A stretch of DNA of 64,000 bases from Propionimicrobium sp. PCR01-08-3 (GTDB lineage Bacteria; Actinomycetota; Actinomycetes; Propionibacteriales; Propionibacteriaceae): positions 1,364,001 through 1,428,000 of the forward strand of contig NZ_CP127390.1 of NCBI RefSeq assembly GCF_030286045.1, read 5' to 3'. The notes under the pieces are model-generated. The model saw nothing but the letters and a program-made list of their open reading frames with translations. It was not told where the DNA came from and ran no database searches. Numbering within the stretch: position 1 is the first letter of the stretch; each line of letters begins with the position of its first letter. The position numbers and the translations under genes are program-made. This document shows, one piece after another, positions 1 to 64,000 of this stretch.

Positions 1-1320
1 CACAGCAGCAATCCTGTCGAGGTAGGCCTGGTCCCGGTCACGCTTGGGCTGCTGGTCACGGATGGGGGAGCGGTACCGCTCGTTCGTCGCGGGCGTGAGC
101 GGAGCGAGTGCCCCGACGTGCCCGGCACGAGCGGTAGCGAGCGCTGGGGTCTCGGTCTCCTCCACCGCCTCGTCCGTCGGCGGGAGCGGAGCGACTGCCG
201 CCGGGTCCGCCGGGAGCGGAGCGAGCGGCTCGACCTCAGCCTCGACGGCGTCGTCCTGCGGCTCGCCCTGTTCCTCCGCTGGCGAGAGCGGAGCGAGCGG
301 CCCGGTGTCGGCCTCCACCTCGTCATCACGGGTCCGCTTCAGGAACTCGGCGCGGAGCTCCTCACGCGACCTGGGCGGCGCTGCCGCCGTCGCAGCCACC
401 CGCTGCTGGCGCTGCACCTCGGCAGCCTGCCGCTGGGCCTCGGCCGCACGGCGCTGGCGCTCAGCCTCGACGGCCTGCTGGAGACCCGCATCGGTGAACT
501 CCGAGCTCAGCTTCGAGGCCGCCTTGCGACGACGACGAGGCCTCTTCCCAGGGGTCACCTCGTCACGTGCCACGTACGTGATCCCAACCTCGACGTCGCC
601 CTTCCGGCGACCCTCGCGGGCATCGGTATCCACGACGTGCTCGGTGCGGACCACGTCCACACCACGGGTCTTGCACTCGGCCTCGAAGACCTCGTTGAAC
701 GCAGCGAGATCACCCTTGAGAGCGACCTCCTTCGCCTCGGCCACCCGGTCACCGATCGACTGCTCGAAGGCCTGGAGATCGGCACGCCGGTCGGTCCACT
801 TCTCGCGCGCGGCGACGTACTGATCGTCGACGACGCGCATACCTTCCTCGCGCATGAGCGTGTCGTTGAGCCGCTTGATCGCAGCGTGCGTCCTGTTCTT
901 CTTCGGCGCGAGGCCCGAGACCAGGTCATGGTTCAAAATGACCACATGGGCGTGGACGTGACCACCATCGGCGTCGTCGTGTACCACGACCATCGTCGGT
1001 GAGTTCGGGAACGCCCGCCGGGCCAGTTCCAGGGCCAGGTCACCACCTCGCTGGAGGTCGTCGGGGTTGCGCACATCCAACTCGTCGGGGTGGAAGTTGA
1101 CCAACATCCCGTGGGCCTTGACCCGGCGCTTGTGGCCTGCCGCGAGCCGGTTGCCCAGCTCGATGAACTCGTCGATGGAACCGGCGTCACAGTGGAACCC
1201 CGGGGCGATGCGATTCGTGCCCGCCTTCGCATGATCCCTCTTCTTGGCACCGACCCCCATTTCGAGGTAGTCGGCCCGCGTCCCGAGGTCGTAGACCGGC
1301 GCGATGTGGGTGGTGCTCAC
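1..1320 (-). CDS. Relaxase/mobilization nuclease, C-terminus cut by window edge
   Basis: The reading frame begins at a GTG (complement of 1318-1320) and stays open to the left edge, giving about 440 visible residues. The frame contains VVVHDDADGGHVHAHVV at about residues 111-127. This is the three-histidine HUH motif III of MobA/VirD2-type relaxases, which nick DNA at oriT and stay bound to the 5' end. The N-terminal tyrosine is probably Y10 or Y18. After about residue 230 the protein becomes Ala/Gln/Arg-rich, likely coiled coil, then a low-complexity linker with repeated PLAPL blocks. The GTG overlaps the MobC stop by four bases (GTGA), so the two are translationally coupled. The family assignment is firm; the MOB subclass is not determined. 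Confidence 0.85.
   Translation of the reverse strand, partial: MSTTHIAPVYDLGTRADYLEMGVGAKKRDHAKAGTNRIAPGFHCDAGSIDEFIELGNRLAAGHKRRVKAHGMLVNFHPDELDVRNPDDLQRGGDLALELARRAFPNSPTMVVVHDDADGGHVHAHVVILNHDLVSGLAPKKNRTHAAIKRLNDTLMREEGMRVVDDQYVAAREKWTDRRADLQAFEQSIGDRVAEAKEVALKGDLAAFNEVFEAECKTRGVDVVRTEHVVDTDAREGRRKGDVEVGITYVARDEVTPGKRPRRRRKAASKLSSEFTDAGLQQAVEAERQRRAAEAQRQAAEVQRQQRVAATAAAPPRSREELRAEFLKRTRDDEVEADTGPLAPLSPAEEQGEPQDDAVEAEVEPLAPLPADPAAVAPLPPTDEAVEETETPALATARAGHVGALAPLTPATNERYRSPIRDQQPKRDRDQAYLDRIAAV
97..297 (+). repeat. Short interspersed repeat GAGCGGAGCGAG inside the relaxase gene
   Basis: The 12-mer GAGCGGAGCGAG occurs exactly at 97-108, 214-225 and 286-297, and with one change at 184-195. 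A degenerate copy lies near 129-143. The reverse complement occurs outside the relaxase at 1828-1839. In the relaxase frame the copies encode the repeated LAPL/PLAPL blocks of the C-terminal linker. The non-coding copy suggests the DNA word itself is favoured. Confidence 0.75.
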
Positions 1321-1727
1321 GGGCTACCCGACCCACCCAGCAGCGTGACCGCCTCAGCCAACTGCGAGCGCAGCTCCTCGATCACCGGGGCCAACTCCTC
1401 CAGGTCGATCTCGCCCCGGTTGGCGAGCCGCGTCAGCTGGTTCAGGTTGGTGCCGATCCGACCCAGCGCGACGCGGTCCTCGTGCCGCAGCGCGGCACTC
1501 GACGTCGAGGACGACGCCGCCGCAGACGGCACCGTCACCGAGTCCTCGACGGGGTGGCCCTCCGCAGCATGAACCGCCGCCATCGCCGCTGCGCGGACGA
1601 ATGTCGACGGCGCGATGCCGCGCCACTTCGCCACCTTCCGGATACGACGCACTTCCTCTTCGAGGAACCGCGTGTCGATCCGGTGGCGAAGCGGGCGCGG
1701 TGCCTGCTGCCGGGCCGTATCACGCAT
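1317..1727 (-). CDS. MobC-like relaxosome accessory protein
   Basis: Small basic protein, about 136 residues, with the C-terminal signature RIGTNLNQLTRLANRGE typical of the MobC/BfmRNI family. These proteins help the relaxase open oriT. The N-terminal part (RTRFLEEEVRRIRKVAKWRG-like) resembles a ribbon-helix-helix DNA-binding segment. I chose ATG 1727 because GGGAG sits about nine bases upstream; ATG 1742 is the alternative. The frame stays open to 1919, but that extension is low-complexity and unlikely to be translated. The stop overlaps the relaxase GTG start by four bases, giving a mobC-relaxase operon. Confidence 0.8.
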   Translation of the reverse strand: MRDTARQQAPRPLRHRIDTRFLEEEVRRIRKVAKWRGIAPSTFVRAAAMAAVHAAEGHPVEDSVTVPSAAASSSTSSAALRHEDRVALGRIGTNLNQLTRLANRGEIDLEELAPVIEELRSQLAEAVTLLGGSGSP

Positions 1728-1742
1728 GGACGGGGCTCCCAT

Positions 1743-1920
1743 CTCGTCGGGGTGGAACTGTGACCAGTCTACCCCTCCGGAGACCCGTCCATACGTGCGC
1801 GGCAAGCAGGCACGCTGTCGGACAACACTCGCTCCGCTCCTGGTCCTCCGCGTGCTGCTCGCCAGGGGGTGGGGCTGCGCCCCTCCCCCTGGACCCCCAA
1901 CCCCGCTGGGGCACGGCAAA
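1743..1920. other. Non-coding region upstream of mobC with hairpins; candidate oriT
   Basis: This gap between mobC and the next minus-strand gene has no convincing ORF. It holds a strong two-part hairpin at 1862-1892 (CCAGGGGG / GGGGC-loop-GCCCC / CCCCCTGG) and one inverted copy of the relaxase repeat at 1828-1839. Mobilizable elements usually carry oriT immediately upstream of mobC/relaxase genes, so this is the most likely place. I do not recognise a known nic sequence. Confidence 0.35.
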
Positions 1921-1947
1921 GGGTCCGGCGCATCCGCGCCGGACCCT
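1921..1947 (-). terminator. Hairpin terminator after the small coiled-coil gene
   Basis: Perfect 11-bp stem GGGTCCGGCGC / GCGCCGGACCC with a short loop. On the minus strand it is followed by TTT and lies 25 bases downstream of the stop of the gene at 1973-2335. It would separate that transcript from mobC. Confidence 0.65.
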
Positions 1948-1972
1948 CCGTCCCTGTGCCAGAATCGGCCGC

Positions 1973-2335
1973 CTACTGGCCGTAGCCGATCCCCGCCGAC
2001 GAGACAGACTCGTCCTCCTGGTCCTCCTCGTCGTCATCGTCGGGCAGCTCGCCCATGGTGCCGTCGTCGGTCGCCGTGGCGACGGCGAACCGGCGGTCGA
2101 CCTGGTCGAACTCGGGTCCGCCGATCAGCTCGACGACGAGGTCCACGTTGGCGAGAGTCGTGTCGCCGAGACGGGCGACGACCGCGTCGGCGATGGCCGA
2201 CCTCGCGGCCTCGCGGGCCTCGGCAGCAGCCTGCGCCGCCTCCTTCCTGGCCTCGGCCCTGGCCTTGCGCAGCTCTGCGCGCTTCTTGGCCAGCTCGACC
2301 TCCATCTTCTTGACCTTCTCGTTCCAGTTGCTCAT
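1973..2335 (-). CDS. Small coiled-coil protein of the mobile element, function unknown
   Basis: A 120-residue protein beginning MSNWNEKVKKMEVELAKKR. ATG 2335 was chosen because GGAG lies eight bases upstream. Residues 5-60 are Lys/Glu/Ala-rich and should form a long coiled coil. The middle (LGDTTLANVDLVVELIGG) looks folded. The C-terminus is very acidic (PDDDDEEDQEDES). It follows the HTH gene in the same direction and is followed by a hairpin terminator, so it is the last gene of the replication module. I do not recognise a family. Confidence 0.65.
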   Translation of the reverse strand: MSNWNEKVKKMEVELAKKRAELRKARAEARKEAAQAAAEAREAARSAIADAVVARLGDTTLANVDLVVELIGGPEFDQVDRRFAVATATDDGTMGELPDDDDEEDQEDESVSSAGIGYGQ

Positions 2336-2354
2336 GTACTTGCTCCGTTCTCGT

Positions 2355-2582
2355 TCAGTTCTCGTCGTCGGTCTTGTCGATGTCACGGGTCCGGATCAGC
2401 TTGATCGTGGCCCGCTCGGTAATGCCCAGGGCGGCCGCGATCTTGCGACACGTCACCCCGTCGGCCCGTGCCGCCCGGATGGCCGCGATGCGGCCCTCCG
2501 TGGCGTCCACGAGCGCCCGCCTCGCAGCGCTCAGCTCCTCGACAGGGTAGGCGTCCACGCCGCTCATCTCCGGGCCCCTCAC
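2355..2582 (-). CDS. Small helix-turn-helix protein, function unknown
   Basis: A 75-residue protein. Residues 25-60 (TEGRIAAIRAARADGVTCRKIAAALGITERATIKLIRT) read as a resolvase/Hin-type HTH: a recognition helix after GITERATIK. The GTG start at 2582 overlaps the stop of the primase-helicase gene (GTGA). An internal ATG at 2567 has a GGAG close by and is possible. It may regulate the element's replication module or help replication. This is inferred only from size and position. Confidence 0.6.
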   Translation of the reverse strand: MRGPEMSGVDAYPVEELSAARRALVDATEGRIAAIRAARADGVTCRKIAAALGITERATIKLIRTRDIDKTDDEN

Positions 2583-4153
2583 AGCACGATCCCGGGGTTC
2601 GAGGCCTCGGCGGCTGCAGCCGCGACAGGCTCCTGAGAAATGACCTTCGCGGCAGCCTCGTCCATCTGTCCAGGAGGAGGAGCACCCTCGACCTGAAGGG
2701 CCAGGAGCCGGACCATGCCACGGCGCTGCTTGGTCGCCTCAAATCCCATGGCGTCGAGGGCCTGGCCGAACATGCCGCGCCCCAGGATGTCGCGCTTGTA
2801 CATGCCCTCGGCCGCGCACCACTCCTGGTAGGCGTCGTGCAGCCTCTTGGTCGTGTCGCCGAGACCGTAGTCGTCGACCTCGGTGCACTCCTCCTCGACC
2901 CAGCGGCGCACGTCGTCCTGGGCCTGGGCGTACTCGTCGGTACGCGACGAGACGGCATCCGGCTCATTCAGGCCCTGCTCCCAGTAGTCACCCAGACCGG
3001 CGACCATCCACGTCAGGATTGCGTCGGCGGCCAGCTCCAGCTTCTCCGGCAGCCTCGGGTCCTGCTCGTGCTTGGGGATCACCTCATCGAACGGGACCAC
3101 CCTGATCCTCGCCCACACCGCCGGGTCGGCCTCCTTGCTCGGCAGCTCGGGCAGGTGGTTGGTCACCATCAGGAACTGGTGGCTGGGGTTGAACTGGATC
3201 GGGTCCTTGTGCAGCGCCCTCGCCTTGATCGCGTCACCGCCGGTCAGACGCTTCAGCACCGAGGCCGACAGCCGGATCTTCGTGTCGGTCTCCGACAGCA
3301 CCACCAGGCGACGGCCGCGCAGGTCGAAGAACGCCGGGCTCGGCGAGTTCGGGTTGGACTTCACGACCTCCATCAGCGCCGGATCTGCCACCCCGGCGTA
3401 GTCGCCCAGGGCGTGCATCACCGCGCCGTAACAGACACCCTTGCCGTTGCGGCCCGAGCCCGTCGCGATCGTGAAGATGTGTTCCAGCGTCTTGCCAACC
3501 AACCCCAGGCCGAAGAACCGGCCCAGGTAGTCGCGGACCTCCTCGTCGGGGAGCACACGCTCCAGGAACGCCGTCCACACCTCCGACGTGGCACCGGGGT
3601 TGTAGGACGCCCGCGCCACCTTCGAGATCCGGTCACGCGGGTCGTGCGGGCGCAGCTGCAGGGTGTGCAGGTCCAGCGTCCCGTTCGCCACGTTCAGCAG
3701 GTAGGGGTCGGCATCCATCTCGTCGGGAGCCACCGTGATGCCCGGCAGCGCAGCCGCGAGGGCGAGCACGCCCTTCACGCCCGAAGCCGTCGAGCAGGTC
3801 CCCAGGTCGGAGCTGAGGTCACGGGCGCCACCCTTCAGCCACATCTCACGGATCACATCCATCACCGCGGCCGACGCCCTCTTGTCCCCGAGGTCCTCCG
3901 CCCAGCGGCGTCCGTCCCAACGGAACCAGCCGAGGCCGGTCACGTGGATGAACTTGCGGATCTGCCCGGCCGCGAAGGCGTGCGCCACCCGGATGTGCTT
4001 GCGGTGCACCGCTTCGTCTCGGCGGAGCCGCTCGACGGCGGCGTCGAGGTCTTCAGCACCGAGAGCCCCGGTGGTATCCTTGATGTCAGCGCCGCCAAAC
4101 GCTTCGGAAGCCGCTTCATCCACCAGGGTGGGGCGGCTTTCTCGTGCCGTCAT
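2579..4153 (-). CDS. Phage/plasmid primase-helicase, P4/D5 family
   Basis: About 524 residues from ATG 4153. The N-terminal part contains the D5_N-like region. A Walker A motif GSGRNGKG lies at about residues 232-239, followed by the superfamily 3 helicase features (VLSETDTK Walker B-like, FLMVTNHLP sensor). Such proteins open the origin and prime replication of satellites, plasmids and integrative elements. The start overlaps the stop of the upstream Xis-like gene (ATGA), so the replication and excision modules are co-transcribed. The classical primase zinc finger is not evident, so it may act mainly as a helicase. Confidence 0.85.
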   Translation of the reverse strand: MTARESRPTLVDEAASEAFGGADIKDTTGALGAEDLDAAVERLRRDEAVHRKHIRVAHAFAAGQIRKFIHVTGLGWFRWDGRRWAEDLGDKRASAAVMDVIREMWLKGGARDLSSDLGTCSTASGVKGVLALAAALPGITVAPDEMDADPYLLNVANGTLDLHTLQLRPHDPRDRISKVARASYNPGATSEVWTAFLERVLPDEEVRDYLGRFFGLGLVGKTLEHIFTIATGSGRNGKGVCYGAVMHALGDYAGVADPALMEVVKSNPNSPSPAFFDLRGRRLVVLSETDTKIRLSASVLKRLTGGDAIKARALHKDPIQFNPSHQFLMVTNHLPELPSKEADPAVWARIRVVPFDEVIPKHEQDPRLPEKLELAADAILTWMVAGLGDYWEQGLNEPDAVSSRTDEYAQAQDDVRRWVEEECTEVDDYGLGDTTKRLHDAYQEWCAAEGMYKRDILGRGMFGQALDAMGFEATKQRRGMVRLLALQVEGAPPPGQMDEAAAKVISQEPVAAAAAEASNPGIVL

Positions 4154-4377
4154 CGCGCACCACCACCCACACTGTTCGCGGCGAGCCAGGCGTCCAGGTC
4201 GACGATCCGGTAGACGACGACGCCACCGGACTTCACGTAGGCCGGACCCCGGCCCAAGGTCCTCCAGTTGGCGAGGGTCTTCCGGTTGATGCCGATGTAG
4301 CGGCTGGCCTCGTCGAGGGTGAGTGCCGCGGGGGCCGGAGAGTGGCCGCTGTCGGCGGCAATATGGGTGACAGACAT
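4150..4377 (-). CDS. Excisionase/AlpA-like HTH protein
   Basis: A 75-residue protein with an HTH_17-type winged helix at residues 17-65: ALTLDEASRYIGINRKTLANWRTLGRGPAYVKSGG followed by VVVYRIVDLDAWL. Small proteins like this act as excisionases or regulators next to tyrosine integrases. It is divergent from the integrase and overlaps the primase-helicase by four bases. It could therefore control both excision and replication. The exact role is inferred. Confidence 0.75.
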   Translation of the reverse strand: MSVTHIAADSGHSPAPAALTLDEASRYIGINRKTLANWRTLGRGPAYVKSGGVVVYRIVDLDAWLAANSVGGGAR

Positions 4378-4667
4378 CTGTGGTCCTTCGGGAGAAACGA
4401 CGGGTGACCGTCGGCCTCACCGAATGCCGATCCAAGACAGCTCATGCGCCGCACCTTCGGAAGCGCGACGTGGGGGGTCGATGCGACACCCCAGCCCCCT
4501 CTCGCCGAACGGGGGGACAGACCACAGTGGTTACCGCCCAGTCGGCCACGGGGCGGCCCAACAACATCCTCTCGGGCTCGTCATTGGTATTGCTCACGAG
4601 CCTAGCAGCCCTGTCAATCCCGATCAAACCCACCCTGCTCGGCCCTATCCTGACCGTTCTTGCACCT

Positions 4668-4719
4668 GCGAGAAAGTGACCGTATGGTCGACCCGACTTG
4701 AACCCGCGAGAAAGTGACC
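4668..4719 (+). repeat. Direct repeats upstream of integrase, candidate arm-type sites
   Basis: GCGAGAAAGTGACC occurs at 4668-4681 and again at 4706-4719, directly before the integrase start at 4725. The shorter core AAGTGACC/GAGTGACC recurs after the gene. The rest of 4378-4667, between the divergent Xis and integrase genes, shows no other gene and should hold both promoters. Confidence 0.6.
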
Positions 4720-4724
4720 TGACC

Positions 4725-5981
4725 ATGGCACGCGCAGCCACCACCCGCCTCGAACCCGGCCAGCACTCCATCGACCGTGCCACCCCGTTCGCCTACCGCG
4801 ACGGCTGGGCCCTGAAGTGGCGGCTGCGCCTGCCCAGCGGCAAGCTCGTCGAGAAGCTCACCCAGGGGCCCACCAAGGGCGCCGTGCGCAGCCGGGCCAA
4901 GGCGACGGCCGCAAAGCTGCTCGCCGCGCCCGGCAACACCGCCTGGTCGCCCACCAGCCCGGTGCTCGACTACATGGAGAAGGTCACCGCGCCTGCGATC
5001 CAGACCGACCGGCTCTCCGACAGCACCACCCGCCGCTACGCGCTGGCGCTGCGGCTACTGCGCGGGGAGTGTAGGACCTCCAAGTGCAAGCACAAGCACT
5101 CCCTGGCCGGCCTCTCGCTCCACGACGCCATGCGCTCGCGCAACCTCAAGGCCTGCCTAGAAGAGATCGCCCAGCTCCACGGCCGGGTCAACGCCAAACA
5201 CGCCAAGACCGTTGCCAAGCGCTATCTTGCCGCCCCGCTGAAGATCGACGAGATCATCGAGTACAACCCGCTGATCGACCTCGACCTCGACCTCTCCGAC
5301 GCGAAGCGGCCCACCGTGGACCGGGGAGGCCACGCCCTCACCATGGATGAGTACCGCCGCGTCATCGACCACCTGCTGGCGGCCGACCCCACCGCGATCA
5401 CCAAGGCTCGGCAAGGTCGCTGGACCGTCGAGCAGCTCGTGCGCCAGCGCGGCCAGGTCATCGACGTGATCCTCACCCAGGCGACCACCGGCATGCGCAC
5501 CTCCGAGCTGTGCCAGCGCACCAAGGGTGACGTCGAGGTCGACAAGGACGGCACCGTGGTCTTCAACCTCTCGCCCGAGGCCACCAAGACGCGCTCCGGC
5601 CGCAAGGTGCCGGTCCTGGACCCTCGCGTCAGCGCGCGCCTAGTCGCCCGCCTGGGCGTCATCAGCGACAAGGAGCATCCGCTGTTCCCGTCGCCCACCA
5701 ACCCCGAGATGCCGTGGGACCCCCGCGCCCGCGACCGCAAGCTCGCCCCGATGTACCAGCACCTCGCCGAGGAACTGGAGATCCCCCTCCTGGAGTACGA
5801 GCGCGGCCACGTTTGGAGGGCCACCCTCAACACCCTGTTGTTCGACCGCATCCCGGAGGCGGCACGCATCCGGCTGCTCGGCCACACCGAGGCGGTCAAC
5901 CGCCAGTTCTACACCGCCGTGACCGACACCAAGAGCGTCGTGCAGGCTGCCGCGGTCCTCCGCGGCGACCCGGAAAAGTGA
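4725..5981 (+). CDS. int: Tyrosine recombinase integrase
   Basis: 418 residues from ATG 4725. An earlier in-frame ATG at 4698 lies inside the direct repeats and is less likely. The N-terminal half has the arm-binding and core-binding SAM-like domains. The catalytic domain shows TTGMRTSEL (Arg I), TKTRSGRKVPV (Lys), HVWRATL (HxxR box) and LLGHTEAVNRQFYT (His/Tyr nucleophile), so the active site is complete. It ends about 140 bp from a tRNA 3' fragment, as expected for an enzyme that integrates the element into a tRNA gene. Confidence 0.92.
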   Translation: MARAATTRLEPGQHSIDRATPFAYRDGWALKWRLRLPSGKLVEKLTQGPTKGAVRSRAKATAAKLLAAPGNTAWSPTSPVLDYMEKVTAPAIQTDRLSDSTTRRYALALRLLRGECRTSKCKHKHSLAGLSLHDAMRSRNLKACLEEIAQLHGRVNAKHAKTVAKRYLAAPLKIDEIIEYNPLIDLDLDLSDAKRPTVDRGGHALTMDEYRRVIDHLLAADPTAITKARQGRWTVEQLVRQRGQVIDVILTQATTGMRTSELCQRTKGDVEVDKDGTVVFNLSPEATKTRSGRKVPVLDPRVSARLVARLGVISDKEHPLFPSPTNPEMPWDPRARDRKLAPMYQHLAEELEIPLLEYERGHVWRATLNTLLFDRIPEAARIRLLGHTEAVNRQFYTAVTDTKSVVQAAAVLRGDPEK

Positions 5982-5997
5982 CCGCAAGAGTGACCGC
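5974..5997 (+). repeat. Second pair of integrase-site-like repeats
   Basis: AAAAGTGACCGC at the integrase 3' end is followed at once by AGAGTGACCGC. Both share AGTGACC with the repeats upstream of the integrase gene. An inverted pair ACCGCTAG (5993-6000) / CTAGCGGT (6041-6048) follows. The set lies between int and att, as arm-type sites do. Confidence 0.5.
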
Positions 5998-6116
5998 TAG
6001 ATCAAGGATTTCGGGGGTACTATCGGGAACCACAGGGATCCTAGCGGTGACGAAATGCCCAGTCAGAACGCGTAAAACCCGGTAATCCCCGCTCAATCCC
6101 TAGATTGTGACAGGAG

Positions 6117-6156
6117 AGTCAAGGGGTCGCAGGTTCAAATCCTGTCAGCCCGACCA
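6117..6156 (+). other. att site: 3' fragment of a tRNA gene (probably tRNA-Pro)
   Basis: The T-arm GCAGGTTCAAATCCTGT and acceptor end CAGCCCGACCA are present, preceded by GTCAAGG, which fits the 3' half of the anticodon stem. The 5' half of a tRNA is absent from the bases before it. The partner acceptor strand would be CGGGCTG, which is characteristic of actinobacterial tRNA-Pro. This is therefore the attachment-site copy made when the element integrated, and the intact tRNA gene should lie beyond the left edge. Confidence 0.7.
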
Positions 6157-6163
6157 TGTGAAG

Positions 6164-6199
6164 TCCCGCGACATCGTTCAGTGATGTTGCGGGATTTTT
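6164..6199 (+). terminator. Rho-independent terminator after the tRNA fragment
   Basis: The stem TCCCGC(G)ACATC / GATGT(T)GCGGGA is followed by ATTTTT and, a few bases on, by another T run. It lies eight bases after the CCA end and probably was the terminator of the original tRNA gene. Confidence 0.7.
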
Positions 6200-6291
6200 C
6201 GTGTTTTTGGCGCGGGTATGTTGCGGGTCATCGTGCATGGTTTGGGGTGGGTGTTGCGGGTCATCGTTCACTTGGTGTGTCGGGTCATCGT

Positions 6292-6510
6292 TCATTTTTT
6301 CTTTTGGTAGTTGCGGGTTGGGTCGATGGTGTGTTCGGCGATGATTTCGCCGGTGGCGCGGTTGATGGTCATGGTGTGGGGGCCGTGTGTGAGGAGGAGG
6401 ACTCGCGTGTTGGCGTGGGGTCTGCCGATGGCGAGGTGTCGGAGTTTTCCGGCGTATCGGATGGTGATGGTTCCTCCTTTGTCGACGAGGTCGTAGCGGA
6501 CTCGCCAGAC
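6292..6510 (-). pseudogene. C-terminal fragment of IS481-family transposase
   Basis: The fragment VRYDLVDKGGTITIRYAG..LRHLAIGRPHANTRVLLL and the following IAEHTIDPTRNYQ are the usual tail of IS481-family transposases, which are about 340-400 residues long. The catalytic DDE core is missing. The sequence stops at the IS3 inverted repeat. The ORF reads on past the repeat, but that extension is not transposase. Confidence 0.75.
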
Positions 6511-6542
6511 GGGTCTGATGCAGGAACAGGTGACAGTTCTGG

Positions 6543-7442
6543 TTAGGCCGCGAGGGCCAGTTCTTCGTTCATGATGGTCTCGAATTCGATCGGCGTCAAA
6601 CGACCCAGGCGGGCCTGCCGGCGACGGCGATGATAGGTTCGCTCGATCCACGTGACAATCGCGATGCGAAGCTCCTCACGCGTGGCCCAGGAGCGCCGGT
6701 TCAGCACGTTCTTCTGCAACAGGCTGAAGAACGATTCCATCGCCGCGTTGTCACCGCAGGACGCGACTCTGCCCATCGAACCGACAAGTTTGTGCGCAGC
6801 GAGTTCACGGCGCAGCTTCCGGCTTCGGAATTGGGATCCTCGGTCCGAATGGACGATGCAGCCCGCAACGTTGCCGCGCATCCGGACGGCGTTTCGGACG
6901 GCGCGGACCGCGAGTGACGCTTTCATTCTCGAGTCGATGGAGTAGCCCACGATCCGGCCGCTGAATGCGTCTTTGACGGCGCAGAGATACAGCTTGCCCT
7001 CGGCGGTCTTGTGCTCGGTGATATCGGTCAGCCACAGTTCATTCACCCGAGAGGCACTGAACTGGTGACGCTCACGCCCGTCCTCGTCGATGACGACGCA
7101 GCGGTCGTCGTGAACGGCAGGGCCGGGCTTCTTGCCGTTCTTGCCACGCTTCTTCCCGAACACGCTCCACCACCCATTCGACAACGTGATCCGCCACGCC
7201 GTTCGATCCGACATCGACTCGCCCTCCTGGCGGGCTTCGTCGGCGAGGAGCCGATACCCGAACTCCGGGTCATCGCGATGCGCGTCGAACAACGCGTTCG
7301 CGCGATACACCTCGTCCAGCTCCCGCCGGGAGACGGGACGACGCAACCAGCGGTAGTAGGGCTGGCGAGCAAGCTTCAAGACCCGGCACGACACCACGAC
7401 GGGGATCCCGTCCACGGCGAGCTCACTCACGAGCGGGTAGAG
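6543..7442 (-). pseudogene. IS3-family transposase orfB, separated from orfA
   Basis: This is the rve/DDE integrase domain of an IS3 transposase: WLTDITEH (first D), IVHSDRGSQF (second D) and AAMESFFS (E), so the catalytic triad is intact. The N-terminus YPLVSELAVDGIPV is that of a product normally made by frameshifting from orfA. The sequence upstream has been removed to the other side of the IS110 insertion. A stand-alone start at 7430 (GTG/SELAV) is possible, but active transposase is unlikely. Confidence 0.85.
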
Positions 7443-7483
7443 CTGTAATGGCCTCTGGCGGGCCCGCGGCCGGCTGGGATGCT

Positions 7484-7660
7484 GAGCCGTAGCTCGGCCG
7501 AGTGACTCCGGGTAGAACCGACTCGTGAATAGTTCGCGATGTCTTCAAAAGGACGTGTCCTCGGCTGAGCTACGGCTCGGTCTCTCCGCGCAGATGCCTT
7601 GATCAGAAGCCTGTCCGTCCCCAGGGGCGTGACTCATTACAGATGTGACTCTGAGCGACC
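7484..7660 (+). ncRNA. Predicted IS110 bridge RNA with target and donor loops
   Basis: A 19-bp stem (7484-7502 with 7560-7578, one G-U pair) closes a 57-nt loop. In the loop, CGGGTAGA (7509-7516) repeats the left target flank (7434-7441), and AAAAGGACG (7547-7555) is complementary to the right junction (8766-8774). In the next segment, AGAAGC (7605-7610) repeats the element's right end (8761-8766), and CATTACAG (7635-7642) is complementary to its left end (7443-7450). These are the four guide relations of a bridge RNA: target-left, target-right, donor-left and donor-right. The exact ends of the RNA are not known. Confidence 0.8.
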
Positions 7661-7702
7661 CGGGCCAGTCCGCTGATGTGCTGACGACTGGAGGAACTCA
7701 CC

Positions 7703-8749
7703 ATGACCACCGTTACTGAACGCTACGAGCACGTCGTAGGGATCGATACCCACGCGCGTACTCACACGTATTGCATCATCGAATCCCGGACGGGAGCGGT
7801 GGTCGATACGAGATCGTTCCCGACTACTGCCCCCGGGATGCAGCGTGCAGTCACCTGGATCCGACGAAGGACTCACGGGAAGCCGGTGCTCGCCGCCGTG
7901 GAGGGTACTTCCTCGTACGGTGCCGGCATCACCACCGCCCTTCTGACAGAGGGGATCGAGGTGGCCGAGATCCGACCTCTCTACCGCCGTTCCCGAGCAC
8001 AAACAGGCAAGTCGGACCCGCTGGATGCAGAAGCAGCCGCTCGAACGGCGCTTTCCACGGACGTCGAGAAACTTGCTCAGCCACGTCGCTTCGGTGACCG
8101 CGCGGCGCTCCGCGTGCTGCTGGCGAGCCGGTCACTGATCGATCAGCAGCGCACGGCCAACAAGAACGCGCTCACAGCACTCCTGCGCACCACCGACGTC
8201 GGAATAGATGCGCGCAAACCGCTCACAGACGCGCAAATCGCCACCATCGCGACCTGGCGAACCGGGCGAGATCAGCCATCGAAACGAGTCTTCCGGGAAG
8301 AGGGAAGAAGGCTGGCCAAGTCGATCATCGAGCAGACCAGGTCACTTCAGCAGAACCACCAGGCGCTGTCCGTGCTGACCGAGACTCTTGCCCCGGGCCT
8401 CCAGAGCATCCCGGGGGTCGGCGCGGTCACAGGAGCGATCCTGGTGGCCTCGTACTCGCATCACGGGCGGGTGCGCTCTGAAGCGGCTTTCGCCGCTCTC
8501 GGCGGTATAGCTCCATTGCCGGCCTCCTCGGGCAACACCAGTCGCCACCGACTCTCCCGCTCGGGCGACCGGCAACTCAACCGTGCCGTCGATGTCGTCG
8601 TCCGCACGCGGATGAGCTACGACCCCGTCACCTGCGAATACGTTGAGCGCCGGCGTGCCGAAGGGCTCTCCAAGCGCGAGATTCGACGGTGCCTCAAGCG
8701 ATACGTCTGCAGGTCTCTGTTCCGAGAACTTCGGACTCGGATGGCTTGA
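7703..8749 (+). CDS. IS110-family transposase (DEDD/serine recombinase)
   Basis: 348 residues. The N-terminal DEDD_Tnp_IS110 domain shows GIDTH (D), AAVEGTSSYG (E) and KSDPLDAEAAAR (DxxD). The C-terminal Transposase_20 domain begins at LQSIPGVGAVTGAILVAS and includes the conserved serine region PLPASSGNTSRHRLSRSGDRQLN. GGAGG lies about ten bases before ATG 7703. The gene appears intact. With the upstream RNA it should recombine donor and target DNA by the bridge mechanism. Confidence 0.92.
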   Translation: MTTVTERYEHVVGIDTHARTHTYCIIESRTGAVVDTRSFPTTAPGMQRAVTWIRRRTHGKPVLAAVEGTSSYGAGITTALLTEGIEVAEIRPLYRRSRAQTGKSDPLDAEAAARTALSTDVEKLAQPRRFGDRAALRVLLASRSLIDQQRTANKNALTALLRTTDVGIDARKPLTDAQIATIATWRTGRDQPSKRVFREEGRRLAKSIIEQTRSLQQNHQALSVLTETLAPGLQSIPGVGAVTGAILVASYSHHGRVRSEAAFAALGGIAPLPASSGNTSRHRLSRSGDRQLNRAVDVVVRTRMSYDPVTCEYVERRRAEGLSKREIRRCLKRYVCRSLFRELRTRMA

Positions 8750-8769
8750 CACGGAGGCATAGAAGCGTC

Positions 8770-9061
8770 CTTTTCCCGGCAGATGCGCCTGCGCGAAATA
8801 CGCGGCCGCGCGACGCAGCACCTCGTTCTCCTGCTCGAGGAGCCGGTTTCGCTTACGCAGCTCACGTACCTCCACGGACTCCTGCTTCGTCTCGCCCGGC
8901 TGATCACCGGCCTCGATGCGGGCTTGTCGCATCCACTTGTCGAGAGTGCCGACATGGACGCCGAAGTCTTTCGCGATCTGCGCGAGAGTGACTTCTGGAT
9001 CACGATTCTCCGCGACACGGACCACGTCGTCACGGAACTCCTTGGGGAACGGCTTGGGCAT
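8770..9061 (-). pseudogene. IS3-family transposase orfA, cut by IS110
   Basis: MPKPFPKEFRDDVVRVAENR begins an HTH_Tnp_1 domain, followed by a leucine-zipper-like stretch (VRELRKRNRLLEQENEVLRRAAAYFAQ). It is cut at PGKG where IS110 begins; the frame then runs into antisense IS110 sequence. If the flanks are rejoined, the A AAA GG run at the junction puts orfB in the -1 frame, matching the programmed frameshift of IS3 elements. Confidence 0.85.
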
Positions 9062-9195
9062 GATGACATCCTTCCAGGCCAGCGCTCTTGACTAGCCATG
9101 TTCAATGTCACCTGTTCCTGCATCAGACCCATGTCCTGAAACACTAAGTGAACGATGACACGGGACACCAATGAACGATGTCCTGCAACCAGACA

Positions 9196-9215
9196 CTGTC
9201 AGCCCGACCATGTGA
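9196..9215 (+). repeat. Second copy of the tRNA 3' end (tandem att-like site)
   Basis: CTGTCAGCCCGACCATGTGA is identical to 6142-6161. The bases after it (CGTCGCGGCACATCGG) are a diverged form of those after the first copy. It has no T-arm or anticodon half, so it is not a tRNA gene. It could mark the outer end of an earlier integration at the same tRNA, enclosing the insertion-sequence cluster. Bases 9216-9404 show no gene. Confidence 0.6.
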
Positions 9216-9404
9216 CGTCGCGGCACATCGGAATAGGGTGAACCCGCATTTGGCGGACTTCACGCTTTCGTTTTGTTTCGGCGTAGTGTCTCGCACGCTC
9301 AGTGTTGCGACTGCTTGGGGGGCCGGTCAGGGAACTCGGACCTCAATGCGGTTTGGTTTTGTCAAGGATCCTGCCCGTCTGAGCCCATAGGAGCGGCGAT
9401 GCCA

Positions 9405-9420
9405 CCCTGCTACTGCAGGG
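9405..9420 (-). terminator. Small hairpin after the DUF1345 gene
   Basis: CCCTGC-TACT-GCAGGG lies ten bases after the stop of the membrane-protein gene. There is no clear T run, so its role as a terminator is uncertain. Confidence 0.3.
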
Positions 9421-9430
9421 ACGAAATCGT

Positions 9431-10147
9431 TCAGGACGAAGCGATAACGCCAGCGATGAGCGCGACCGTCAACGCGAGCACGAGCGTATTGAATGTGAAG
9501 GAGACGAGCGTGTGCGTACGCACAGCCGTGAGTCCCGCACGAGTACGGGGAGTGCCGGCAGACATTGCTGCGACCGACGAGACCATCACCGACATCGACA
9601 GGAACTCCGAGAACTCCGGCTCGTCATCGATGTCGAAGGAAATGGTTTCGCCTGCGGCATGAAGGCGAAGGTAGCGCAATGCGAAGGCGTAGACGATTGA
9701 GGCCCACGCGAAGGAGACGGTGAGCAGCACGACGAATGGCAGCCACAGACTGCCGGCACCGGTTCCGAGCACGGCCGCCGCCCCCGATACGCCAAGAGCG
9801 ATTACGGCAGCCGAGACGCCCCAATCTGCGGCCGAACGCAGACCGATGATCCACGAGAGCATGCTCGAACCCCGCCTGTGCTGTGCCTCGGCGACCCGCA
9901 GCATTTCGCGCGGCGGCGTTCTCGAGAACAGACGTTGCGTCCAAACCAGGTAGACGAGGAAGAAGAGAATAAATGAGCCGCACAATGCGATGAATAGGGA
10001 AGACAGGTCGGGATCGTCCGACTCTGTGCGCGGCCAGGCCTCAAACACACCGAGCAGTAACGGCGGTACGGATATCACCAGGGCGATCAAGCCGCGGAAG
10101 CCGTCGTCGTACTGCAGTGGAACTGAGCGCGAGGGGCGGCTTGACAT
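9431..10147 (-). CDS. DUF1345 membrane protein
   Basis: 238 residues with five to six hydrophobic segments (about 19-36, 50-67, 110-128, 133-155 and 215-236). The C-terminal part (FSEFLSMSVMVSSVAAMS...LVSFTFNTLVLALTVALI) matches the conserved end of the DUF1345 family. The family's function is unknown; it is predicted to be an inner-membrane protein. A divergent DHFR-like pseudogene starts 168 bp upstream. Confidence 0.75.
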   Translation of the reverse strand: MSSRPSRSVPLQYDDGFRGLIALVISVPPLLLGVFEAWPRTESDDPDLSSLFIALCGSFILFFLVYLVWTQRLFSRTPPREMLRVAEAQHRRGSSMLSWIIGLRSAADWGVSAAVIALGVSGAAAVLGTGAGSLWLPFVVLLTVSFAWASIVYAFALRYLRLHAAGETISFDIDDEPEFSEFLSMSVMVSSVAAMSAGTPRTRAGLTAVRTHTLVSFTFNTLVLALTVALIAGVIASS

Positions 10148-10314
10148 GTGAACCAGGCTACACAGTCTGCAGGCGAAGGCCGATGCTCTGCTGCGAGGTC
10201 GTTGCCGTCTTCAAAATAGGTCGGAGTTCGCGCCGAGCACACACGCCAAACGCATCCGGTCACGCCGTAGTCTGAATCTGCAGGACCAGAATCCGTGCGC
10301 TGACGAGGGGCATC

Positions 10315-10920
10315 ATGAGACTCACAATCTGCGATATGTCCGTTTCGCTCGATGGGTATGTCACCGGCCGCAACGACAGCCGAGAGAACCCGTTCGGCGA
10401 TGGTGCCGAAGGCCTGCACGCATGGCTCGGCTCGACGGTGACCGCGCGGTGTTGGACGCGGTGATCGGCAGCGTTGGCGCGATTGTCATGGGGCGCAGGT
10501 CGTTCGATAAGAACGAAGGCGACGGTGGGTGGGGCGACGCCGGCCCGATGGGCGATATCCCCGTGTTCGTTCTCACGCATCGTCCGCCGACGCAGCCTTA
10601 CCCTGACGTGTTCAGCTTCGTCTCTGAAGGGGTGGCCGACGCCATTCAACGAGCCCAGCAGGCTGCGAAGGGCAGGGACGTCCATCTGTTCGGCGCCACT
10701 GTCATGCAGCAGGCGCTTCGGTTCGGCCTCGTTGACGAGCTTCACCTGCACGTCATGCCGATTCTCCTCGGCGGTGGAACTCCGCTCTTCGGAACTCTGG
10801 ACGCGGCGATTCCGCTGGAACGAACCGGCGCACACGTCACCCCCGATCGCCACGCATCTGCAGTACCGCGTCCTCGGCAACTCATCCGCCTCGTCCTGGT
10901 ACGGTCAAGGAAATACGTGA
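10315..10920 (+). pseudogene. DHFR/RibD C-terminal-domain reductase, two frameshifts
   Basis: The N-terminus MRLTICDMSVSLDGYVTGRND starts in frame at 10315. Homology moves to another frame near 10425-10435 (DGDRAVLDAVIGSVGAIVMGRRSFD...VHLFGATVMQQAL...ILLGGGTPLF). It returns to the first frame near 10845, at a run of five C, to give ATHLQYRVL. Together the pieces make a normal-length RibD_C reductase of about 200 residues. The two shifts cancel, so either the gene is dead or the sequence has two indel errors. Confidence 0.75.
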
Positions 10921-10977
10921 GGATCTTGTCGTTCCTACTGCTCTGAACGGCGTCGAGGGCCGAGCCTCAGGAGAATC

Positions 10978-11523
10978 ATGCTCACTGACTTCTTGCGCGA
11001 TCAGGCGTTTGCCGTTGCGTGGCTTGCCCTGATGGCGTCCGCGTGGTTCGGATGGGCGCAGGAAGACCCCAAGCCGAGACTTCGCGGTCTGCTGGGAGCC
11101 GGATCTGTTCTCGGGATCATGCTCTCACTCGGCTTCGGGATGCTCGTGTGGCGCAACTGGCAGACTCCGACAGCGCTCGACGGCCGCTACTGGGTATTCG
11201 GCATGATCGTCGTCGCTGAGGCCATCCTCATTGCCGTGGGTTGTATCGTGCTCGCGCGACGCGGCCAATCGCGCTGGTTCGGCTGGTGGATCGGATTATG
11301 CGTCGCCTTGCACTTCATTCCACTGGCGTGGGTATTCGGCGACTGGTCCTACCTTGCGCTCACGGCAGTGCAGGTGGCAGTCCTGATGACGATGTTCCCG
11401 TCACTGCGACGAGGCGAATATGCGACCAGTCGATGGGCATGCCCGTGGGTTGCCATCACATTTCTTCTCTTCGCCCTCGTGTCCGGGGTTATCCTCGTGA
11501 GCCGGTACGGTTATCCGCTCTGA
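10978..11523 (+). CDS. Hypothetical polytopic membrane protein
   Basis: 181 residues with about six hydrophobic segments at 12-27, 40-60, 73-93, 102-121, 124-140 and 156-175. AGGAG lies just before the ATG. I do not recognise a named family; size and layout resemble small uncharacterised actinobacterial membrane proteins. The last codons form one arm of an inverted repeat. Confidence 0.7.
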   Translation: MLTDFLRDQAFAVAWLALMASAWFGWAQEDPKPRLRGLLGAGSVLGIMLSLGFGMLVWRNWQTPTALDGRYWVFGMIVVAEAILIAVGCIVLARRGQSRWFGWWIGLCVALHFIPLAWVFGDWSYLALTAVQVAVLMTMFPSLRRGEYATSRWACPWVAITFLLFALVSGVILVSRYGYPL

Positions 11524-11558
11524 AACGATTCTCGTCCACAAAGCGGATAACCGTACCG
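11503..11558. terminator. 17-bp inverted repeat between convergent genes
   Basis: CGGTACGGTTATCCGCT (11503-11519) and its exact reverse complement (11542-11558) flank a 22-nt loop. One arm is the 3' coding end of the plus-strand membrane gene. It lies between two convergent genes and could stop transcription from both sides. Confidence 0.55.
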
Positions 11559-11584
11559 ATCACTGCAGCTGTTCAAGTCAGGAA

Positions 11585-12028
11585 TCACTGGGCGCGAGCC
11601 TTTGGCGTCCATGCTCGGTGTGACCGCCAGGCTGCCACGAGGACGACCGCTGCGACCACGGCGTGCAGACCGATAAGCGCACCCATGGCTGCCAGATTCG
11701 TGGCTCCGAGCGGGCCCATGGCCGACACCAGCGTTACCGCGACGACTAGGATCGTCCACCATTTCAGAGGCCGCTGCATCAGGCGTTCCATTATTCGCAA
11801 AGTCACGAGGCCGAGGGCGGAAGCCACGATGGCGGTAATCGCTACAGAAAGGCCCGTGACGTGTTGTAAGCCCCCACCGACTTGGACGGTGAGATCCACG
11901 CCGGACAGCCGTGTCGTCAGCCAGGCGACCAAGGCACAGATGGTAGCGGCACCTACGATCACCAGATCGATCCACAATGGCGGACTCACCGTTAGTCGCG
12001 GGTGGGACAAATTTGCTGCGCTAGTCAT
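11585..12028 (-). CDS. DUF6069-like four-helix membrane protein
   Basis: 147 residues from ATG 12028, chosen because GGAGG lies five bases upstream. It has four hydrophobic segments: VIVGAATICALVAWL, VAITAIVASALGLVTL, WTILVVAVTLVSAMGPL and IGLHAVVAAVVLVAAW. This matches the DUF6069 pattern found in actinobacteria. It is divergent from a TetR regulator, which probably controls it through two palindromes between them. Confidence 0.7.
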   Translation of the reverse strand: MTSAANLSHPRLTVSPPLWIDLVIVGAATICALVAWLTTRLSGVDLTVQVGGGLQHVTGLSVAITAIVASALGLVTLRIMERLMQRPLKWWTILVVAVTLVSAMGPLGATNLAAMGALIGLHAVVAAVVLVAAWRSHRAWTPKARAQ

Positions 12029-12074
12029 GACATCCTCCAATCTCACGTAACCACTACTTACGTAGTAGGCTATC

Positions 12075-12164
12075 ACGACGGTCGTAGTATTAAGTGTCCT
12101 CGAGTGGCTACCCAAGCCTTTGCGTGCGTCGCGGTGAAACCGCGAGAACAACTACGATGGTCGT
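12075..12164. promoter_or_regulatory. Pair of ACGA-N3-TCGT palindromes, likely TetR operators
   Basis: ACGACGGTCGT (12075-12085) and ACGATGGTCGT (12154-12164) share ACGA-N3-TCGT. One lies near each divergent start. A further near-palindrome, CTACTTACGTAGTAG, lies at about 12053-12067. The position suits autoregulation and repression of the membrane-protein gene. Confidence 0.6.
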
Positions 12165-12196
12165 GAATTGCAGGATGCAGACATGGATGGTGACGA

Positions 12197-12763
12197 ATGA
12201 GCAGGCGGCAAGACATTGCCTCGGCAGCGATAGAGCTGGTGGCCGAGGGCGGAAGCCACGCCCTGACTCACCGCAAGATTGACCGCCGACTCGGCCTGCC
12301 GCAAGGGACGACGTCCAACTACGCCAAGACCCGGCGGGCGCTGGTGCGCATGGTGGTTGACGAGATCGCAGCTCTGGCCGACATCCGCGGTGGTGACCAG
12401 CGCGCGTTACCGACCACGGTGGCCGAGGCGGTTGATCAATTGGTGCCGGCGCTGGACGCGACCATTGAGCGTGGCGTCGACACCCGTGCGCGGATGGCCT
12501 TGTCAATCGACTATTTACAGGACGACGAGTTGCACCGGCTACTCACGACCGACTCGCCGGTGCGGACGAAATTGCTCACCGAGACCGAGCGGATGCTGAC
12601 TTCGTTGGGTGTTCCTGAGCCCGATCGGCGAGCCGTCGACTTCATCGGAATCATGAACGGGCTGCTGTATGACCGCTTGGCCGGCAATGGAGTGCGCGGT
12701 GAACAGGTGGATGCCAGAAATGTGCTGACCGCATGGCTCACCGGCATCGGCGGTCGACAGTAA
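12197..12763 (+). CDS. TetR-family transcriptional regulator
   Basis: 188 residues. The N-terminal HTH (residues 3-50: RRQDIASAAIELVAEGGSHALTHRKIDRRLGLPQGTTSNY) is typical of TetR proteins. The C-terminal ligand domain is helical and not assignable to a ligand. It is divergent from the DUF6069 gene. The following 195 bases (12764-12958) show no gene. Confidence 0.85.
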   Translation: MSRRQDIASAAIELVAEGGSHALTHRKIDRRLGLPQGTTSNYAKTRRALVRMVVDEIAALADIRGGDQRALPTTVAEAVDQLVPALDATIERGVDTRARMALSIDYLQDDELHRLLTTDSPVRTKLLTETERMLTSLGVPEPDRRAVDFIGIMNGLLYDRLAGNGVRGEQVDARNVLTAWLTGIGGRQ

Positions 12764-12958
12764 CACCGGCCGATTCTCGCCGGGCCAATCCGGAGGGCCG
12801 CCCGATTCTCGCAATCACGAAACTCGCGTGAACTCGACAGGTCACCAAGGCGTCCGCATGGACGCACTGATGATGTTCAAGAACGTGGTCATCTGTCTCA
12901 GAGAACAAGTGTCGCGGCACAATAGCGCCACTCGGCGTCCACCCCTCGTCGCGGCTGC

Positions 12959-13486
12959 TTACCGGTCTTTTACAACCCGGTAGTGTCCGCACAAGAAGTC
13001 CCGATTGCGGGCCCAATCCAACAGCTCGAGACGCAAGTTCCGCGGCAACAGCGGCTGGCCGGACCCCAATGTCACTGACGCGAACTGGAACCAGACTTCG
13101 TCCAACAATCCTGCATCGGCGAATTGTCCGGCGAGGTCGCCGCCGCCGACCACCCAGATGTCTTTCCCACGCGCGGAGGCCGCGATGTCGGCATACGCCT
13201 CGCTCACGCCTCCTTGAACGAATCGCACGTCGGCGTCACCGATGGTGGGTAGCGAGCGATGGGTGAATACCCACACAGGCTGGGTGTACTCCCAGGTCTC
13301 CTGGTGCGCCAGGGACCATTCATAGGTGGAGGCGCCCATCACGATCGCGCCCATTCCCTTGATGAAATCCGGATAGGCCATCGGGCCTTCCATGTCGAAA
13401 TCCTGAGCGAACAGCCACTCCAGCGAGTGATCGGCAGTAGCGATGAATCCGTCGAGACTGGACGCGGTATAGAAGTGCGTAGTCAT
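12959..13486 (-). CDS. Dihydrofolate reductase family protein (RibD C-terminal domain)
   Basis: 175 residues with the RibD_C fold signatures: FYTASSLDGFIATAD at the N-terminus, GAIVMGASTYEW, DIWVVGGGDLAGQF and the acidic/hydrophobic LDEVWFQFASVTLGSGQPLL. It is probably an NAD(P)H-dependent reductase of unknown substrate. It is intact, unlike the related pseudogene at 10.3 kb. Confidence 0.85.
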   Translation of the reverse strand: MTTHFYTASSLDGFIATADHSLEWLFAQDFDMEGPMAYPDFIKGMGAIVMGASTYEWSLAHQETWEYTQPVWVFTHRSLPTIGDADVRFVQGGVSEAYADIAASARGKDIWVVGGGDLAGQFADAGLLDEVWFQFASVTLGSGQPLLPRNLRLELLDWARNRDFLCGHYRVVKDR

Positions 13487-13663
13487 AGTCGAAGTTTACG
13501 TGACAGCGTGCTCGTCGAGGCTCGTCACCCAGAGCGAGAGGAGCCAGCCGCGCAATAGATCCGATTCGCCGAATGCCTGGGCTCGTGGCTACACCGACAG
13601 GAACCGGTACCACCTGGTGAGTGTCAGAGGTCTAGGGCATGATGTGGTCTGACGAATCGAACG

Positions 13664-16258
13664 ATGGAGTCTGGAGTGGTCCAAGCAAAGGAAACAAACC
13701 TTGAGGGTGTGCTGGAAGGCAGGAAACAGTACGTCGTGCCGCTGTTCCAGCGCCCATACTCCTGGAAACGGGAACAAATAGACAGGCTTTGGGCCGATCT
13801 CATCGACATTGCCCGGACCCGACGCACGAGCCCGGATGCGACGCATTTTATTGGTTCGTTGGTGCTCGCGGTGAGCCCGGGTGTCGGTGCCGTTGGGATG
13901 AATGAGTTCTTGGTAGTTGATGGGCAGCAGCGGTTGACAACTCTCACGCTCTTGCTCGCGGCACTGCGCGATCACCTGGTCGAGACCGTCGGTGGTTCTG
14001 AACGCGAGGGCATAGACACGCAATACCTGATCAACCGATTTGATAAGGGCGCGCCAACGAAGTTTCTACCGACACAAGATGATCGCCAGGCTTACGAAGC
14101 AATTATTCGCTCGTTGGGAAATGCCGGCGACGGGACGCGAATTGAGAAGAACTACAATCATTTAAAGGCAAAGCTCGCCAAGCTCAACAATGAAGATGGC
14201 TCCGTCTCGGCGAAGGAATTGGAGGATGCCATCTTGCGAGGCCTGGAGTTGGTTGCAGTACAGGCGGAGCAAAGCGACAATGCACATCGAATCTTTGAAT
14301 CCCTCAACAACACGGGTATGCCGCTGACACAAGCGGACCTGCTGAAGAACTACCTGTTTATGAGGCTGGGGGACAATAGGACAAATGCGGTCTATCAGTC
14401 CATCTGGCGGCCACTTGAGCAGAAGCTGGCTCCGAAGGACCTTGAACTGCTGTTCTGGCTCGACCTGGTCTTCGTGGACGAGAATGCCAAGCAGACGGAT
14501 ACCTACGCGGGTCAGCAGAAGCGCCTCGATAGGCTGGCAACACCGAGCGAGATCGAAAACGAAATCAGCCGAATCGCTGCCCTCGGTGATGTCTTGGTCT
14601 CGATCCTCGAGCCATCCCGTGAGTCTGATCCGGAGATCCGGATTTGGTTGGAGCGCATCAAGGCTTGGGGATCTACGACGGCCTATCCGATTGTCTTGCG
14701 GATCTTGGCGCGTCGGGCTGCCGGCACCGCTACAGCCGAGCAAGCGACGAGCGCATTCCACACGCTGATTTCCTACTTCGTGCGTCGCGTTGTCATCGGC
14801 CGTGCTACCGCGGGCATCAACAAGACGCTCCTGCAAGCAGTCGCCGCAGTCGGTGACGAGCCCGACGTGGCCGTTGCGCTGCGCAGCTATTTGTCGAATG
14901 GACGGAAATACTTCGGCACGGACGCTCAGGTAAGAGAGGCGGTCGGTACGGTCGATTTCTATCACAACGGCCGCAAGGCGCAGCAGAATCTGATCCTACG
15001 ATGGCTCGAAGAATCATACGAGGGCAAGGAGACGACCAATCTCACCGGTCTTACGATCGAGCACGTACTGCCTCAGACGTTGTCCGAAGAAACCCGGGAC
15101 GAGTTCGCCGAGACACTGGATGGTGATGCGGATCTCGTCGCTGAACACGGACGCATCGTTCATACCATCGGCAACCTCACTCTAACTGGCTATAACAGCG
15201 AATTGTCGAACCGGCCATTCGCCATAAAACGAGATCAACTCGGGAAGAGTCCCCTCGAGATGAATAAGACAATCGCTGCGCACGAAAGCTGGGGCACGGA
15301 AGAGATCCTCTCTCGCGGTGCAAAACTCGCCGACCGCATCATTTCTCTGTGGCCAGGGCCGGACGAATCCGTAGCCGAGCCGGTCCCTAATGATGGCTTG
15401 CCCGCCAGAATCGCTCAGGTCATTGACGCTATTCCGCCGGGCAGATGGACGTCGTACACCGAATTGGCTGTGGTCGTCGGTAGCCACCCGGTAGCGGTCG
15501 GCGCAGCTGTCGCCAATAATGCCACCGAGGGCGCATGGCGCGTGATGACGCACGACGGCAGACCCTCGGCCCAGTTCCGCTGGAATGATTCCAACCGCAC
15601 CGATCGGTCCCAGAATGTTTTGGCCGCTGAGGGCATCACATTTGACGAGTCCGGACGAGCATCTGATGCGAAATTCATGGATGCGCGCGCATTAGCTGAT
15701 ACCGCTGGAGTCGGCATTGACGATGTGACCATCAGTGCCCGGCGAAAGAAAATAACCACGAAGTACTCTCCCCGGGACGGCCACAGCAGGCCCCAGCTTC
15801 AGTATTGGACCATGCTCAAGAATTGGTGCGAGCAAAACGCTCCGCACCTGGCTGTCGGCCGGACCCCTCGGGCTCGAACTTGGTACGACATCAGTATCGG
15901 ATGCAGCGGAATCAACATATCGTTGACGGTCAGTTCCGTCGGGAAACGCTTACAAACACAACTATGGATTGCCGATAACAAGCCGCTCTTCGGCTACCTA
16001 TTAGCCCGCCGAGACGACGTCGAGGCGGAGTTGGGATATCCCGTCGAGTGGGACGATAAGCCCGGGCGCATGGCATCGAAGATCATCGCAACCCACGAAG
16101 GAGACTTCCAGGATGTGAACGATCGGTCGGAATTAGTCTCTTGGCATGGGCGGACCGCGGACGACTTCGGTCGAGTGTTTCCTTCCTACATCAAACGGTG
16201 GCTGAGAGAGTCTGCCGGAGGCGGGGAACAGATACGTGTAGCGGGGTCCGGCATTTGA
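13664..16258 (+). CDS. DUF262-DUF1524 (GmrSD-like) protein fused to ATL and DUF4268 domains
   Basis: 864 residues. The N-terminal DUF262 domain has FQRPYSW (28-34) and VDGQQRLTTL (85-94), the ParB/Srx-like NTPase signature of GmrS and BrxU. A DUF1524 His-Me nuclease domain follows (IEHVLPQ near 465, then HTIGNLTLTGYNSELSN). Residues about 580-670 read as an alkyltransferase-like winged helix (IPPGRWTSYTELAVVVGSHPVAVGAAV...WRVMTHDGRPS). It lacks the PCHR cysteine and so should bind, not repair, DNA. The last about 140 residues resemble DUF4268. This is likely a modification-dependent (type IV) restriction enzyme. GTG 13676, with GGAG before it, is an alternative start. Confidence 0.8.
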   Translation: MESGVVQAKETNLEGVLEGRKQYVVPLFQRPYSWKREQIDRLWADLIDIARTRRTSPDATHFIGSLVLAVSPGVGAVGMNEFLVVDGQQRLTTLTLLLAALRDHLVETVGGSEREGIDTQYLINRFDKGAPTKFLPTQDDRQAYEAIIRSLGNAGDGTRIEKNYNHLKAKLAKLNNEDGSVSAKELEDAILRGLELVAVQAEQSDNAHRIFESLNNTGMPLTQADLLKNYLFMRLGDNRTNAVYQSIWRPLEQKLAPKDLELLFWLDLVFVDENAKQTDTYAGQQKRLDRLATPSEIENEISRIAALGDVLVSILEPSRESDPEIRIWLERIKAWGSTTAYPIVLRILARRAAGTATAEQATSAFHTLISYFVRRVVIGRATAGINKTLLQAVAAVGDEPDVAVALRSYLSNGRKYFGTDAQVREAVGTVDFYHNGRKAQQNLILRWLEESYEGKETTNLTGLTIEHVLPQTLSEETRDEFAETLDGDADLVAEHGRIVHTIGNLTLTGYNSELSNRPFAIKRDQLGKSPLEMNKTIAAHESWGTEEILSRGAKLADRIISLWPGPDESVAEPVPNDGLPARIAQVIDAIPPGRWTSYTELAVVVGSHPVAVGAAVANNATEGAWRVMTHDGRPSAQFRWNDSNRTDRSQNVLAAEGITFDESGRASDAKFMDARALADTAGVGIDDVTISARRKKITTKYSPRDGHSRPQLQYWTMLKNWCEQNAPHLAVGRTPRARTWYDISIGCSGINISLTVSSVGKRLQTQLWIADNKPLFGYLLARRDDVEAELGYPVEWDDKPGRMASKIIATHEGDFQDVNDRSELVSWHGRTADDFGRVFPSYIKRWLRESAGGGEQIRVAGSGI

Positions 16259-16447
16259 TGCCATCAGGTGGGGCTATCGAGAGACGACTTCCCGTTCTAC
16301 GGGCGTGCCAGCCCGTCGCGGGCAGTGGGCGATCACGACTTGGCAATACTTCTGGTGCGCCGGAACAACTCGATCACTTCTCCAGGGGAACTTCGGCAGC
16401 AATCATGTCGGGTCGCGGCCCTTTCCGGATCGTGGATTCAAAAGCAT

Positions 16448-16933
16448 TCAGAGCATCGGCCGATACATTCCGATGTGCTGGATGCCTGCCTCATCGTACG
16501 GCTCGCCGAAACGGACGAATCCGGACTTCTCGTACAGCCCCGCGGCATGTATCTGAGCGTGTAATACGAACGGATCGTCCGGATGTGCGGCGAGCACAGT
16601 CTCCAGCAGCTGATGGGCGAGCCCTTGGCTGCGGGTCGACCGGGCAGTGGCCATGCGTCCGATCACCCACACGGCAGCGGGCACATCATCGGGCTGCACC
16701 TCGTCGTCAGCCGGACGAAGCAGTCGCAGATAACAGACGACAGCGACTTCCGGGTCACTGATCCACCAGTGCTCCGTATCGGCGAGCGCGTCGCGTCCGT
16801 CGAAGTCTTCATCCTCCACACGTTGTTCAAGCGCAAAGACGTCATACCGGAGCCGCGCAATCTCGTAGAACTCATCGAGAGACAGTTCGGCCCAGCGAGC
16901 GTGATGAATCTGTAGTGCTGAAGTCGAGATCAC
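16448..16933 (-). CDS. GNAT acetyltransferase, ElaA family
   Basis: 161 residues. ARLRYDVFALEQRV, the acetyl-CoA loop VIGRMATARSTRSQGLAHQLLETVL and the end GFVRFGEPYDEAGIQHIGMYRPM are the ElaA pattern. The substrate is unknown. The start overlaps the stop of the upstream DUF3175 gene (ATGA), so the two form an operon. The gap 16259-16447, between this gene and the restriction gene, shows no gene. Confidence 0.85.
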   Translation of the reverse strand: MISTSALQIHHARWAELSLDEFYEIARLRYDVFALEQRVEDEDFDGRDALADTEHWWISDPEVAVVCYLRLLRPADDEVQPDDVPAAVWVIGRMATARSTRSQGLAHQLLETVLAAHPDDPFVLHAQIHAAGLYEKSGFVRFGEPYDEAGIQHIGMYRPML

Positions 16934-17220
16934 TTTTCGTCTGTTTCCTGCTTGTGCAACTTCCTGAGCTCGTCCTTCGCGTCATCGAGCACTTTGCGTT
17001 GCTCGGCGCCCAGTCCGCTACCGGCACGGTTGATGTAGAACGTGAGCATTGACATCGCGGACCGATAGGGCGATGAGGCCTTACGTCGGTTCGAGTTCTC
17101 GGCGGACTCCATCAGCGATCGCGCGATGCGCTTCGGATCCTTCCACGTGAAGACACCGTCGTCGAGATCCAAGGCGTCCGAGTGCTCAGTGACATTTTGT
17201 GACCACTTCTTGCTATGCAT
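16930..17220 (-). CDS. DUF3175 protein
   Basis: 96 residues from ATG 17220 (MHSKKWSQNVTEHSDALDLD). The stretch VFTWKDPKRIARSLMESAENSNRRKASSPYRSAMSMLTFYINRAG is the DUF3175 core. The protein is small, basic and of unknown function. The frame is open further upstream but without homology. Confidence 0.8.
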   Translation of the reverse strand: MHSKKWSQNVTEHSDALDLDDGVFTWKDPKRIARSLMESAENSNRRKASSPYRSAMSMLTFYINRAGSGLGAEQRKVLDDAKDELRKLHKQETDEK

Positions 17221-17294
17221 ATCTCCATTGTGCTGCGCGGCACCTGCTGATCGAATGCGGACAGCCGATCCGCAACCCACGGGAGCCGGCAGCA

Positions 17295-18110
17295 CTATCG
17301 GTATACGCGCTCGGTTATCGCGGGCAATTCGAGAAGTGCCTGGGCCACCTCGGTTGTGGTGATCAGGCAAGTGGGAACTCCCGATCGGCAGATCGCATAG
17401 ATCGCGTTGACCTTGGCGAGTGTTCCGGCGACTGCGACCACAGAAGGAATGGCCGCCAGCTGCTCCACGCTGATGGAAATCCGGCAGTCGTTCAGCGGAA
17501 TGTCCAGGTAGCGTCCATCGGCGTCGAAGAAAAGGCCGTTGGAATCGGCCACAGCCCCGGCCCTATCGAGGAGGCGTGCATCGGCGGCAGACAGGTGCTC
17601 TTCGAGCTGGGTGACGCGGGTGTCCCATGCCCCCACGGAGAGGAATGCCAAATCGATCTCGTCGTACAGCGCAAGCACCTCTGCGACGGACGGTTCGGCT
17701 CGCTGGGCCCGAGCCACATCGGGCGATGAACAGAACAGGGGAGCGATCAACGCCTTTCCCACCGAATTGGAGTGCTGGGCTATCTGGCCGAGTATCGCGA
17801 TGGGGGACTGAGAGGCATCATTGCCGATCACACCGGTGATCTGAATGAACTGGGCGTCGGGCAATGTGTCCACGTGTGAGGCGATCGCCATCAGCGTCCT
17901 GCCCCACGAGAAGCCCACGTTTGATCCCTCGTGAATCTGACGACTGAGGGCTTTCGCCCCGGCCTCACCGAGCGTGTTGCGCTCAGCCACCGTGTCAGAG
18001 TTGGGTGGTACCAACTGAACTGCCGCAAGGCCAAGATGGACGCGCAGCTGTTCGGTGAGCGCCGAGTAGTCCTCGTCCGGATTGCTGATGGTGATGTGGA
18101 CGATCAACAT
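17295..18110 (-). pseudogene. SorC/DeoR-type sugar-responsive regulator lacking its HTH
   Basis: About 270 residues of the SorC sugar-binding domain: RNTLGEAGAKALSRQI, NVGFSWGRTLMAIASHV, LPDAQFIQITGVIGN and VAVAGTLAKVNAIYAICRSG. Full family members have an N-terminal HTH of about 55 residues before the point where this frame begins (LIVHITISNPDEDY). Here the upstream sequence is replaced by the antisense of the truncated kinase gene. It probably no longer binds DNA. It was presumably the regulator of the divergent sugar operon. Confidence 0.75.
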
Positions 18111-19368
18111 GTTGGGCGCCGACCGGAAGGAAGAATTCCTCAAGTTCTATAGCGGCAGGCTTTCCTCCGAGTGGGCATTCCCGAAGCTCTTGAAGCTTTA
18201 CGAAGAGGCACCGGATGTCTTTTCTGCCGCCGCCAAAGTATATGAATTGTGCGATTGGCTCGTTTCTTTGCTCGTCGGCGCCGAGTGTCGAGGGGCCGCG
18301 GTGGCCGGGTACAAAGAGACGTACCAACCCACTACCGGCGGCTATCCCGATGCCAAGTTCCTGGAGGAATTGGCATCCGGATTCTCCGCTGTCACCGCAA
18401 AATTGGGCAGCGAGTTCAAAGCGCCGGGTGCTTCCGCCGGCACCATCACTTCGGAATGGGCCACTGAATTGGGACTCACACCGGACACAATCATTGCCAG
18501 CAGCAACCTGGACGCCCACGTGGCGGCTTTGGGAGTGGGCATCTCCAATCCGAACGAAATGCTCCTGGTCATGGGAACCTCGGTATGCAATCTCATGATG
18601 ACCCGTGATTTCAAGGAGGTCAGGGGAGTCAGCGGAACGGTCTTTGACGGTCTGGCTCCCGGCTATTGGGCCTACGAGGCGGGCCAAAGCGGCGTGGGCG
18701 ACACCTTTGGCTGGTTCGTGAACAATCTCGTTCCGGAGCGCATTCAGCGTGAGGCGCAGGCCGCGAACTCGGATATCTTCTCCTTGCTCGAAAGACGAGC
18801 GCAGACGATGAATCCCGGTGAAACCGGGCTGCTCTGCTTGGACTGGTTCAACGGCAATCGATCCACCCTCCAAGACGGCGGATTGTCGGGACTCGTCATG
18901 GGCCTGACCATCGGGACTCGAGCCGAAGATGTCTATCGTTGCCTGCTTGAAGGTGCGGCTTTCGGCCAGCGCCAGATCTTCGATGCATTCGCAGATGCAG
19001 GAGTCGAGATCGAACGTGTCGTCGCATGCGGCGGAATTGCGCTCAAGTCCCCTCTTTTCATGCAGATCCTGGCAGACGTCCTCAACAGGCCGGTCGAGGT
19101 GAACTCGTCGATGCAGGGCCCGGCAGTAGGCGCCGCCCTGCATGCGGCAGTCGCGGCAGGGGAGACCCGCGGTGGATTCTCTTCCTTCGAGGCCGCATGC
19201 GAGATCGCGCCCGCAACGGCAGCCACCTACGAACCCGATCCCGCTCGCTCGTTGCGATATGCCCCACTCTTGAAACTCTATAAGCAGCTATACGACGAAT
19301 TCGGCGATAAACAACCCGATCGCATGCACATGCTGAGAGACATTTCGGCGAAAGCGTCCGTGCATTAG
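18082..19368 (+). pseudogene. Ribulokinase-like FGGY kinase lacking its N-terminal lobe
   Basis: The frame matches ribulokinase-type FGGY kinases from YSGRLSSEWAFPKLLK onward. It includes SSNLDAHVAALG (catalytic Asp), LLVMGTSVCNLM and GPAVGAALHAAVAAGE. Family members are about 540-560 residues; the first about 150, with the GxDxGT phosphate motif, are missing. The visible frame starts at 18082, and homology begins near 18125. The gene is adjacent to a regulator truncated at the same point. It should be inactive unless another copy exists. Confidence 0.8.
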
Positions 19369-19387
19369 GTAGCTATCTTTCGATGGG

Positions 19388-19399
19388 AAATGGCCATTT
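19388..19399. promoter_or_regulatory. Palindrome before the sugar-binding protein gene
   Basis: AAATGGCCATTT, flanked by TTCGA and TCGAA, lies 85 bp upstream of the binding-protein start, just after the kinase stop. It could be an operator or a processing hairpin. Confidence 0.3.
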
Positions 19400-19483
19400 T
19401 CGAAGCAGAAGTACGCCCACTTGTCCAAACAATTAGACATCTCCATAAATAGCAAGATCCGACACATTATCGAAAGGAAAACC

Positions 19484-20512
19484 ATGAGGAAGACTCGTTC
19501 GACCGCCGCCGCAGCGGTTGCGGTCGCGGCCACGCTGGCATTCACTGGGTGCTCTGGCGGCGGCACGACCGCGAACGGCTCGGGAGGCAATGACTCCCAG
19601 ACCGTTATCAATATCGTCAAACTGTCCGGCGGCGACTGGTTCAACCGCATGGACGTATTGGATCAGGAATGGGCTCAGCAAAACCCCGGCTGGACCGTGG
19701 TGCAGCGTGCCGGAGACGACGCGTCCGAAGAGAAACAAATCGCGATCATCAACGACGCCATTCCGCAAAAGCCACTGGCACTCACCGTGGTCCCCAATTC
19801 ACCGCAATCAGTGGAGGCCGTCCTCAAGCGCGCTCAGGATGCCGGCATCATCGTCGTCACCCACGAAGCTCCGGACATCAAGAATGCCTCCGCCAATATC
19901 GAGGCCTTCGACAATAACGCCTATGGCGCCTTTCAGATGGACAAGCTGGCCGACTGCATGGGCGGCGAGGGCCAATACGCTCATATCGTCGGTTCGCTGA
20001 CCGTTGCGTCCCACAATGCCTGGGCGGTCGGCGCTCTCGAAGAAGCCGAAGCCAATTACCCGGACATCACACGCGTCGCCGACCCGATCTCGTCCGACGA
20101 AAACGAGGACACCGCATATCAGCGCGCCAAGGAGCTTCTCTCCACCTACCCGGATATCAAAGGCTTCCTCGGCTCGGCTTCGACTGATATCGCCGGTATC
20201 GGGCGCGCCGTCGCCGAAGCCGGCCTCGAAGACTCGACCTGCGTGATCGGGACCTCCACTCCTTCGACCGCCGGCGAGCTCCTGAAGACCGGCGCCGTCG
20301 ATGTCATCACGGGATGGGATCCGGGTCTGGCCGGCCAGGCGATGCTCGAAGCGGTGCAGATTCTCGCCGATGGCGGCACGCTCGAAGACGGCATGAATCT
20401 GAATGTTCCCGGATATGAGGCCATGACGAAGGATCCGGACCAAGAACACAACTTCTACGGCAATGCCTGGATCGCGATTACCCCGGACAACCTGGACGAT
20501 TACCCGTTCTAA
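19484..20512 (+). CDS. Sugar ABC transporter substrate-binding lipoprotein (CUT2 type)
   Basis: 342 residues. The N-terminus MRKTRSTAAAAVAVAATLAFTGC is a lipoprotein signal with lipobox FTGC. The rest is a Peripla_BP_4/RbsB-type fold (NIVKLSGGDWFNRMDVLDQEW, IAIINDAIPQKPLALTVVPNS, GFLGSASTDIAGIGRAV, ITGWDPGLAGQAML). AAAGGAAA precedes the ATG. It delivers a sugar or polyol to the permeases encoded next. Confidence 0.88.
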   Translation: MRKTRSTAAAAVAVAATLAFTGCSGGGTTANGSGGNDSQTVINIVKLSGGDWFNRMDVLDQEWAQQNPGWTVVQRAGDDASEEKQIAIINDAIPQKPLALTVVPNSPQSVEAVLKRAQDAGIIVVTHEAPDIKNASANIEAFDNNAYGAFQMDKLADCMGGEGQYAHIVGSLTVASHNAWAVGALEEAEANYPDITRVADPISSDENEDTAYQRAKELLSTYPDIKGFLGSASTDIAGIGRAVAEAGLEDSTCVIGTSTPSTAGELLKTGAVDVITGWDPGLAGQAMLEAVQILADGGTLEDGMNLNVPGYEAMTKDPDQEHNFYGNAWIAITPDNLDDYPF

Positions 20513-20526
20513 AACCAAATCCAACA

Positions 20527-20571
20527 CACAAGTGACGAGGGGCCGTCACGAGATGGTGGCGGTCCCTTGTG
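20527..20571 (+). terminator. Stem-loop between binding-protein and ATPase genes
   Basis: CACAAG pairs with CTTGTG, and an inner imperfect stem (GGCCGTCAC against GGTGGCGGTCC) closes on a GAGAT loop. There is no T run. Such hairpins often protect the binding-protein transcript or reduce readthrough to the downstream transporter genes. Confidence 0.45.
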
Positions 20572-20586
20572 CAAGGGAAGTTAGAT

Positions 20587-22080
20587 ATGGAATACGCTCT
20601 GGAAGCCGAAGGCATCAACAAGTCATTCGGTGGCGTAAAGGCCTTAGTGGATGTGGATCTCAAAGTTTCTCCCGGAGAAGTTCTTTGTCTGGCGGGCGCC
20701 AATGGATCTGGAAAATCCACAATCATCAAGATCATCTCCGGCGTGGAACGCGCCGACACCGGAACCATTCGGGTCAATGGGCAGCCGTTACCACCCGGCT
20801 CTGCCATCGATGCCGTCAAGGCCGGCATCCAAGTGATCTTTCAAGATATGTCGCTATTCCCCAATCTCACGGTTGCGGAGAATATCGCCATATCGTCGCG
20901 AGTTGCCAACCGGTCGCGTACGGTCACCCAGAAGGAGGCCCTCGCCCTGGCGCGCTCCATCGCCGACCAACTCGGAGTGAAGCTCGACTTGGACGCACGA
21001 GTCGGTGATGTCTCGGTCGCGGACCGCCAACTGGTGGCAATCTGCCGCGCACTGGCTCTGGACGTCAAAGTCCTGTTCATGGACGAGCCCACCACCGCTT
21101 TGACCTGGACCGAGATCCAGTCACTGGTGCGCATCGTCAACGGGCTTCGCAAACGCGGCGTCGCCATCGTCTTCGTCTCTCATAAGACTGAAGAGGTCTT
21201 CATGGTGTCCGACCGCATCGAAGTGTTGCGGAACGGCAAGATGGTTGTCGAAGGGCCGACGGGCACTTTCACTCCGAACTCGCTGATCGAGGCACTCTTG
21301 GGCTACTTGCCCAATGAGGATCGCATAGTCTCCGATCTCAACCCTGCCGCGGGAGAGATACCCGCGTTGCGGGTAACGGGACTGGGAGTCCAAGATCTGT
21401 TCGCGGACGTCAGCTTCGACGTCCGCAAAGGCGAGATCGTAGGGCTCACCGGACTCCTCGGGTCGGGCAGATCGGAGATCGCCGAGTCGATATTCGGAAT
21501 ACTGCCGTCCGATTCCGGACAGATCGAAGTGGACGGCACCCGGACCGTCGTGCGCTCGGTTCGCGACGCAATCGGCGCCGGTATCGCCTACGTTCCCGAG
21601 GATCGCCTCACCGAAGGAATCGTGCTCGATCAGAGCATCGGAGTGAATCTGGTATCCGCAGCGCTGGAGAAGACCGCAGGATTCGCAGGTGTACTCAAGC
21701 CGACAGCGATGAAGACAGCGACGACCGACCTGGTGGACCGCTTCGCCATCAAGACCGATGACCCCGCCAACCCCGTTTCGTCGCTTTCCGGTGGAAATCA
21801 GCAGCGCGTCGTGCTGGGCAAATGGATGTTCACTGACCCCAAGGTATTGATTCTGAACGGTCCGACCGTCGGAGTGGATGCCGGTTCGAAGGCCGCGATT
21901 CTCCAACTGCTCCGTGATTCGGCTTCGGCCGGAGTCGGCATCCTGGTCATTTCCGACGATCTGCCAGAACTCGTGTCCGTATGTCACCGCGTATTGATCG
22001 TGAAACGAGGACGCCTGGTGGACGAGATCGCTCAAGAGGCGATCAGCGAAGAATACGTCCGAGAAAGGATCTACGCGTGA
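20587..22080 (+). CDS. Sugar ABC transporter ATP-binding protein (two nucleotide-binding domains)
   Basis: 497 residues from ATG 20587, with AAGGGAAG seven bases upstream. This is an RbsA/XylG-type double ATPase. Domain 1 has Walker A GANGSGKST (residues about 39-47) and Walker B VLFMDEPTTAL. Domain 2 begins at LRVTGLGVQDLFADVSFDVRKGEIVGLTGLLGSGRSE and has signature SLSGGNQQRVVLGKW. In domain 1 the signature reads VSVADRQLVAI, degenerate as is usual in this family. The stop overlaps the next gene's GTG. Confidence 0.92.
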   Translation: MEYALEAEGINKSFGGVKALVDVDLKVSPGEVLCLAGANGSGKSTIIKIISGVERADTGTIRVNGQPLPPGSAIDAVKAGIQVIFQDMSLFPNLTVAENIAISSRVANRSRTVTQKEALALARSIADQLGVKLDLDARVGDVSVADRQLVAICRALALDVKVLFMDEPTTALTWTEIQSLVRIVNGLRKRGVAIVFVSHKTEEVFMVSDRIEVLRNGKMVVEGPTGTFTPNSLIEALLGYLPNEDRIVSDLNPAAGEIPALRVTGLGVQDLFADVSFDVRKGEIVGLTGLLGSGRSEIAESIFGILPSDSGQIEVDGTRTVVRSVRDAIGAGIAYVPEDRLTEGIVLDQSIGVNLVSAALEKTAGFAGVLKPTAMKTATTDLVDRFAIKTDDPANPVSSLSGGNQQRVVLGKWMFTDPKVLILNGPTVGVDAGSKAAILQLLRDSASAGVGILVISDDLPELVSVCHRVLIVKRGRLVDEIAQEAISEEYVRERIYA

Positions 22081-23114
22081 ATACGGACGTCAATGAACAA
22101 CAATCATGGCCCGCGCGGGTTTGGTCGGTCATCCGGGGTGAAAACAACGAAGGACTGCTCCTTCTCATCATTCTCGTCCTGCTGCTGATCTTGCAGTTCA
22201 GCGCGCCGGGTTCGATATCGCTGAGGTTTGCCGCCGATATCCTCCGTTCTGGAATGGTGACCTTGGCGCTCGCATTGGGGCTGTCGATGGTCATCACTTC
22301 TGGCGGCATGGACGTGTCATTCCCGGCCATCGCGATATTTGCCGGATATGCGACCGTCGTGTTGTTGCAGGCTCTCGGTCTCGACGGCAGAGTGTGGCCA
22401 TTTCTCGTCGCAGCGCTCATGGGTCTGATACTCGGAAGCCTGAACGCCGTGCTGGTCGCCCGATACCGGATGGAAACGCTGATCGCCTCCCTCGCGACCC
22501 AGGTCATCATCAGAGGCGCGCTCATCGCCTTCGTCGGTAGCGCCTACATCTCCACCTTGCCCGCAAAGCTCGGCTCGGTGGGAACGACCTCGCTGTTTCA
22601 TATGGGTGGCGCGCCGGTCAACATTCTGATCGTCCCGATTCTGCTGGCCTCGGTTGCGTTGTGGTACGTCATGAATCACACGATGTTCGGCCGCTCGATC
22701 TATGCCATCGGCGGGGACAAAGAGTCGGCTAGGCGCATCGGTATTCGTGTGCCTCAGGTCCAGGTGTGCATCTATCTGGTGGCCGGGACCCTCGCCGGAA
22801 TGGCGGGGCTGACCCACGTCGTCCTTTCTCAGCACGCGTCGCCGTTCGAGCTGGTGGGAACCGAACTCAATGTGATTGCCGCCGTGGTCATCGGCGGAAC
22901 TCCCGATACCGGTGGCCGGGGATCGGTCAAGGGCACCATCCTGGGCGTCATCTTGGTCTCGGTGCTGCAAAACAGCCTCATCCGCATGGGTATTTCAAGC
23001 TATTGGCACACCCTAGTGATCGGCGCGGTCATTCTTCTCTGCGTCGCCGTTCAGGCTCGGACGATGGCCATGCGCACCCGCACCGGCAAGATCCTTGAAG
23101 AAGCCGAGGTCTGA
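22077..23114 (+). CDS. Sugar ABC transporter permease (RbsC-like)
   Basis: 345 residues from GTG 22077, which overlaps the preceding stop; AAAGGA lies seven bases upstream. It has eight to ten hydrophobic segments and the BPD_transp_2 signature (GLSMVITSGGMDVSFPAIAIFAG and VIAAVVIGGTPDTGGRGSVKGTILG). Confidence 0.9.
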   Translation: MNTDVNEQQSWPARVWSVIRGENNEGLLLLIILVLLLILQFSAPGSISLRFAADILRSGMVTLALALGLSMVITSGGMDVSFPAIAIFAGYATVVLLQALGLDGRVWPFLVAALMGLILGSLNAVLVARYRMETLIASLATQVIIRGALIAFVGSAYISTLPAKLGSVGTTSLFHMGGAPVNILIVPILLASVALWYVMNHTMFGRSIYAIGGDKESARRIGIRVPQVQVCIYLVAGTLAGMAGLTHVVLSQHASPFELVGTELNVIAAVVIGGTPDTGGRGSVKGTILGVILVSVLQNSLIRMGISSYWHTLVIGAVILLCVAVQARTMAMRTRTGKILEEAEV

Positions 23115-23116
23115 AC

Positions 23117-24199
23117 ATGTCTGATATCGAACAGAAACAAACCTCCAAGACCGCGCAGCGCAAGCGTGCCTTCAACTTGGCCGGACAGTCCGGTTACACC
23201 GTCGGTCTGACGGGTATGGGGGTGTTGGTTGCGATCATCTTCCTGGTGATCAACCCGTCGGTGTACGGCTCGATCTTGAACGTCCAATCGATTGCATTCA
23301 GCGTGCCCGAAATCGCGATCCTCGCGCTGGCGATATCAGTGGCCATGACGACCGCAGGCATCGATCTATCCATCGTTGCTGTGGCGAATCTGGCCTCGCT
23401 CTTCGTGGCGGTGATATCCACCTACGGAGCTACGGTCGGATGGACGGATTTTCTCACCACGCTGATCGCTGTCGGCGGTGCGCTGCTGATCGGAGCAGTT
23501 TGCGGTGCATTCAACGGGTTCATGGTGGCGACATTCAAAATAACGCCGATCCTGACGACCTTGGCCACCATGCAGGTGTATTCCGGCATTGCCATCATGG
23601 CGACCAAGGGACAGGCTATGTATGGATCCACGAATATCCTGCTGAGTCTCGGTACCGAGAATCTTCTGGGTATTCCGCTGGTGTTTTGGCTTTTCGTGCT
23701 GGTGACGATCATGGTCGCGTTCATCATGAGCCGCACCACATTCGGGGTGAAAATCACGATGATGGGCTCCAATCCGAACGCCTCTCTTTTCAGTGGCTTC
23801 AGAATCCCGAATCTCACCATTCGCACGTACCTGATGACCGGAATTCTGGCGGCTATCGCCGGCATCGTGATGGTCTCCCGGACCGGTGCTGCTTCCGCTT
23901 CCTATGGGGACTCGTACCTGATGCTGGCAATCACCATTGCCGTGCTGGGTGGCGTCAATCCGTTCGGCGGCAAGCGCGCCATCGGGGGTGCGGCGATCGC
24001 TGCGCTCGTGCTCCAGATGATTTCGTCCGGTTTGAACATCAATGGAGCGAGCCCCTACATCTACCAGATCATTCAGGGCTTGATTCTTGCGGGCGCAACC
24101 GTGGTCGCATTTGAGCGTAGGCGCCACGCCCAGCGCGCCATCCGTACCAAGGCACGCCTCTCGGCGGCAGATAGAAAGGAGGCGGCCATCAATGTATGA
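23117..24199 (+). CDS. Second sugar ABC transporter permease (RbsC-like)
   Basis: 360 residues in the BPD_transp_2 family (ALAISVAMTTAGIDLSIVAVANLAS; MLAITIAVLGGVNPFGGKRAIGGAAIAALV). With the preceding gene it would form a heterodimeric membrane channel. The 3' end overlaps the SIS gene by eight bases. Confidence 0.9.
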   Translation: MSDIEQKQTSKTAQRKRAFNLAGQSGYTVGLTGMGVLVAIIFLVINPSVYGSILNVQSIAFSVPEIAILALAISVAMTTAGIDLSIVAVANLASLFVAVISTYGATVGWTDFLTTLIAVGGALLIGAVCGAFNGFMVATFKITPILTTLATMQVYSGIAIMATKGQAMYGSTNILLSLGTENLLGIPLVFWLFVLVTIMVAFIMSRTTFGVKITMMGSNPNASLFSGFRIPNLTIRTYLMTGILAAIAGIVMVSRTGAASASYGDSYLMLAITIAVLGGVNPFGGKRAIGGAAIAALVLQMISSGLNINGASPYIYQIIQGLILAGATVVAFERRRHAQRAIRTKARLSAADRKEAAINV

Positions 24200-24803
24200 G
24201 TCGCAGGAAATGATCGATACGGCGCGGGATTTCGTGCATCGCGAGGCCGAGGCGGTCGAAGTCGTCGTCGACCAAATCGGTCCCGAGTTCGTGGACTTCG
24301 CGAAAGAGGTCTTGGCCGTGAAGGGCAAAGTCATCGTCACCGGCGTTGGCACATCCGGGACGGTCGCGCATCGTTTTGCGCACCTACTGAGCGTCACCGG
24401 CACCCCCGCCTTCTATCTGTCGCCCGTTGACGGGCTGCACGGCAGTCTTGGCGTGGTCACCGAGGACGACTTGGTGATAGCGATTTCCAAGGGCGGAGAA
24501 TCCACTGAACTGAACGAGATGCTCACGAGGTCAAAAGATCGCGGTGCATCGACGGCAGCCCTGACGTCCTCTCCGGATAGCTCGCTGGCGCATGTCGCTG
24601 ATCATTCGGTTGTTGTCGTCAGCCCCAACGCCGATCTCGGCGGAGTCGTCGCCATGGGGAGCACTCTGGCTCACGAGGCATGGGGCGACGCCCTGTGTAT
24701 GACGTTGATGAGACTGAGCGGCTATAGCTGGGACAAAGTCCTTCACAGTCATCCAGGTGGCGCGGTGGGGTTGAAGAGTCTGGACGACATCGTCCAAGGA
24801 TGA
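24192..24803 (+). CDS. SIS-domain sugar-phosphate isomerase (KpsF/GutQ-like, no CBS)
   Basis: 203 residues from ATG 24192, with GGAGG nine bases upstream. The SIS fold shows GKVIVTGVGTSGTVAHRFAH, ISKGGESTELNEML and HSHPGGAVG. The last is like the LHPGGxLG end of arabinose-5-phosphate isomerases. Known KpsF/KdsD proteins continue into paired CBS domains; this one stops before them. In this operon it probably interconverts phosphorylated sugars made by the kinase. Confidence 0.82.
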   Translation: MYESQEMIDTARDFVHREAEAVEVVVDQIGPEFVDFAKEVLAVKGKVIVTGVGTSGTVAHRFAHLLSVTGTPAFYLSPVDGLHGSLGVVTEDDLVIAISKGGESTELNEMLTRSKDRGASTAALTSSPDSSLAHVADHSVVVVSPNADLGGVVAMGSTLAHEAWGDALCMTLMRLSGYSWDKVLHSHPGGAVGLKSLDDIVQG

Positions 24804-24884
24804 CTGGTCCATGCGCCGACCGGAGATAGCCTCCGATCGGCGCAGTAATCCTCGAAGAAATGTCACGACCAGGAGAACGAGCAC

Positions 24885-25550
24885 ATGACCAGTTATCCCA
24901 TGACCTTCTTTGTCGACTCGGCGAGTCGTGAACTGGCCGAACCCTGGCTGCAATCGGGAATCGCCAGCGGGCTCACGACCAATCCCACCATCCTCAAGAG
25001 GGCAGGCGCACGCCTATCGGACGTCCCCGAGATCTATCGATGGGCACTAGGTGCCGGTGCCGAGGAAGTCTGTTTCCAGACCTGGGGAGGTTCCGAAGAC
25101 GAGTGGTATTCGAACGCGATGCGGCTGCGCGAGTTCGCTCCGGACGCGGTCATCAAGGTACCCGGAACCTGGCGGGGAGCCGCGGTCACCTCCCGACTGC
25201 GGAAGCAAGGGGTCACCGTATTGCTCACGGCGGGTTACACCCATCAACAGATCTTCATCGCGTCCGTTTTGGGAGCGAAGTACATAGCCCCGTACTTCAA
25301 TCGGATGAAGCTCGCTGGGCGTGATGCGCTCGCCGAGTTCGGTAAGATGACCGCGGCAATACCGCAAGACGGCACGGATACCTTGGTGCTGGCGGCCTCG
25401 CTCAAATCCGGAAAAGATGTCTCCGACCTGGTGGGTGTCGGAGTCCGCGCATTCACGGCGGCGCCGGAAGTATTGGACGACCTCCTGCGAGATGATCTGG
25501 TGGATTCGGCAGTCGAGGCCTTCGAAGAGGACATGCGCGGACTTATTTAG
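24885..25550 (+). CDS. Transaldolase/fructose-6-phosphate aldolase-like enzyme
   Basis: 221 residues, the size of TalC/FSA proteins. It has TTNPTILKRAG near residue 31, Schiff-base Lys at about 91 in AVIKVPGTWRG, and VTVLLTAGYTHQQIF. It probably makes or cleaves a C-C bond in the sugar phosphate formed by the kinase and isomerase. The CAGGAGAA ribosome site is clear. Confidence 0.85.
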   Translation: MTSYPMTFFVDSASRELAEPWLQSGIASGLTTNPTILKRAGARLSDVPEIYRWALGAGAEEVCFQTWGGSEDEWYSNAMRLREFAPDAVIKVPGTWRGAAVTSRLRKQGVTVLLTAGYTHQQIFIASVLGAKYIAPYFNRMKLAGRDALAEFGKMTAAIPQDGTDTLVLAASLKSGKDVSDLVGVGVRAFTAAPEVLDDLLRDDLVDSAVEAFEEDMRGLI

Positions 25551-25552
25551 CA

Positions 25553-25588
25553 GATGAATGCACAAGAACTGTGAATTGTGCATTCATC
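25553..25588 (+). terminator. 13-bp hairpin after the sugar operon
   Basis: GATGAATGCACAA (25553-25565) and its exact reverse complement (25576-25588) flank a 10-nt loop, three bases after the transaldolase stop. It has no T run, but the position fits the end of the operon. Confidence 0.6.
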
Positions 25589-25673
25589 CAGCGATATCGC
25601 AATGAGAATCAGATAACTACCTGCCTCGAACACCTGACTTGTTGCAATATCGCCTGCGGAACTTGTTTGATAG

Positions 25674-26297
25674 TCAGTCCTCGAGAATCAACTTATGGAC
25701 GGCGCGAATCAGCCACGCCAGATAGGCGTCCTCGGCCCACCCCGACTCGGTCACCAGTTGGATGTATCCCTCCGGCGAGATGATGAAGGAGAACTCTGCG
25801 GCGAGTTCTCCGTCCGAGCGAGAGCTGTGGCACATGCCCTTCTGGCGGTACGCCTCGATCGAGCGGAGCATGTCGTAGTGCCTGTTCTCCTGTTGCGCGG
25901 TGTATCGATCGGCAACCGCATGATCGGACGCTGCGGCTTCCAGTAGCCGTGGCCACAATTTGGCCACGGCTGCATTCGCGTACGCGATGAAGCCCAGATG
26001 GAAAGCCAGAAACTCCTCACCCTGCAGGGGAGCGGCCTCGGTGCCGAGTTGGCGATGATGCAGGGGCCCCTCGCCCTCGTCTCCGGCAAATGCTTGATCG
26101 AAAGCAGCCAGCAACAGCGCCGACTTCGGTCCGCTCTGTTTCACAGTCTCCGTCGAGACCCCAGCCCGCTCGGCGATCACCGCGAGCGACGTTCTCGAAT
26201 AACCCAGTTCACCGAAGCTCGACGCAGCCGCCGTCAGTACCCGACGGCGAGTCTCGGCAGCCTGGGCCTCTCGCAAAGGCGAGCTGTATCGAGGCAT
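25674..26297 (-). CDS. TetR-family transcriptional regulator
   Basis: 207 residues. The N-terminal HTH (AAETRRRVLTAAASSFGELGYSRTSLAVIAERAGVSTETVKQSG) is followed by a helical ligand domain of unknown specificity. It is divergent from the FAD oxidoreductase gene and probably regulates it. Confidence 0.85.
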   Translation of the reverse strand: MPRYSSPLREAQAAETRRRVLTAAASSFGELGYSRTSLAVIAERAGVSTETVKQSGPKSALLLAAFDQAFAGDEGEGPLHHRQLGTEAAPLQGEEFLAFHLGFIAYANAAVAKLWPRLLEAAASDHAVADRYTAQQENRHYDMLRSIEAYRQKGMCHSSRSDGELAAEFSFIISPEGYIQLVTESGWAEDAYLAWLIRAVHKLILED

Positions 26298-26333
26298 TTA
26301 CTTTCCCCTAAGGGTAGTGAATACTTTATGAGG

Positions 26334-26347
26334 ACAGTTAATACTGT
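26334..26347. promoter_or_regulatory. Palindrome between TetR and oxidoreductase genes
   Basis: ACAGT-TAAT-ACTGT is a perfect palindrome in the divergent gap, close to the TetR start and beside TAATACTG. It is a plausible TetR operator. The rest of 26298-26509 shows no convincing gene. Confidence 0.45.
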
Positions 26348-26509
26348 AGCAGCGGACGAGACCGCTGTCCTGGTGATTTCGGATCTGCACCGCGTTGGTC
26401 AGACGGTGCCGCTTCCTCGTCCGAGTGCAGCTCAGCGGACGATGAATGCCCTTGTGGTTCACAACCCTCTGCCTCACAAACCCTTCGGCGACAAGGACAC
26501 GGACACGTC

Positions 26510-27977
26510 ATGTTTCCATTCAAAAAAGCAAGCAAGCGCACTTTGAGCACTCGTACCGAATCGGCGGACGACGCCTCCCGAATCCCACCCCAACGATCGG
26601 GCCGGCCGTCGCAAGCGTCGGTGCTGCCGGGTGAGGAATTCCAAGCCCTACGCGGCAAGCTCCACGGAGACCTGTATCTGCCGGGCGACGACGAATGGGA
26701 TTCTGCCCGCTCGCCATGGCAGTTGCTGGTTGACCAGCGTCCGGCGGCGGTGGCAGATGTCGCAGACCCCTACGACATCGTGCTGACGATTCGTGAAGCG
26801 CAGCGTCTCGGACTCGCCGTCGCACCACAGTCAACGGGCCACGGCGCCGAAACCTTGAATTGTCAGGGCGCGATTCTCCTTAGAACTGCACGGCTGAACA
26901 CGATCACCATCGATCCCGAATCCGGCACCGCTCACGTCGGTGCGGGGACGACCGCCGGTGCACTCGCGGCGGCCGCGCAAGAACATGGCTTCGCGGCAGT
27001 GTTGGGCATGGCGCCTTCGGTCGGCGTGACAGGAATGACCCTCGGCGGCCTCGGCTGGCTCGCACGTTCCCACGGTCTGGCCGCCAACAGCGTGATCGGA
27101 ATCGAGGGTATCGACGCCAACGGCGAGGTCGTCTATGCCGACGCCGCACACGATGCGGACCCCTTCTGGGCAATGCGAGGGGGAGTAGCGCCCATCGTTG
27201 TCACATCACTGACGGTGCAACTGCACCGGCTTCCGGCTCTGCACGCCGGCGCGCTGATGTGGCCGATCGCAGCGACGACACAGATCGTGGGGGCGTGGCG
27301 TGCCTGGATCGCCGATCTGCCCGAGTCGGTGACCTCCTTGGTGCGGGTGCTCCGACTTCCGCCGCTCCCCGATATTCCCGAGCCCTTGCGAGGGCAGGCA
27401 TTCGTCGCGATCGAGGCGGCCCTACAGACCGAGCCGGCAGAGACCAATCGGCTCTTGGCACCGCTACGCGACTTGCATCCGGTGATGGACAATATGCGTG
27501 CGATGAAGCCAGCCGAACTCGCCTCGGTACATGGCGACCCGGTAGATCCGGCGCCCGCCTTCGGACGATCGGTCTTGCTGTCAAGCATCACGCCGGAAAC
27601 GATCGACGCCTTCATCGCTGCCAGCCTCGCGGATACCTCTCATGCGTTGCTGTCGGTCGAGTTGCGTCATCTCGGCGGTGCGCTGGCTCCTGGACGCACG
27701 CCGGGCGGGGCGGGTCTGCGAGGTGGATGGTGCGGGATTGGTCCATTGTGTCGGGATCGTGCCGGCTCCGCAGGCGGCACCTGTCGTCCACGCCGCCGCG
27801 GACGCCATAGCCGAAGCGCTGTCACCCTTCGCTTCGACGACCGTGGTGAAGAACTTCACCGAGCGGGCAGTACCGGCAGAATCCCTCTATGGCGCCGCAA
27901 CCGGCAAGCTCCGCGAAGTCGCCGCAGTCTGGGACCCGGATGGCGTGATCAGACTCAGCCATCCGCTCGATGCATGA
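26510..27977 (+). pseudogene. FAD-binding oxidoreductase, one frameshift
   Basis: The first about 395 residues form an FAD_binding_4 (PCMH) domain: VAPQSTGHGAE, LNTITIDPESGTAHVGAGTTAGAL, GMAPSVGVTGMTLGGLGWLARSHGLAA. Near 27690-27700 homology jumps to another frame, which supplies the usual C-terminus ending NFTERAVPAESLYGAATGKLREVAAVWDPDGVIRLSHPL. The joined protein would be about 490 residues, normal for berberine-bridge-type oxidases. It is either inactivated or a sequencing error. Confidence 0.8.
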
Positions 27978-27992
27978 CCGGTTCACCGGCTG

Positions 27993-29225
27993 CTAACGCA
28001 ACGTCGCGAGACGGGACGCTGCCTCTCGCAGCACATCCTCCTGCTTGCAGAAGGCGAAACGCAGCAGCGAGCGGTAGCGTTCCGCATGCTCGGGGCGGAC
28101 GAACGCGGACGCCGGAACAGCTACCACTCCGCAAAGCTCCGGCAGTTTACGGGCCAGATCGGCGGCATCGGCGAACCCGATAGACGCGGTACCGACCAGA
28201 ACGAAATAGGTGCCGCTGGGGCAGAAGGGCTCCAGGCCCGCGCGCCGAAGTCCATCCATCAGGATGTCACGCTTGCGCTGTAGATCGGCGGCCACGCCGG
28301 CATAGAAGTCGTCGTCGAGTCTCAGCCCCGCCGCCACGGCCGGCTGAAAGGGGGCTCCGTTCACGTAGGTCAGATACTGCTTGACCGTCAGCACCGCACG
28401 GATGAGTTCGGCCGGGCCCACGGCCCAACCGATCTTCCAGCCGGTCACCGAGAAGGTCTTGCCGGCCGACGAAATGGTGATCGTCCTGTCGCGGGCGCCG
28501 GGCAATGTTGCGATCGGCACATGAGTCGCGGCGTCGAAAACAAGGTGCTCGTAGACCTCGTCGGTCACGATGATCGCATTGTGCCGAACCGCCAGATCGA
28601 CGATCCGTTGCAATACCTCGGAAGTGAAAACCGCACCGGTCGGATTGTTCGGGTCATTGACGATGACCATCCGGGTCTTGTCGCTGAATGCCTCGTCCAG
28701 CTCATGGAGATCAGGCTGAAAGGTCGGCGGCACAAGCCCGACCGTGACGTGCTCACCGCCGGCCAGGCCGATCGCTGCAGCATAGGCATCATAGAAGGGC
28801 TCGAAGGTGATGACTTCATCGCCGGGTCTCACGAGTGCCAGCACGGTTGCCGCGAGCGCCTCGGTGGCGCCGGCCGTGACGATGATTTCGGACGCAGGGT
28901 CCCACTCCAGCCCGTAGAAACGCTGCTGATGCTCGGCAATCGCGGCCAGCAGGCCGGGCTCACCACGTCCGGGAGAGTACTGGTTGATGCCCTGGGCGAT
29001 TGCGGCCTTGGCAGCGTCCAAGACCACGCGAGGCCCGTCGGTATCGGGAAAGCCCTGGCCGAGATTGATGGCCCCGGTTCGCCTGGCGAGGTCGGTCATC
29101 TCGGCGAAGATCGTGCTGGCAAGCTGACCGTTGGAATCGAGCAATCCGGCAAATTGAGCGGTCCGCTGCCAGGGGCCGTCGAGCGCGGGACGGGCGGTGC
29201 CGATGATTGGCGATGAAGAGGGCAT
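27993..29225 (-). CDS. PLP-dependent aminotransferase, class I/II
   Basis: 410 residues. INLGQGFPDTDGP, VNDPNNPTGAVF and the PLP lysine in ISSAGKTFSVTGWKIGW are clear. The closest groups by pattern are kynurenine/methionine aminotransferases (YbdL-like) and actinobacterial DapC-like enzymes. The substrate cannot be read from the sequence. It is convergent with the oxidoreductase gene. Confidence 0.88.
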   Translation of the reverse strand: MPSSSPIIGTARPALDGPWQRTAQFAGLLDSNGQLASTIFAEMTDLARRTGAINLGQGFPDTDGPRVVLDAAKAAIAQGINQYSPGRGEPGLLAAIAEHQQRFYGLEWDPASEIIVTAGATEALAATVLALVRPGDEVITFEPFYDAYAAAIGLAGGEHVTVGLVPPTFQPDLHELDEAFSDKTRMVIVNDPNNPTGAVFTSEVLQRIVDLAVRHNAIIVTDEVYEHLVFDAATHVPIATLPGARDRTITISSAGKTFSVTGWKIGWAVGPAELIRAVLTVKQYLTYVNGAPFQPAVAAGLRLDDDFYAGVAADLQRKRDILMDGLRRAGLEPFCPSGTYFVLVGTASIGFADAADLARKLPELCGVVAVPASAFVRPEHAERYRSLLRFAFCKQEDVLREAASRLATLR

Positions 29226-29572
29226 GATTTCCTTAGACCAGCAAGAGCGGGGTACCCGGTGGGTTCAGGCTCAGTTTACCGAGCCTCAATTCGATCCCGG
29301 CTACGGGTCGGATCTATACTCATTCGTGATATCGGGTGCATCGGGATATCAATTACCGAGGCTGTGGAATGTGAGCATGCACATCGGCGTGTAACAGAAC
29401 ATGTTCTCGGAGGTCCGGGCTACTGGCGAGCTCAGGCAGGAAATGTTGCTGACAGGTTACGACCTGCAATCTGATTGTGAACTTTGCAGCTGCTGTGACT
29501 ACTGTCGAGTCATTGTGACGGGCCACCATGGTCCGTGCACCGCTCTAATTCTCGAAGAGAAACGAGGAAATT
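29226..29572. other. Divergent intergenic region with palindromes
   Basis: This 347-bp stretch lies between the aminotransferase and the peptide-transport operon and has no credible ORF. It contains a hairpin AGGCTC-N8-GAGCCT (29267-29286), a 12-bp perfect palindrome AGAACATGTTCT (29396-29407) and two GATATC copies around 29327-29350. It should hold both promoters. I cannot assign a regulator. Confidence 0.5.
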
Positions 29573-31183
29573 GTGAAGAGACGACATAAGGGCCTGGGCG
29601 CCATTGCCCTGGTGACTGCCGCCTCCTTGGCCCTTGTTGGTTGTGGGTCGGGCGGCGACGGCGGTTCGGGTGGCGGCAACGATGGCGCCATCATCAGCAC
29701 CAATGGAACCGAGCCGCAAAAGCCCCTGATCACCTACGACACCACAGAGGTCGGCGGTGGCCGGATTCTCAAGCAGATCTATGCCGGTCTGGTGTATTAC
29801 GACGCCGATGGTGCGGTCCAGAACGAGATCGCCGAATCCATCGACAGCGACGACGCCACGTTGTGGACGATCAAGCTGAACGACGGCTGGACCTTCACCA
29901 ACGGTGAAGCGATCACCGCCCAGACCTTCGTCGACACCTGGACCCACGCCGCCACCGACCCGGCCGGCGCCTACTGGTTCACCAACGTCGAGGGAGTCAG
30001 CGAGGACGGCAGCACCGAGCCGACCGGACTCACCGTTGTCGACGATCTGACTTTCACCGTTCAGCTCACCCAGCCGGAATCGGACTACCCGCTGCGGCTC
30101 GGCTACGAGGCCTACATGCCGTTCCCCTCGGTTGCCTTCGACGACATCGACGCCTACGGCGAGAACCCGATCGGCAATGGCCCCTACATGCTCGACGGCG
30201 AGGGTGCCTGGCGGCACGACGAGGGCATCACCTTGGTGAAGAACCCCGATTACAAGGGTGGACGCGCCCCGCAGAACGACGGCGTCGACATTCGCTTCTA
30301 CACCACCTTGGAATCGGCCTATGCCGATGTGCAGGGCGGAAACCTGGATGTGCTCGACCAGATCCCGGATACCGCTTTCGGAACCTACGCGTCCGAGTTC
30401 GACGGCCGTAACGTGAACCAGCCGGCCGCTATCTTCCAGGCCTTCAACATGGGCTTCTACGTCGAAGGCTTCGGCCAGGACGAGGAAGGCGCGCTTCGCC
30501 GCCAGGCCCTGTCGTTGGCAGTCAACCGCGACGAGATCACCGACACCATCTTCCAGGGCACTCGCACGCCTGCAACCGACTTCACATCCCCGGTCATCGC
30601 CGGATACACCGATCAGCTCGAAGGCGCCGACCTGCTGACCTACGACCCGGATCGTGCCAAGGACCTGTGGGCTCAGGCGGACGCCATCAAGCCGTTCTCC
30701 GGCAACCCGATCACCATCGCCTACAACTCTGACGGTGGCCATCAGGCCTGGGTGGATGCTGTCGCCAACAGCATCTCGAACACCCTGGGCATCCCGGCCG
30801 AGGGCCAGCCCTACCCGACCTTCGCAGCGGCTCTCGACGATCGCGAGAACCAGGTTCTCACCGGTGGCACCCGGGCCGGCTGGCAGGGCGACTACCCGTC
30901 GCAGGCCAACTTCTTGTCCCCGCTGTACTCGACCGGCGGAACGTCGAACTACGAGGGCTACTCGAGCCCCGAGTTCGATCAGAAGCTGGCTGACGCCGCG
31001 GCGGCCTCCTCGGTCGACGAGGCCACTCAGCTGTATCACGAGGCTCAGGAGATCCTGCTGACCGATATGGCCTCGATTCCGCTCTGGTACCAGAACGCGG
31101 TGTCCGTGTGGAGCGAGTCCGTGAACGATGTCACCATCGGCTGGGACTCCGTACCGCTCTTCTACCAGATCACCAAGGCCTGA
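29573..31183 (+). CDS. Peptide ABC transporter substrate-binding lipoprotein
   Basis: 536 residues from a GTG start, with a signal peptide and lipobox (LALVGC). It has the SBP_bac_5 fold of OppA/DppA: GGRILKQIYAGLVYYDADGAVQNEIAES, WTIKLNDGWTFTNGEAITAQTFVDTW, GNGPYMLDGEGAW and AINLAVNRDEI-like QALSLAVNRDEITDTIFQG. It captures oligopeptides or dipeptides for the permeases downstream. Confidence 0.9.
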   Translation: MKRRHKGLGAIALVTAASLALVGCGSGGDGGSGGGNDGAIISTNGTEPQKPLITYDTTEVGGGRILKQIYAGLVYYDADGAVQNEIAESIDSDDATLWTIKLNDGWTFTNGEAITAQTFVDTWTHAATDPAGAYWFTNVEGVSEDGSTEPTGLTVVDDLTFTVQLTQPESDYPLRLGYEAYMPFPSVAFDDIDAYGENPIGNGPYMLDGEGAWRHDEGITLVKNPDYKGGRAPQNDGVDIRFYTTLESAYADVQGGNLDVLDQIPDTAFGTYASEFDGRNVNQPAAIFQAFNMGFYVEGFGQDEEGALRRQALSLAVNRDEITDTIFQGTRTPATDFTSPVIAGYTDQLEGADLLTYDPDRAKDLWAQADAIKPFSGNPITIAYNSDGGHQAWVDAVANSISNTLGIPAEGQPYPTFAAALDDRENQVLTGGTRAGWQGDYPSQANFLSPLYSTGGTSNYEGYSSPEFDQKLADAAAASSVDEATQLYHEAQEILLTDMASIPLWYQNAVSVWSESVNDVTIGWDSVPLFYQITKA

Positions 31184-31205
31184 TCTGGTCGCGGCATCTA
31201 TCTGC

Positions 31206-31243
31206 CATGGTGCCCGGGACACGCTGATGTCCCGGGCACCATG
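31206..31243 (+). terminator. 16-bp hairpin after the binding-protein gene
   Basis: CATGGTGCCCGGGACA and its exact reverse complement flank a CGCTGA loop, 22 bases after the binding-protein stop. There is no T run. It would attenuate readthrough to the permease genes or stabilise the binding-protein mRNA. Confidence 0.65.
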
Positions 31244-31305
31244 CCGGGATGCGTGATCAGTGTTCCGTCATGTCTTTTGACTACATTCTCGACTAGGAGC
31301 CGTCG

Positions 31306-32235
31306 ATGCTCAGATACATCGGCCGCCGGCTGTTGCAGCTGATCCCGGTATTTTTCGGGGCGACCTTTCTCATCTATCTGATGGTCTTCGCTCTTCCTGG
31401 TGATCCCATCGCAGCGCTCTTCGGTGATCGGCAGCCTTCGCAGGCCGCCATCGATGCGATCCGTGCCCAGTATCACCTGGATGAACCGTTCATCAATCAG
31501 TACTTCTATTACATATCTGGTCTCGTCCAGGGAGACTGGGGAACCTCGTACACCGGTCGTCCGGTCATTGAGACGATGGCTCGTGCCTTCCCCATCACCT
31601 TGCGTCTCGCACTGATGGCCCTGAGCTTCGAGGCCATCGCCGGTATTCTGGTCGGCCTGGTCGCCGGTCTGCGCAAGGGCAAATGGTTCGACGCGTCCGC
31701 GCTGGTGGTCAGCCTGCTGCTCATCTCGGTGCCGACCTTCGTGATCGGCTTCCTGCTCCAACTGATCTTCGGTGTCAAACTCGGCTGGGCACGAACCACC
31801 GTCTCTCCGGGAGCTCCCTGGGGCGAACTGGTGCTGCCCGCAATCGTGCTCGCGAGTGTCTCGTTCGCATACATCGTGCGGCTTACTCGCTCGAGCGTGT
31901 CCGAGAACCTCTCCGCCGACTTCGTGCGGACCGCCACTGCCAAGGGCCTGTCGCGCCGACGCGTGATCATGGTGCACGTGCTGCGCAACTCCCTGGTGCC
32001 TGTGGTGACCTTTCTCGGTGTCGATCTCGGAACCTTGATGGTGGGATCGATCGTCACCGAGGGAATCTTCAACGTCAACGGTGTGGGCGGAACCATCTAC
32101 CGGGCGGTCACCATCGGCGACGGTCCAACGGTCGTGTCATTCGTCGCGGTGATGGTCGTCATCTTCATGCTCGCCAACCTGTTGGTCGACATCCTCTATG
32201 CCTGGCTCGACCCGAGGATCCGTTATGCCAAGTAA
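31306..32235 (+). CDS. Peptide ABC transporter permease (DppB/OppB-like)
   Basis: 309 residues beginning MLRYIGRRLLQLIPVFFGATFLIYL, the standard start of DppB-type permeases. It has six transmembrane segments and the EAA loop (ENLSADFVRTATAKGLSRRRVIMVHVLRNSLVPVVTF). It overlaps the next gene by 11 bases. Confidence 0.92.
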   Translation: MLRYIGRRLLQLIPVFFGATFLIYLMVFALPGDPIAALFGDRQPSQAAIDAIRAQYHLDEPFINQYFYYISGLVQGDWGTSYTGRPVIETMARAFPITLRLALMALSFEAIAGILVGLVAGLRKGKWFDASALVVSLLLISVPTFVIGFLLQLIFGVKLGWARTTVSPGAPWGELVLPAIVLASVSFAYIVRLTRSSVSENLSADFVRTATAKGLSRRRVIMVHVLRNSLVPVVTFLGVDLGTLMVGSIVTEGIFNVNGVGGTIYRAVTIGDGPTVVSFVAVMVVIFMLANLLVDILYAWLDPRIRYAK

Positions 32236-33175
32236 TGCTCAGCTCCATCAGGAGCATTTTGTCGCGCCGGTCGATCAGACTCCGCTTCGAGCCGTCGACG
32301 CCGTCGATGTCGAGGGAAAGCCACGCACCACCTGGGGGGACGCGTGGGAATCGATGCGCCGGCGTCCGATGTTCTGGATTTCATCGGTGCTGATCGTGCT
32401 CATCATCGTTGTGGCGATCTTTCCCGGCATCTTCACCTCCGAATCGCCGAGTCAAGGCTGTTTGCTCGCCAACAGCGACGGCCGGCCCGAGCCGGGCCAC
32501 CCCTTCGGCTACACCCGGCAGGGCTGCGACGTGTTCGCCCGCGTCGTGTTCGGCGCCCGGGCCTCCGTTCAGGTCGGTCTGATCGCGACGATCATGGTTG
32601 TGATTGTCGGCGGCATCGTCGGCGCGCTTGCCGGATACTACGGTGGCTGGCTGGACGCGGTGCTCTCTCGCCTGGGCGATATCTTCTTCGCCATCCCCAC
32701 GATTCTCGGCGCGATCGTCCTGATGTCCAGTTTCCCGGCACGTAACCCGATCTTCGTTGCCCTGGTCATCGCCTTGTTCGCGTGGCCTCAGATCGCCCGT
32801 ATCATGCGCGGCGCGGTGATCAGTGCGAAACAGTCCGACTACGTGATGGCTTCGCTGGCGCTCGGTGTGTCACGTTTCCGGATCCTGCTGCGTCACGTGC
32901 TGCCGAATGCCATCGCTCCGGTGATCGCGGTCGCCACGGTCTCGCTGGGAACCTATATCGTCGCGGAGGCGACCTTGTCGTTCCTGGGTGTCGGACTCCC
33001 GCCGACGGTCATGTCATGGGGCAACGATATTTCTCAGGCCCGCGCATCGCTGACCACCAACCCCATGCCGCTGATCTATCCGGCCGGTGCACTGTCGGTG
33101 ACGGTTCTCTCATTCCTGATGCTCGGCGATGTCGTCCGAGACGCCCTTGACCCGAAGGAGCGTGCGCGCCGATGA
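32225..33175 (+). CDS. Peptide ABC transporter permease (DppC/OppC-like)
   Basis: 316 residues from ATG 32225, with GAGGA seven bases upstream. It has an OppC_N segment (RRRPMFWISSVLIVLIIVVAIFPGIF), the cysteine-containing loop typical of DppC, and the EAA loop (KQSDYVMASLALGVSRFRILLRHVLPNAIAPVI). The stop overlaps the ATPase start (ATGA). Confidence 0.92.
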   Translation: MPSNAQLHQEHFVAPVDQTPLRAVDAVDVEGKPRTTWGDAWESMRRRPMFWISSVLIVLIIVVAIFPGIFTSESPSQGCLLANSDGRPEPGHPFGYTRQGCDVFARVVFGARASVQVGLIATIMVVIVGGIVGALAGYYGGWLDAVLSRLGDIFFAIPTILGAIVLMSSFPARNPIFVALVIALFAWPQIARIMRGAVISAKQSDYVMASLALGVSRFRILLRHVLPNAIAPVIAVATVSLGTYIVAEATLSFLGVGLPPTVMSWGNDISQARASLTTNPMPLIYPAGALSVTVLSFLMLGDVVRDALDPKERARR

Positions 33176-34911
33176 CTGCAGCGCCAACCCAATCGCCGAC
33201 CACTGAGCCACTGCTGGCCATCCGTGACCTGCACGTGAGCTTTCAGACGAAGTCCGGTGAAGTGCCTGCCGTGCGCGGTGCCGACCTCACGATCTACCCG
33301 AAGCAGTGGGTCGCGATCGTGGGCGAATCCGGCTCCGGCAAATCCACCACCGCGCAGGCGATCATCGATCTGCTGCCCGGAACCGGCAGGATCAAGCAAG
33401 GCTCGATTCTCTTCGATGGCACCGACCTGTCGAAGCTGTCGTCCAAGGACCTGACCGAGGTGCGCGGCGCGCAAATCGGCTACGTGCCGCAAGACCCGAT
33501 GTCGAACCTCAACCCGGTGTGGACGATCGGCTTCCAGGTCGAAGAGGCGATCAAGGCCAACAACGTCGCGCACGGTGAACGGGCGGTGCGGGAACGGGCG
33601 ATCGAGGTGCTCACCGAGGCCGGGCTTCCGGACGCGAAGAACCGGCTCAAGCAGTATCCACACGAGTTCTCGGGCGGTATGCGACAGCGCGCGTTGATCG
33701 GCATCGGCCTGTCGGCGCGTCCGAAGTTGTTGATCGCCGACGAACCGACCTCGGCACTGGATGTCACGGTGCAGCGCCGGATTCTTGATCATCTCGAGAC
33801 TCTGACCGACGAATACGGCACCTCGGTGCTGTTCATCACCCACGATCTGGGGCTCGCCGCGGAGCGTGCGGAGCATCTGGTCGTGATGTATCGCGGACGC
33901 GTGGTGGAGTCCGGCTCGTCCAAGGAGATCCTGGCCGCACCCAAGCATCCCTACACCCAGCGGCTGGTGGCGGCGGCCCCCAGTTTGGCGTCCCGGCGTA
34001 TTCAGTCGGTGCTGCACGACGACACCGTCCAGGTTTCCGATAAGGGTGCACCCGACGAAGCGCTGCTGGAGCGCGCCGCTGAACGCGACGAGGCTGCCGC
34101 CGAGGCGTCCGGTAATTTCATCGAGATCATCGACGCCCGCAAGGTGTTCAAGCTGCGTACCCGCAAGCTGTTCGAGAGGCGTGAACTCGTTGCGGTCGAC
34201 GATGTCAGTCTCATGGTGAAGCGCGGCACCACCTCGGCGATCGTGGGGGAGTCGGGCTCGGGCAAGTCGACTCTCGCCAAGCTCTTCTTGAAGCTCGAAC
34301 CGCTTTCCGGCGGCACGATCCGGTTCGACGGCAAGGACATCAGTGGCGCCTTGGGCGGCCACGAGCTGATGGAATTCCGCCGCCGGGTTCAGCCGGTCTT
34401 CCAGGATCCGTACGGCACGCTTGATCCGCAGTACAGCGTCGGCAACACGATTGCCGAGCCACTCGCCGCGCACGGAATCGGGACGCCCGCCGAACGCCAG
34501 GCCAGGGTACGTGAACTCCTCGACCAGGTGGCGTTGCCGTCCGGCACCCGCGATCGGTATCCGAGCGAGCTTTCGGGAGGCCAGCGTCAGCGAGTCGCCA
34601 TCGCACGCGCGCTCGCCCTCAAACCCGAGGTGCTGGTGTTGGACGAGGCCGTGTCTGCTCTCGACGTTCTCGTCCAGGGACAGATCCTCAATCTGCTGAC
34701 CGAACTGCAGACCGAACTCGGGCTGACCTACCTGTTCATCACCCACGATCTGGCGGTGGTGCGGCTGGTGGCCGACAATGTCTGTGTCATGCAAGAGGGC
34801 CGGGTCGTGGAGACCGCAAACACCGATGAGGTGTTCGACAACTCCCAGCAGCCCTACACCCGTGAGTTGCTGGCAGCCATTCCCGGAGCGAATTTCGTCT
34901 TCGGCTCCTGA
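33172..34911 (+). CDS. Peptide ABC transporter ATPase, DppD-DppF fusion
   Basis: 579 residues with two complete ATPase domains. The first has Walker A GESGSGKST near residue 50, signature FSGGMRQRALIGIGL and Walker [13 protein letters not shown]. The second has GESGSGKST near 360, signature [15 protein letters not shown] and LVLDEAVSALD. The fused form is common in actinobacteria. In the second Walker B region the usual Pro-Thr after Glu is Ala-Val (DEAVSALD), which also occurs in relatives. Confidence 0.92.
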   Translation: MTAAPTQSPTTEPLLAIRDLHVSFQTKSGEVPAVRGADLTIYPKQWVAIVGESGSGKSTTAQAIIDLLPGTGRIKQGSILFDGTDLSKLSSKDLTEVRGAQIGYVPQDPMSNLNPVWTIGFQVEEAIKANNVAHGERAVRERAIEVLTEAGLPDAKNRLKQYPHEFSGGMRQRALIGIGLSARPKLLIADEPTSALDVTVQRRILDHLETLTDEYGTSVLFITHDLGLAAERAEHLVVMYRGRVVESGSSKEILAAPKHPYTQRLVAAAPSLASRRIQSVLHDDTVQVSDKGAPDEALLERAAERDEAAAEASGNFIEIIDARKVFKLRTRKLFERRELVAVDDVSLMVKRGTTSAIVGESGSGKSTLAKLFLKLEPLSGGTIRFDGKDISGALGGHELMEFRRRVQPVFQDPYGTLDPQYSVGNTIAEPLAAHGIGTPAERQARVRELLDQVALPSGTRDRYPSELSGGQRQRVAIARALALKPEVLVLDEAVSALDVLVQGQILNLLTELQTELGLTYLFITHDLAVVRLVADNVCVMQEGRVVETANTDEVFDNSQQPYTRELLAAIPGANFVFGS

Positions 34912-34947
34912 TCCATCGCACCGGTTGCCCGGGAACGTGCCGGCTGA

Positions 34948-35097
34948 GTTCGCCGATCGACCGCACGCACCTATGTGAGCAGACTGCTCGCCAAGTTGGG
35001 CGCGCGAGACCGCGCCCAACTCGTGATGTTGAGCTACGAATCCGGCCTGGTCACTCCCGGACAGATCACCGACGACGACGCCCGACCTTCATCTTGA
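34948..35097 (+). pseudogene. C-terminal HTH remnant of a LuxR/NarL regulator
   Basis: The frame TARTYVSRLLAKLGARDRAQ, followed by LVMLSYESGLVTPG, is the recognition-helix end of a LuxR_C domain. It is preceded in frame by a stop at 34945-34947, and no receiver domain is present. It is a small leftover that slightly overlaps the 3' end of erm. Confidence 0.6.
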
Positions 35098-35850
35098 TAC
35101 CTGATCCCATAGCGACGCCCACTGATCGGCGGACAAGTCTCGTGGCAGGTTGCCCGGACGAATATTCGAAGCGGTCAGCGCGTGCGATACGCGTCCACGG
35201 GACAAACTCGTGGCGTTCTGGACGATACGCAGCAATGTGCCGCCGCGTCCGGTGAACACGGACCGGACGAAGTGCTCGTACGCCAATCGCTCACTACTGC
35301 ACACCAGCGGTGATGGTCTGCGCCGGACTTGCAGAATGCCGCCGTCCACACTGGGACTGGGAGTGAAGTAACGGGCCGGCACGCGTCCGCAAAGCGTGAA
35401 GCTGAACCAGGGCGCGGTCTGGGCGGTCATCATGGTGCCTCCGCCGACACCCGCACGCTTGCGTGCGACTTCCCACTGAGTCAACAGCACCGCCTGCTGC
35501 CAGAGGTCGCTACTGAGCAGCCTCCGCAAGATGGGAGTCGTGAGATGAAACGGGATGTTTCCCACGATGACGGGTTCCTGCAGCGGGTAGCTCAGCGCGT
35601 CCGCGCATCTCACGGTGACCTGTGGGAGCGCGCGCTGTAGCCGCCGCACTCGATGCTCGTCGATGTCGATGGCGGTAAGTGGACGGCCGAGCTGAGCCAA
35701 CGCCCGTGTGAGGGAACCGTCTCCGGCCCCGAGTTCGAGTATCGACTCGTCGCCAGCGGCAACGAGTTCGATGATCTGCTTGATCGTCGGTTTGTGATGA
35801 AGGAAATTCTGGCCGAGTTCGTGCCGGCCGCCGTGAATGGATCGAGGCAT
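35089..35850 (-). CDS. erm: Erm-type 23S rRNA adenine-N6 methyltransferase
   Basis: 253 residues from ATG 35850. The start GRHELGQNFLHHKPTI, the SAM motif ILELGAGDGSLTRAL and the target-base pocket VGNIPFHLTTPILRRLL are those of the Erm/KsgA family. GRHELGQNFL is typical of actinobacterial Erm proteins rather than KsgA. It is predicted to methylate A2058 and confer macrolide-lincosamide-streptogramin B resistance. A longer frame upstream has no homology. Confidence 0.82.
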   Translation of the reverse strand: MPRSIHGGRHELGQNFLHHKPTIKQIIELVAAGDESILELGAGDGSLTRALAQLGRPLTAIDIDEHRVRRLQRALPQVTVRCADALSYPLQEPVIVGNIPFHLTTPILRRLLSSDLWQQAVLLTQWEVARKRAGVGGGTMMTAQTAPWFSFTLCGRVPARYFTPSPSVDGGILQVRRRPSPLVCSSERLAYEHFVRSVFTGRGGTLLRIVQNATSLSRGRVSHALTASNIRPGNLPRDLSADQWASLWDQVSR

Positions 35851-35993
35851 GGGTGCGCTCCAAGAAAGCTGAGATGGGGCGCCCCGAGATCGGCGATGCA
35901 ACAGACGAAGATGAGGTGTGCAGATTCGCCGTTCCGAGGCGCAATGGGCTCTCGGACGGACGACGCACTCAAACGTGCAGACCGAGCGCGCCG

Positions 35994-36062
35994 TCAGGCG
36001 CGGCGATCGCGAACGCTGGGGTTGTGCGCCATCACGAAGGCGCGAATCAATGTGACACTCAC
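35994..36062 (-). CDS. Possible leader peptide upstream of erm
   Basis: A 22-codon ORF with GTG start (36062) and TGA stop (35994-35996). It ends MAHNPSVRDRRA; the nested ATG at 36032 would give 12 residues. GC-rich inverted bases (GCGCC-TGAC-GGCGC) sit across the stop. Inducible erm genes are commonly controlled by ribosome stalling on such leaders in a 100-200 nt upstream region. The assignment rests on position and layout only. Confidence 0.4.
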   Translation of the reverse strand: MSVTLIRAFVMAHNPSVRDRRA

Positions 36063-36118
36063 AACGTCGAGGCTACCAGGCCATATCCGCGATAACCCGG
36101 CCCGCTGCAAAGGCTCGA

Positions 36119-36137
36119 TTAGGTGTGGGTATCCTAA
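36119..36137 (+). promoter_or_regulatory. DtxR/IdeR-type iron box
   Basis: TTAGGTGTGGGTATCCTAA has the 19-bp form and TTAGG...CCTAA half sites of DtxR/IdeR boxes (consensus TTAGGTTAGCCTAACCTAA). It lies directly before feoA and overlaps the probable -10 (TATCCT). Iron-bound regulator should shut off feoAB here. The erm leader on the other strand starts 57 bp away and might also be affected. Confidence 0.75.
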
Positions 36138-36141
36138 ATAC

Positions 36142-36450
36142 ATGAGCAATGTCATTGGCCTGTTGTGTGAGCGGGGCCTGGATCTGATGGACGACGTCAC
36201 CGCCGGCCAGGATGGCTGTGTACCGATGAGTCAACTTCGTGCAGGGCAGCGCGGAGTCATTGCAGGTTTTCGTGATGTCGATGACATGGCAACCAGTCGC
36301 CGCCTGTTCGATCTCGGCTTTTCGAGTGGCACTGAAGTCGAGTTCATCCGACGAGCCCCACTGAGAGGTCCCCTGATGTTCCGCGTCGCGACCAATGAGA
36401 TGTTACTGCGCAAGCCAGAAGCCGATCTGGTGATCGTCCGGCCTTCATGA
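36142..36450 (+). CDS. feoA: FeoA, ferrous iron transport protein A
   Basis: 102 residues from ATG 36142. The SH3-like FeoA domain is the last about 75 residues (MSQLRAGQRGVIAGFRDVDD...LFDLGFSSGTEVEFIRRAPLRGP..FRVATNEMLLRKPEADLVIV). The ATG lies only five bases after the iron box, with no ribosome site, which suggests a leaderless mRNA. ATG 36226 would give just the core domain. It overlaps feoB by four bases. Confidence 0.85.
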   Translation: MSNVIGLLCERGLDLMDDVTAGQDGCVPMSQLRAGQRGVIAGFRDVDDMATSRRLFDLGFSSGTEVEFIRRAPLRGPLMFRVATNEMLLRKPEADLVIVRPS

Positions 36451-38378
36451 GTCACTGCGAACTACCCGCCGAGCAGGCGGCAACCGGAAGCCGGCGAATC
36501 GCCCTGATAGGCAATCCGAACGCCGGAAAATCCACCCTGTTCAACGCGTTGACCGGATTGTCCGCGAAGGTCGCCAACTATCCGGGAGTGACGGTCTCCC
36601 GCTCGGTCGGAACGATAAAGACCGCTCGCGAATCGATCGTGTTGGAGGACCTGCCGGGCACCTATTCGCTGGATCCGATCAGTCCGGACGAGAAGGTCGT
36701 CGCCGATGTCATCGACGGCGAAGGCGATCACCCGGATGCAGTGGTCGTCGTACTCGACGCCACGTCGTTGCGCCGTTCGCTGGGACTGCTGGCCCAGGTA
36801 CAACAGCTGGCGCTGCCGACTCTGGTGGTGCTCACCTTCGCCGACGAATTGGCCCGGCGCACCGGGACCGTCGATTTTGCGGCACTTTCTCGCGCGGTCG
36901 GAAACGATGTCATCGCCGTCACCTCCGGCAACCGCAACCAACTGGCCGAGCTCGTCGGCAAATTCGAGGATCCGGCTGGCTGGCAGCAGCCGATGGTGCC
37001 CGCGCCGACCAACCCCAGGCAACTGACGGCCTGGGTGGATTCTGTGCTCGCGAGCGCCTCCTACCGCAATCCCGAGCCCGATAGCCGTACTCGCCGAATT
37101 GATTCGGTTCTCCTGCATCCTGTCTGGGGAACGCTCATCTTCGTCGCAACCATGATCGTGTTCTTCCAGGTCATCTTCACCGTGGCCGCTCCGCTGCAGG
37201 GACTGATCGAAACTTTCTTCGGCTGGCTCGGAGAACTTGTCAGCACGCACATCACGATCGGATGGCTGGCCGGGCTCCTCGGAAACGGGATCATCGGGGG
37301 AGTCGGCAGCGTCCTGGTATTCCTGCCGCAGATTGCTTTGCTGTTCGCGATGATCGAGATCTTCGAAGCCACCGGGTACATGTCCCGGGTGGCCTTCCTG
37401 ATGGACAAAGTGATGGGCCAGGCCGGACTCGAGGGGCGTGCTTTCGTCGCCATGCTCTCCTCGGTTGCCTGTGCTGTGCCCGGAATCATGGCGACCCGCT
37501 CCCTGCCGTCGGCACGCGACCGGATAGCGACGATGATGACGGCGCCGCTGATGACCTGCTCGGCAAGGCTGCCGGTCTACACGATGCTGATCGCGATGCT
37601 GGTGCCCTCCGACGCGAGGTTCGGCCCGCTCGGGCTGCAAGGTCTGGTGCTGTTCGCGATGTATCTGCTGGGCGCCTGCGCAGCGATGGCGGCGGCCTGG
37701 GTCTTCAAGCATCTGCTGCATGGCCAGGGCCGGGCGCTGCCGTTCTATATGGAGATGCCTTCCTACCGCGTACCACGTCTTGGTGAGATCGTGCGGGCAA
37801 TGTGGGATGCCTGTAAAGACTTCGTGATGCGCGTCGGCAAAATCATCCTGGTGCTCACCATCGCCATTTGGGCGATGCTCAGCCTTCCGGTTGTTTCTGA
37901 CCAGCAGATGTTGGCCGCGGGTGTTGATCCGGACGATTCGGCGGCCGCCGCCGAATACCAGATCGACAATTCTGTCGCGGCCGGCATCGGCAAAACGATT
38001 CAGCCGGTCTTCGAACCGCTTGGTTTCGATTGGCGAATCACGGTCGGCCTGCTCTCGGCGATGGGCGCCCGCGAGACCTTCGTGGCCACCATGGGGCAGC
38101 TGACCGCAGCCGAAGACCCGGATTCTCCCGGCGCCGCACTCGAAGAGATGACCTGGATCTCCGGGCCGCATCAAGGCGACAGACTGTTCACTCCTGACGT
38201 CACGGCCGCGTTGTTGGTCTATTTCGCTTTCGCTTTGCAGTGCACGTCGACGGTTGCCGCCCTGAGACGAGAATCCGGCAGCTGGAAGTGGCCGGGTATC
38301 GCTTTCGGCTACATGACTCTGTTGGCGTGGGTGTCGGCTTTCGTCGTCAGGGCTCTCGTGAAGGCTCTGGTTGCGTGA
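36447..38378 (+). CDS. feoB: FeoB, ferrous iron transporter
   Basis: 643 residues. The G domain has G1 GNPNAGKS (residues about 22-29), G2 in YPGVTVSR and G3 DLPGTYS. The position of G4 reads LTFADE where NxxD is usual. The membrane part has the paired Gate motifs (SSVACAVPGIMATR and YFAFALQCTSTVAALRRE), so transport residues are retained. The middle is typical of FeoB_C and nucleoside-recognition domains. It is slightly shorter than E. coli FeoB. It brings Fe2+ into the cell. Confidence 0.93.
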   Translation: MSHCELPAEQAATGSRRIALIGNPNAGKSTLFNALTGLSAKVANYPGVTVSRSVGTIKTARESIVLEDLPGTYSLDPISPDEKVVADVIDGEGDHPDAVVVVLDATSLRRSLGLLAQVQQLALPTLVVLTFADELARRTGTVDFAALSRAVGNDVIAVTSGNRNQLAELVGKFEDPAGWQQPMVPAPTNPRQLTAWVDSVLASASYRNPEPDSRTRRIDSVLLHPVWGTLIFVATMIVFFQVIFTVAAPLQGLIETFFGWLGELVSTHITIGWLAGLLGNGIIGGVGSVLVFLPQIALLFAMIEIFEATGYMSRVAFLMDKVMGQAGLEGRAFVAMLSSVACAVPGIMATRSLPSARDRIATMMTAPLMTCSARLPVYTMLIAMLVPSDARFGPLGLQGLVLFAMYLLGACAAMAAAWVFKHLLHGQGRALPFYMEMPSYRVPRLGEIVRAMWDACKDFVMRVGKIILVLTIAIWAMLSLPVVSDQQMLAAGVDPDDSAAAAEYQIDNSVAAGIGKTIQPVFEPLGFDWRITVGLLSAMGARETFVATMGQLTAAEDPDSPGAALEEMTWISGPHQGDRLFTPDVTAALLVYFAFALQCTSTVAALRRESGSWKWPGIAFGYMTLLAWVSAFVVRALVKALVA

Positions 38379-39007
38379 TGACCCCTCCAGTGGCGTCCCA
38401 TCCCATGGCATCGCGAGAGACCGGCCACGTGTCTGCCGGCGAAGACGATGAGATGCGTCCGGTCGCCATGCACCCCGAGCCCGTGCCGCATGATCCGGCG
38501 GCGCTGCGCTGGGTCGTCGGCGGCGCACAGCTGTCGTCCGGTTTACTGACGGACGCACCCGGGCGGCTCGGCGAGATGCTTCACGCCCAGGTCATTTCCA
38601 AGGCGATAGTCGAGCCCGGAGCGGTATGGCTATGGGTGGCCGACGGATCGTCCTGGCACGATATCGGCGCCGAGACCAGGGAAGCCCTCACACAGGCACT
38701 TTCGCACCCCGAGCTTTGGACGATTGTCCCGGACGATGACCAGGTGCTCCGGCTGGTCGCGACCGATGTGATTTCCGGTCAGCTGGCCGACTGGATCGCC
38801 TCGCATGGGGGACGAATTACATTGGTGGACGCCGGCCACGACACCATCAAGGTTTCACTGGAGGGCAACTGCAAGGGCTGCCCGGCAGCGGGCCTCACCA
38901 TGCATGGGCGAATCCAGACCGCCGTCAGCAAGCGGCTGGGGCATGCGGTCTCGGTAACCGCTTGCACACCGCCTGTCAGGCACCGCTGGAGCAGACGAAA
39001 CAAGTAG
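38378..39007 (+). CDS. NifU-like Fe-S scaffold protein
   Basis: 209 residues from ATG 38378, overlapping the feoB stop. The C-terminal NifU domain (about 140-205) contains GNCKGCPAAG, the CxxC that holds a bridging Fe-S cluster. The N-terminal part (LRWVVGGAQLSSGLLTDAPGRLGEMLHAQVISKAIVEPGAVWLWV) looks like a diverged Nfu_N domain. Co-transcription with feoAB links iron entry to cluster assembly. Confidence 0.8.
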   Translation: MTPPVASHPMASRETGHVSAGEDDEMRPVAMHPEPVPHDPAALRWVVGGAQLSSGLLTDAPGRLGEMLHAQVISKAIVEPGAVWLWVADGSSWHDIGAETREALTQALSHPELWTIVPDDDQVLRLVATDVISGQLADWIASHGGRITLVDAGHDTIKVSLEGNCKGCPAAGLTMHGRIQTAVSKRLGHAVSVTACTPPVRHRWSRRNK

Positions 39008-39023
39008 CTGGCCCCCAACCGCT

Positions 39024-39533
39024 CTACGTCTCGCTGCTGTAGGTGGCCTTCAGCGTGTACTCGTCGAGAACATGCCCGTCCATCTTGCGGTAAAGCACGT
39101 TGTAGTTGAACCCATCGTCCAAGTCGAGTTCGGTGTCCAGGGCATAGACGTGCAACTCGTAGATGTGCTCGCCGTCCGAGGGGGCCGGTCCGCCGTACCT
39201 GCTGCATTCCTCGCGGGAAAGATTCCCGCCTTGCGGGCTGATCCAGCTGTTGACGCCTTGCACCCAGCCCTGCGCGTCCATGCTTTCGTTCTCGGCAAGA
39301 TCCCGTTTGGTGATGTTCGCGGCAGTCCAGTGAATCCACGAGAACCCGCCATTGGAGGGAAAGTCGTCTTTATCCTCCAGCACCAGGGCGAAAGACTCCG
39401 TTCCCGCCGGTACGCCTTCGATCTTGATGGGCATGGAGTACGTCGGCACCCCATGCGCGCTGACCGGCCCGCGCATCCCGTATTTGTCGCCGATAACGCC
39501 GTCTTCCACGGCCTTGCTGGTGACAATCATCAT
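39024..39533 (-). CDS. YbhB/YbcL family PEBP-like protein
   Basis: 169 residues. The PEBP ligand motif appears as FALVLEDKDDFPSNGGFSWIHW, with C-terminal YGGPAPSDGEHIYELHVYALD. The family binds anionic ligands and its bacterial role is unknown. It is the last gene of a four-gene minus-strand group, convergent with the NifU-like gene. Confidence 0.85.
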   Translation of the reverse strand: MMIVTSKAVEDGVIGDKYGMRGPVSAHGVPTYSMPIKIEGVPAGTESFALVLEDKDDFPSNGGFSWIHWTAANITKRDLAENESMDAQGWVQGVNSWISPQGGNLSREECSRYGGPAPSDGEHIYELHVYALDTELDLDDGFNYNVLYRKMDGHVLDEYTLKATYSSET

Positions 39534-39584
39534 TTCTCCCTTGACCGACGACCGCTGTCCGCGAAAGACGCTACCTTATGAGCG

Positions 39585-39725
39585 TTATTCGCCGACTGCG
39601 CGCCTCACGAGGTCGCGTAGCCGCTGCTCGACCTCGCCGGTGGCATTGATCACGGCGAATGACGTCGCCCACATATCGCCGTCGTTCAGGGTGGCGTCTT
39701 CGCTGAATCCGTTCTTGTCAGCCAT
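39585..39725 (-). CDS. Small protein of 46 residues, function unknown
   Basis: MADKNGFSEDATLNDGDMWA begins a 46-residue ORF with GTGAGG seven bases before the ATG. It sits nine bases after the VOC stop and before the PEBP gene, all in one direction. It contains no membrane segment or recognisable motif. Good ribosome site and operon context support it; homology is unknown. Confidence 0.5.
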   Translation of the reverse strand: MADKNGFSEDATLNDGDMWATSFAVINATGEVEQRLRDLVRRAVGE

Positions 39726-39734
39726 GTCAGTGCC

Positions 39735-40157
39735 TCACTTCTTACTCGGTTTGTTTTCCTGAATGCGGATGAGGTTGCCTGCCGGGTCGCGGATTGCGGC
39801 ATCGCGCAGCCCGTAATCTTGTTCGATCGGTTCTTGGACGATCTCGGCTCCGGCCGCCTCGAGTTTTTCGAAGGTGGCGTCCAAGTCATCGGTGGCCAGA
39901 TTGATGCCGAAGATTGTGCCCTTGGCGACCAGGTCGACAACGAACTGGCGGTCTTCGTCCGACACTCCGTTGCCGACACCGGCCGGGTGCAGCACGATCG
40001 CGGTGTCTGGCTGGTTGGGCGGCCCGACGGTGATCCATCGCATCTGCTCGTAGCCGACATCGAGACGAACCTCGAATCCCAGCACGTCGCGGTAGAACCT
40101 GAGTGACTCGTCCGCGTCGAGCTGCGGAAGGAAACTGGAATGAATAGTGATGGTCAT
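39735..40157 (-). CDS. VOC-family (glyoxalase-like) protein
   Basis: 140 residues with two beta-alpha-beta-beta-beta modules: DADESLRFYRDVLGFEV at the start and FGINLATDDLDATFEKLEAAGAEIVQEP...AAIRDPAGNLIRIQE at the end. It belongs to the glyoxalase/bleomycin-resistance/dioxygenase fold. The reaction is not predictable. An AraC regulator lies just upstream. Confidence 0.85.
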   Translation of the reverse strand: MTITIHSSFLPQLDADESLRFYRDVLGFEVRLDVGYEQMRWITVGPPNQPDTAIVLHPAGVGNGVSDEDRQFVVDLVAKGTIFGINLATDDLDATFEKLEAAGAEIVQEPIEQDYGLRDAAIRDPAGNLIRIQENKPSKK

Positions 40158-40185
40158 GTCATTCAGGCTACGGGGCGTGGCCTGC

Positions 40186-40599
40186 TCAGACTTCTCGATT
40201 CCTGACCGGTTTGGTTATCTGTTTGGCGATGCAAGGCAGCATTCCCGGCCGGAATGGTGCATCCCGCCTGCGGTAGACGCTCGGTGGTACTCCCACCGGC
40301 TCGGTGAAGCGAGTGCTGAAGGTGCCCAGCGACGAGAAACCCACCTCGAAACAGACGTCGGTGACCGAGAGATCGCCGCGCCGTAGCAGCGCCATGGCCC
40401 GCTCGACCCGTCGTGTCATCAGGTATTGATAAGGCGATTCGCCGTAGACCCGTTTGAATTCCCGGCTGAGATGCCCGGACGACAGGTACACCTCGCGCGC
40501 CAGCGACTCCACATCGAGCGGCCGGGCGTACTCGCGGTCGATGCGGTCGCGCACCCTCCTCAGCAGCACGAGGGTAACTATGTCAGGACGCTGCGCCAT
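40186..40599 (-). CDS. Short AraC-family regulator
   Basis: 137 residues, essentially just the two-HTH AraC DNA-binding domain (LRRVRDRIDREYARPLDVESLAREVYLSSGHLSREFKRVYGESPYQYL...DVCFEVGFSSLGTFSTRFTEPVGVPPSVYRRR). It has no ligand domain, like SoxS/MarA. It precedes the VOC gene by 28 bp and probably regulates it. Confidence 0.87.
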   Translation of the reverse strand: MAQRPDIVTLVLLRRVRDRIDREYARPLDVESLAREVYLSSGHLSREFKRVYGESPYQYLMTRRVERAMALLRRGDLSVTDVCFEVGFSSLGTFSTRFTEPVGVPPSVYRRRDAPFRPGMLPCIAKQITKPVRNREV

Positions 40600-40621
40600 G
40601 GCACCATTGTCCGCCCCTGGG

Positions 40622-42028
40622 CTACGCCTCGTCCCAGGCTTCGCGCAGGGCAGCCATCAGATTGTCGCGCCCGGTCTCGGCGTGGACGTCCGGAAATTCC
40701 GGGATCACGCCCGGCCCCAACTCCTGTACCCAGTCGACGATCAGCTGCGTCGCCTCGGCTCCGATCCTCGGGCTCACCAGGCGGACGAACTTCGTCAGCA
40801 CATCGTCCCAGCCGAAAGGCGTCTCCTCATTGCCGCGGGCCTCGGTGCGGTCGATGACGTAGTCGCTGTTCGCGCCGGCCACCGTGACCTTCACCTCTTC
40901 GGACGACATGGCGTCGCTGGTCATGATCTCGATCTGTTCGGCTATCTGCGCGACGTCCGGATCGTGGTAGTCCTCGAAGGTGTCGGGATCGAGCGGCCTG
41001 CCGAGCAACAAAAAGGCGAGCGCGATCGGCAGGCTCATCCTGGCGGCCTCGACGCTCGCGGGATTGGGTGGGCAGATCATCGGCGCCAGGAACGGTGCTA
41101 TCTCGATGCGGATGTGTTCGACCTCACCGGCATGGATCAGCCCCTGTTCGACCCCCTCCACGATGCCGTCGATCGAGGCATGGGTACTGCGGCAGGAGGC
41201 ATACATTTTGATGGCCGAATGATTCGCCCACCAGCGCACACCGAGGTCTTCGGTCAGCGTCTCGGGACGGCAGCGGTCGTTGCCGTGCGTGGTGAAGAAG
41301 CCTCCCCAGACCGGCTCGAAGATCTTGGTGGGGCCGCTCGCCCCGGCTCGCGCCAGCAGCGCGGCCTGCAGGCCCGAGCCAGCCGCCTCGGCCACGTGAA
41401 GCTGCTTCGCCATCGAACCGTCGGCGGCGAATGCCCACGTGCCGCCACTTGAATCTGCGGCGAGCGAGAGCGCCGCCGCACATTGCGATTCGTTCAGATG
41501 GAGCGCGCGAGCGGCCGCCGCTGCGGCCGCGAAGACGCCGCAGGTGCCGGTCGAATGCCAACCGGATCCGTTGTGCGCGTCGTAGCCGCCCAGCGAGTTC
41601 TGCAACCTGCGGCCGAGCTCGTAACCCGCAGTCATCGCGCACAGCAGATCGTCGCCGCTGGCAAGGGCGCCGGGTTCGCTCAGCAGGGCCAGCAAAGTCG
41701 GTACGACCACGGCACCGGTGTGGTCGCAGCCCTCGGTGTCGTCGATCTCGGACGCGTGCGCCGCCACGGCGTTCACCCGCGCCGCATCGCGGATGTCGCG
41801 TGGTCGGCCCGACACCAGGACGGGCACCGAGCCCGCCGCGTCGAACGCCTGCTCAGCCACGAGCACAGGGCCGCGTCCATCACCGATGACGATCGCTCCG
41901 ATGGTGTCGAGCAGATGGGTGCGCATCTTCTCGATCACCGGACGAGGGATGCCGGTGGGCTTCGGATTCGCGAGCCAGCTCCCGAGGGATTCGACCAGCG
42001 TCATACAAGCATCTTCTTTCGATTTCAT
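40622..42028 (-). CDS. MmgE/PrpD family protein
   Basis: 468 residues from ATG 42028; ATG 42004, with AAAGAAG upstream, may be the real start. The helical lyase domain has VNAVAAHASEIDDTEG and HNGSGWHSTGTCGVFAAAAAAARALHL; the lid has the conserved KMYASCRSTHASIDG. The family includes 2-methylcitrate dehydratase, cis-aconitate decarboxylase and iminodisuccinate epimerase. Location after a transporter and two deacetylase-like genes suggests it handles a product of their substrate. Confidence 0.85.
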   Translation of the reverse strand: MKSKEDACMTLVESLGSWLANPKPTGIPRPVIEKMRTHLLDTIGAIVIGDGRGPVLVAEQAFDAAGSVPVLVSGRPRDIRDAARVNAVAAHASEIDDTEGCDHTGAVVVPTLLALLSEPGALASGDDLLCAMTAGYELGRRLQNSLGGYDAHNGSGWHSTGTCGVFAAAAAAARALHLNESQCAAALSLAADSSGGTWAFAADGSMAKQLHVAEAAGSGLQAALLARAGASGPTKIFEPVWGGFFTTHGNDRCRPETLTEDLGVRWWANHSAIKMYASCRSTHASIDGIVEGVEQGLIHAGEVEHIRIEIAPFLAPMICPPNPASVEAARMSLPIALAFLLLGRPLDPDTFEDYHDPDVAQIAEQIEIMTSDAMSSEEVKVTVAGANSDYVIDRTEARGNEETPFGWDDVLTKFVRLVSPRIGAEATQLIVDWVQELGPGVIPEFPDVHAETGRDNLMAALREAWDEA

Positions 42029-42151
42029 CGTTGCTTAGGACGTGATGAAAAGTTGGCGCGTCGAGTAGCGACACGCAGCGATAGTTTTTCGGAGGGTCCT
42101 TAGGCCTGCTGCCGGTAGATTTGAACCGCCAGCAAGCATACTGCGACCGAG

Positions 42152-42258
42152 CATCTCGGAGGCTTCATTGCCAGACACGTGGGTAGCAGACCCGATCACT
42201 GGCCGAGTTCGGCTCGTGTGTTCTACCGACGAACATATCCGAAGCCTCATTGCCGGTG
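42152..42258 (+). repeat. Imperfect direct repeat before the PrpD gene
   Basis: CATCTCGGAGGCTTCATTGC (from 42152) and CATATCCGAAGCCTCATTGC (from 42234) begin two 25-bp copies, 82 bp apart, that share about 80% of positions. The second overlaps the 3' end of the deacetylase gene. The gap 42029-42246 has no clear gene and may hold a separate promoter for PrpD. Confidence 0.4.
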
Positions 42259-43236
42259 AGTCAGCCGCATCGACAGGTCGTAGGGATTGCTTTCGGTACG
42301 GTCGCTCGGGAAACCTCGGGTCAGCTCGTCCAGTCGATCACAACTTGCTACCCAGACGCCTTCGGTGCTCAGCACCTTGCCCAAGAACCGGTCAAGCATC
42401 CGAGCCCGGCTCGCAATGCCCATCACCTCGGCATTGAGCCGCAGGTGCAGCAATGTGCCGTACTGGGCGGCGCCCTGCAACTCGTAGCCCCAGTTCTCTT
42501 CGACGAACTCCAGCGGCGTGATGCGGGACCCGCCGGGTGGGAACGGGGGATCGAGATTAAAGCCCAGGTACTGGTTGTCGTCCAGTTCGTATTTGAACGG
42601 GATCTCCGTGAGACCCGATTGCCCGAGCGAATAAGGAAGTTCGCTGTAGGGCAGGGACGACGACCAGCTGAAGCCCGCCGCCGCCATCGCGTCCGGGAAA
42701 CCAGGTGCCCACTCACCGGCCGGAATGCGGAAGCCGTTGCATGCGCCGAGCCGATCCTCGCGCGCATCGGCTACCTCAAATGCTCGAGCCGGCGCAGCGT
42801 CGTGCGTTGAGGGGCCGGAAGAGTGCCGGGGATCAGCGTCCGGCATCTGATCGATTGGGGCAGGTCGGTTCCGGAGAGCATCGATGATCGCGTCTCGTCC
42901 GTTGACCATCTCGGCGATCTGTTCATCGGCTTGCAGCCGGTCGAAGTCCAGATGCTTGTCGCCGTGGACGCCGATGCCATGGCCGCGCGCAGCTATCTCG
43001 CGAACCAGTTCGGGGTAGCGCCGGGCGATCTCGCCGGGTATGAACCAGTCGGCGTGCAGATCATGCTTGCCGAGCACGCGCAGCAGCCGTCCGGCACCAT
43101 GCTCGGGCCCGTACAGCCCGACCGAGCGCGATTTGAGACGGTGCACGTTCTCCGGGTTTTCAGCCAGCAGCGGCAGATCGCCATCGATGTCTATGGTCAG
43201 AAGGAAGGCAAATGTGGAGTCGTCCGGCCAGATCAT
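42247..43236 (-). CDS. Polysaccharide deacetylase-family hydrolase (second)
   Basis: 329 residues. The NodB-fold motifs are TIDIDGD (metal/catalytic Asp), HGIGVHGDKHLDFDRL (HxxxH-type metal site) and CNGFRIPAGEW (RxPxG-like motif 3). There is no signal peptide, so it is cytoplasmic. Cytoplasmic family members include PuuE allantoinase and cyclic imidases rather than cell-wall deacetylases. It overlaps the previous gene by four bases. Confidence 0.8.
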   Translation of the reverse strand: MIWPDDSTFAFLLTIDIDGDLPLLAENPENVHRLKSRSVGLYGPEHGAGRLLRVLGKHDLHADWFIPGEIARRYPELVREIAARGHGIGVHGDKHLDFDRLQADEQIAEMVNGRDAIIDALRNRPAPIDQMPDADPRHSSGPSTHDAAPARAFEVADAREDRLGACNGFRIPAGEWAPGFPDAMAAAGFSWSSSLPYSELPYSLGQSGLTEIPFKYELDDNQYLGFNLDPPFPPGGSRITPLEFVEENWGYELQGAAQYGTLLHLRLNAEVMGIASRARMLDRFLGKVLSTEGVWVASCDRLDELTRGFPSDRTESNPYDLSMRLTHRQ

Positions 43237-44081
43237 TGCGCGCTCACCTGCTCGCTATTGCTCCGGACGAACTCGGCCACCACCTGATCGGCGCGCAGTA
43301 TCCGAAGGTCATCGCGCGCGGCAAGCGAACCGATGAACTCGTCCAGCACGACTGCGCGTCCAGCCGTGCCCATCACCTTCGGATGCCAGATGGTCGCCAC
43401 GGTCAATCCTTCGTCTGCGGCGGCATCGATCTCCTCGCGCCAGCTACGGAAAGCCGCAGCATAGGGCGCCACCCGGTCGAGAGTGCCCGGGAAATCGGGG
43501 CCTCGGGTGTAGGCGAACACCGAATAGTCGTCGAACAGCGATTTGGCGGGCACCTCGACCAGCGGCAGATGCTCATGGAAGTAGGGTGCATCGGCACCAC
43601 GGAACGAACTCGAATAGGTGTACCCGTACTCCAACAACAGTTCGGGGGTTTCGGGCGCGAGATCACCCGATGGCGCCCGGAAGCCCAACGCCTGCTGCCC
43701 CAGAATCTCGCGGAACGTCTGCTGGCTGGTGCGCAAAATGGCAGCCTGGTCGTCCCGGGATTTGCCCCAGAACATCTCGTGAATATCGCCGTGCCCGGCT
43801 ATCTCATGACCCTCGGCAAGGATCCGACAGCACAGCTCGGGCCAGGTCCGCACCACCCAGGCCGGGGTGAAAAAGGTGGCGCTGACTCCATGGGAGCGCA
43901 GAATATCGAGAATGCGCGGCACTGCCGTAAGTCCGTCGAAGGCACCGAATGAGAAGTAGCCCGGACGACGCCAGATGCTGCCATCGATCATGGCGTCGCC
44001 GGTGGGCCCGTCGAAATCAAACGCCAAAATGACCTGGGCGGACCGGTCGCCCACCCAGGTCGTCGAAGGCTCCAAGGTCAC
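43233..44081 (-). CDS. Polysaccharide deacetylase-family hydrolase (first)
   Basis: 282 residues. AFDFDGPTGD, HEIAGHGDIHEMFW (metal histidines), LGFRAPSGDLAPET (RAPxG) and a late TIWHPKVMG histidine give a full NodB active site. It has no signal peptide. It overlaps the binding-protein gene upstream and the second deacetylase downstream by four bases each. It probably hydrolyses a C-N bond in the imported compound. Confidence 0.85.
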   Translation of the reverse strand: MTLEPSTTWVGDRSAQVILAFDFDGPTGDAMIDGSIWRRPGYFSFGAFDGLTAVPRILDILRSHGVSATFFTPAWVVRTWPELCCRILAEGHEIAGHGDIHEMFWGKSRDDQAAILRTSQQTFREILGQQALGFRAPSGDLAPETPELLLEYGYTYSSSFRGADAPYFHEHLPLVEVPAKSLFDDYSVFAYTRGPDFPGTLDRVAPYAAAFRSWREEIDAAADEGLTVATIWHPKVMGTAGRAVVLDEFIGSLAARDDLRILRADQVVAEFVRSNSEQVSAQ

Positions 44082-44950
44082 GCCGTGACTCCATTGATGA
44101 CCGGCTCCATGAGTGACTCATCCAGTCCGTACTTGGCCAGCAGCTCGGCAGTGGTGCCATCGTCATACATGGCCTGAAGCTGGGCGAGCAGGGCATCGGC
44201 CATCTCGGAGTTGCCCTTCTTCACCAGGATGCCGAAGGGCGACTCGGCGAAGTTGTCCAGCACGACCTCGTACTTGCCGGGGTCGGTGGTAGCGAAATAG
44301 GCGAGATTCGGGTTGCCCTGAACGGCGAGCTGCGCTCGTCCCTGGTCGAGTTGCAGACGTGCCGCTGCTCCCGAATCGGCGCCGACCAGCTCGATCGGGT
44401 CGAGCCCTGCGGACTCGCACACATCTTTGGTCATCTGCTCGAGGGCGGGGTAGTAGTCGGTCTTGGTGCTCACGGCCACCGACGTGCCGCACAGATCGGT
44501 CATCTCGGTGAAGTCGCCCGCGAGTTCGGTGGTGGTGTAGAACTGCCCCCACGACTTGAAGTAGTCGACGAAGTCGACGGTCTCTTGGCGCTCCACGGTG
44601 TCGGAGAGACCGGAGATCGCGATATCGACACGATCGGTACGAACCGAGTTGAGCACCTGGTCGAACTTCTGTTCTTCGATCTTGACGTCATAGCCCATCC
44701 GGCCGGCGATCTCATTGAGAACGTCGATGTCGAACCCGACCAGATCGTCGCCGTCCATGTACTCCATCGGCGGGAAATCGGGGGACAGCCCGACGGTCAG
44801 CGTGCCCTCGGTGATGGTGCTGATGGCACCGTCCGCACTGCCTTCACCGGCTGAACCGGACGCCGAACCGTCACTCGAGCCGCCGCAACCGGCGAGCAGC
44901 GCCACCGCCATACCGGAGGCCACGACAGCGGATGAGATGGTGTGTTTCAT
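44078..44950 (-). CDS. Amino-acid-type ABC substrate-binding lipoprotein
   Basis: 290 residues with a lipoprotein signal (MAVALLAGC) and an SBP_bac_3 fold: GTLTVGLSPDFPPMEYMDGDDLVGFDIDVLNEIAGRMG, DRVDIAISGLSDTVERQETVDFVDYF and SPFGILVKKGNSEMADAL. The ligand is a polar amino-acid-like compound. Two deacetylase-family enzymes in the same operon suggest an amide or imide. Confidence 0.88.
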   Translation of the reverse strand: MKHTISSAVVASGMAVALLAGCGGSSDGSASGSAGEGSADGAISTITEGTLTVGLSPDFPPMEYMDGDDLVGFDIDVLNEIAGRMGYDVKIEEQKFDQVLNSVRTDRVDIAISGLSDTVERQETVDFVDYFKSWGQFYTTTELAGDFTEMTDLCGTSVAVSTKTDYYPALEQMTKDVCESAGLDPIELVGADSGAAARLQLDQGRAQLAVQGNPNLAYFATTDPGKYEVVLDNFAESPFGILVKKGNSEMADALLAQLQAMYDDGTTAELLAKYGLDESLMEPVINGVTA

Positions 44951-45001
44951 GGTGTTCCTTCTTGTTTGTGGTGCCTTGGGTGTCGGATGCCCCGCGGCGG
45001 C

Positions 45002-45814
45002 CTATTTGAGCACGCGTGACAGGAACGCCCGGGTGCGTTCCTGCTGCGGATTGTCGATGACTTCTGCGGGTGTGCCTTGTTCGACGATGTCGCCGGCGTC
45101 CATGAACACGACACGATCCGCGACTTCGCGGGCGAAACCGATCTCGTGGGTGACCACGATCATGGTCAGGCCTCCACGGGCGAGATCTTTCATGACGTTG
45201 AGCACGTCGTCCACGAGTTCGGGATCGAGCGCCGAGGTGGGCTCGTCGAAAAGCATGAGTTCGGGCGACATGGCCAGCGCGCGGGCGATCGCGACGCGCT
45301 GCTGCTGACCGCCGGAGAGCTGGCTGGGATAGGAATCACCGCGGTCACCGAGACCCACCTGATCGAGCAGCCGCTGCCCGATGGCTACGGCATCGGCGGT
45401 CTTGGTGCCCTTGACGATGCGCTGGGCATAGATGATGTTGCCCATCACGGTCATGTGCGGGAACAGATTGAACCGCTGGAAGACCATGCCCATCCGGGCG
45501 CGCTGCACCGCGATCTGATCCTCGGTGAGCTCATGCAAGACCTTCGGATCTTTGCTGTCGGGCCGGAAGCCGATGATGTCGTCGCCGACATGGACGAAGC
45601 CCGAGGTCGGCGGTGAGATGAAGTTGATGGCCCGCAGCAGGGTCGATTTGCCCGATCCGGATGGGCCGAGGATGCAGACGACTTCGCCGGGATAGATATC
45701 GAGGTCGATGCCCATCAGCACTTCCTGCAGCCCGAACGACTTGCGGATATCGCGCAGCCGGACGAGCGGCTGCTTCTCGTCCAGTGGAGTGACGTTCACC
45801 TGTGGAGTGCTCAC
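45002..45814 (-). CDS. Amino-acid-type ABC transporter ATP-binding protein
   Basis: 270 residues from GTG 45814, overlapping the permease stop (GTGA). Walker [10 protein letters not shown] (residues about 50-58), signature [15 protein letters not shown], Walker [15 protein letters not shown] and the H-loop VVTHE are intact. It is GlnQ/HisP-like. Confidence 0.92.
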
Positions 45815-46701
45815 TTGGTCCTCCCGGGGGTTCCGAAGAAGGTCTTGACGCGCTGGATGGGGGTCGGCGGCAGGTCGGAGGTTGTCGAGCCGCGCGCGAA
45901 GTGCCGCTCGATGTAGTACTGGAAGATCGACAGCACCGACACGGCGATCAGATACCAGGCGGCCGAGACAAGCAGCAACTCCATGATCATGTTGTTGACC
46001 AAGTAGATGTGCTGGGCCTCGTTGAGGATCTCGCTGGCGCCGATCGCCGAGGCCATCGACGTGGTTTTCAGCATGCCGATGACCTCGTTGCCGATGGGCG
46101 GCAAGATCACCCGCATCGCCTGAGGCAGCACGACGGTTCGCATGATGGTGAAACCCTTGACCCCGAGCGCTTTGGCCGCCTCGGTCTGGCCTTCGTCCAC
46201 CGAGAGGATGCCGCCACGGACGATCTCGGCCGTGTAGGCGGCCTGGTTGAGGCCGAGCCCGAGGATTGCGGCGATGGTCGGGGTCACCAGGTCGACCGTG
46301 CGTGCCTCGAACAGGCCCGGGATGCCGATGGTCGGGAAGATGAGTGCCACGTTGAACCACAACAGAAGCTGCAGATACACCGGCGTCCCGCGGAAGAACC
46401 AGACGAAGATCCAAGCCACGCTGGAAACGACGGGGTTCTTCGCCAGCCGCATGACGGCGATGATGACGCCGAGAACGATGCCGATGGCCATGGAGACGAC
46501 GGTCAAGATGAGCGTGAAGACGAAGCCGGTGAGGATCGCTTTGACCGTGAAGTATTCGGCAACCACATCCCAGGAGATCTGGCCATTTGCGAAGGCGGCA
46601 ACGATGAAGGCGAAGATCGCCAGCACGACGACTGCAGCAAAATAGCGGCCGACGTGCTTGAGCTTGACAACCCGGTAATCGGATCCAGCCGAGATGGCCA
46701 T
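45811..46701 (-). CDS. Amino-acid-type ABC transporter permease
   Basis: 296 residues with HisM/GlnP features: an N-terminal transmembrane pair and the EAA loop ([43 protein letters not shown]). It is the first gene of the deacetylase-PrpD operon. The 262-bp gap to the divergent CHAD gene should hold its promoter; it includes a small hairpin GGGGC-AG-GCGCCCC near 46831. Confidence 0.9.
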
Positions 46702-46963
46702 GGTCAGCCTTCCTTGATTGCGAACGATCGTTGAGGCAGAAGACCTCAGGACGCAATAGGTCGCGCTGAGCTTTCTGTCGACGTCAGCGGTGCCGCCCAG
46801 TTAAGGACACCGCGCACCCGATGATTGTAGGGGCAGGCGCCCCGCCGGTCCTACAGGATCCACTGCGTGGCCGGGGACATGCAGTTAAAGCACGGCGCCG
46901 ACAGGACGCCTGCCGTTTCGGCGGGTTCTCGGCTCTGCGTCGGCCCAAAAGTAGGATGGGCGC

Positions 46964-47866
46964 ATGTCACAGGCGGCACGCAGCGTGCAGGACTATTGGG
47001 ACAGTCAGCTCGCCCTGCTGCGAGAACTTCCCCGGGCGCTTGAGGCCGATGAGCCCGATTCCCTGCACGACCTGCGAGCCGCCGGCCGCCGCTCCAAGGC
47101 AACTCTGCGAGCCTTCCGGCCGCTGCTTCGTCCGAAGCTCATCGGGCAGGTGATACCTGAACTCGACTGGTTCAATTCCGAGCTCGGCGAGGCCCGGGAT
47201 GCCGAGGTCATCCACGAGGAGCTGGCCGAGCTTTTCGCCGGTCATCCGCAGGCGCAACCCGTGCTGGACGATTGGGCCGGGCGCCGGGATGCGTTGCGCG
47301 CCAGGGCCATGGAGATGGTCGCCGGCGACCGGGCCGCGCTGCTGATGGAGAAACTCGACAGCCTGGTCACACAACCGTGGCGGCGCTCGGTGCGCAGGAG
47401 CGGCAAGGGGCCTGGCACCAAGCAGATTCTGGCGCGCGCAGGTTGGGCCGAGCGGCGGGTTGGCAAGGCCTGGCGACAGGTGGACGACGACCCCGGCGAG
47501 CATACCGCCGGCCTTCACCGGGTGCGACGGCGGGCCAAGGCCGCCCGTTACGTCTACGAATCGGTTGCCGATAGTGACTCGGCCGCAACCGAGAAGGTGG
47601 ACCACTACGCGCAGTTGAGCCAGCTGTTGGGTGTCGTCCAAGACGCCGTCATTGTTGAGCGGGCCTTGACGCCATACCCCGCAGAACTGGCCGAGATCGC
47701 GTTGGATCAGCTCCACCGCAAAGCGGCGCAGGCCGAAGAACAGGCGCGAACGGAGCAGTTCGCCGCCGGGGCGCACCGGCAATCTGAGTTGGTCGCTCAA
47801 GCAGATCGCAGTACCGATGATCAGGACTTTGTCGAGGCTATCTCTGTTCCGTGGGATGACGATTGA
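46964..47866 (+). CDS. CHAD-domain protein
   Basis: 300 residues, almost all CHAD: two helical repeats with conserved His/Arg (SLHDLRAAGRRSKATLRAFRPLL and AGLHRVRRRAKAARYVYES). CHAD domains bind polyphosphate and often associate with its granules. There is no CYTH domain here. Confidence 0.85.
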   Translation: MSQAARSVQDYWDSQLALLRELPRALEADEPDSLHDLRAAGRRSKATLRAFRPLLRPKLIGQVIPELDWFNSELGEARDAEVIHEELAELFAGHPQAQPVLDDWAGRRDALRARAMEMVAGDRAALLMEKLDSLVTQPWRRSVRRSGKGPGTKQILARAGWAERRVGKAWRQVDDDPGEHTAGLHRVRRRAKAARYVYESVADSDSAATEKVDHYAQLSQLLGVVQDAVIVERALTPYPAELAEIALDQLHRKAAQAEEQARTEQFAAGAHRQSELVAQADRSTDDQDFVEAISVPWDDD

Positions 47867-47916
47867 ATCGCGAGTGAGATCGTCCAGAAGCGTCGCACGG
47901 GCGCTACACTTTTTGC

Positions 47917-48198
47917 ATGAGTGCGATCGAACCCGAGGTGGAGACGCTATCGCAGCGTGAATTGCGCAATGAATCCGGACGTGTGCTTCGAGAGGTGAGC
48001 GAAGGACGCTCATTTGTCGTAACCAACAGCGGGGTTCCCGTCGGGAAGCTCATTCCTTTTGGAGGGCCCAATCCCACCTTGGCGATCACGCGGCCCGCGC
48101 GACGCCAAGGCGGATGGACCGACCTGTCGATTGAGCGAAAGCATGCTGACAGGACTGTGTCCGAGATGCTCGACGAACTTCGCGCGGATCGACCGTGA
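47917..48198 (+). CDS. Phd/YefM-type antitoxin
   Basis: 93 residues. SQRELRNESGRVLREVSEGRSFVVTNSGVPVGKLIPF is the PhdYeFM DNA-binding domain; the C-terminal tail (TVSEMLDELRADRP) should neutralise the toxin. TACACT lies nine bases before the ATG and no ribosome site is visible, so the mRNA may be leaderless. It overlaps the toxin gene (GTGA). Confidence 0.87.
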   Translation: MSAIEPEVETLSQRELRNESGRVLREVSEGRSFVVTNSGVPVGKLIPFGGPNPTLAITRPARRQGGWTDLSIERKHADRTVSEMLDELRADRP

Positions 48199-48599
48199 CC
48201 TCGCGGCCGATTGTCTATGTTGATACGTCTGCTCTGGGCGCGCTGCTCATCGACCAGCCAGAGAGCAATGCGCTTCTGCGCTGGCTCGATCAGACATCGG
48301 GCACACTCGTTTCCAGCGATCTACTCGAGACAGAGTTGCGCCGACTCGCGGTTCGAGAAGACCTCGATCAATCGGACGCGACCGTATTGCTTGATGGCGT
48401 GGCGCTCGCCGCACTTGACCGGGCGATCTACCGCAACGCGGGTTTCTTGCCGATGCGGTATTTGCGAGCCTTGGATGCATTGCATGTGGAGGCAGCCATT
48501 CGGCTCAACGCCGATGCGATTCTCACTTACGATCACCGGCTCCGCGACGCAGCCCAATCGATAGGGCTGGACGTCATCTCGCCTGGGAGCGAAGATTAG
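48195..48599 (+). CDS. VapC-type PIN-domain toxin
   Basis: 134 residues from GTG 48195. PIN acidic residues are in VYVDTSALGAL, SSDLLETELRR, LRALDALHVEAA and AILTYDHRLRDAA. It is expected to be an RNase that cleaves tRNA or rRNA until bound by the antitoxin. It lies just before the defence locus, with a 170-bp gap that should hold that locus's promoter. Confidence 0.88.
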   Translation: MTSRPIVYVDTSALGALLIDQPESNALLRWLDQTSGTLVSSDLLETELRRLAVREDLDQSDATVLLDGVALAALDRAIYRNAGFLPMRYLRALDALHVEAAIRLNADAILTYDHRLRDAAQSIGLDVISPGSED

Positions 48600-48769
48600 C
48601 CGAGCGCGCGGGTGGGTATAGCTCCTGCTGACAGGACTTTGTAATGCAAATCGTGTCGGAACCCTATTTCGTGGCCGTGAACAAATGGCCGGGTGCTGTG
48701 AGGTCAGACAGAATCCACTAGGGTGAGGGCTGATTCTGGCGTTCATGTTGCAAGGGGAGCATCTGCCGT

Positions 48770-51643
48770 ATGTCCGTATCCACCGACCTGGATGTTGCGC
48801 CGGGGTCCATCATCCAGGTCAGAGACGAAGAGTGGCTTGTCACTTCGGTGGACAGCACGGCCGACGGCCAGCTACTGCAGGTGACCGGTACCTCCGAATT
48901 GGTGCGGGGCACCACCGCGAACTTCTACCCGAGTATCGATCGGGTGGTCCCGCTCAATCCCGCGGACGCCCGGGTGATCGCCGACGCGTCGCCGCATTAC
49001 CGCAAAGCCCGGCTGTGGCTGGAGTCGACCATCCGCAAGACCGCGACTCCCGCCAACCTTCCCGATATGGTGGTCTCCGATGGTGCACTGGCTGATCCGC
49101 TGCCGTACCAGCACACCGCCGTCGAGAAGGCCCTCGACCCCAACCACCTGCGCACCCGCATCCTGCTGGCCGATGCCGTCGGCCTGGGCAAGACGCTTGA
49201 GATCGGCATGATCTTGTCCGAGCTGATCCGCCGGGGCCGCGGCGAACGCATCCTGATCGTCTGCCCGCGCCACGTGCTCGAGCAGACCCAGAACGAAATG
49301 TGGTCTCGCTTCGATATCCCGTTCGTCCGGCTCGACTCGCTGGGCGTGCAGCGGGTGAAGCAGAAGATCCCCGCCAACCGCAATCCGTTCACCTTTTACA
49401 AGCGGGTCATCATCTCCATCGACACCCTCAAACAGGACCGCTTCGCAGGCGACCTGCGCAAACATCACTGGGATATAGTGGTCATCGACGAGTCGCACAA
49501 TGTGACGAACTCGTCGTCCAAGAACAATTCGCTGGCGCGGGTGCTCGCCCCCAACACCGACGCCATGATCCTCGCCTCGGCGACCCCGCACAACGGCAAA
49601 AAGGAATCCTTCGCCGAACTCATCCGGCTGCTGGAGCCGACCGCGGTCAGCCCTGCGGGCGACCTCAACCCCGACGACCTGAAGTCTTTGGTGGTGCGCC
49701 GGCACCGCAATTCGGACGAGGTGGCCAGCGTGGTGGGCGCCGACTGGGCCGAACGCCTGCCACCCAATAACGTCCTGGTCGACGCCTCACCCGCCGAGAA
49801 CGCGGTGGCCGATGAACTGGCCACCACCTGGCTACACCCGACCTGCGGCATATCGCCCTATTCGGGCGCCACCATCGGGCTATTCCCCTGGACGCTGGCC
49901 AAGGCCTACTTGTCGTCCCCGGCCGCGCTTGAGGAGACCATCGACAACCGGCTGCGTGGCCTGACCTCAGCTGAGCCGACGCAGGCCCGCGAGATCGCCG
50001 CGCTCACCAGGCTGCGAGAGCTCAATCAGCTGAGCTTCGATCATTCGGCGAAGTACCACAAGCTCGTCCACTACCTGCGTTCGATCGGTGTCGCCAAGAA
50101 CTCACCCGAACGCGCCGTGGTGTTCTCCGAACGGGTGCCCACCCTGGGCTGGCTGCGCACCAAGTTCACCCATGACCTCAAGCTGAAACCCGAGCAGGTC
50201 GCGATCTTGCATGGCGGCATGACCGACCTCGACCAGCAGAACATCGTCGAAAGCTTCAAGCAGGCGTCCTCGCCGATCCGCCTACTGATCACCGGTGATG
50301 TCGCCTCCGAGGGTGTCAACCTGCATCTGCAGTGCCACGAGCTCATTCACTACGACATTCCCTGGTCGCTGATCCGCATCGAGCAGCGCAACGGGCGCAT
50401 CGACCGCTACGGGCAGCGGCATCGTCCGCAGATCACCACCTTGCTGCTCAACCCCAGCACCGAAGACTGGACCGGCGATATTCACGTACTGCAGTTGCTG
50501 CTGCAAAAAGAGCAGCAGGCCCACCAGGCGCTCGGTGATGCCGCCAGCCTAATGGGGGAGTACTCCGCGACCGCCGAAGAAAACGCCATCCGCGATGTAC
50601 TGGCCCACCGCAAGAACTTCGATGATGTGGTCAAAGACCCCGCCGATCTCACCGGCGACCCGGACGACTCGCTGGCCGCCTTCCTCGATCTGATCGGTTC
50701 CGACTCGGTCGAGGCCACTTCGACTGAGCGGAAGCCACCAAGCCGCGACCCGCTCTACCCGAAGGCCGTCGATTTCCTGCGTGAGGCGGTCGAGGACTAC
50801 TACCAGGGCAATCAATCCAAGGCCCCCGGCGACGCTGGCGCGGGAGGCATCTCATGGAAAGAATTCCCGGCCGAGCATCTGGTGGAGTTCGTGCCGCCTG
50901 CCGATCTGAGGGCCCGGCTCGAGGTATTGCCCGACTCCTACCTCAGGCAGCGTCACGTGCTGCAGAGGATCAAGCTGGCCACCACGAAGTCAGAGGCCGA
51001 CCGACTACTCAAGAACGCTCTGAACGACGAGAACGGATCGAGCTGGCCGGAGGCGCACTATCTCGGCCCGCTACATCCGGTGCTCGACTGGGCGGCCGAC
51101 CGCTGTTTGGCGGCACTATCGCGCAACGAGATCTTCGCGGTGCGCGGCGCCGTGCAGCATCCGAATGTGCTGACGGTCGGCACCATCACCAATAAACGCG
51201 GCCAGGTGATCTCGGCGGTGTGGATGTCGGTGATGTTCAATCCGGACGACTTCTTTGTCTCGCCGGTCATTCACGATTCGAGTTTCGCGATGTTCAGGGC
51301 CATGGGCCTGGATGGTGATCTCAACAATCCAGGACCGGTCGCAGGCATCGACGACCTGCAAGAGCTGATTTCGCGCGCCGTGCGAAAGGCTGCTGACTAT
51401 CTCGAATACGTTGGGCAGGCCTCCATGGACGACACCCAGCATAGGGTGCAGGCCTGGAATCAGCAGATCGAGACCTGGTCGGCGCAGGCGGCACAGCTGC
51501 CGCTTATCGGTTCGATGAAACGCAGACGGATGGCCGTCGAGCAGGAGCGGGAGCTGATCGCACAGATGTCTCCCGACCGCAGACTGGTTCGTCCGCTGCT
51601 GGTGGTGGTGCCGGCGAATACCCCGGTGGAAGGTGGCAATTAG
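48770..51643 (+). CDS. drmD: SNF2-type helicase, DrmD-like
   Basis: 957 residues. Superfamily 2 motifs: I DAVGLGKTLEIG (about 134-145), II VIDESHN (about 238-244), III SATPHNG and VI QRNGRIDRYGQ (about 538-548). The last about 400 residues are family-specific. DISARM class 1 begins with DrmD of this length and architecture, followed by an Eco57I-type methylase, as here. It is predicted to translocate on or remodel incoming phage DNA. Confidence 0.8.
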   Translation: MSVSTDLDVAPGSIIQVRDEEWLVTSVDSTADGQLLQVTGTSELVRGTTANFYPSIDRVVPLNPADARVIADASPHYRKARLWLESTIRKTATPANLPDMVVSDGALADPLPYQHTAVEKALDPNHLRTRILLADAVGLGKTLEIGMILSELIRRGRGERILIVCPRHVLEQTQNEMWSRFDIPFVRLDSLGVQRVKQKIPANRNPFTFYKRVIISIDTLKQDRFAGDLRKHHWDIVVIDESHNVTNSSSKNNSLARVLAPNTDAMILASATPHNGKKESFAELIRLLEPTAVSPAGDLNPDDLKSLVVRRHRNSDEVASVVGADWAERLPPNNVLVDASPAENAVADELATTWLHPTCGISPYSGATIGLFPWTLAKAYLSSPAALEETIDNRLRGLTSAEPTQAREIAALTRLRELNQLSFDHSAKYHKLVHYLRSIGVAKNSPERAVVFSERVPTLGWLRTKFTHDLKLKPEQVAILHGGMTDLDQQNIVESFKQASSPIRLLITGDVASEGVNLHLQCHELIHYDIPWSLIRIEQRNGRIDRYGQRHRPQITTLLLNPSTEDWTGDIHVLQLLLQKEQQAHQALGDAASLMGEYSATAEENAIRDVLAHRKNFDDVVKDPADLTGDPDDSLAAFLDLIGSDSVEATSTERKPPSRDPLYPKAVDFLREAVEDYYQGNQSKAPGDAGAGGISWKEFPAEHLVEFVPPADLRARLEVLPDSYLRQRHVLQRIKLATTKSEADRLLKNALNDENGSSWPEAHYLGPLHPVLDWAADRCLAALSRNEIFAVRGAVQHPNVLTVGTITNKRGQVISAVWMSVMFNPDDFFVSPVIHDSSFAMFRAMGLDGDLNNPGPVAGIDDLQELISRAVRKAADYLEYVGQASMDDTQHRVQAWNQQIETWSAQAAQLPLIGSMKRRRMAVEQERELIAQMSPDRRLVRPLLVVVPANTPVEGGN

Positions 51644-52943
51644 ATGGCCAGCAGCGATGCATTGCGGGTTGTCGAGGACTTCGTGGCCGAGCACTATTTC
51701 ACCTCGGACGCCACGAATGAGACCTTTCACAAGCGGGTGATCGAGCGCCGCAAGGTGTGGGACGCCACGTCGGAAGACACCTCGCGTTCCCGACTGACGG
51801 CCGCGCACGGCGATCTGCTGACCGCAATGGCCGGACTGTATCCGGACGCCACCAGCGGTGAGGCCGGTAACAATGGCCGACAGCTGGTCGACGACGATCT
51901 TCGTCCGAAAGTCGCCGATCTGTACGGGAGGCTTCGTCACGTCCTTGGTTTCGGCACCGGTGAGTTCCATCATGAGACTTCCGGCCCGGTGCACCGCTAC
52001 GCAGCCCATGGGGTGAACGAGTTTCCGCTGGCCATCGTGGACGCGGTACCCGTGCCTTCGCTGGAGGATCTGTTCATCAAGGGTGCCCCGACCCTGCTGA
52101 CGCCCTGGCTGCCGGACGATGAGCCCGGAACCAAGCAGGTTCGCTCGGTCTCCGAGGCGTTGTCCGCGCTGTTCGTGGAGCGCGACGCGACCCCGCCCGC
52201 CGAGTTCGCGCTGGTGCTCGCCGGACGCTGGATCATCGTCACCGAGGCGGCACGCTGGCAGCAGGGCCGCTATCTCGGTGTCGACCTGCAGACCGTGCTC
52301 GACCGCAACGAGACCAAACGCGGCGGCGAAGTCGATACCGCGTTGTGCTGCATCGACGCCGGTTCGCTGGGTCCCGACGAGGCTGGTGCCATCTGGTGGC
52401 GCGACACCCTGGACGACTCGGCCCGGCACACCGTCGGGGTCAGCGCCGACCTGCGCGAAGGCGTGCGAACCTCGATCGAGATCATCGCCAACGATGTGGT
52501 CAACCGCCGCCGCAAGCTAGGTCTGCCCCCGCTGCCCGACAACCAGGCGCAGCCGCTGGCGAAACAGTCGCTGCGATTCTTGTACCGGATTTTGTTCCTG
52601 CTCTATGCAGAGGCCTCCCCGCAACTGGGCATCCTGCCTCTCGGCGCACCCGAATACGAGGCCGGGTATTCCATCGACCGGCTGCGCGACCTCATACAGG
52701 TGAAACTCACCAGCACCAAATCCCGTCAGGGCACCCATCTCTACGATTCGCTGGGTGTGCTGTTCCGGCTGATCGACCAGGGCCACGGCTACGCCACCCG
52801 CGTCACCGACTCCGGTTTCCCCGACCCCGCCCTGGACGAGCCGACTGACGAACTCGGCTCCGGGGCCGCAACGCACGGCCCCGACGAGACATCCGGCGAA
52901 ACCGCCACCGGTCGGGCCGAATCGTCCCCTGAGCATGCCAGAG
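51644..52943 (+). pseudogene. drmMI: N-terminal part of DrmMI-like DNA methylase
   Basis: Begins one base after the drmD stop. MASSDALRVVEDFVAEHYFTSD...KRVIERRKVWD and FLYRILFLLYAEASPQLGILPLG...THLYDSLGVLFRLIDQGHGY match the N-terminal segment of Eco57I-type adenine methylases of DISARM/BREX type. Homology fades after about 52810. The frame continues to a stop at 53005 through sequence that is antisense to the methylase core. The catalytic domain that should follow is on the other strand. Confidence 0.75.
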
Positions 52944-54636
52944 GGCCAGCATCCACCATGGATTGCCCTCGGCAAGCAGTGCCTCCACATCCCCGCGCGG
53001 CCTGACCCAGGGAGGATTCCCGACCTGGAGGTCGAAACCGCCCCTACCGAAGACCGGGGCGAGATTCAGTTCCCAGTGGAAGAAGCCTTGCTGGGCCGCC
53101 ACGTTTTCGCATACCTGCAGCCAGGGGTGCGCCTCGATCACCTGGGATACGTGGTCGGCGGCACCCGCACCGGCCAGCTGGAAGTTCTCCTGATCGGCCA
53201 GCGCCTGCCACGCGTTCGCCGGGGCGAGCTGATCCTGGTCGTCCGAAACCATCCGGCCGCGAGACTTCGCCTGCTGGTGAGTGCCGAGAATCTGCTCACA
53301 GCACTCGATCCACTCCCCCAAGCTGGGCGGCTTCACCTGAACTTGCGTGAGCGGCCAGAACCACAGTGCACACCAGGCGTCCATCACCCGGTGCAGCCGC
53401 CGATACGCGCCATCCGGGTCGGCCAGCGACTGCTCGATCTGTTCCCGGGTCACATACCTCGCCGGAGTGTCATCCTGGGCCTGGCCCCACAGCCCGATGG
53501 TGCGCCTGGTCTGCTGATCGGCGATCACCAAACGCCGGTAGGCCATCGTCCACAATTCTTCGACCTGATAGCCCAGCGCGACCAGCCGGTTGATCTCACC
53601 GTTCGAGGGCTTGACCCTGACCTTTTTCCGCCAATCCTTAAGGGCCTTCACTCGGTCGGGAACCAGCTTCTTCGCTTCTTTGGACACAGCGGTAGAGCCC
53701 CAGCCCTCGGCGGGCAGCAGCCAATGCGGCACCAAACCCTGAGCCTTGGTCTGGGTCGGTGAATCGTCCCGCACTTTTTCGGCGATGTCGGTAAGCGGCA
53801 CATCGGTGGCGGGTTGGTTCAGCCACGACTTGTCGGCGAGCTGATCCCTGCGATAGCAGGCCCTTCTGGCGCCGATCAGCGAATTACCGCGGCGCAGATG
53901 CAGCCCGAACCACGGTGCCTGCAGGCCCTGGGTCATGGTGTCGAGCCACAGGGTGATCTCGGCGAACTCCACCGCGGCCTCGTTGAGGTCGACACCGTAC
54001 ACCTGGTGCAGCGCGATCGACGCCTTGACCTTCTGCAGTTCGGCGGGGCGATCCTCCGGATCGACCGTGCGGCCCAGCTCGTGCTCCTTGCGGGTGAGGT
54101 ATTGCTCGGCCAGCTGCCTGGTGGCCTCGATGGCGAATGCGCCCGAGCCGAGCGCCGGCTCGCAGATCGTGAGATCGAGGATCTCGTCGGCCGGGGTGGT
54201 TACGCCGTCCTGGTCGAGCAGTTCGTCCAGCGCCTGCCCGACGGTAAACCGGGTCAGCACCTCCGGGGTGTAATACGAGGCGGACTGCTGGCGTTCCCGG
54301 CCCGACAGCCGGAAGACGAATTCGCCGGTGCCGTAGCGCCGGGGCGCCCGCTCACCGGTGTCCGGGTCTTCGACGGTGACGAAATCCTTCTGCTCGATGT
54401 CACCTGCCCGGTCGACCGGCACCACCCACGATCCCTCGCTCAGGTCGCCGTCGTGGGCCACCTCGTAGAGCTCCTGGGAGGCGACGAAGCCGGTGTAGCT
54501 CATCAGGCCCTCGTAGACCGCGCCCAGCTGGTTGATGCCGAGCTCGACGTAGCTGATGAAGCCGCGCTCTCGTCGGTTCTGCTCCTTGGTGAGCAGCAGC
54601 CGGGACAGCACCTGCTGCAACGCCCGGTTGCCCAGC
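52944..54636 (-). pseudogene. drmMI: Central catalytic part of the methylase, inverted
   Basis: Reading on the minus strand, this gives about 560 residues of the missing core: GFISYVELGINQLGAVYEGLMSYTGF, QSASYYTPEVLTRFTVGQALDELL, the SAM motif ICEPALGSGAFAIEA, VYGVDLNEAAVEFAEITLWLD and the catalytic NPPW in FDLQVGNPPWVRPRGDVEALLAEGNPWW. Both flanking parts of the same gene are on the plus strand. Re-inverting at 52943/54637 would join GNPWWMLA to KPSEAA in frame on the 3' side. On the 5' side it would leave a one-base offset and about 20 expected residues missing. The segment has no start or stop of its own at a sensible place. Confidence 0.75.
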
Positions 54637-56475
54637 AAGCCCTCCGAGGCTGCGAAGTCCGAAAAGCGCGAATCAACGCTGTCGTTGCCCGGCATGGTCG
54701 ATGCCGTGCTGGACGGTACCGGCGATGTCGCTGGGCTCGCCGCCTACGTCGGTGATGCCACTAATTACCCGTTGCTCGCCGGTCTGCAGCCCGACCTCTA
54801 TCGCTGCTTCATGGCCCAGGTTTGGGCCCACCAATCCGGGCGCGGCATCTCGTCGCTGGTGCACCCCGAGACCCATTTCACCGACGAGAAAGCGGGAAGA
54901 CTCCGCGAGAACACCTATTTCAGGTTGCGTCGTCATTGGCAGTTTGAGAATCAGTTGAAACTGTTCCATGAAATCGGCAACCTGATCTCTTATGGCGTGC
55001 ATGTTTATGGTGCTCCGGGCACTGTTGCGTTCGATCACGCGACTGCGCTCTACCACCCGGCAACTATCGTGAGTTCCTACCGGCACAATGGTGATGGGGA
55101 CGAACCGGGCTTCAAATTTGACGGACATTGGGACACCAGGCCGCATCGAGCGCGAATTCAGCGCGTGACGGACGAGACCCTCGCACTCTGGCGCGACGTG
55201 CTTGAATCTCCAGGCAGTCCGCTGCAGCACACCCGAATGCTTTATACCGTGAACCGAGGAGTCTCCGATGTCCTGACTCGCGTCGCTCGCGCTGATCGCA
55301 TCGGATCCCTCGATCTGCATTTCTCACGTGGCTGGGACGAATCCATCGACCGCAAGAAGGGGTACTTCGTAAAGAGGTGGGGCGCACCGGAGACATGGAG
55401 AGATGCCATTTTGCAGGGACCGCACCTATTTGTCGCGAATCCCATGTATGAGTCGCCAAATAGGGGGCTAAAGAGCCACAGAGACTGGTCGCATGTTGAC
55501 CTAGAGCAGTTAGCGACCGACGCAGTACCGACAACGGGCTACAAACCCGCTGGTGACCGTGCCAGATATGACCGGGACTACACCCACTGGTCCGACAACC
55601 CCGACCCCGCGACCGCCGGTTTTGGTTCGAGCGAGACCTATTGGGAGAACGAGCCAGCCCGGGATCACTACCGAGTCGCCTGGCGCAGTATGGCAAATAA
55701 CACCGGAGAGCGGACCCTGATACCCGCGATAATTCCGCCGGGCTCTGCGCACCCAAACGGTGTGTTCTGCGTTGGAGCACATTCGAACCAAGAACTCGCG
55801 TTGGCCGCAGGCGCTGTCAGCTCGCTGATTTCAGATTTCTCTGTGCGGGCATCACCCAAAAGCGGCATCTATCAAGGTGTATTTGAACGCCTCCCGCTCC
55901 CACCCCTTAATCACCCGCTGATCCCTGCCTTGATCCTGCGCACTCTGAGGCTCAACTGCCTGACCAGCGCCTACGCCGACCTCTGGTCCGACTGCTTCGA
56001 CCCTGCCTTCCAAGCCGATTCCTGGACCAGCACCGAGCACACTGTCACCGAGCTGGGCGATGTCTCGTCCGAATGGAACAAGACGACCCCGCTGCGCCGG
56101 GACTCGGATCGTCGCCAGGCTCTGGTGGAGATCGACGCACTGGCGGCGCTGATGCTGGGCATCCCCGCCGAGGAATTGTGCACGGTCTACCGAACTCAGT
56201 TCGGGGTGCTAAATGAATACGACACCGGGATTGGAAAGTCGAAGTACATCTTCGACCGCAACGGCCGGATCATCCCGAACACCGTCTACGCCACCTGGAA
56301 GAAGAAGGGCGACGCCATCACCGGGGCCGAGCGCACCGCGACCAACGCGTCGGGGCGCACCTACATCTATGAGCTGCCGTTCATCACCTACGACCGGGAG
56401 GCCGATATGACGACGGCCTATCACGAGTTCGAGCGCAGGCTGGAAGCCGTCGGCGGATACGAGCCCGAATCATGA
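54637..56475 (+). pseudogene. drmMI: C-terminal part of DrmMI-like methylase
   Basis: From KPSEAAKSEKRESTLSLPG onward this matches the methylase C-terminus: YPLLAGLQPDLYRCFMAQVWAHQ, LVHPETHFTDEKAGRLRENTYFRLRRHWQFENQLKLF, DHYRVAWRSMANNTGERTLIPAIIPP (target recognition region) and HYEFERRLEAVGGY. It has no own start until an ATG at 54694. It ends normally at 56475. The 172-bp gap before the giant helicase shows no gene. Confidence 0.75.
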
Positions 56476-56647
56476 GCAAGTTACTACTGCGCACAAAAGC
56501 TCGCGCCCTGCGTGACCGGTATCTCGGGTCCGCTTTGCGACTACCTCGCTGTGTGTACGCCCCGACACCGGCGAAAAGCAATTTGGTAGACGCCCAGGAT
56601 TTAGGTTTCTGTGCGAGCCATGCACCAGTACAAGAGAGACCCGCTCC

Positions 56648-59600
56648 ATGAGTGAACTGCTGCCACCCACGCAGGCCAGGGCGCTGCAATCCGGACTGCT
56701 GGAGTATTTGACCACGACCTTTGCGCTGGCCGACGGTGATGCCCAGACCGCGCTAAGGGAGTTTCTCACTGACCCGGACAGCGGCCTTTTCAAGGGGCCT
56801 TATCTGCGCACGTCGCTGCCGTTTCGTGCCGCGCCCCGCCGCTCGGCAGACGGTCTGTCGTGGACCCCACCAGGTTTCAGCCCCTACGGGCATCAGGCCG
56901 CAGCGTTCGCCAGGCTGAACTCCGCCGAGCGTCGTCCGCTGCCGACACTGGTCACCACCGGCACCGGATCCGGCAAGACCGAAGCATTCACCTACCCGGT
57001 GCTCGACCACATCGTCCGGGCGAAGCGTGCGGGGCAAACTGGTGTCAAAGCACTGTTCCTGTATCCGATGAACGCGCTGGCCACCGACCAGGCCTCCAGA
57101 CTCGCGAAACTCATCTCGGCCACCGGCGAGAATCCGTGGGGCACCATCACCGCTGCCATCTACACCGGCGACCAAACCCACGAGCGCACCAAGGTCAGTG
57201 ACCAGGGCCTGATCACCAGCCGCGAGGTGATTCGCTCCGCCCCGCCGGATGTACTGCTCACCAACTACAAGATGCTCGACCAGTTGCTGCTGCGAGAGGC
57301 GGACCAGCGCATCTGGGCCCAGTCCGCTGAGACCCTGCAGTATCTGGTGCTCGACGAGTTCCACACCTACGACGGCGCCCAGGGCACCGATGTGGCGATG
57401 CTGCTGCACCGACTCGGGCTGGCTCTCAAGTCGTATTGGCCCACCCGCGGCACCGTTGCCGACTCCCACTCCACAGATGAATGGTCCCGACCGCTGGGCC
57501 GCATCACTCCGGTGGGCACGTCAGCGACGCTGGGCGGAGGCACCGATGCGGGGCTTGCGCAGATGGTCGATTTCGCCACCACCATCTTCGGCGAACCCTT
57601 CGACCGCGACTGCGTGGTCACCGAATCACGCCGCGACATCGCCGAATGGACCGGTGACGCGACAAAACGAGTCGAGGATCGGGGACTTCGCCCGGTCATC
57701 GTCACCACTAGCGGTGCCGCGGGGATTCACCAGCTCGCCCAGGCCGGTGGCCTAGATGCCCAGGCACTGTGCCACCGCGTGCTCGTCGCAATGTATGACG
57801 CGGCCGATCAAGAAAACCCGGCAACCTTCCCGAACCCCGATGACCATGACGGACTGATCAACCTGGCGAAGGCGCACCCCCTCGTCCGGGCTCTGATCTC
57901 GAAGACCGCGGCAGCCACTCATATTGACCGGCTCGCCGATGACCCCGAACTGTTCCGCGGCGAAAGCCTTGACCCCACATCCCACCAGGTGCGCGCCGAC
58001 TTCTTACTCGACCTTGCCTCGGCACTGGGGCACCTGCGCGCACTGCCCGACCGGCAGGCGGTGGGCACTGAGACCCATCTGTGGATCCGCGAGCTCTCCC
58101 GCATTGACCGATACGCGGGTACCCAGGTGCGGTACCGCTGGGCCGACGACGGCACCCCAGCGTCCGACATGGAAGACCCGACCGGCGCACAGCAAGAGTG
58201 GTTCCCGGCCCTCTACTGCCGGCATTGCGGACGCTCCGGCTGGGGAGTGCAACTGGCGAACACCGGCAGCGACCTGACAGCCGATGACGCCCACATCCGC
58301 CGCAACCATGCCAATCACTCCGGCAGATTCCGCGCTCTCATCAACGCCACCCGGGAGGCCGAAACCATCGATGAGACGGCCACCCACTCGAATGAGATCG
58401 ACACGCGACTGATGTGGTTCCACACGCAGCATCGCCACTTCGAGGTGCAGCCGCCGGAACCGGACGATGACGACTACCGCGCCGGGCTCATCCTGCCGGT
58501 GCTGATGCTCACCGGGGACGATGCCGACCAGCGCTCCAAGAATGACGAATGCCCCTCCTGTGGCAAGCCCGACGGCATCCGCTTCCTGGGTTCGGCGATC
58601 GCCACTCTGCTCTCGGTGACCATGTCGAACTTGTTCGGCGCGGCAGGAATCGACCCGAGCGACAAGAAGGCCCTGGTCTTCGCCGACTCGGTGCAGGACG
58701 CCGCACACTACGCGGGATTCATCTCGGCCCGCTCACACTCCATCACCTTGCGGGCCGTGCTGCGCGAAGCTCTCGACGACGACGAGATAAAAACCCTGCC
58801 GGAGCTCACCGAGCGGGTGCTCGAACTGACCCGATCCGACAGATTCCGCCGCTACCGGATGCTGCCCGCAGAACTCGCCGACGACCCCGAGATGAAACCA
58901 TTTTGGGCCTCACCCACCTGGAGTGGCATCCCCACAGCGATCCGCACCAAGGTACGCAACCGGCTCGCCTTCGACGCCACCTTGGAGTTCGGCCTGTCCG
59001 GAGGATTCGGGCGCACCCTGGAACGCACCGGATCGGTCTGGGCCACGGTCGGCACCCCATCGTCCGATGACCTGGCGAGCATCGCCCGGCAGACACTGGC
59101 CGAGATCGCGCAGGACAGGCTGGACGAACCTCTTACCGCCATACCGGACGACGAGCTCGTCGGATGGGTGCGGGGTGTGCTGGAGCGGATGCGCACCCAA
59201 GGTGCCATCGGGCACCACTGGTTCGATTCGTTCATCACCAACGACGGCAATCAGTTCTTCTTGTGGGGCGGCCGACCGCGCAATGTCGGGATGCCGGCCT
59301 TCCCAAAGGGCAGATCGATCCCCGGCTTCCCCTATGTCGGTGGCCCGAGCCTCACCGGCGGCGCATCTGGCAAGAACATGCAGCTCGATCCGGTGGTGGG
59401 ATCTCGCTCCTGGTATGCGGACTGGACCCGCAAGGTGCTCGGTGTGCCCGCCGCCCTGGGTGGGGTGCTCGCCAAGCAGCTGCTGGCCGGGCTCACCAAG
59501 GCCGGGATCCTTGACTCGTCCATCACCAAGACCGGCCGCACCGTCTATCAGATCCGCCCCGACCATCTACTCGTCGGGGCGGTCCGCGCCGAACAATTGG

Positions 59601-62600
59601 CAAACGGTGCAGTGACACTGCGTTGCGATGTCTGCCGCACCCCCTATTCGGCAAGCCCCGATGCGGTCCGCGGCCTGGCCGACGGCCCATGTATGGCGCC
59701 CAGATGCTCCGGCCGGCTACACCGTCAGCCGGGCGACCCGAACAACGCCTACCGCACGCTCTATGCGTCGAGCAACATGCGCAAGGTCATCTCCCGGGAG
59801 CACACCTCGCTGCTCGACAACTCCACCCGGGCCGACTACGAGAACACCTTCAAGAACGCAGCAGCCGACCCGGGCGCGCCCAACGTGCTGGTGGCCACCC
59901 CCACCCTCGAGATGGGCATCGACATCGGTGATCTGTCGACCGTTTTCTTGGCCGGGCTGCCGCGCCGCGTGGCGAACTATGTGCAGCGGGTCGGTCGTGC
60001 CGGCCGGTTGACCGGCAACGCCTTGGACATGGCCTATGTGCGTGGCCGCGGCGAGTTCTTGCCCAGGCTGGGGGAGCCCGAGTCGCTGATCAACGGCGAG
60101 GTCGCGCCACCGGCCACTTATCTGAGCGCCGAAGAGATCTTGAAGCGGCAGTACCTGGCCTGCGTTGCCGGTGAACTTGTTCGCGACGATGTGGACGCGC
60201 ACCACCCGCGCACCATCGCTGCGGCCATGAACCCGGACCTCGGCTACTTCTTAGATGCGATGATCAGGCTGGGGGAGCAGCCCGGCGGCATTGATGCCTT
60301 CCTGGACACATTCGCCGACCTCGACCCGAGCGCGAAATCGACCCTGCAGGCCTGGGCTACACCCGGTGAAACCCCGTGCAGCAGTGACCTCGCTGCAATG
60401 GTCTACAGTGCGGTCGGGTCTTGGCGACATGAGCAGGAGTCCCTCGTCCACCGCAAGGATCAGATTCTGAAAGTCCTCGGCGAACTCGAAAAGGCCTCGA
60501 ATCTGCATGGATCGTCGTCCGAGGACAGGCAGCATTTCGAGGCCGCCAAGGCGGAGCTCGATCTGGTCGAACAGCAACTCGCTCGTGCGACGACGATGGA
60601 TCAGCGCACCGCGCAGGGTGCTCTGCTGCACGTCAACAAACAGATCGCCGAAACCGGCACCGAATACTGGATCTCGGCGCTGGAGCGGGTAGGAATCTTC
60701 CCCAACTACACCCTGCTGGACGACACGGTGACCCTGGACATCGCCATGAACTGGCTGAACCCTGACACCGGCCAATACGAGCACGAGCCCGTCAGCTACC
60801 AGCGCGGTTCGGCGAATGCGCTACGTGACTTCGCCCCCGGGGCCACCTTCTACGCACACGGATACGGCATTCAAGTGGATTCTGTTGATCTCGGCCCGGA
60901 AGCCGAAGCAGTGCGCAGCTGGGTCTTCTGCCCGCAATGCGGATACGGCCAAGACCTCACCGAACGGGGCCAAGTACCCGCCGAATGCCCGCGCTGTGGC
61001 ACCGACGGCATCGGCGAAGTAGGTAATCAACTCGATGTGATCGAGTTCAAGAAGGCCTCCGCGAATGTAAACCGAGAGTCTGCACGGATCTCCGATGCGT
61101 CGGACGAGCGGGTACGCGCCGGATTCACCACCATGCTGGCTGCCGACATCGACCCCGACCGGATCGACCGGCAGTGGTTCACCGAAGGCACCCAGTTCGG
61201 GGCAAAGCTGGTCAACCGCTTGACACTGCGCTTCCTGAACCTGGGCAAGCGGGTCGAACAGGGCAGCCAGCGGATGATCGCGGGGGAGCAGCACTTCGTT
61301 CCGTTGTTCCAGGTGTGTCACGGCTGTGGGCATCTCAACACCCAAACCAGGGCGAACTCCCGCGTCGAACACGCACCGTGGTGCCCGCACCGCGACGACC
61401 CTGCCGAGCACAACAAGAACGTGGCGCTGTCGCGCACCCTGGTCACCCAAGGTGTACTGCTGCCGCTGCCATGGCAACTGACCAGCGGAGACCATTTCGC
61501 CATCCCCAGCCTGGAGACGGCCGTACTGATGGGGTTGCGTGACGAGTTCGGCGGATCACCCGATCACCTCGGAGTCGCGGTGGTCACCGATCCGACGACA
61601 CCGGGTGAGGACAAGCTGCCGGCACTCTTGTTGCACGATCAGGTACCCGGCGGAACTGGCTACCTCGCAAAACTGGCCGACCCGCATGCTGTCTGGATGA
61701 TGCTCCACAGCGCCTGGAAACGGCTGCGCGATTGCCCCTGTCAAAACGAAGAGCGGCTCGCTTGCCATCGTTGTCTGCTGCCGTATGCAGCACCGTGGCA
61801 GGTGGATCGGGTGTCGCGGATGTCCGCTGAACGGCACCTGCGTGAGATCCTCACCGGATCAGCCAGTGGCCCAGAGCCCACCGCACAGATGACCTGGCAG
61901 ATCACGCACGTCGCGACCGCCTCCGCGCACAGCGATGAGTCCTTCCTGGAGCAACGGTTCCGGGTCGAGTTCGCCAAACGTCTCGACTCCGTCGCAACCA
62001 TCACTGAGAAGCCGGGAGCCACTGGGAACATCTTGGCCCTGTCTGCTGGCCCTCAGCAGTTCGTGCTCCGCCCACAAATCGCGACGCTGGGCTCGAAGCC
62101 CGATTTCGAGTTGACCGGCTCGGGCATCACCCCCGTCGACATCTTCACCGACGGTCTCGCTTTCCACGCGTCGCCCCACATCAATCGGGTGGCAGACGAT
62201 GCGCACAAGCGAGCAGTGCTCAGACTCGATGGCAAGCATGTGCTCGCCGTGACCATGGCCGACTGCAACGCCGAGGCCGATCACCTGGCCTCCGGTCAGT
62301 TCCCGGCTGCACCCTCCTGGCTGGACGAGCGGCTCACCGGCAGGCTCCGCCAGCAGTACGGATTCAGTCCGGCCGCCCTGACCGCGCTGACGACCGGGCC
62401 GTTCGGCTATCTCAGCTATCTGATCTCCGGTGAATCGGCGGCCGGCCTCAGGCGATTCTCCGACGCCGTGCCAGGCTACTTCATGATGGGGGTCGACGGT
62501 TCTGCCTCACCCGAGGTCTACTTACCGGAAGACCAAACCTTGACAGAGGCTGCCGCTCGGTTTATCGCCGGCTACCCGATCGTCCCGGCGGGAGCCTCGC

Positions 62601-63181
62601 GGGTGTTCTGGTGGCGACACAACGAACTCGGCATGTTGGTGGATGCGCGCAAGGGATTCCCTCACCTGAATGCCTGCCTTATCCTGGATGACAGGCCTCA
62701 GGCAGTGTCGTCCGAGACCTTCGCCGACTCGTGGCGCGAATGGCTGCAGATCTCCAATGCGCTGATTGCCCGTTCGCCCCACCTTGAGATCGAGATCGTA
62801 TCCGTCTCCTTGGTGCAGCAAGGGTTGACTGCTGCCGCGGTGCCCGAGGCCGCTCATGATGCGGTCAAGGCTGTCTTGGCGACACCGCGCGTCGATATCA
62901 TTGCCGCACCCGGGCTTTCCGCCGAGTGGCAGGGCGTTGTGCAGGCGATTGATGACCACCGGCTCGCGACCATCGTCCGCGATCTTGCGGATGCGGGAAT
63001 GCCGGTGCCTGATGCGGGCGAGGAGATTGCCGGTATTCCGACAGATTTGTCGTGGCCGGATGCCAAGGTTGTCGTAGTGGCTCAGCCCGAAGCCGACGAC
63101 CAGGAGTTGCTGGAAGCCGAAGGTTGGTCGCTTGCTCCGGCTGACCTCGAGCAGATTGTCGCAGCGGTGAAAGGACAGTAA
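56648..63181 (+). CDS. Giant DEAD/DEAH helicase with DUF1998 and nuclease-like C-terminus
   Basis: 2177 residues. Helicase motifs: TTGTGSGKTEAF (about 100-111), VLDEFHTYDG (motif II, about 236), GTSATLG, and late VATPTLEMGIDIGD plus YVQRVGRAGRLTG (about 1085-1120). Several CxxC knuckles follow (CRHCG, CPSCG, CDVC...CMAPRC, CPQCG...CPRCG, CHGCG). A DUF1998 domain lies near 1620-1720 (LLHDQVPGGTGYLAKL, DCPCQNEERLACHRC). Near 1815-1870, KPDFEL...VDIFTDGLAFH...DDAHKRAVLR resembles a VSR/PD-(D/E)XK nuclease. Size and layout resemble Druantia DruE or a DrmA-DrmB fusion. It overlaps the next gene by one base (TAATG). Confidence 0.8.
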   Translation: MSELLPPTQARALQSGLLEYLTTTFALADGDAQTALREFLTDPDSGLFKGPYLRTSLPFRAAPRRSADGLSWTPPGFSPYGHQAAAFARLNSAERRPLPTLVTTGTGSGKTEAFTYPVLDHIVRAKRAGQTGVKALFLYPMNALATDQASRLAKLISATGENPWGTITAAIYTGDQTHERTKVSDQGLITSREVIRSAPPDVLLTNYKMLDQLLLREADQRIWAQSAETLQYLVLDEFHTYDGAQGTDVAMLLHRLGLALKSYWPTRGTVADSHSTDEWSRPLGRITPVGTSATLGGGTDAGLAQMVDFATTIFGEPFDRDCVVTESRRDIAEWTGDATKRVEDRGLRPVIVTTSGAAGIHQLAQAGGLDAQALCHRVLVAMYDAADQENPATFPNPDDHDGLINLAKAHPLVRALISKTAAATHIDRLADDPELFRGESLDPTSHQVRADFLLDLASALGHLRALPDRQAVGTETHLWIRELSRIDRYAGTQVRYRWADDGTPASDMEDPTGAQQEWFPALYCRHCGRSGWGVQLANTGSDLTADDAHIRRNHANHSGRFRALINATREAETIDETATHSNEIDTRLMWFHTQHRHFEVQPPEPDDDDYRAGLILPVLMLTGDDADQRSKNDECPSCGKPDGIRFLGSAIATLLSVTMSNLFGAAGIDPSDKKALVFADSVQDAAHYAGFISARSHSITLRAVLREALDDDEIKTLPELTERVLELTRSDRFRRYRMLPAELADDPEMKPFWASPTWSGIPTAIRTKVRNRLAFDATLEFGLSGGFGRTLERTGSVWATVGTPSSDDLASIARQTLAEIAQDRLDEPLTAIPDDELVGWVRGVLERMRTQGAIGHHWFDSFITNDGNQFFLWGGRPRNVGMPAFPKGRSIPGFPYVGGPSLTGGASGKNMQLDPVVGSRSWYADWTRKVLGVPAALGGVLAKQLLAGLTKAGILDSSITKTGRTVYQIRPDHLLVGAVRAEQLANGAVTLRCDVCRTPYSASPDAVRGLADGPCMAPRCSGRLHRQPGDPNNAYRTLYASSNMRKVISREHTSLLDNSTRADYENTFKNAAADPGAPNVLVATPTLEMGIDIGDLSTVFLAGLPRRVANYVQRVGRAGRLTGNALDMAYVRGRGEFLPRLGEPESLINGEVAPPATYLSAEEILKRQYLACVAGELVRDDVDAHHPRTIAAAMNPDLGYFLDAMIRLGEQPGGIDAFLDTFADLDPSAKSTLQAWATPGETPCSSDLAAMVYSAVGSWRHEQESLVHRKDQILKVLGELEKASNLHGSSSEDRQHFEAAKAELDLVEQQLARATTMDQRTAQGALLHVNKQIAETGTEYWISALERVGIFPNYTLLDDTVTLDIAMNWLNPDTGQYEHEPVSYQRGSANALRDFAPGATFYAHGYGIQVDSVDLGPEAEAVRSWVFCPQCGYGQDLTERGQVPAECPRCGTDGIGEVGNQLDVIEFKKASANVNRESARISDASDERVRAGFTTMLAADIDPDRIDRQWFTEGTQFGAKLVNRLTLRFLNLGKRVEQGSQRMIAGEQHFVPLFQVCHGCGHLNTQTRANSRVEHAPWCPHRDDPAEHNKNVALSRTLVTQGVLLPLPWQLTSGDHFAIPSLETAVLMGLRDEFGGSPDHLGVAVVTDPTTPGEDKLPALLLHDQVPGGTGYLAKLADPHAVWMMLHSAWKRLRDCPCQNEERLACHRCLLPYAAPWQVDRVSRMSAERHLREILTGSASGPEPTAQMTWQITHVATASAHSDESFLEQRFRVEFAKRLDSVATITEKPGATGNILALSAGPQQFVLRPQIATLGSKPDFELTGSGITPVDIFTDGLAFHASPHINRVADDAHKRAVLRLDGKHVLAVTMADCNAEADHLASGQFPAAPSWLDERLTGRLRQQYGFSPAALTALTTGPFGYLSYLISGESAAGLRRFSDAVPGYFMMGVDGSASPEVYLPEDQTLTEAAARFIAGYPIVPAGASRVFWWRHNELGMLVDARKGFPHLNACLILDDRPQAVSSETFADSWREWLQISNALIARSPHLEIEIVSVSLVQQGLTAAAVPEAAHDAVKAVLATPRVDIIAAPGLSAEWQGVVQAIDDHRLATIVRDLADAGMPVPDAGEEIAGIPTDLSWPDAKVVVVAQPEADDQELLEAEGWSLAPADLEQIVAAVKGQ

Positions 63182-64000
63182 TGGCCAAGTCCATGCTGAT
63201 GATGTCGAAACAGGCCAACGATATCGATGGCTCGGTGAAACAGAAGGCTTATACCTTCTTGGACAAGCTGACCACCGATGACACCTCTCCGGGACTGCAC
63301 ATTGAGCCCATCGCACACACTGCTGACAAGCGAGTTCGTACCGGTCGGGTGGACGACAAATATCGCGCGGTGCTATTCAAACTCGACGCCGAGACCCCGG
63401 TTTATGTGCTCTACGGTATCTGGATGCACGACGAGGCCATTGCGAAGGCGAAAACAGCCAAGATCAGCCTCAATCCGGTCAACGGTGTCGTAGAGATCAT
63501 CAAGGCCGAGGCGCTGATAGAACCGGAGCCCGGGTACAGCGCGCCAATCAAGGGTTATTCCGCCGCCGCTGAGTCACCGACAGCCTCACCGATTTCGCCG
63601 AAAGAATCTCCTGAGGAGATTCCGGAGGTCGCCGATGCTTCGGTTGAGGCGATCGCATCGGAGGCCGAGGGTATCGCGGTCGATGACTCGCCGATTGGCG
63701 CACCGCTCCCGCAACCTGCCGCACCACTGTTGACCGTTTCGGCCGCGGAGCTGGTCTCGCTGGGCATCGACCCCGAGCTGGCAGCCCACGCCGTGACGAT
63801 CACCGATGATGCTGAGTTCACCAGCGCTTTGGAAGGTGCGCCGACGTGGCAGAGTGAGGCATTGCTTGCGCTGGCCACCGGCAGCTCCATTGACCAGGTC
63901 ACCGACGAGTTGGAGCTATCCACAGCGCCGCGCGAGGTTGCCGCCGACGACGATCAGGCGTTGATCGATGCCTTCGACGAGCCGGCGAGCATGATGGAAT
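63181..64000 (+). CDS. Defence-locus protein with RelE-like N-terminus, cut by right edge
   Basis: The frame starts at ATG 63181, sharing its A with the helicase stop, and is open to the right edge (273 residues visible). Residues 1-105 (KQKAYTFLDKL...DKRVRTGRVDDKYRAVLFKLD...YVLYGIWMHDEAIAKAKTAKISLNPVNGVVEI) read like a RelE/ParE-type fold. A Ser/Pro/Glu-rich linker follows, then a small domain (SLGIDPELAAHAVTITDDAEFTSALEGAPTWQSEALLALATGSSIDQV). Proteins with this beginning are often long UvrD/DNA2-type helicases; that part would lie outside the window and is inferred. Confidence 0.65.
   Translation, partial: MAKSMLMMSKQANDIDGSVKQKAYTFLDKLTTDDTSPGLHIEPIAHTADKRVRTGRVDDKYRAVLFKLDAETPVYVLYGIWMHDEAIAKAKTAKISLNPVNGVVEIIKAEALIEPEPGYSAPIKGYSAAAESPTASPISPKESPEEIPEVADASVEAIASEAEGIAVDDSPIGAPLPQPAAPLLTVSAAELVSLGIDPELAAHAVTITDDAEFTSALEGAPTWQSEALLALATGSSIDQVTDELELSTAPREVAADDDQALIDAFDEPASMME

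Follow-up and report, generated by a model that had tools for sequence, protein, structure and literature searches.

The window analysed here, a 64,000-nucleotide stretch of the Propionimicrobium sp. PCR01-08-3 genome, contains a gene for an 864-amino-acid protein (Table 1) whose four domains all lie in a single chain and all score above Pfam cut-offs, in agreement with the initial sequence-only reading of this DNA, which had described a DUF262-DUF1524 enzyme carrying an MGMT-like winged helix and a DUF4268 domain. GmrSD_N scored 129.7 bits against a cut-off of 33.2 and GmrSD_C 84.4 bits against one of 23, and the winged helix matched DNA_binding_1 (PF01035) over residues 582-658 with an E-value of 1.2e-7 (31.9 bits; curated cut-off 27). 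NCBIfam gave only a sub-threshold ogt match to the protein (12.7 bits vs a cut-off of 46.4). Among the genes adjoining it, ORFs and Pfam matches revealed no defence context.

Table 1. Position of the gene and of its domains, motifs and key residues within the window.
Feature	Residues	Position in window	Strand	Basis
Whole gene, DUF262-DUF1524-ATL-DUF4268 protein, single chain	864 aa from ATG	13664..16258	+	ORF and Pfam
DUF262 / GmrSD_N, NTPase-type ParB/Srx-like domain	14-232	13703..14359	+	Pfam, E 2.1e-37; core fold
DGQQR motif	86-90	13919..13933	+	Invariant in alignment of relatives
DUF1524 / GmrSD_C, HNH nuclease domain, with H467, N504, N511, K522	420-557	14921..15334	+	Pfam, E 8.7e-24
ATL-like winged-helix module	575-690	15386..15733	+	Pfam PF01035 match 582-658; model
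WTSY	595-598	15446..15457	+	Residue counts, fused modules vs ordinary ATLs
Val610, MGMT/ATL arginine finger position	610	15491..15493	+	Alignments
G-A-W-R where P-C-H-R is expected; Cys position is Ala624	623-626	15530..15541	+	Alignments
DUF4268	711-842	15794..16189	+	Pfam, E 1.4e-17; fold model

Like GmrSD, Eco94GmrSD and BrxU, type IV enzymes of the GmrSD family, the protein joins a DUF262 domain with DGQQR to a DUF1524 HNH domain in one chain, but it differs from them by the ATL-fold and DUF4268 modules added past this core. Both sites singled out by the sequence-only reading, DGQQR and the DUF1524 histidine, are conserved; D86, R90 and H467, together with N504, N511 and K522, were each kept in 24/24 alignment rows, and G87, Q88 and Q89 were invariant among the relatives aligned. 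The nearest solved folds for the modelled core (residues 8-567) were those of the phosphorothioate-sensing DUF262-DUF1524 enzymes DndI (9jfl; Z 21.1, 6.9 Å over 525) and SspE (7drs; Z 18.6, whole-chain rmsd about 20 Å), while BrxU (7p9m) gave Z 10.9, also with a whole-chain rmsd of about 20 Å, and its solved chains (563-580 residues) align to the core and end with it. According to the available text of PMC11662687, DndI consists of DUF262 and DUF1524 only, whereas the window protein has two further domains, and SspE and DndI sense phosphorothioate via a DUF262 pocket built around a tyrosine; at the aligned position, the 24 rows have Tyr (20), Phe (3) or a gap (1), and the window protein has Phe28. 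The GmrSD core of BrxU by itself picks out modified cytosine, as described in the accessible part of PMC12409352, and an extra reader may be dispensable, which counts against the reading that we favour below.

A model of the middle domain (AF2, 52-row alignment, no templates; pLDDT 92.2, pTM 0.85) showed the ATL fold, matching DNA-bound Atl1 of S. pombe (3gx4_X) with Z 11.5 and an rmsd of 3.3 over 97 residues, and the best structural match outside the MGMT/ATL family reached only Z 3.8. The MGMT/ATL winged helix expected for this domain was thus obtained, and the PCHR site was missing as claimed, with G-A-W-R in place of the MGMT/OGT-type PCHR and its acceptor cysteine. Besides the fold, the module shares with Atl1 and with vpATL of V. 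parahaemolyticus a tyrosine of the [WS]T[ST]Y type and the absence of the acceptor cysteine.

Key residues were counted in 54 fused modules (57 distinct ORFs scoring 30 bits or more against the profile, minus L003 and two L088 fragments removed by hand) and in 21 ordinary ATLs (L003 and 20 picked better-scoring short ORFs), the latter all without the acceptor cysteine, so that this control set contains no true MGMT. The short ORFs came from 267 genomes whose best match was below 59 bits. Module searches were seeded with the window protein and an 18-row alignment; the sample is non-random, some of its members are close kin, and L027, L049, L083 and L106 are short or fragmentary ORFs among the 54. 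The acceptor cysteine was absent from 54/54 fused modules. In profile alignments to Atl1 and vpATL, Val610 coincides with the arginine of R-x-V-G, the site of the MGMT 'arginine finger'. ATLs use this finger to flip the base, filling the place of the flipped base. The fused modules mostly have Gln (26/54) or Val (18/54) here and Arg in 2/54, whereas the ordinary ATLs have Arg in 21/21; at the cysteine position, where ordinary ATLs have the pocket Trp (21/21), Ala is found in 41/54 fused modules and Trp in 4/54. Residue 595 is Trp in all 54 fused modules and Val in all 21 ordinary ATLs, and the fused modules also possess an added extension with the F638-x-W640 motif (F in 41/54, W in 43/54); Trp595 and F638-x-W640 mark a distinct subfamily. 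Other features have been retained, including Tyr598, which is the ATL/MGMT tyrosine (46/54 fused modules, 21/21 ordinary ATLs), and the arginine of PCHR (53/54).

Because the PCHR cysteine and the base-flipping arginine are both gone, binding of O6-alkylguanine is unlikely to persist in the fused modules, and this base was dropped as the likely specificity after the finger and pocket residues had been counted. The recognition step in the style of ATL and O6-alkylguanine put forward by the sequence-only reading is not supported, the finger being lost in 52/54 modules and kept in 21/21 ordinary ATLs. Valine at the finger site of the window protein means that the best-known base-flipping residue is lost and that the domain may only bind DNA, which also weighs against the reading we prefer.

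Conservation of the fusion, a point on which the sequence-only reading had staked its proposal, was seen in 30 ORFs that combine segments of both kinds, GmrSD and ATL (in one, L040, only the GmrSD_C part lies in that frame). The module also accompanies an McrB AAA motor in 14 cases and lies behind a NucS-like nuclease region in 5, so that 49/54 modules share a protein with a restriction-type effector; the L075 protein has no other Pfam match. Mrr_N-like segments precede the module in 12/14 McrB ORFs, and McrC (PF10117) lies about 1.5-1.6 kb from it in 14/15 genomes; a match to the McrC family was obtained in 1/14 control genomes. These McrBC type IV proteins resemble the window protein in the ATL module, which stands before the AAA motor, but use another effector, the window protein having no AAA motor. 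The nuclease region of NucS is presumably of the PD-(D/E)XK type. Pfam NucS_C matches were found in 3/5 members of the NucS-like group (L078, L082, L085), all sub-threshold, and PADLOC PDC-S11 in 3/3 tested NucS-like module proteins (E 1e-48 to 1e-50). The PDC-S11 candidate defence nucleases combine the NucS-like region with a C-terminal DUF4268 (L026) or ATL module (L076, L082, L085); they differ from the window protein in their nuclease, and PDC-S11 is only a candidate defence family. A RAMA domain precedes the module in 5/30 GmrSD ORFs; its standing as a reader is disputed, a 6mA preference not having been confirmed in one report (PMC11037411, available text). PF01035 was above cut-off in only 8/20 other module proteins scanned, and nine hand-picked neighbour ORFs of relatives included several restriction genes (EcoEI_R_C, Eco57I twice and HsdM).

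A tree of 75 rows and 119 columns, in which 29/72 inner branches are unresolved, placed ordinary ATLs and fused modules on opposite sides of one branch (100/99). With effector labels assigned by hand (L071 as NucS-like by eye, from its resemblance to L076), 6 changes are required for the GmrSD label, of which starred branches force at least 3, and 3 for the McrB label (at least 2 forced). The presence of the module alongside three restriction-type effectors that are unrelated to one another lends weight to the idea of a reader, and suggests that the altered domain serves different enzymes as a reusable sensor of DNA that is foreign or modified.

Searched with the entire protein, 50,697 phage records yielded 5 matches, each confined to the core and none covering 80% of the protein; plasmids yielded 197 matching records, none with coverage above 80%. 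No phage-borne relatives of the module were confirmed in a scan of viral contigs with the window module, and the one plasmid record matching the module is from Streptomyces; from this plasmid relative, the relatives are probably Actinomycetota. In 299 genomes of the phylum to which the Halomonas locus L004 belongs, there were 3 module matches at E 1e-9, none above 48.1 bits and all in ORFs of 111-169 aa, so that no fused copy was seen among them. A related-locus search of genome contigs returned one weak, partial match. When the window was set against 23 loci in a crude comparison of longest ORFs, no flanking gene recurred, and the only other similarities were to an ORF in L095 (31% identity) and to an ABC-transporter ATPase in L106 (25-30%); a conserved operon partner was rejected on this basis. 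Several close relatives are interrupted: L035 and L038 each contain an internal stop, and G520 and G396 match in two pieces.

We consider it slightly better than an even bet (probability about 0.5), judging function from architecture, that the protein is a stand-alone type IV restriction enzyme in which a repurposed ATL module recognises some feature of DNA that is not O6-alkylguanine, with a modified base as the likeliest candidate. The 864-residue enzyme probably cuts DNA of invading viruses. MGMT and ATL proteins dock on DNA. The ATL-fold module would dock in the same manner and serve for target recognition, probably of a modified base carried by phage or plasmid DNA entering the cell, and target binding would relieve or position the NTP-regulated HNH core, which would then nick or cut the DNA. 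The disputed role of RAMA, the PF01035 count of 8/20, the interrupted relatives and the lack of defence context beside the gene also weigh against this reading. The sequence-only reading had proposed restriction directed by bulky or modified bases that base flipping would detect; the reader part of this proposal is strengthened by the three effectors, the O6-alkylguanine-style recognition is not supported, given the finger and pocket counts, and sensing of bulky or modified bases via base flipping is a possibility.

The strongest competitor, which we hold to be unlikely, is that the module is a generic dsDNA-binding winged helix whose job is to tether the nuclease, or to read sequence or shape, with the modification being read by the GmrSD core. 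The loss of the arginine finger and pocket residue is consistent with this, as are the selection of modified cytosine by BrxU, which ends with the core (PMC12409352, in the part available), and the location of the SspE/DndI phosphorothioate pocket in DUF262 (PMC11662687, likewise), with its aligned tyrosine mostly kept. Against it, the retained tyrosine, PCHR arginine, Trp595 and F-x-W residues point to a role beyond binding of the backbone. McrB carries the module too, and McrB N-terminal domains are often modified-base readers. A protein-interaction or regulatory role, with DNA contact lost, is improbable for the module; the DNA-reading residues are indeed altered and the three effectors might have a common partner, but the DNA-facing tyrosine and the PCHR arginine are kept, and the crude ORF comparison of 23 loci showed no recurring neighbour that could be a partner of the window gene and its relatives. 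We regard as very improbable a true ATL sensing O6-alkylguanine or a similar alkyl lesion, by which the enzyme would act on damaged or O6-modified DNA, since the fold shared with Atl1 and vpATL and the missing cysteine, as in ATLs, are outweighed by the finger and pocket counts, by the separate position of the fused modules in the tree and by the ordinary ATL (L003) that the host genome already carries. Least probable of all is a phosphorothioate-dependent DndI/SspE-type enzyme partnered with a host Dnd system, despite DndI and SspE being the best structural matches for the core, as DndC (TIGR03183, E 0.001; the search covered DndC only) was found in 0/11 genomes (the window's genome and 10 relatives), a result without a positive control because none of 14 control genomes exceeded the cut-off either.

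Beyond the preferred reading of a repurposed ATL module, we tentatively propose that the ATL-fold branch lacking both cysteine and arginine finger constitutes an as yet undescribed class of modified-DNA reader, ranking alongside SRA, EVE/PUA and winged-helix 6mA readers, which has been shuffled (probably by Actinomycetota) among GmrSD HNH, McrBC and NucS-like effectors. Its pocket, enlarged by the change from Cys/Trp to Ala and with a Gln/Val finger, would fit a bulky or hypermodified base. The ATL fold and DUF4268 have been listed among the additional domains that some GmrSD homologues carry, and PF01035 already noted in GmrSD proteins (Machnicka et al., 2015; PMC4619093, available text). Within the available portions of that paper and of PMC12839542, PMC11090510, PMC10952713, PMC2614495, PMC7641849, PMC11037411, PMC11662687 and PMC12409352, mention of PF01035 in GmrSD proteins was found only in the first. 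EVE-McrB is named in the accessible text of PMC7641849, and no mention of the present module in McrB was found among the literature matches listed, partly available and with subscription journals and supplements outside their scope. The extent of the module across GmrSD HNH, McrB and NucS-like proteins was not found in print, PDC-S11 lying outside the literature search. Type IV enzymes are defined by their modified-DNA targets, and few reader folds are known, so a repair-protein fold as the common module of three unrelated nuclease machines would, if true, add one. At about 120 aa, the module is small and separable, which makes it suitable for measuring directly whether it binds modifications of phage DNA, and the residue differences (Q/V for R at the finger, A for W/C in the pocket, a new conserved Trp) point to mutants.

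For the C-terminal domain, a sequence comparison of DUF4268 with the PDB gave nothing convincing (best E 0.023), and its model resembled the fold of YbjN and of type III secretion chaperones (best Z 8.8; 3.6 Å over 116, 6% identity), a fold call from one model with a middling Z that gives no clue to function. Because PDC-S11 candidates end in either DUF4268 or the ATL module, DUF4268 is probably a second exchangeable module for recognition or regulation.

The protein of the window gene contains GmrSD_N, GmrSD_C, DNA_binding_1 (the MGMT winged helix) and DUF4268 domains, all scoring above the Pfam cut-offs, and the domain parse proposed by the sequence-only reading is correct apart from its O6-alkylguanine inference. 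Over the core the top PADLOC models were Orf5 and HEC-06, with SspE and type IV restriction models scoring weaker, the PDC-S11 model matched the DUF4268 part, and the sole NCBIfam match, ogt, fell below threshold. The fusion is real and conserved, with the same four domains found at 51-53% identity in five relatives (L034, L035, L036, L037 and L119) from the host's family and class, and 30 of the 54 fused modules lying alongside GmrSD segments. Some relatives are interrupted, by an internal stop (L035, L038) or with the match in two pieces (genomes G520 and G396). The GC content of the gene (57.2%, versus 62.7% for the whole window) would fit horizontal acquisition but does not prove it.

Coordinates of features in the window
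Feature	Position	Strand	Remark
IS110-type transposase	7703-8749		upstream of window gene
HTH_Tnp_1 transposase ORF	8342-9061	-	upstream of window gene
Window gene	13664-16258	+	864-aa ORF
DrmD-like SNF2 helicase	48770-51643		same locus as DrmMI-like gene
Type IIG / DrmMI-like restriction-methyltransferase gene	51644-56475		
Middle part of DrmMI-like gene	52803-54695	-	PDLC03611 positions 397-964
DruE-like DEAD/MZB protein	56648-63181		2177 aa; same locus as DrmMI-like gene

Structure prediction agrees with the claim that the middle domain is an MGMT/ATL-type winged helix. Modelled separately from 52 sequences (pLDDT 92.2, pTM 0.85), the ATL part was closest to DNA-bound S. pombe Atl1 (Z 11.5, 3.3 A over 97 residues), followed by Atl1 alone (Z 10.4), vpATL (9.5) and human MGMT (9.0), and the first match beyond this family reached only Z 3.8. 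Foldseek alone ranked 2kif and 3gva first (E 1.4e-3 and 1.4e-2), none of its matches reaching E 0.001, and a profile search of PDB sequences agreed with the structure matches (Atl1, E 1.6e-9). In the model of the whole protein (24 sequences, mean pLDDT 84.2, pTM 0.62), VIA-align placed aa 8-567 on DndI (Z 21.1, 6.9 A over 525), SspE (Z 18.6) and BrxU (Z 10.9), the last two at a whole-chain rmsd of about 20 A; aa 575-679 aligned to ATL and MGMT proteins, whereas aa 708-851 resembled YbjN and the chaperones of type III secretion, with Z 8.8 at best.

In Atl1 and MGMT the functional residues are the Tyr, the Arg finger and the pocket Cys/Trp. When the 54 fused modules were aligned against 21 ordinary ATLs, the finger position was Gln in 26, Val in 18, Asp in three, Arg in two and another residue in five of the fused modules, versus Arg in 21/21 ordinary ATLs, and the Cys position was Ala in 41, Pro in five, Trp in four and His or Arg in two each, versus Trp in 21/21. 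With both its Arg finger and the pocket residue of ATLs lost, the module is unlikely to have O6-alkylguanine as its ligand, and this part of the earlier proposal was not supported. The first residue of WT[ST]Y was Trp in 54/54 fused modules versus Val in 21/21 ordinary ATLs, its Tyr was present in 46/54 versus 21/21 and the PCHR Arg in 53/54 versus 21/21; an F.W motif (F in 41/54, W in 43/54) occurred in 0/21 ordinary ATLs. Gln was the finger residue in RAMA-type (6/6), other GmrSD (8/25), McrB (7/14) and NucS-like (4/5) modules, and Val in 13/25 non-RAMA GmrSD modules. The ordinary ATL of the window's own genome (L003) has an Arg finger and PWWRV.

The main evidence that the module would recognise DNA for its partners is its repeated pairing with unrelated restriction machines: 30 modules accompany GmrSD segments, 14 McrB, five a NucS-like nuclease and one another protein (L075), with four in short or fragmentary ORFs. 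It may use Gln or Val to flip a base, or it may only hold DNA, and the core would act as an NTPase-regulated HNH enzyme, as described for GmrSD, DndI and SspE (PMC12409352, PMC11662687). The strongest rival is that the GmrSD core could itself read DNA, since an aromatic residue is kept (Tyr 20, Phe 3, gap 1 in 24 rows; Phe28 in the window protein) at the DUF262 position with which DndI and SspE sense phosphorothioate (Y25/Y30; PMC11662687). Of the 30 GmrSD-linked modules, six occur with DUF4268 and five have RAMA between core and ATL. A role in reading 6mA has been suggested for RAMA, but one study was unable to confirm it (PMC11037411).

The fusion is not new, as Machnicka et al. (2015; PMC4619093) listed DUF4268 and PF01035, the latter mainly in Streptomyces, as extra domains of GmrSD homologues; in the accessible parts of the open-access papers listed, nothing was found about either the occurrence of the module in McrB or the residue changes that it carries. 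PF01035 exceeded its cut-off in only 8/20 module proteins scanned, and the family is thus partly hidden from the Pfam model. McrB module proteins run from an Mrr_N-like segment (12/14) through ATL and a further domain to an AAA_5 motor, and McrC (PF10117) lay about 1.5-1.6 kb from the module in 14/15 genomes tested, the fifteenth being a 450-contig assembly (G450), with a match in 1/14 control genomes. Among 394 sampled genomes of the class, 297 gave a module match, the best being at least 59 bits in 30. The weaker rows, among the matches listed, were mostly short ORFs that covered the initial part of the model alone, yet they included fused modules at 37-51 bits (e.g. L101, L102, L103 and second modules of L114 and L117), so score is no clean divide for divergent members. 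In another phylum, a scan of 299 genomes showed no fused copy. A GmrSD-ATL gene is separated from an ATL-McrB gene by about 3 kb at L114 (G719) and about 7 kb at L117 (G876). Genome G524 (L106, about 4329-8079) has, some 15 kb from its intact gene, another GmrSD-ATL-like copy that is split between several frames.

In a module tree of 75 rows, a single branch (100/99) separates the 21 ordinary ATLs from the fused modules. Effector labels were clustered but not single, with six changes for GmrSD (three forced), three for McrB (two forced), two for NucS-like (one forced) and one for RAMA, a pattern that module exchange between effectors would give, within the limits set by few columns, midpoint rooting and seeded sampling. 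PDC-S11 matched 3/3 NucS-like module ORFs tested; candidate defence nucleases of this model end in DUF4268 (L026, 847-1911) or in the ATL module (L076, L082, L085), as if the two were exchangeable.

The neighbours of the window gene are TetR, RibD_C, GNAT and DUF3175 genes, with no adjacent defence gene. When its surroundings were crudely compared, ORF by ORF, with 23 loci, none of the flanking genes recurred. Nine hand-picked ORFs near relatives include a type I R protein (EcoEI_R_C, L104), Eco57I-type methylases (L105, L112), HsdM (L113) and helicases. Another DUF262 protein encoded in the window's genome ends in a RAMA domain (L002, G000:C1:183998-185035 and beyond; matches at E 1e-8 only), and the searches for ATL gave no match there. 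About 32 kb downstream of the window gene, 48770-63181 is an apparent DISARM/Druantia-like defence operon. In its DrmMI-like gene, PADLOC PDLC03611 positions 1-356 and 964-1530 match the plus strand on either side of the minus-strand middle part, an internal inversion of about 1.7 kb that may reflect phase variation or a fault of assembly; exact inverted repeats in the two end zones examined were no longer than 9 bp. In other genomes of the family, 19 of the 30 with a match have it as a single match within an open frame of at least 1531 aa.
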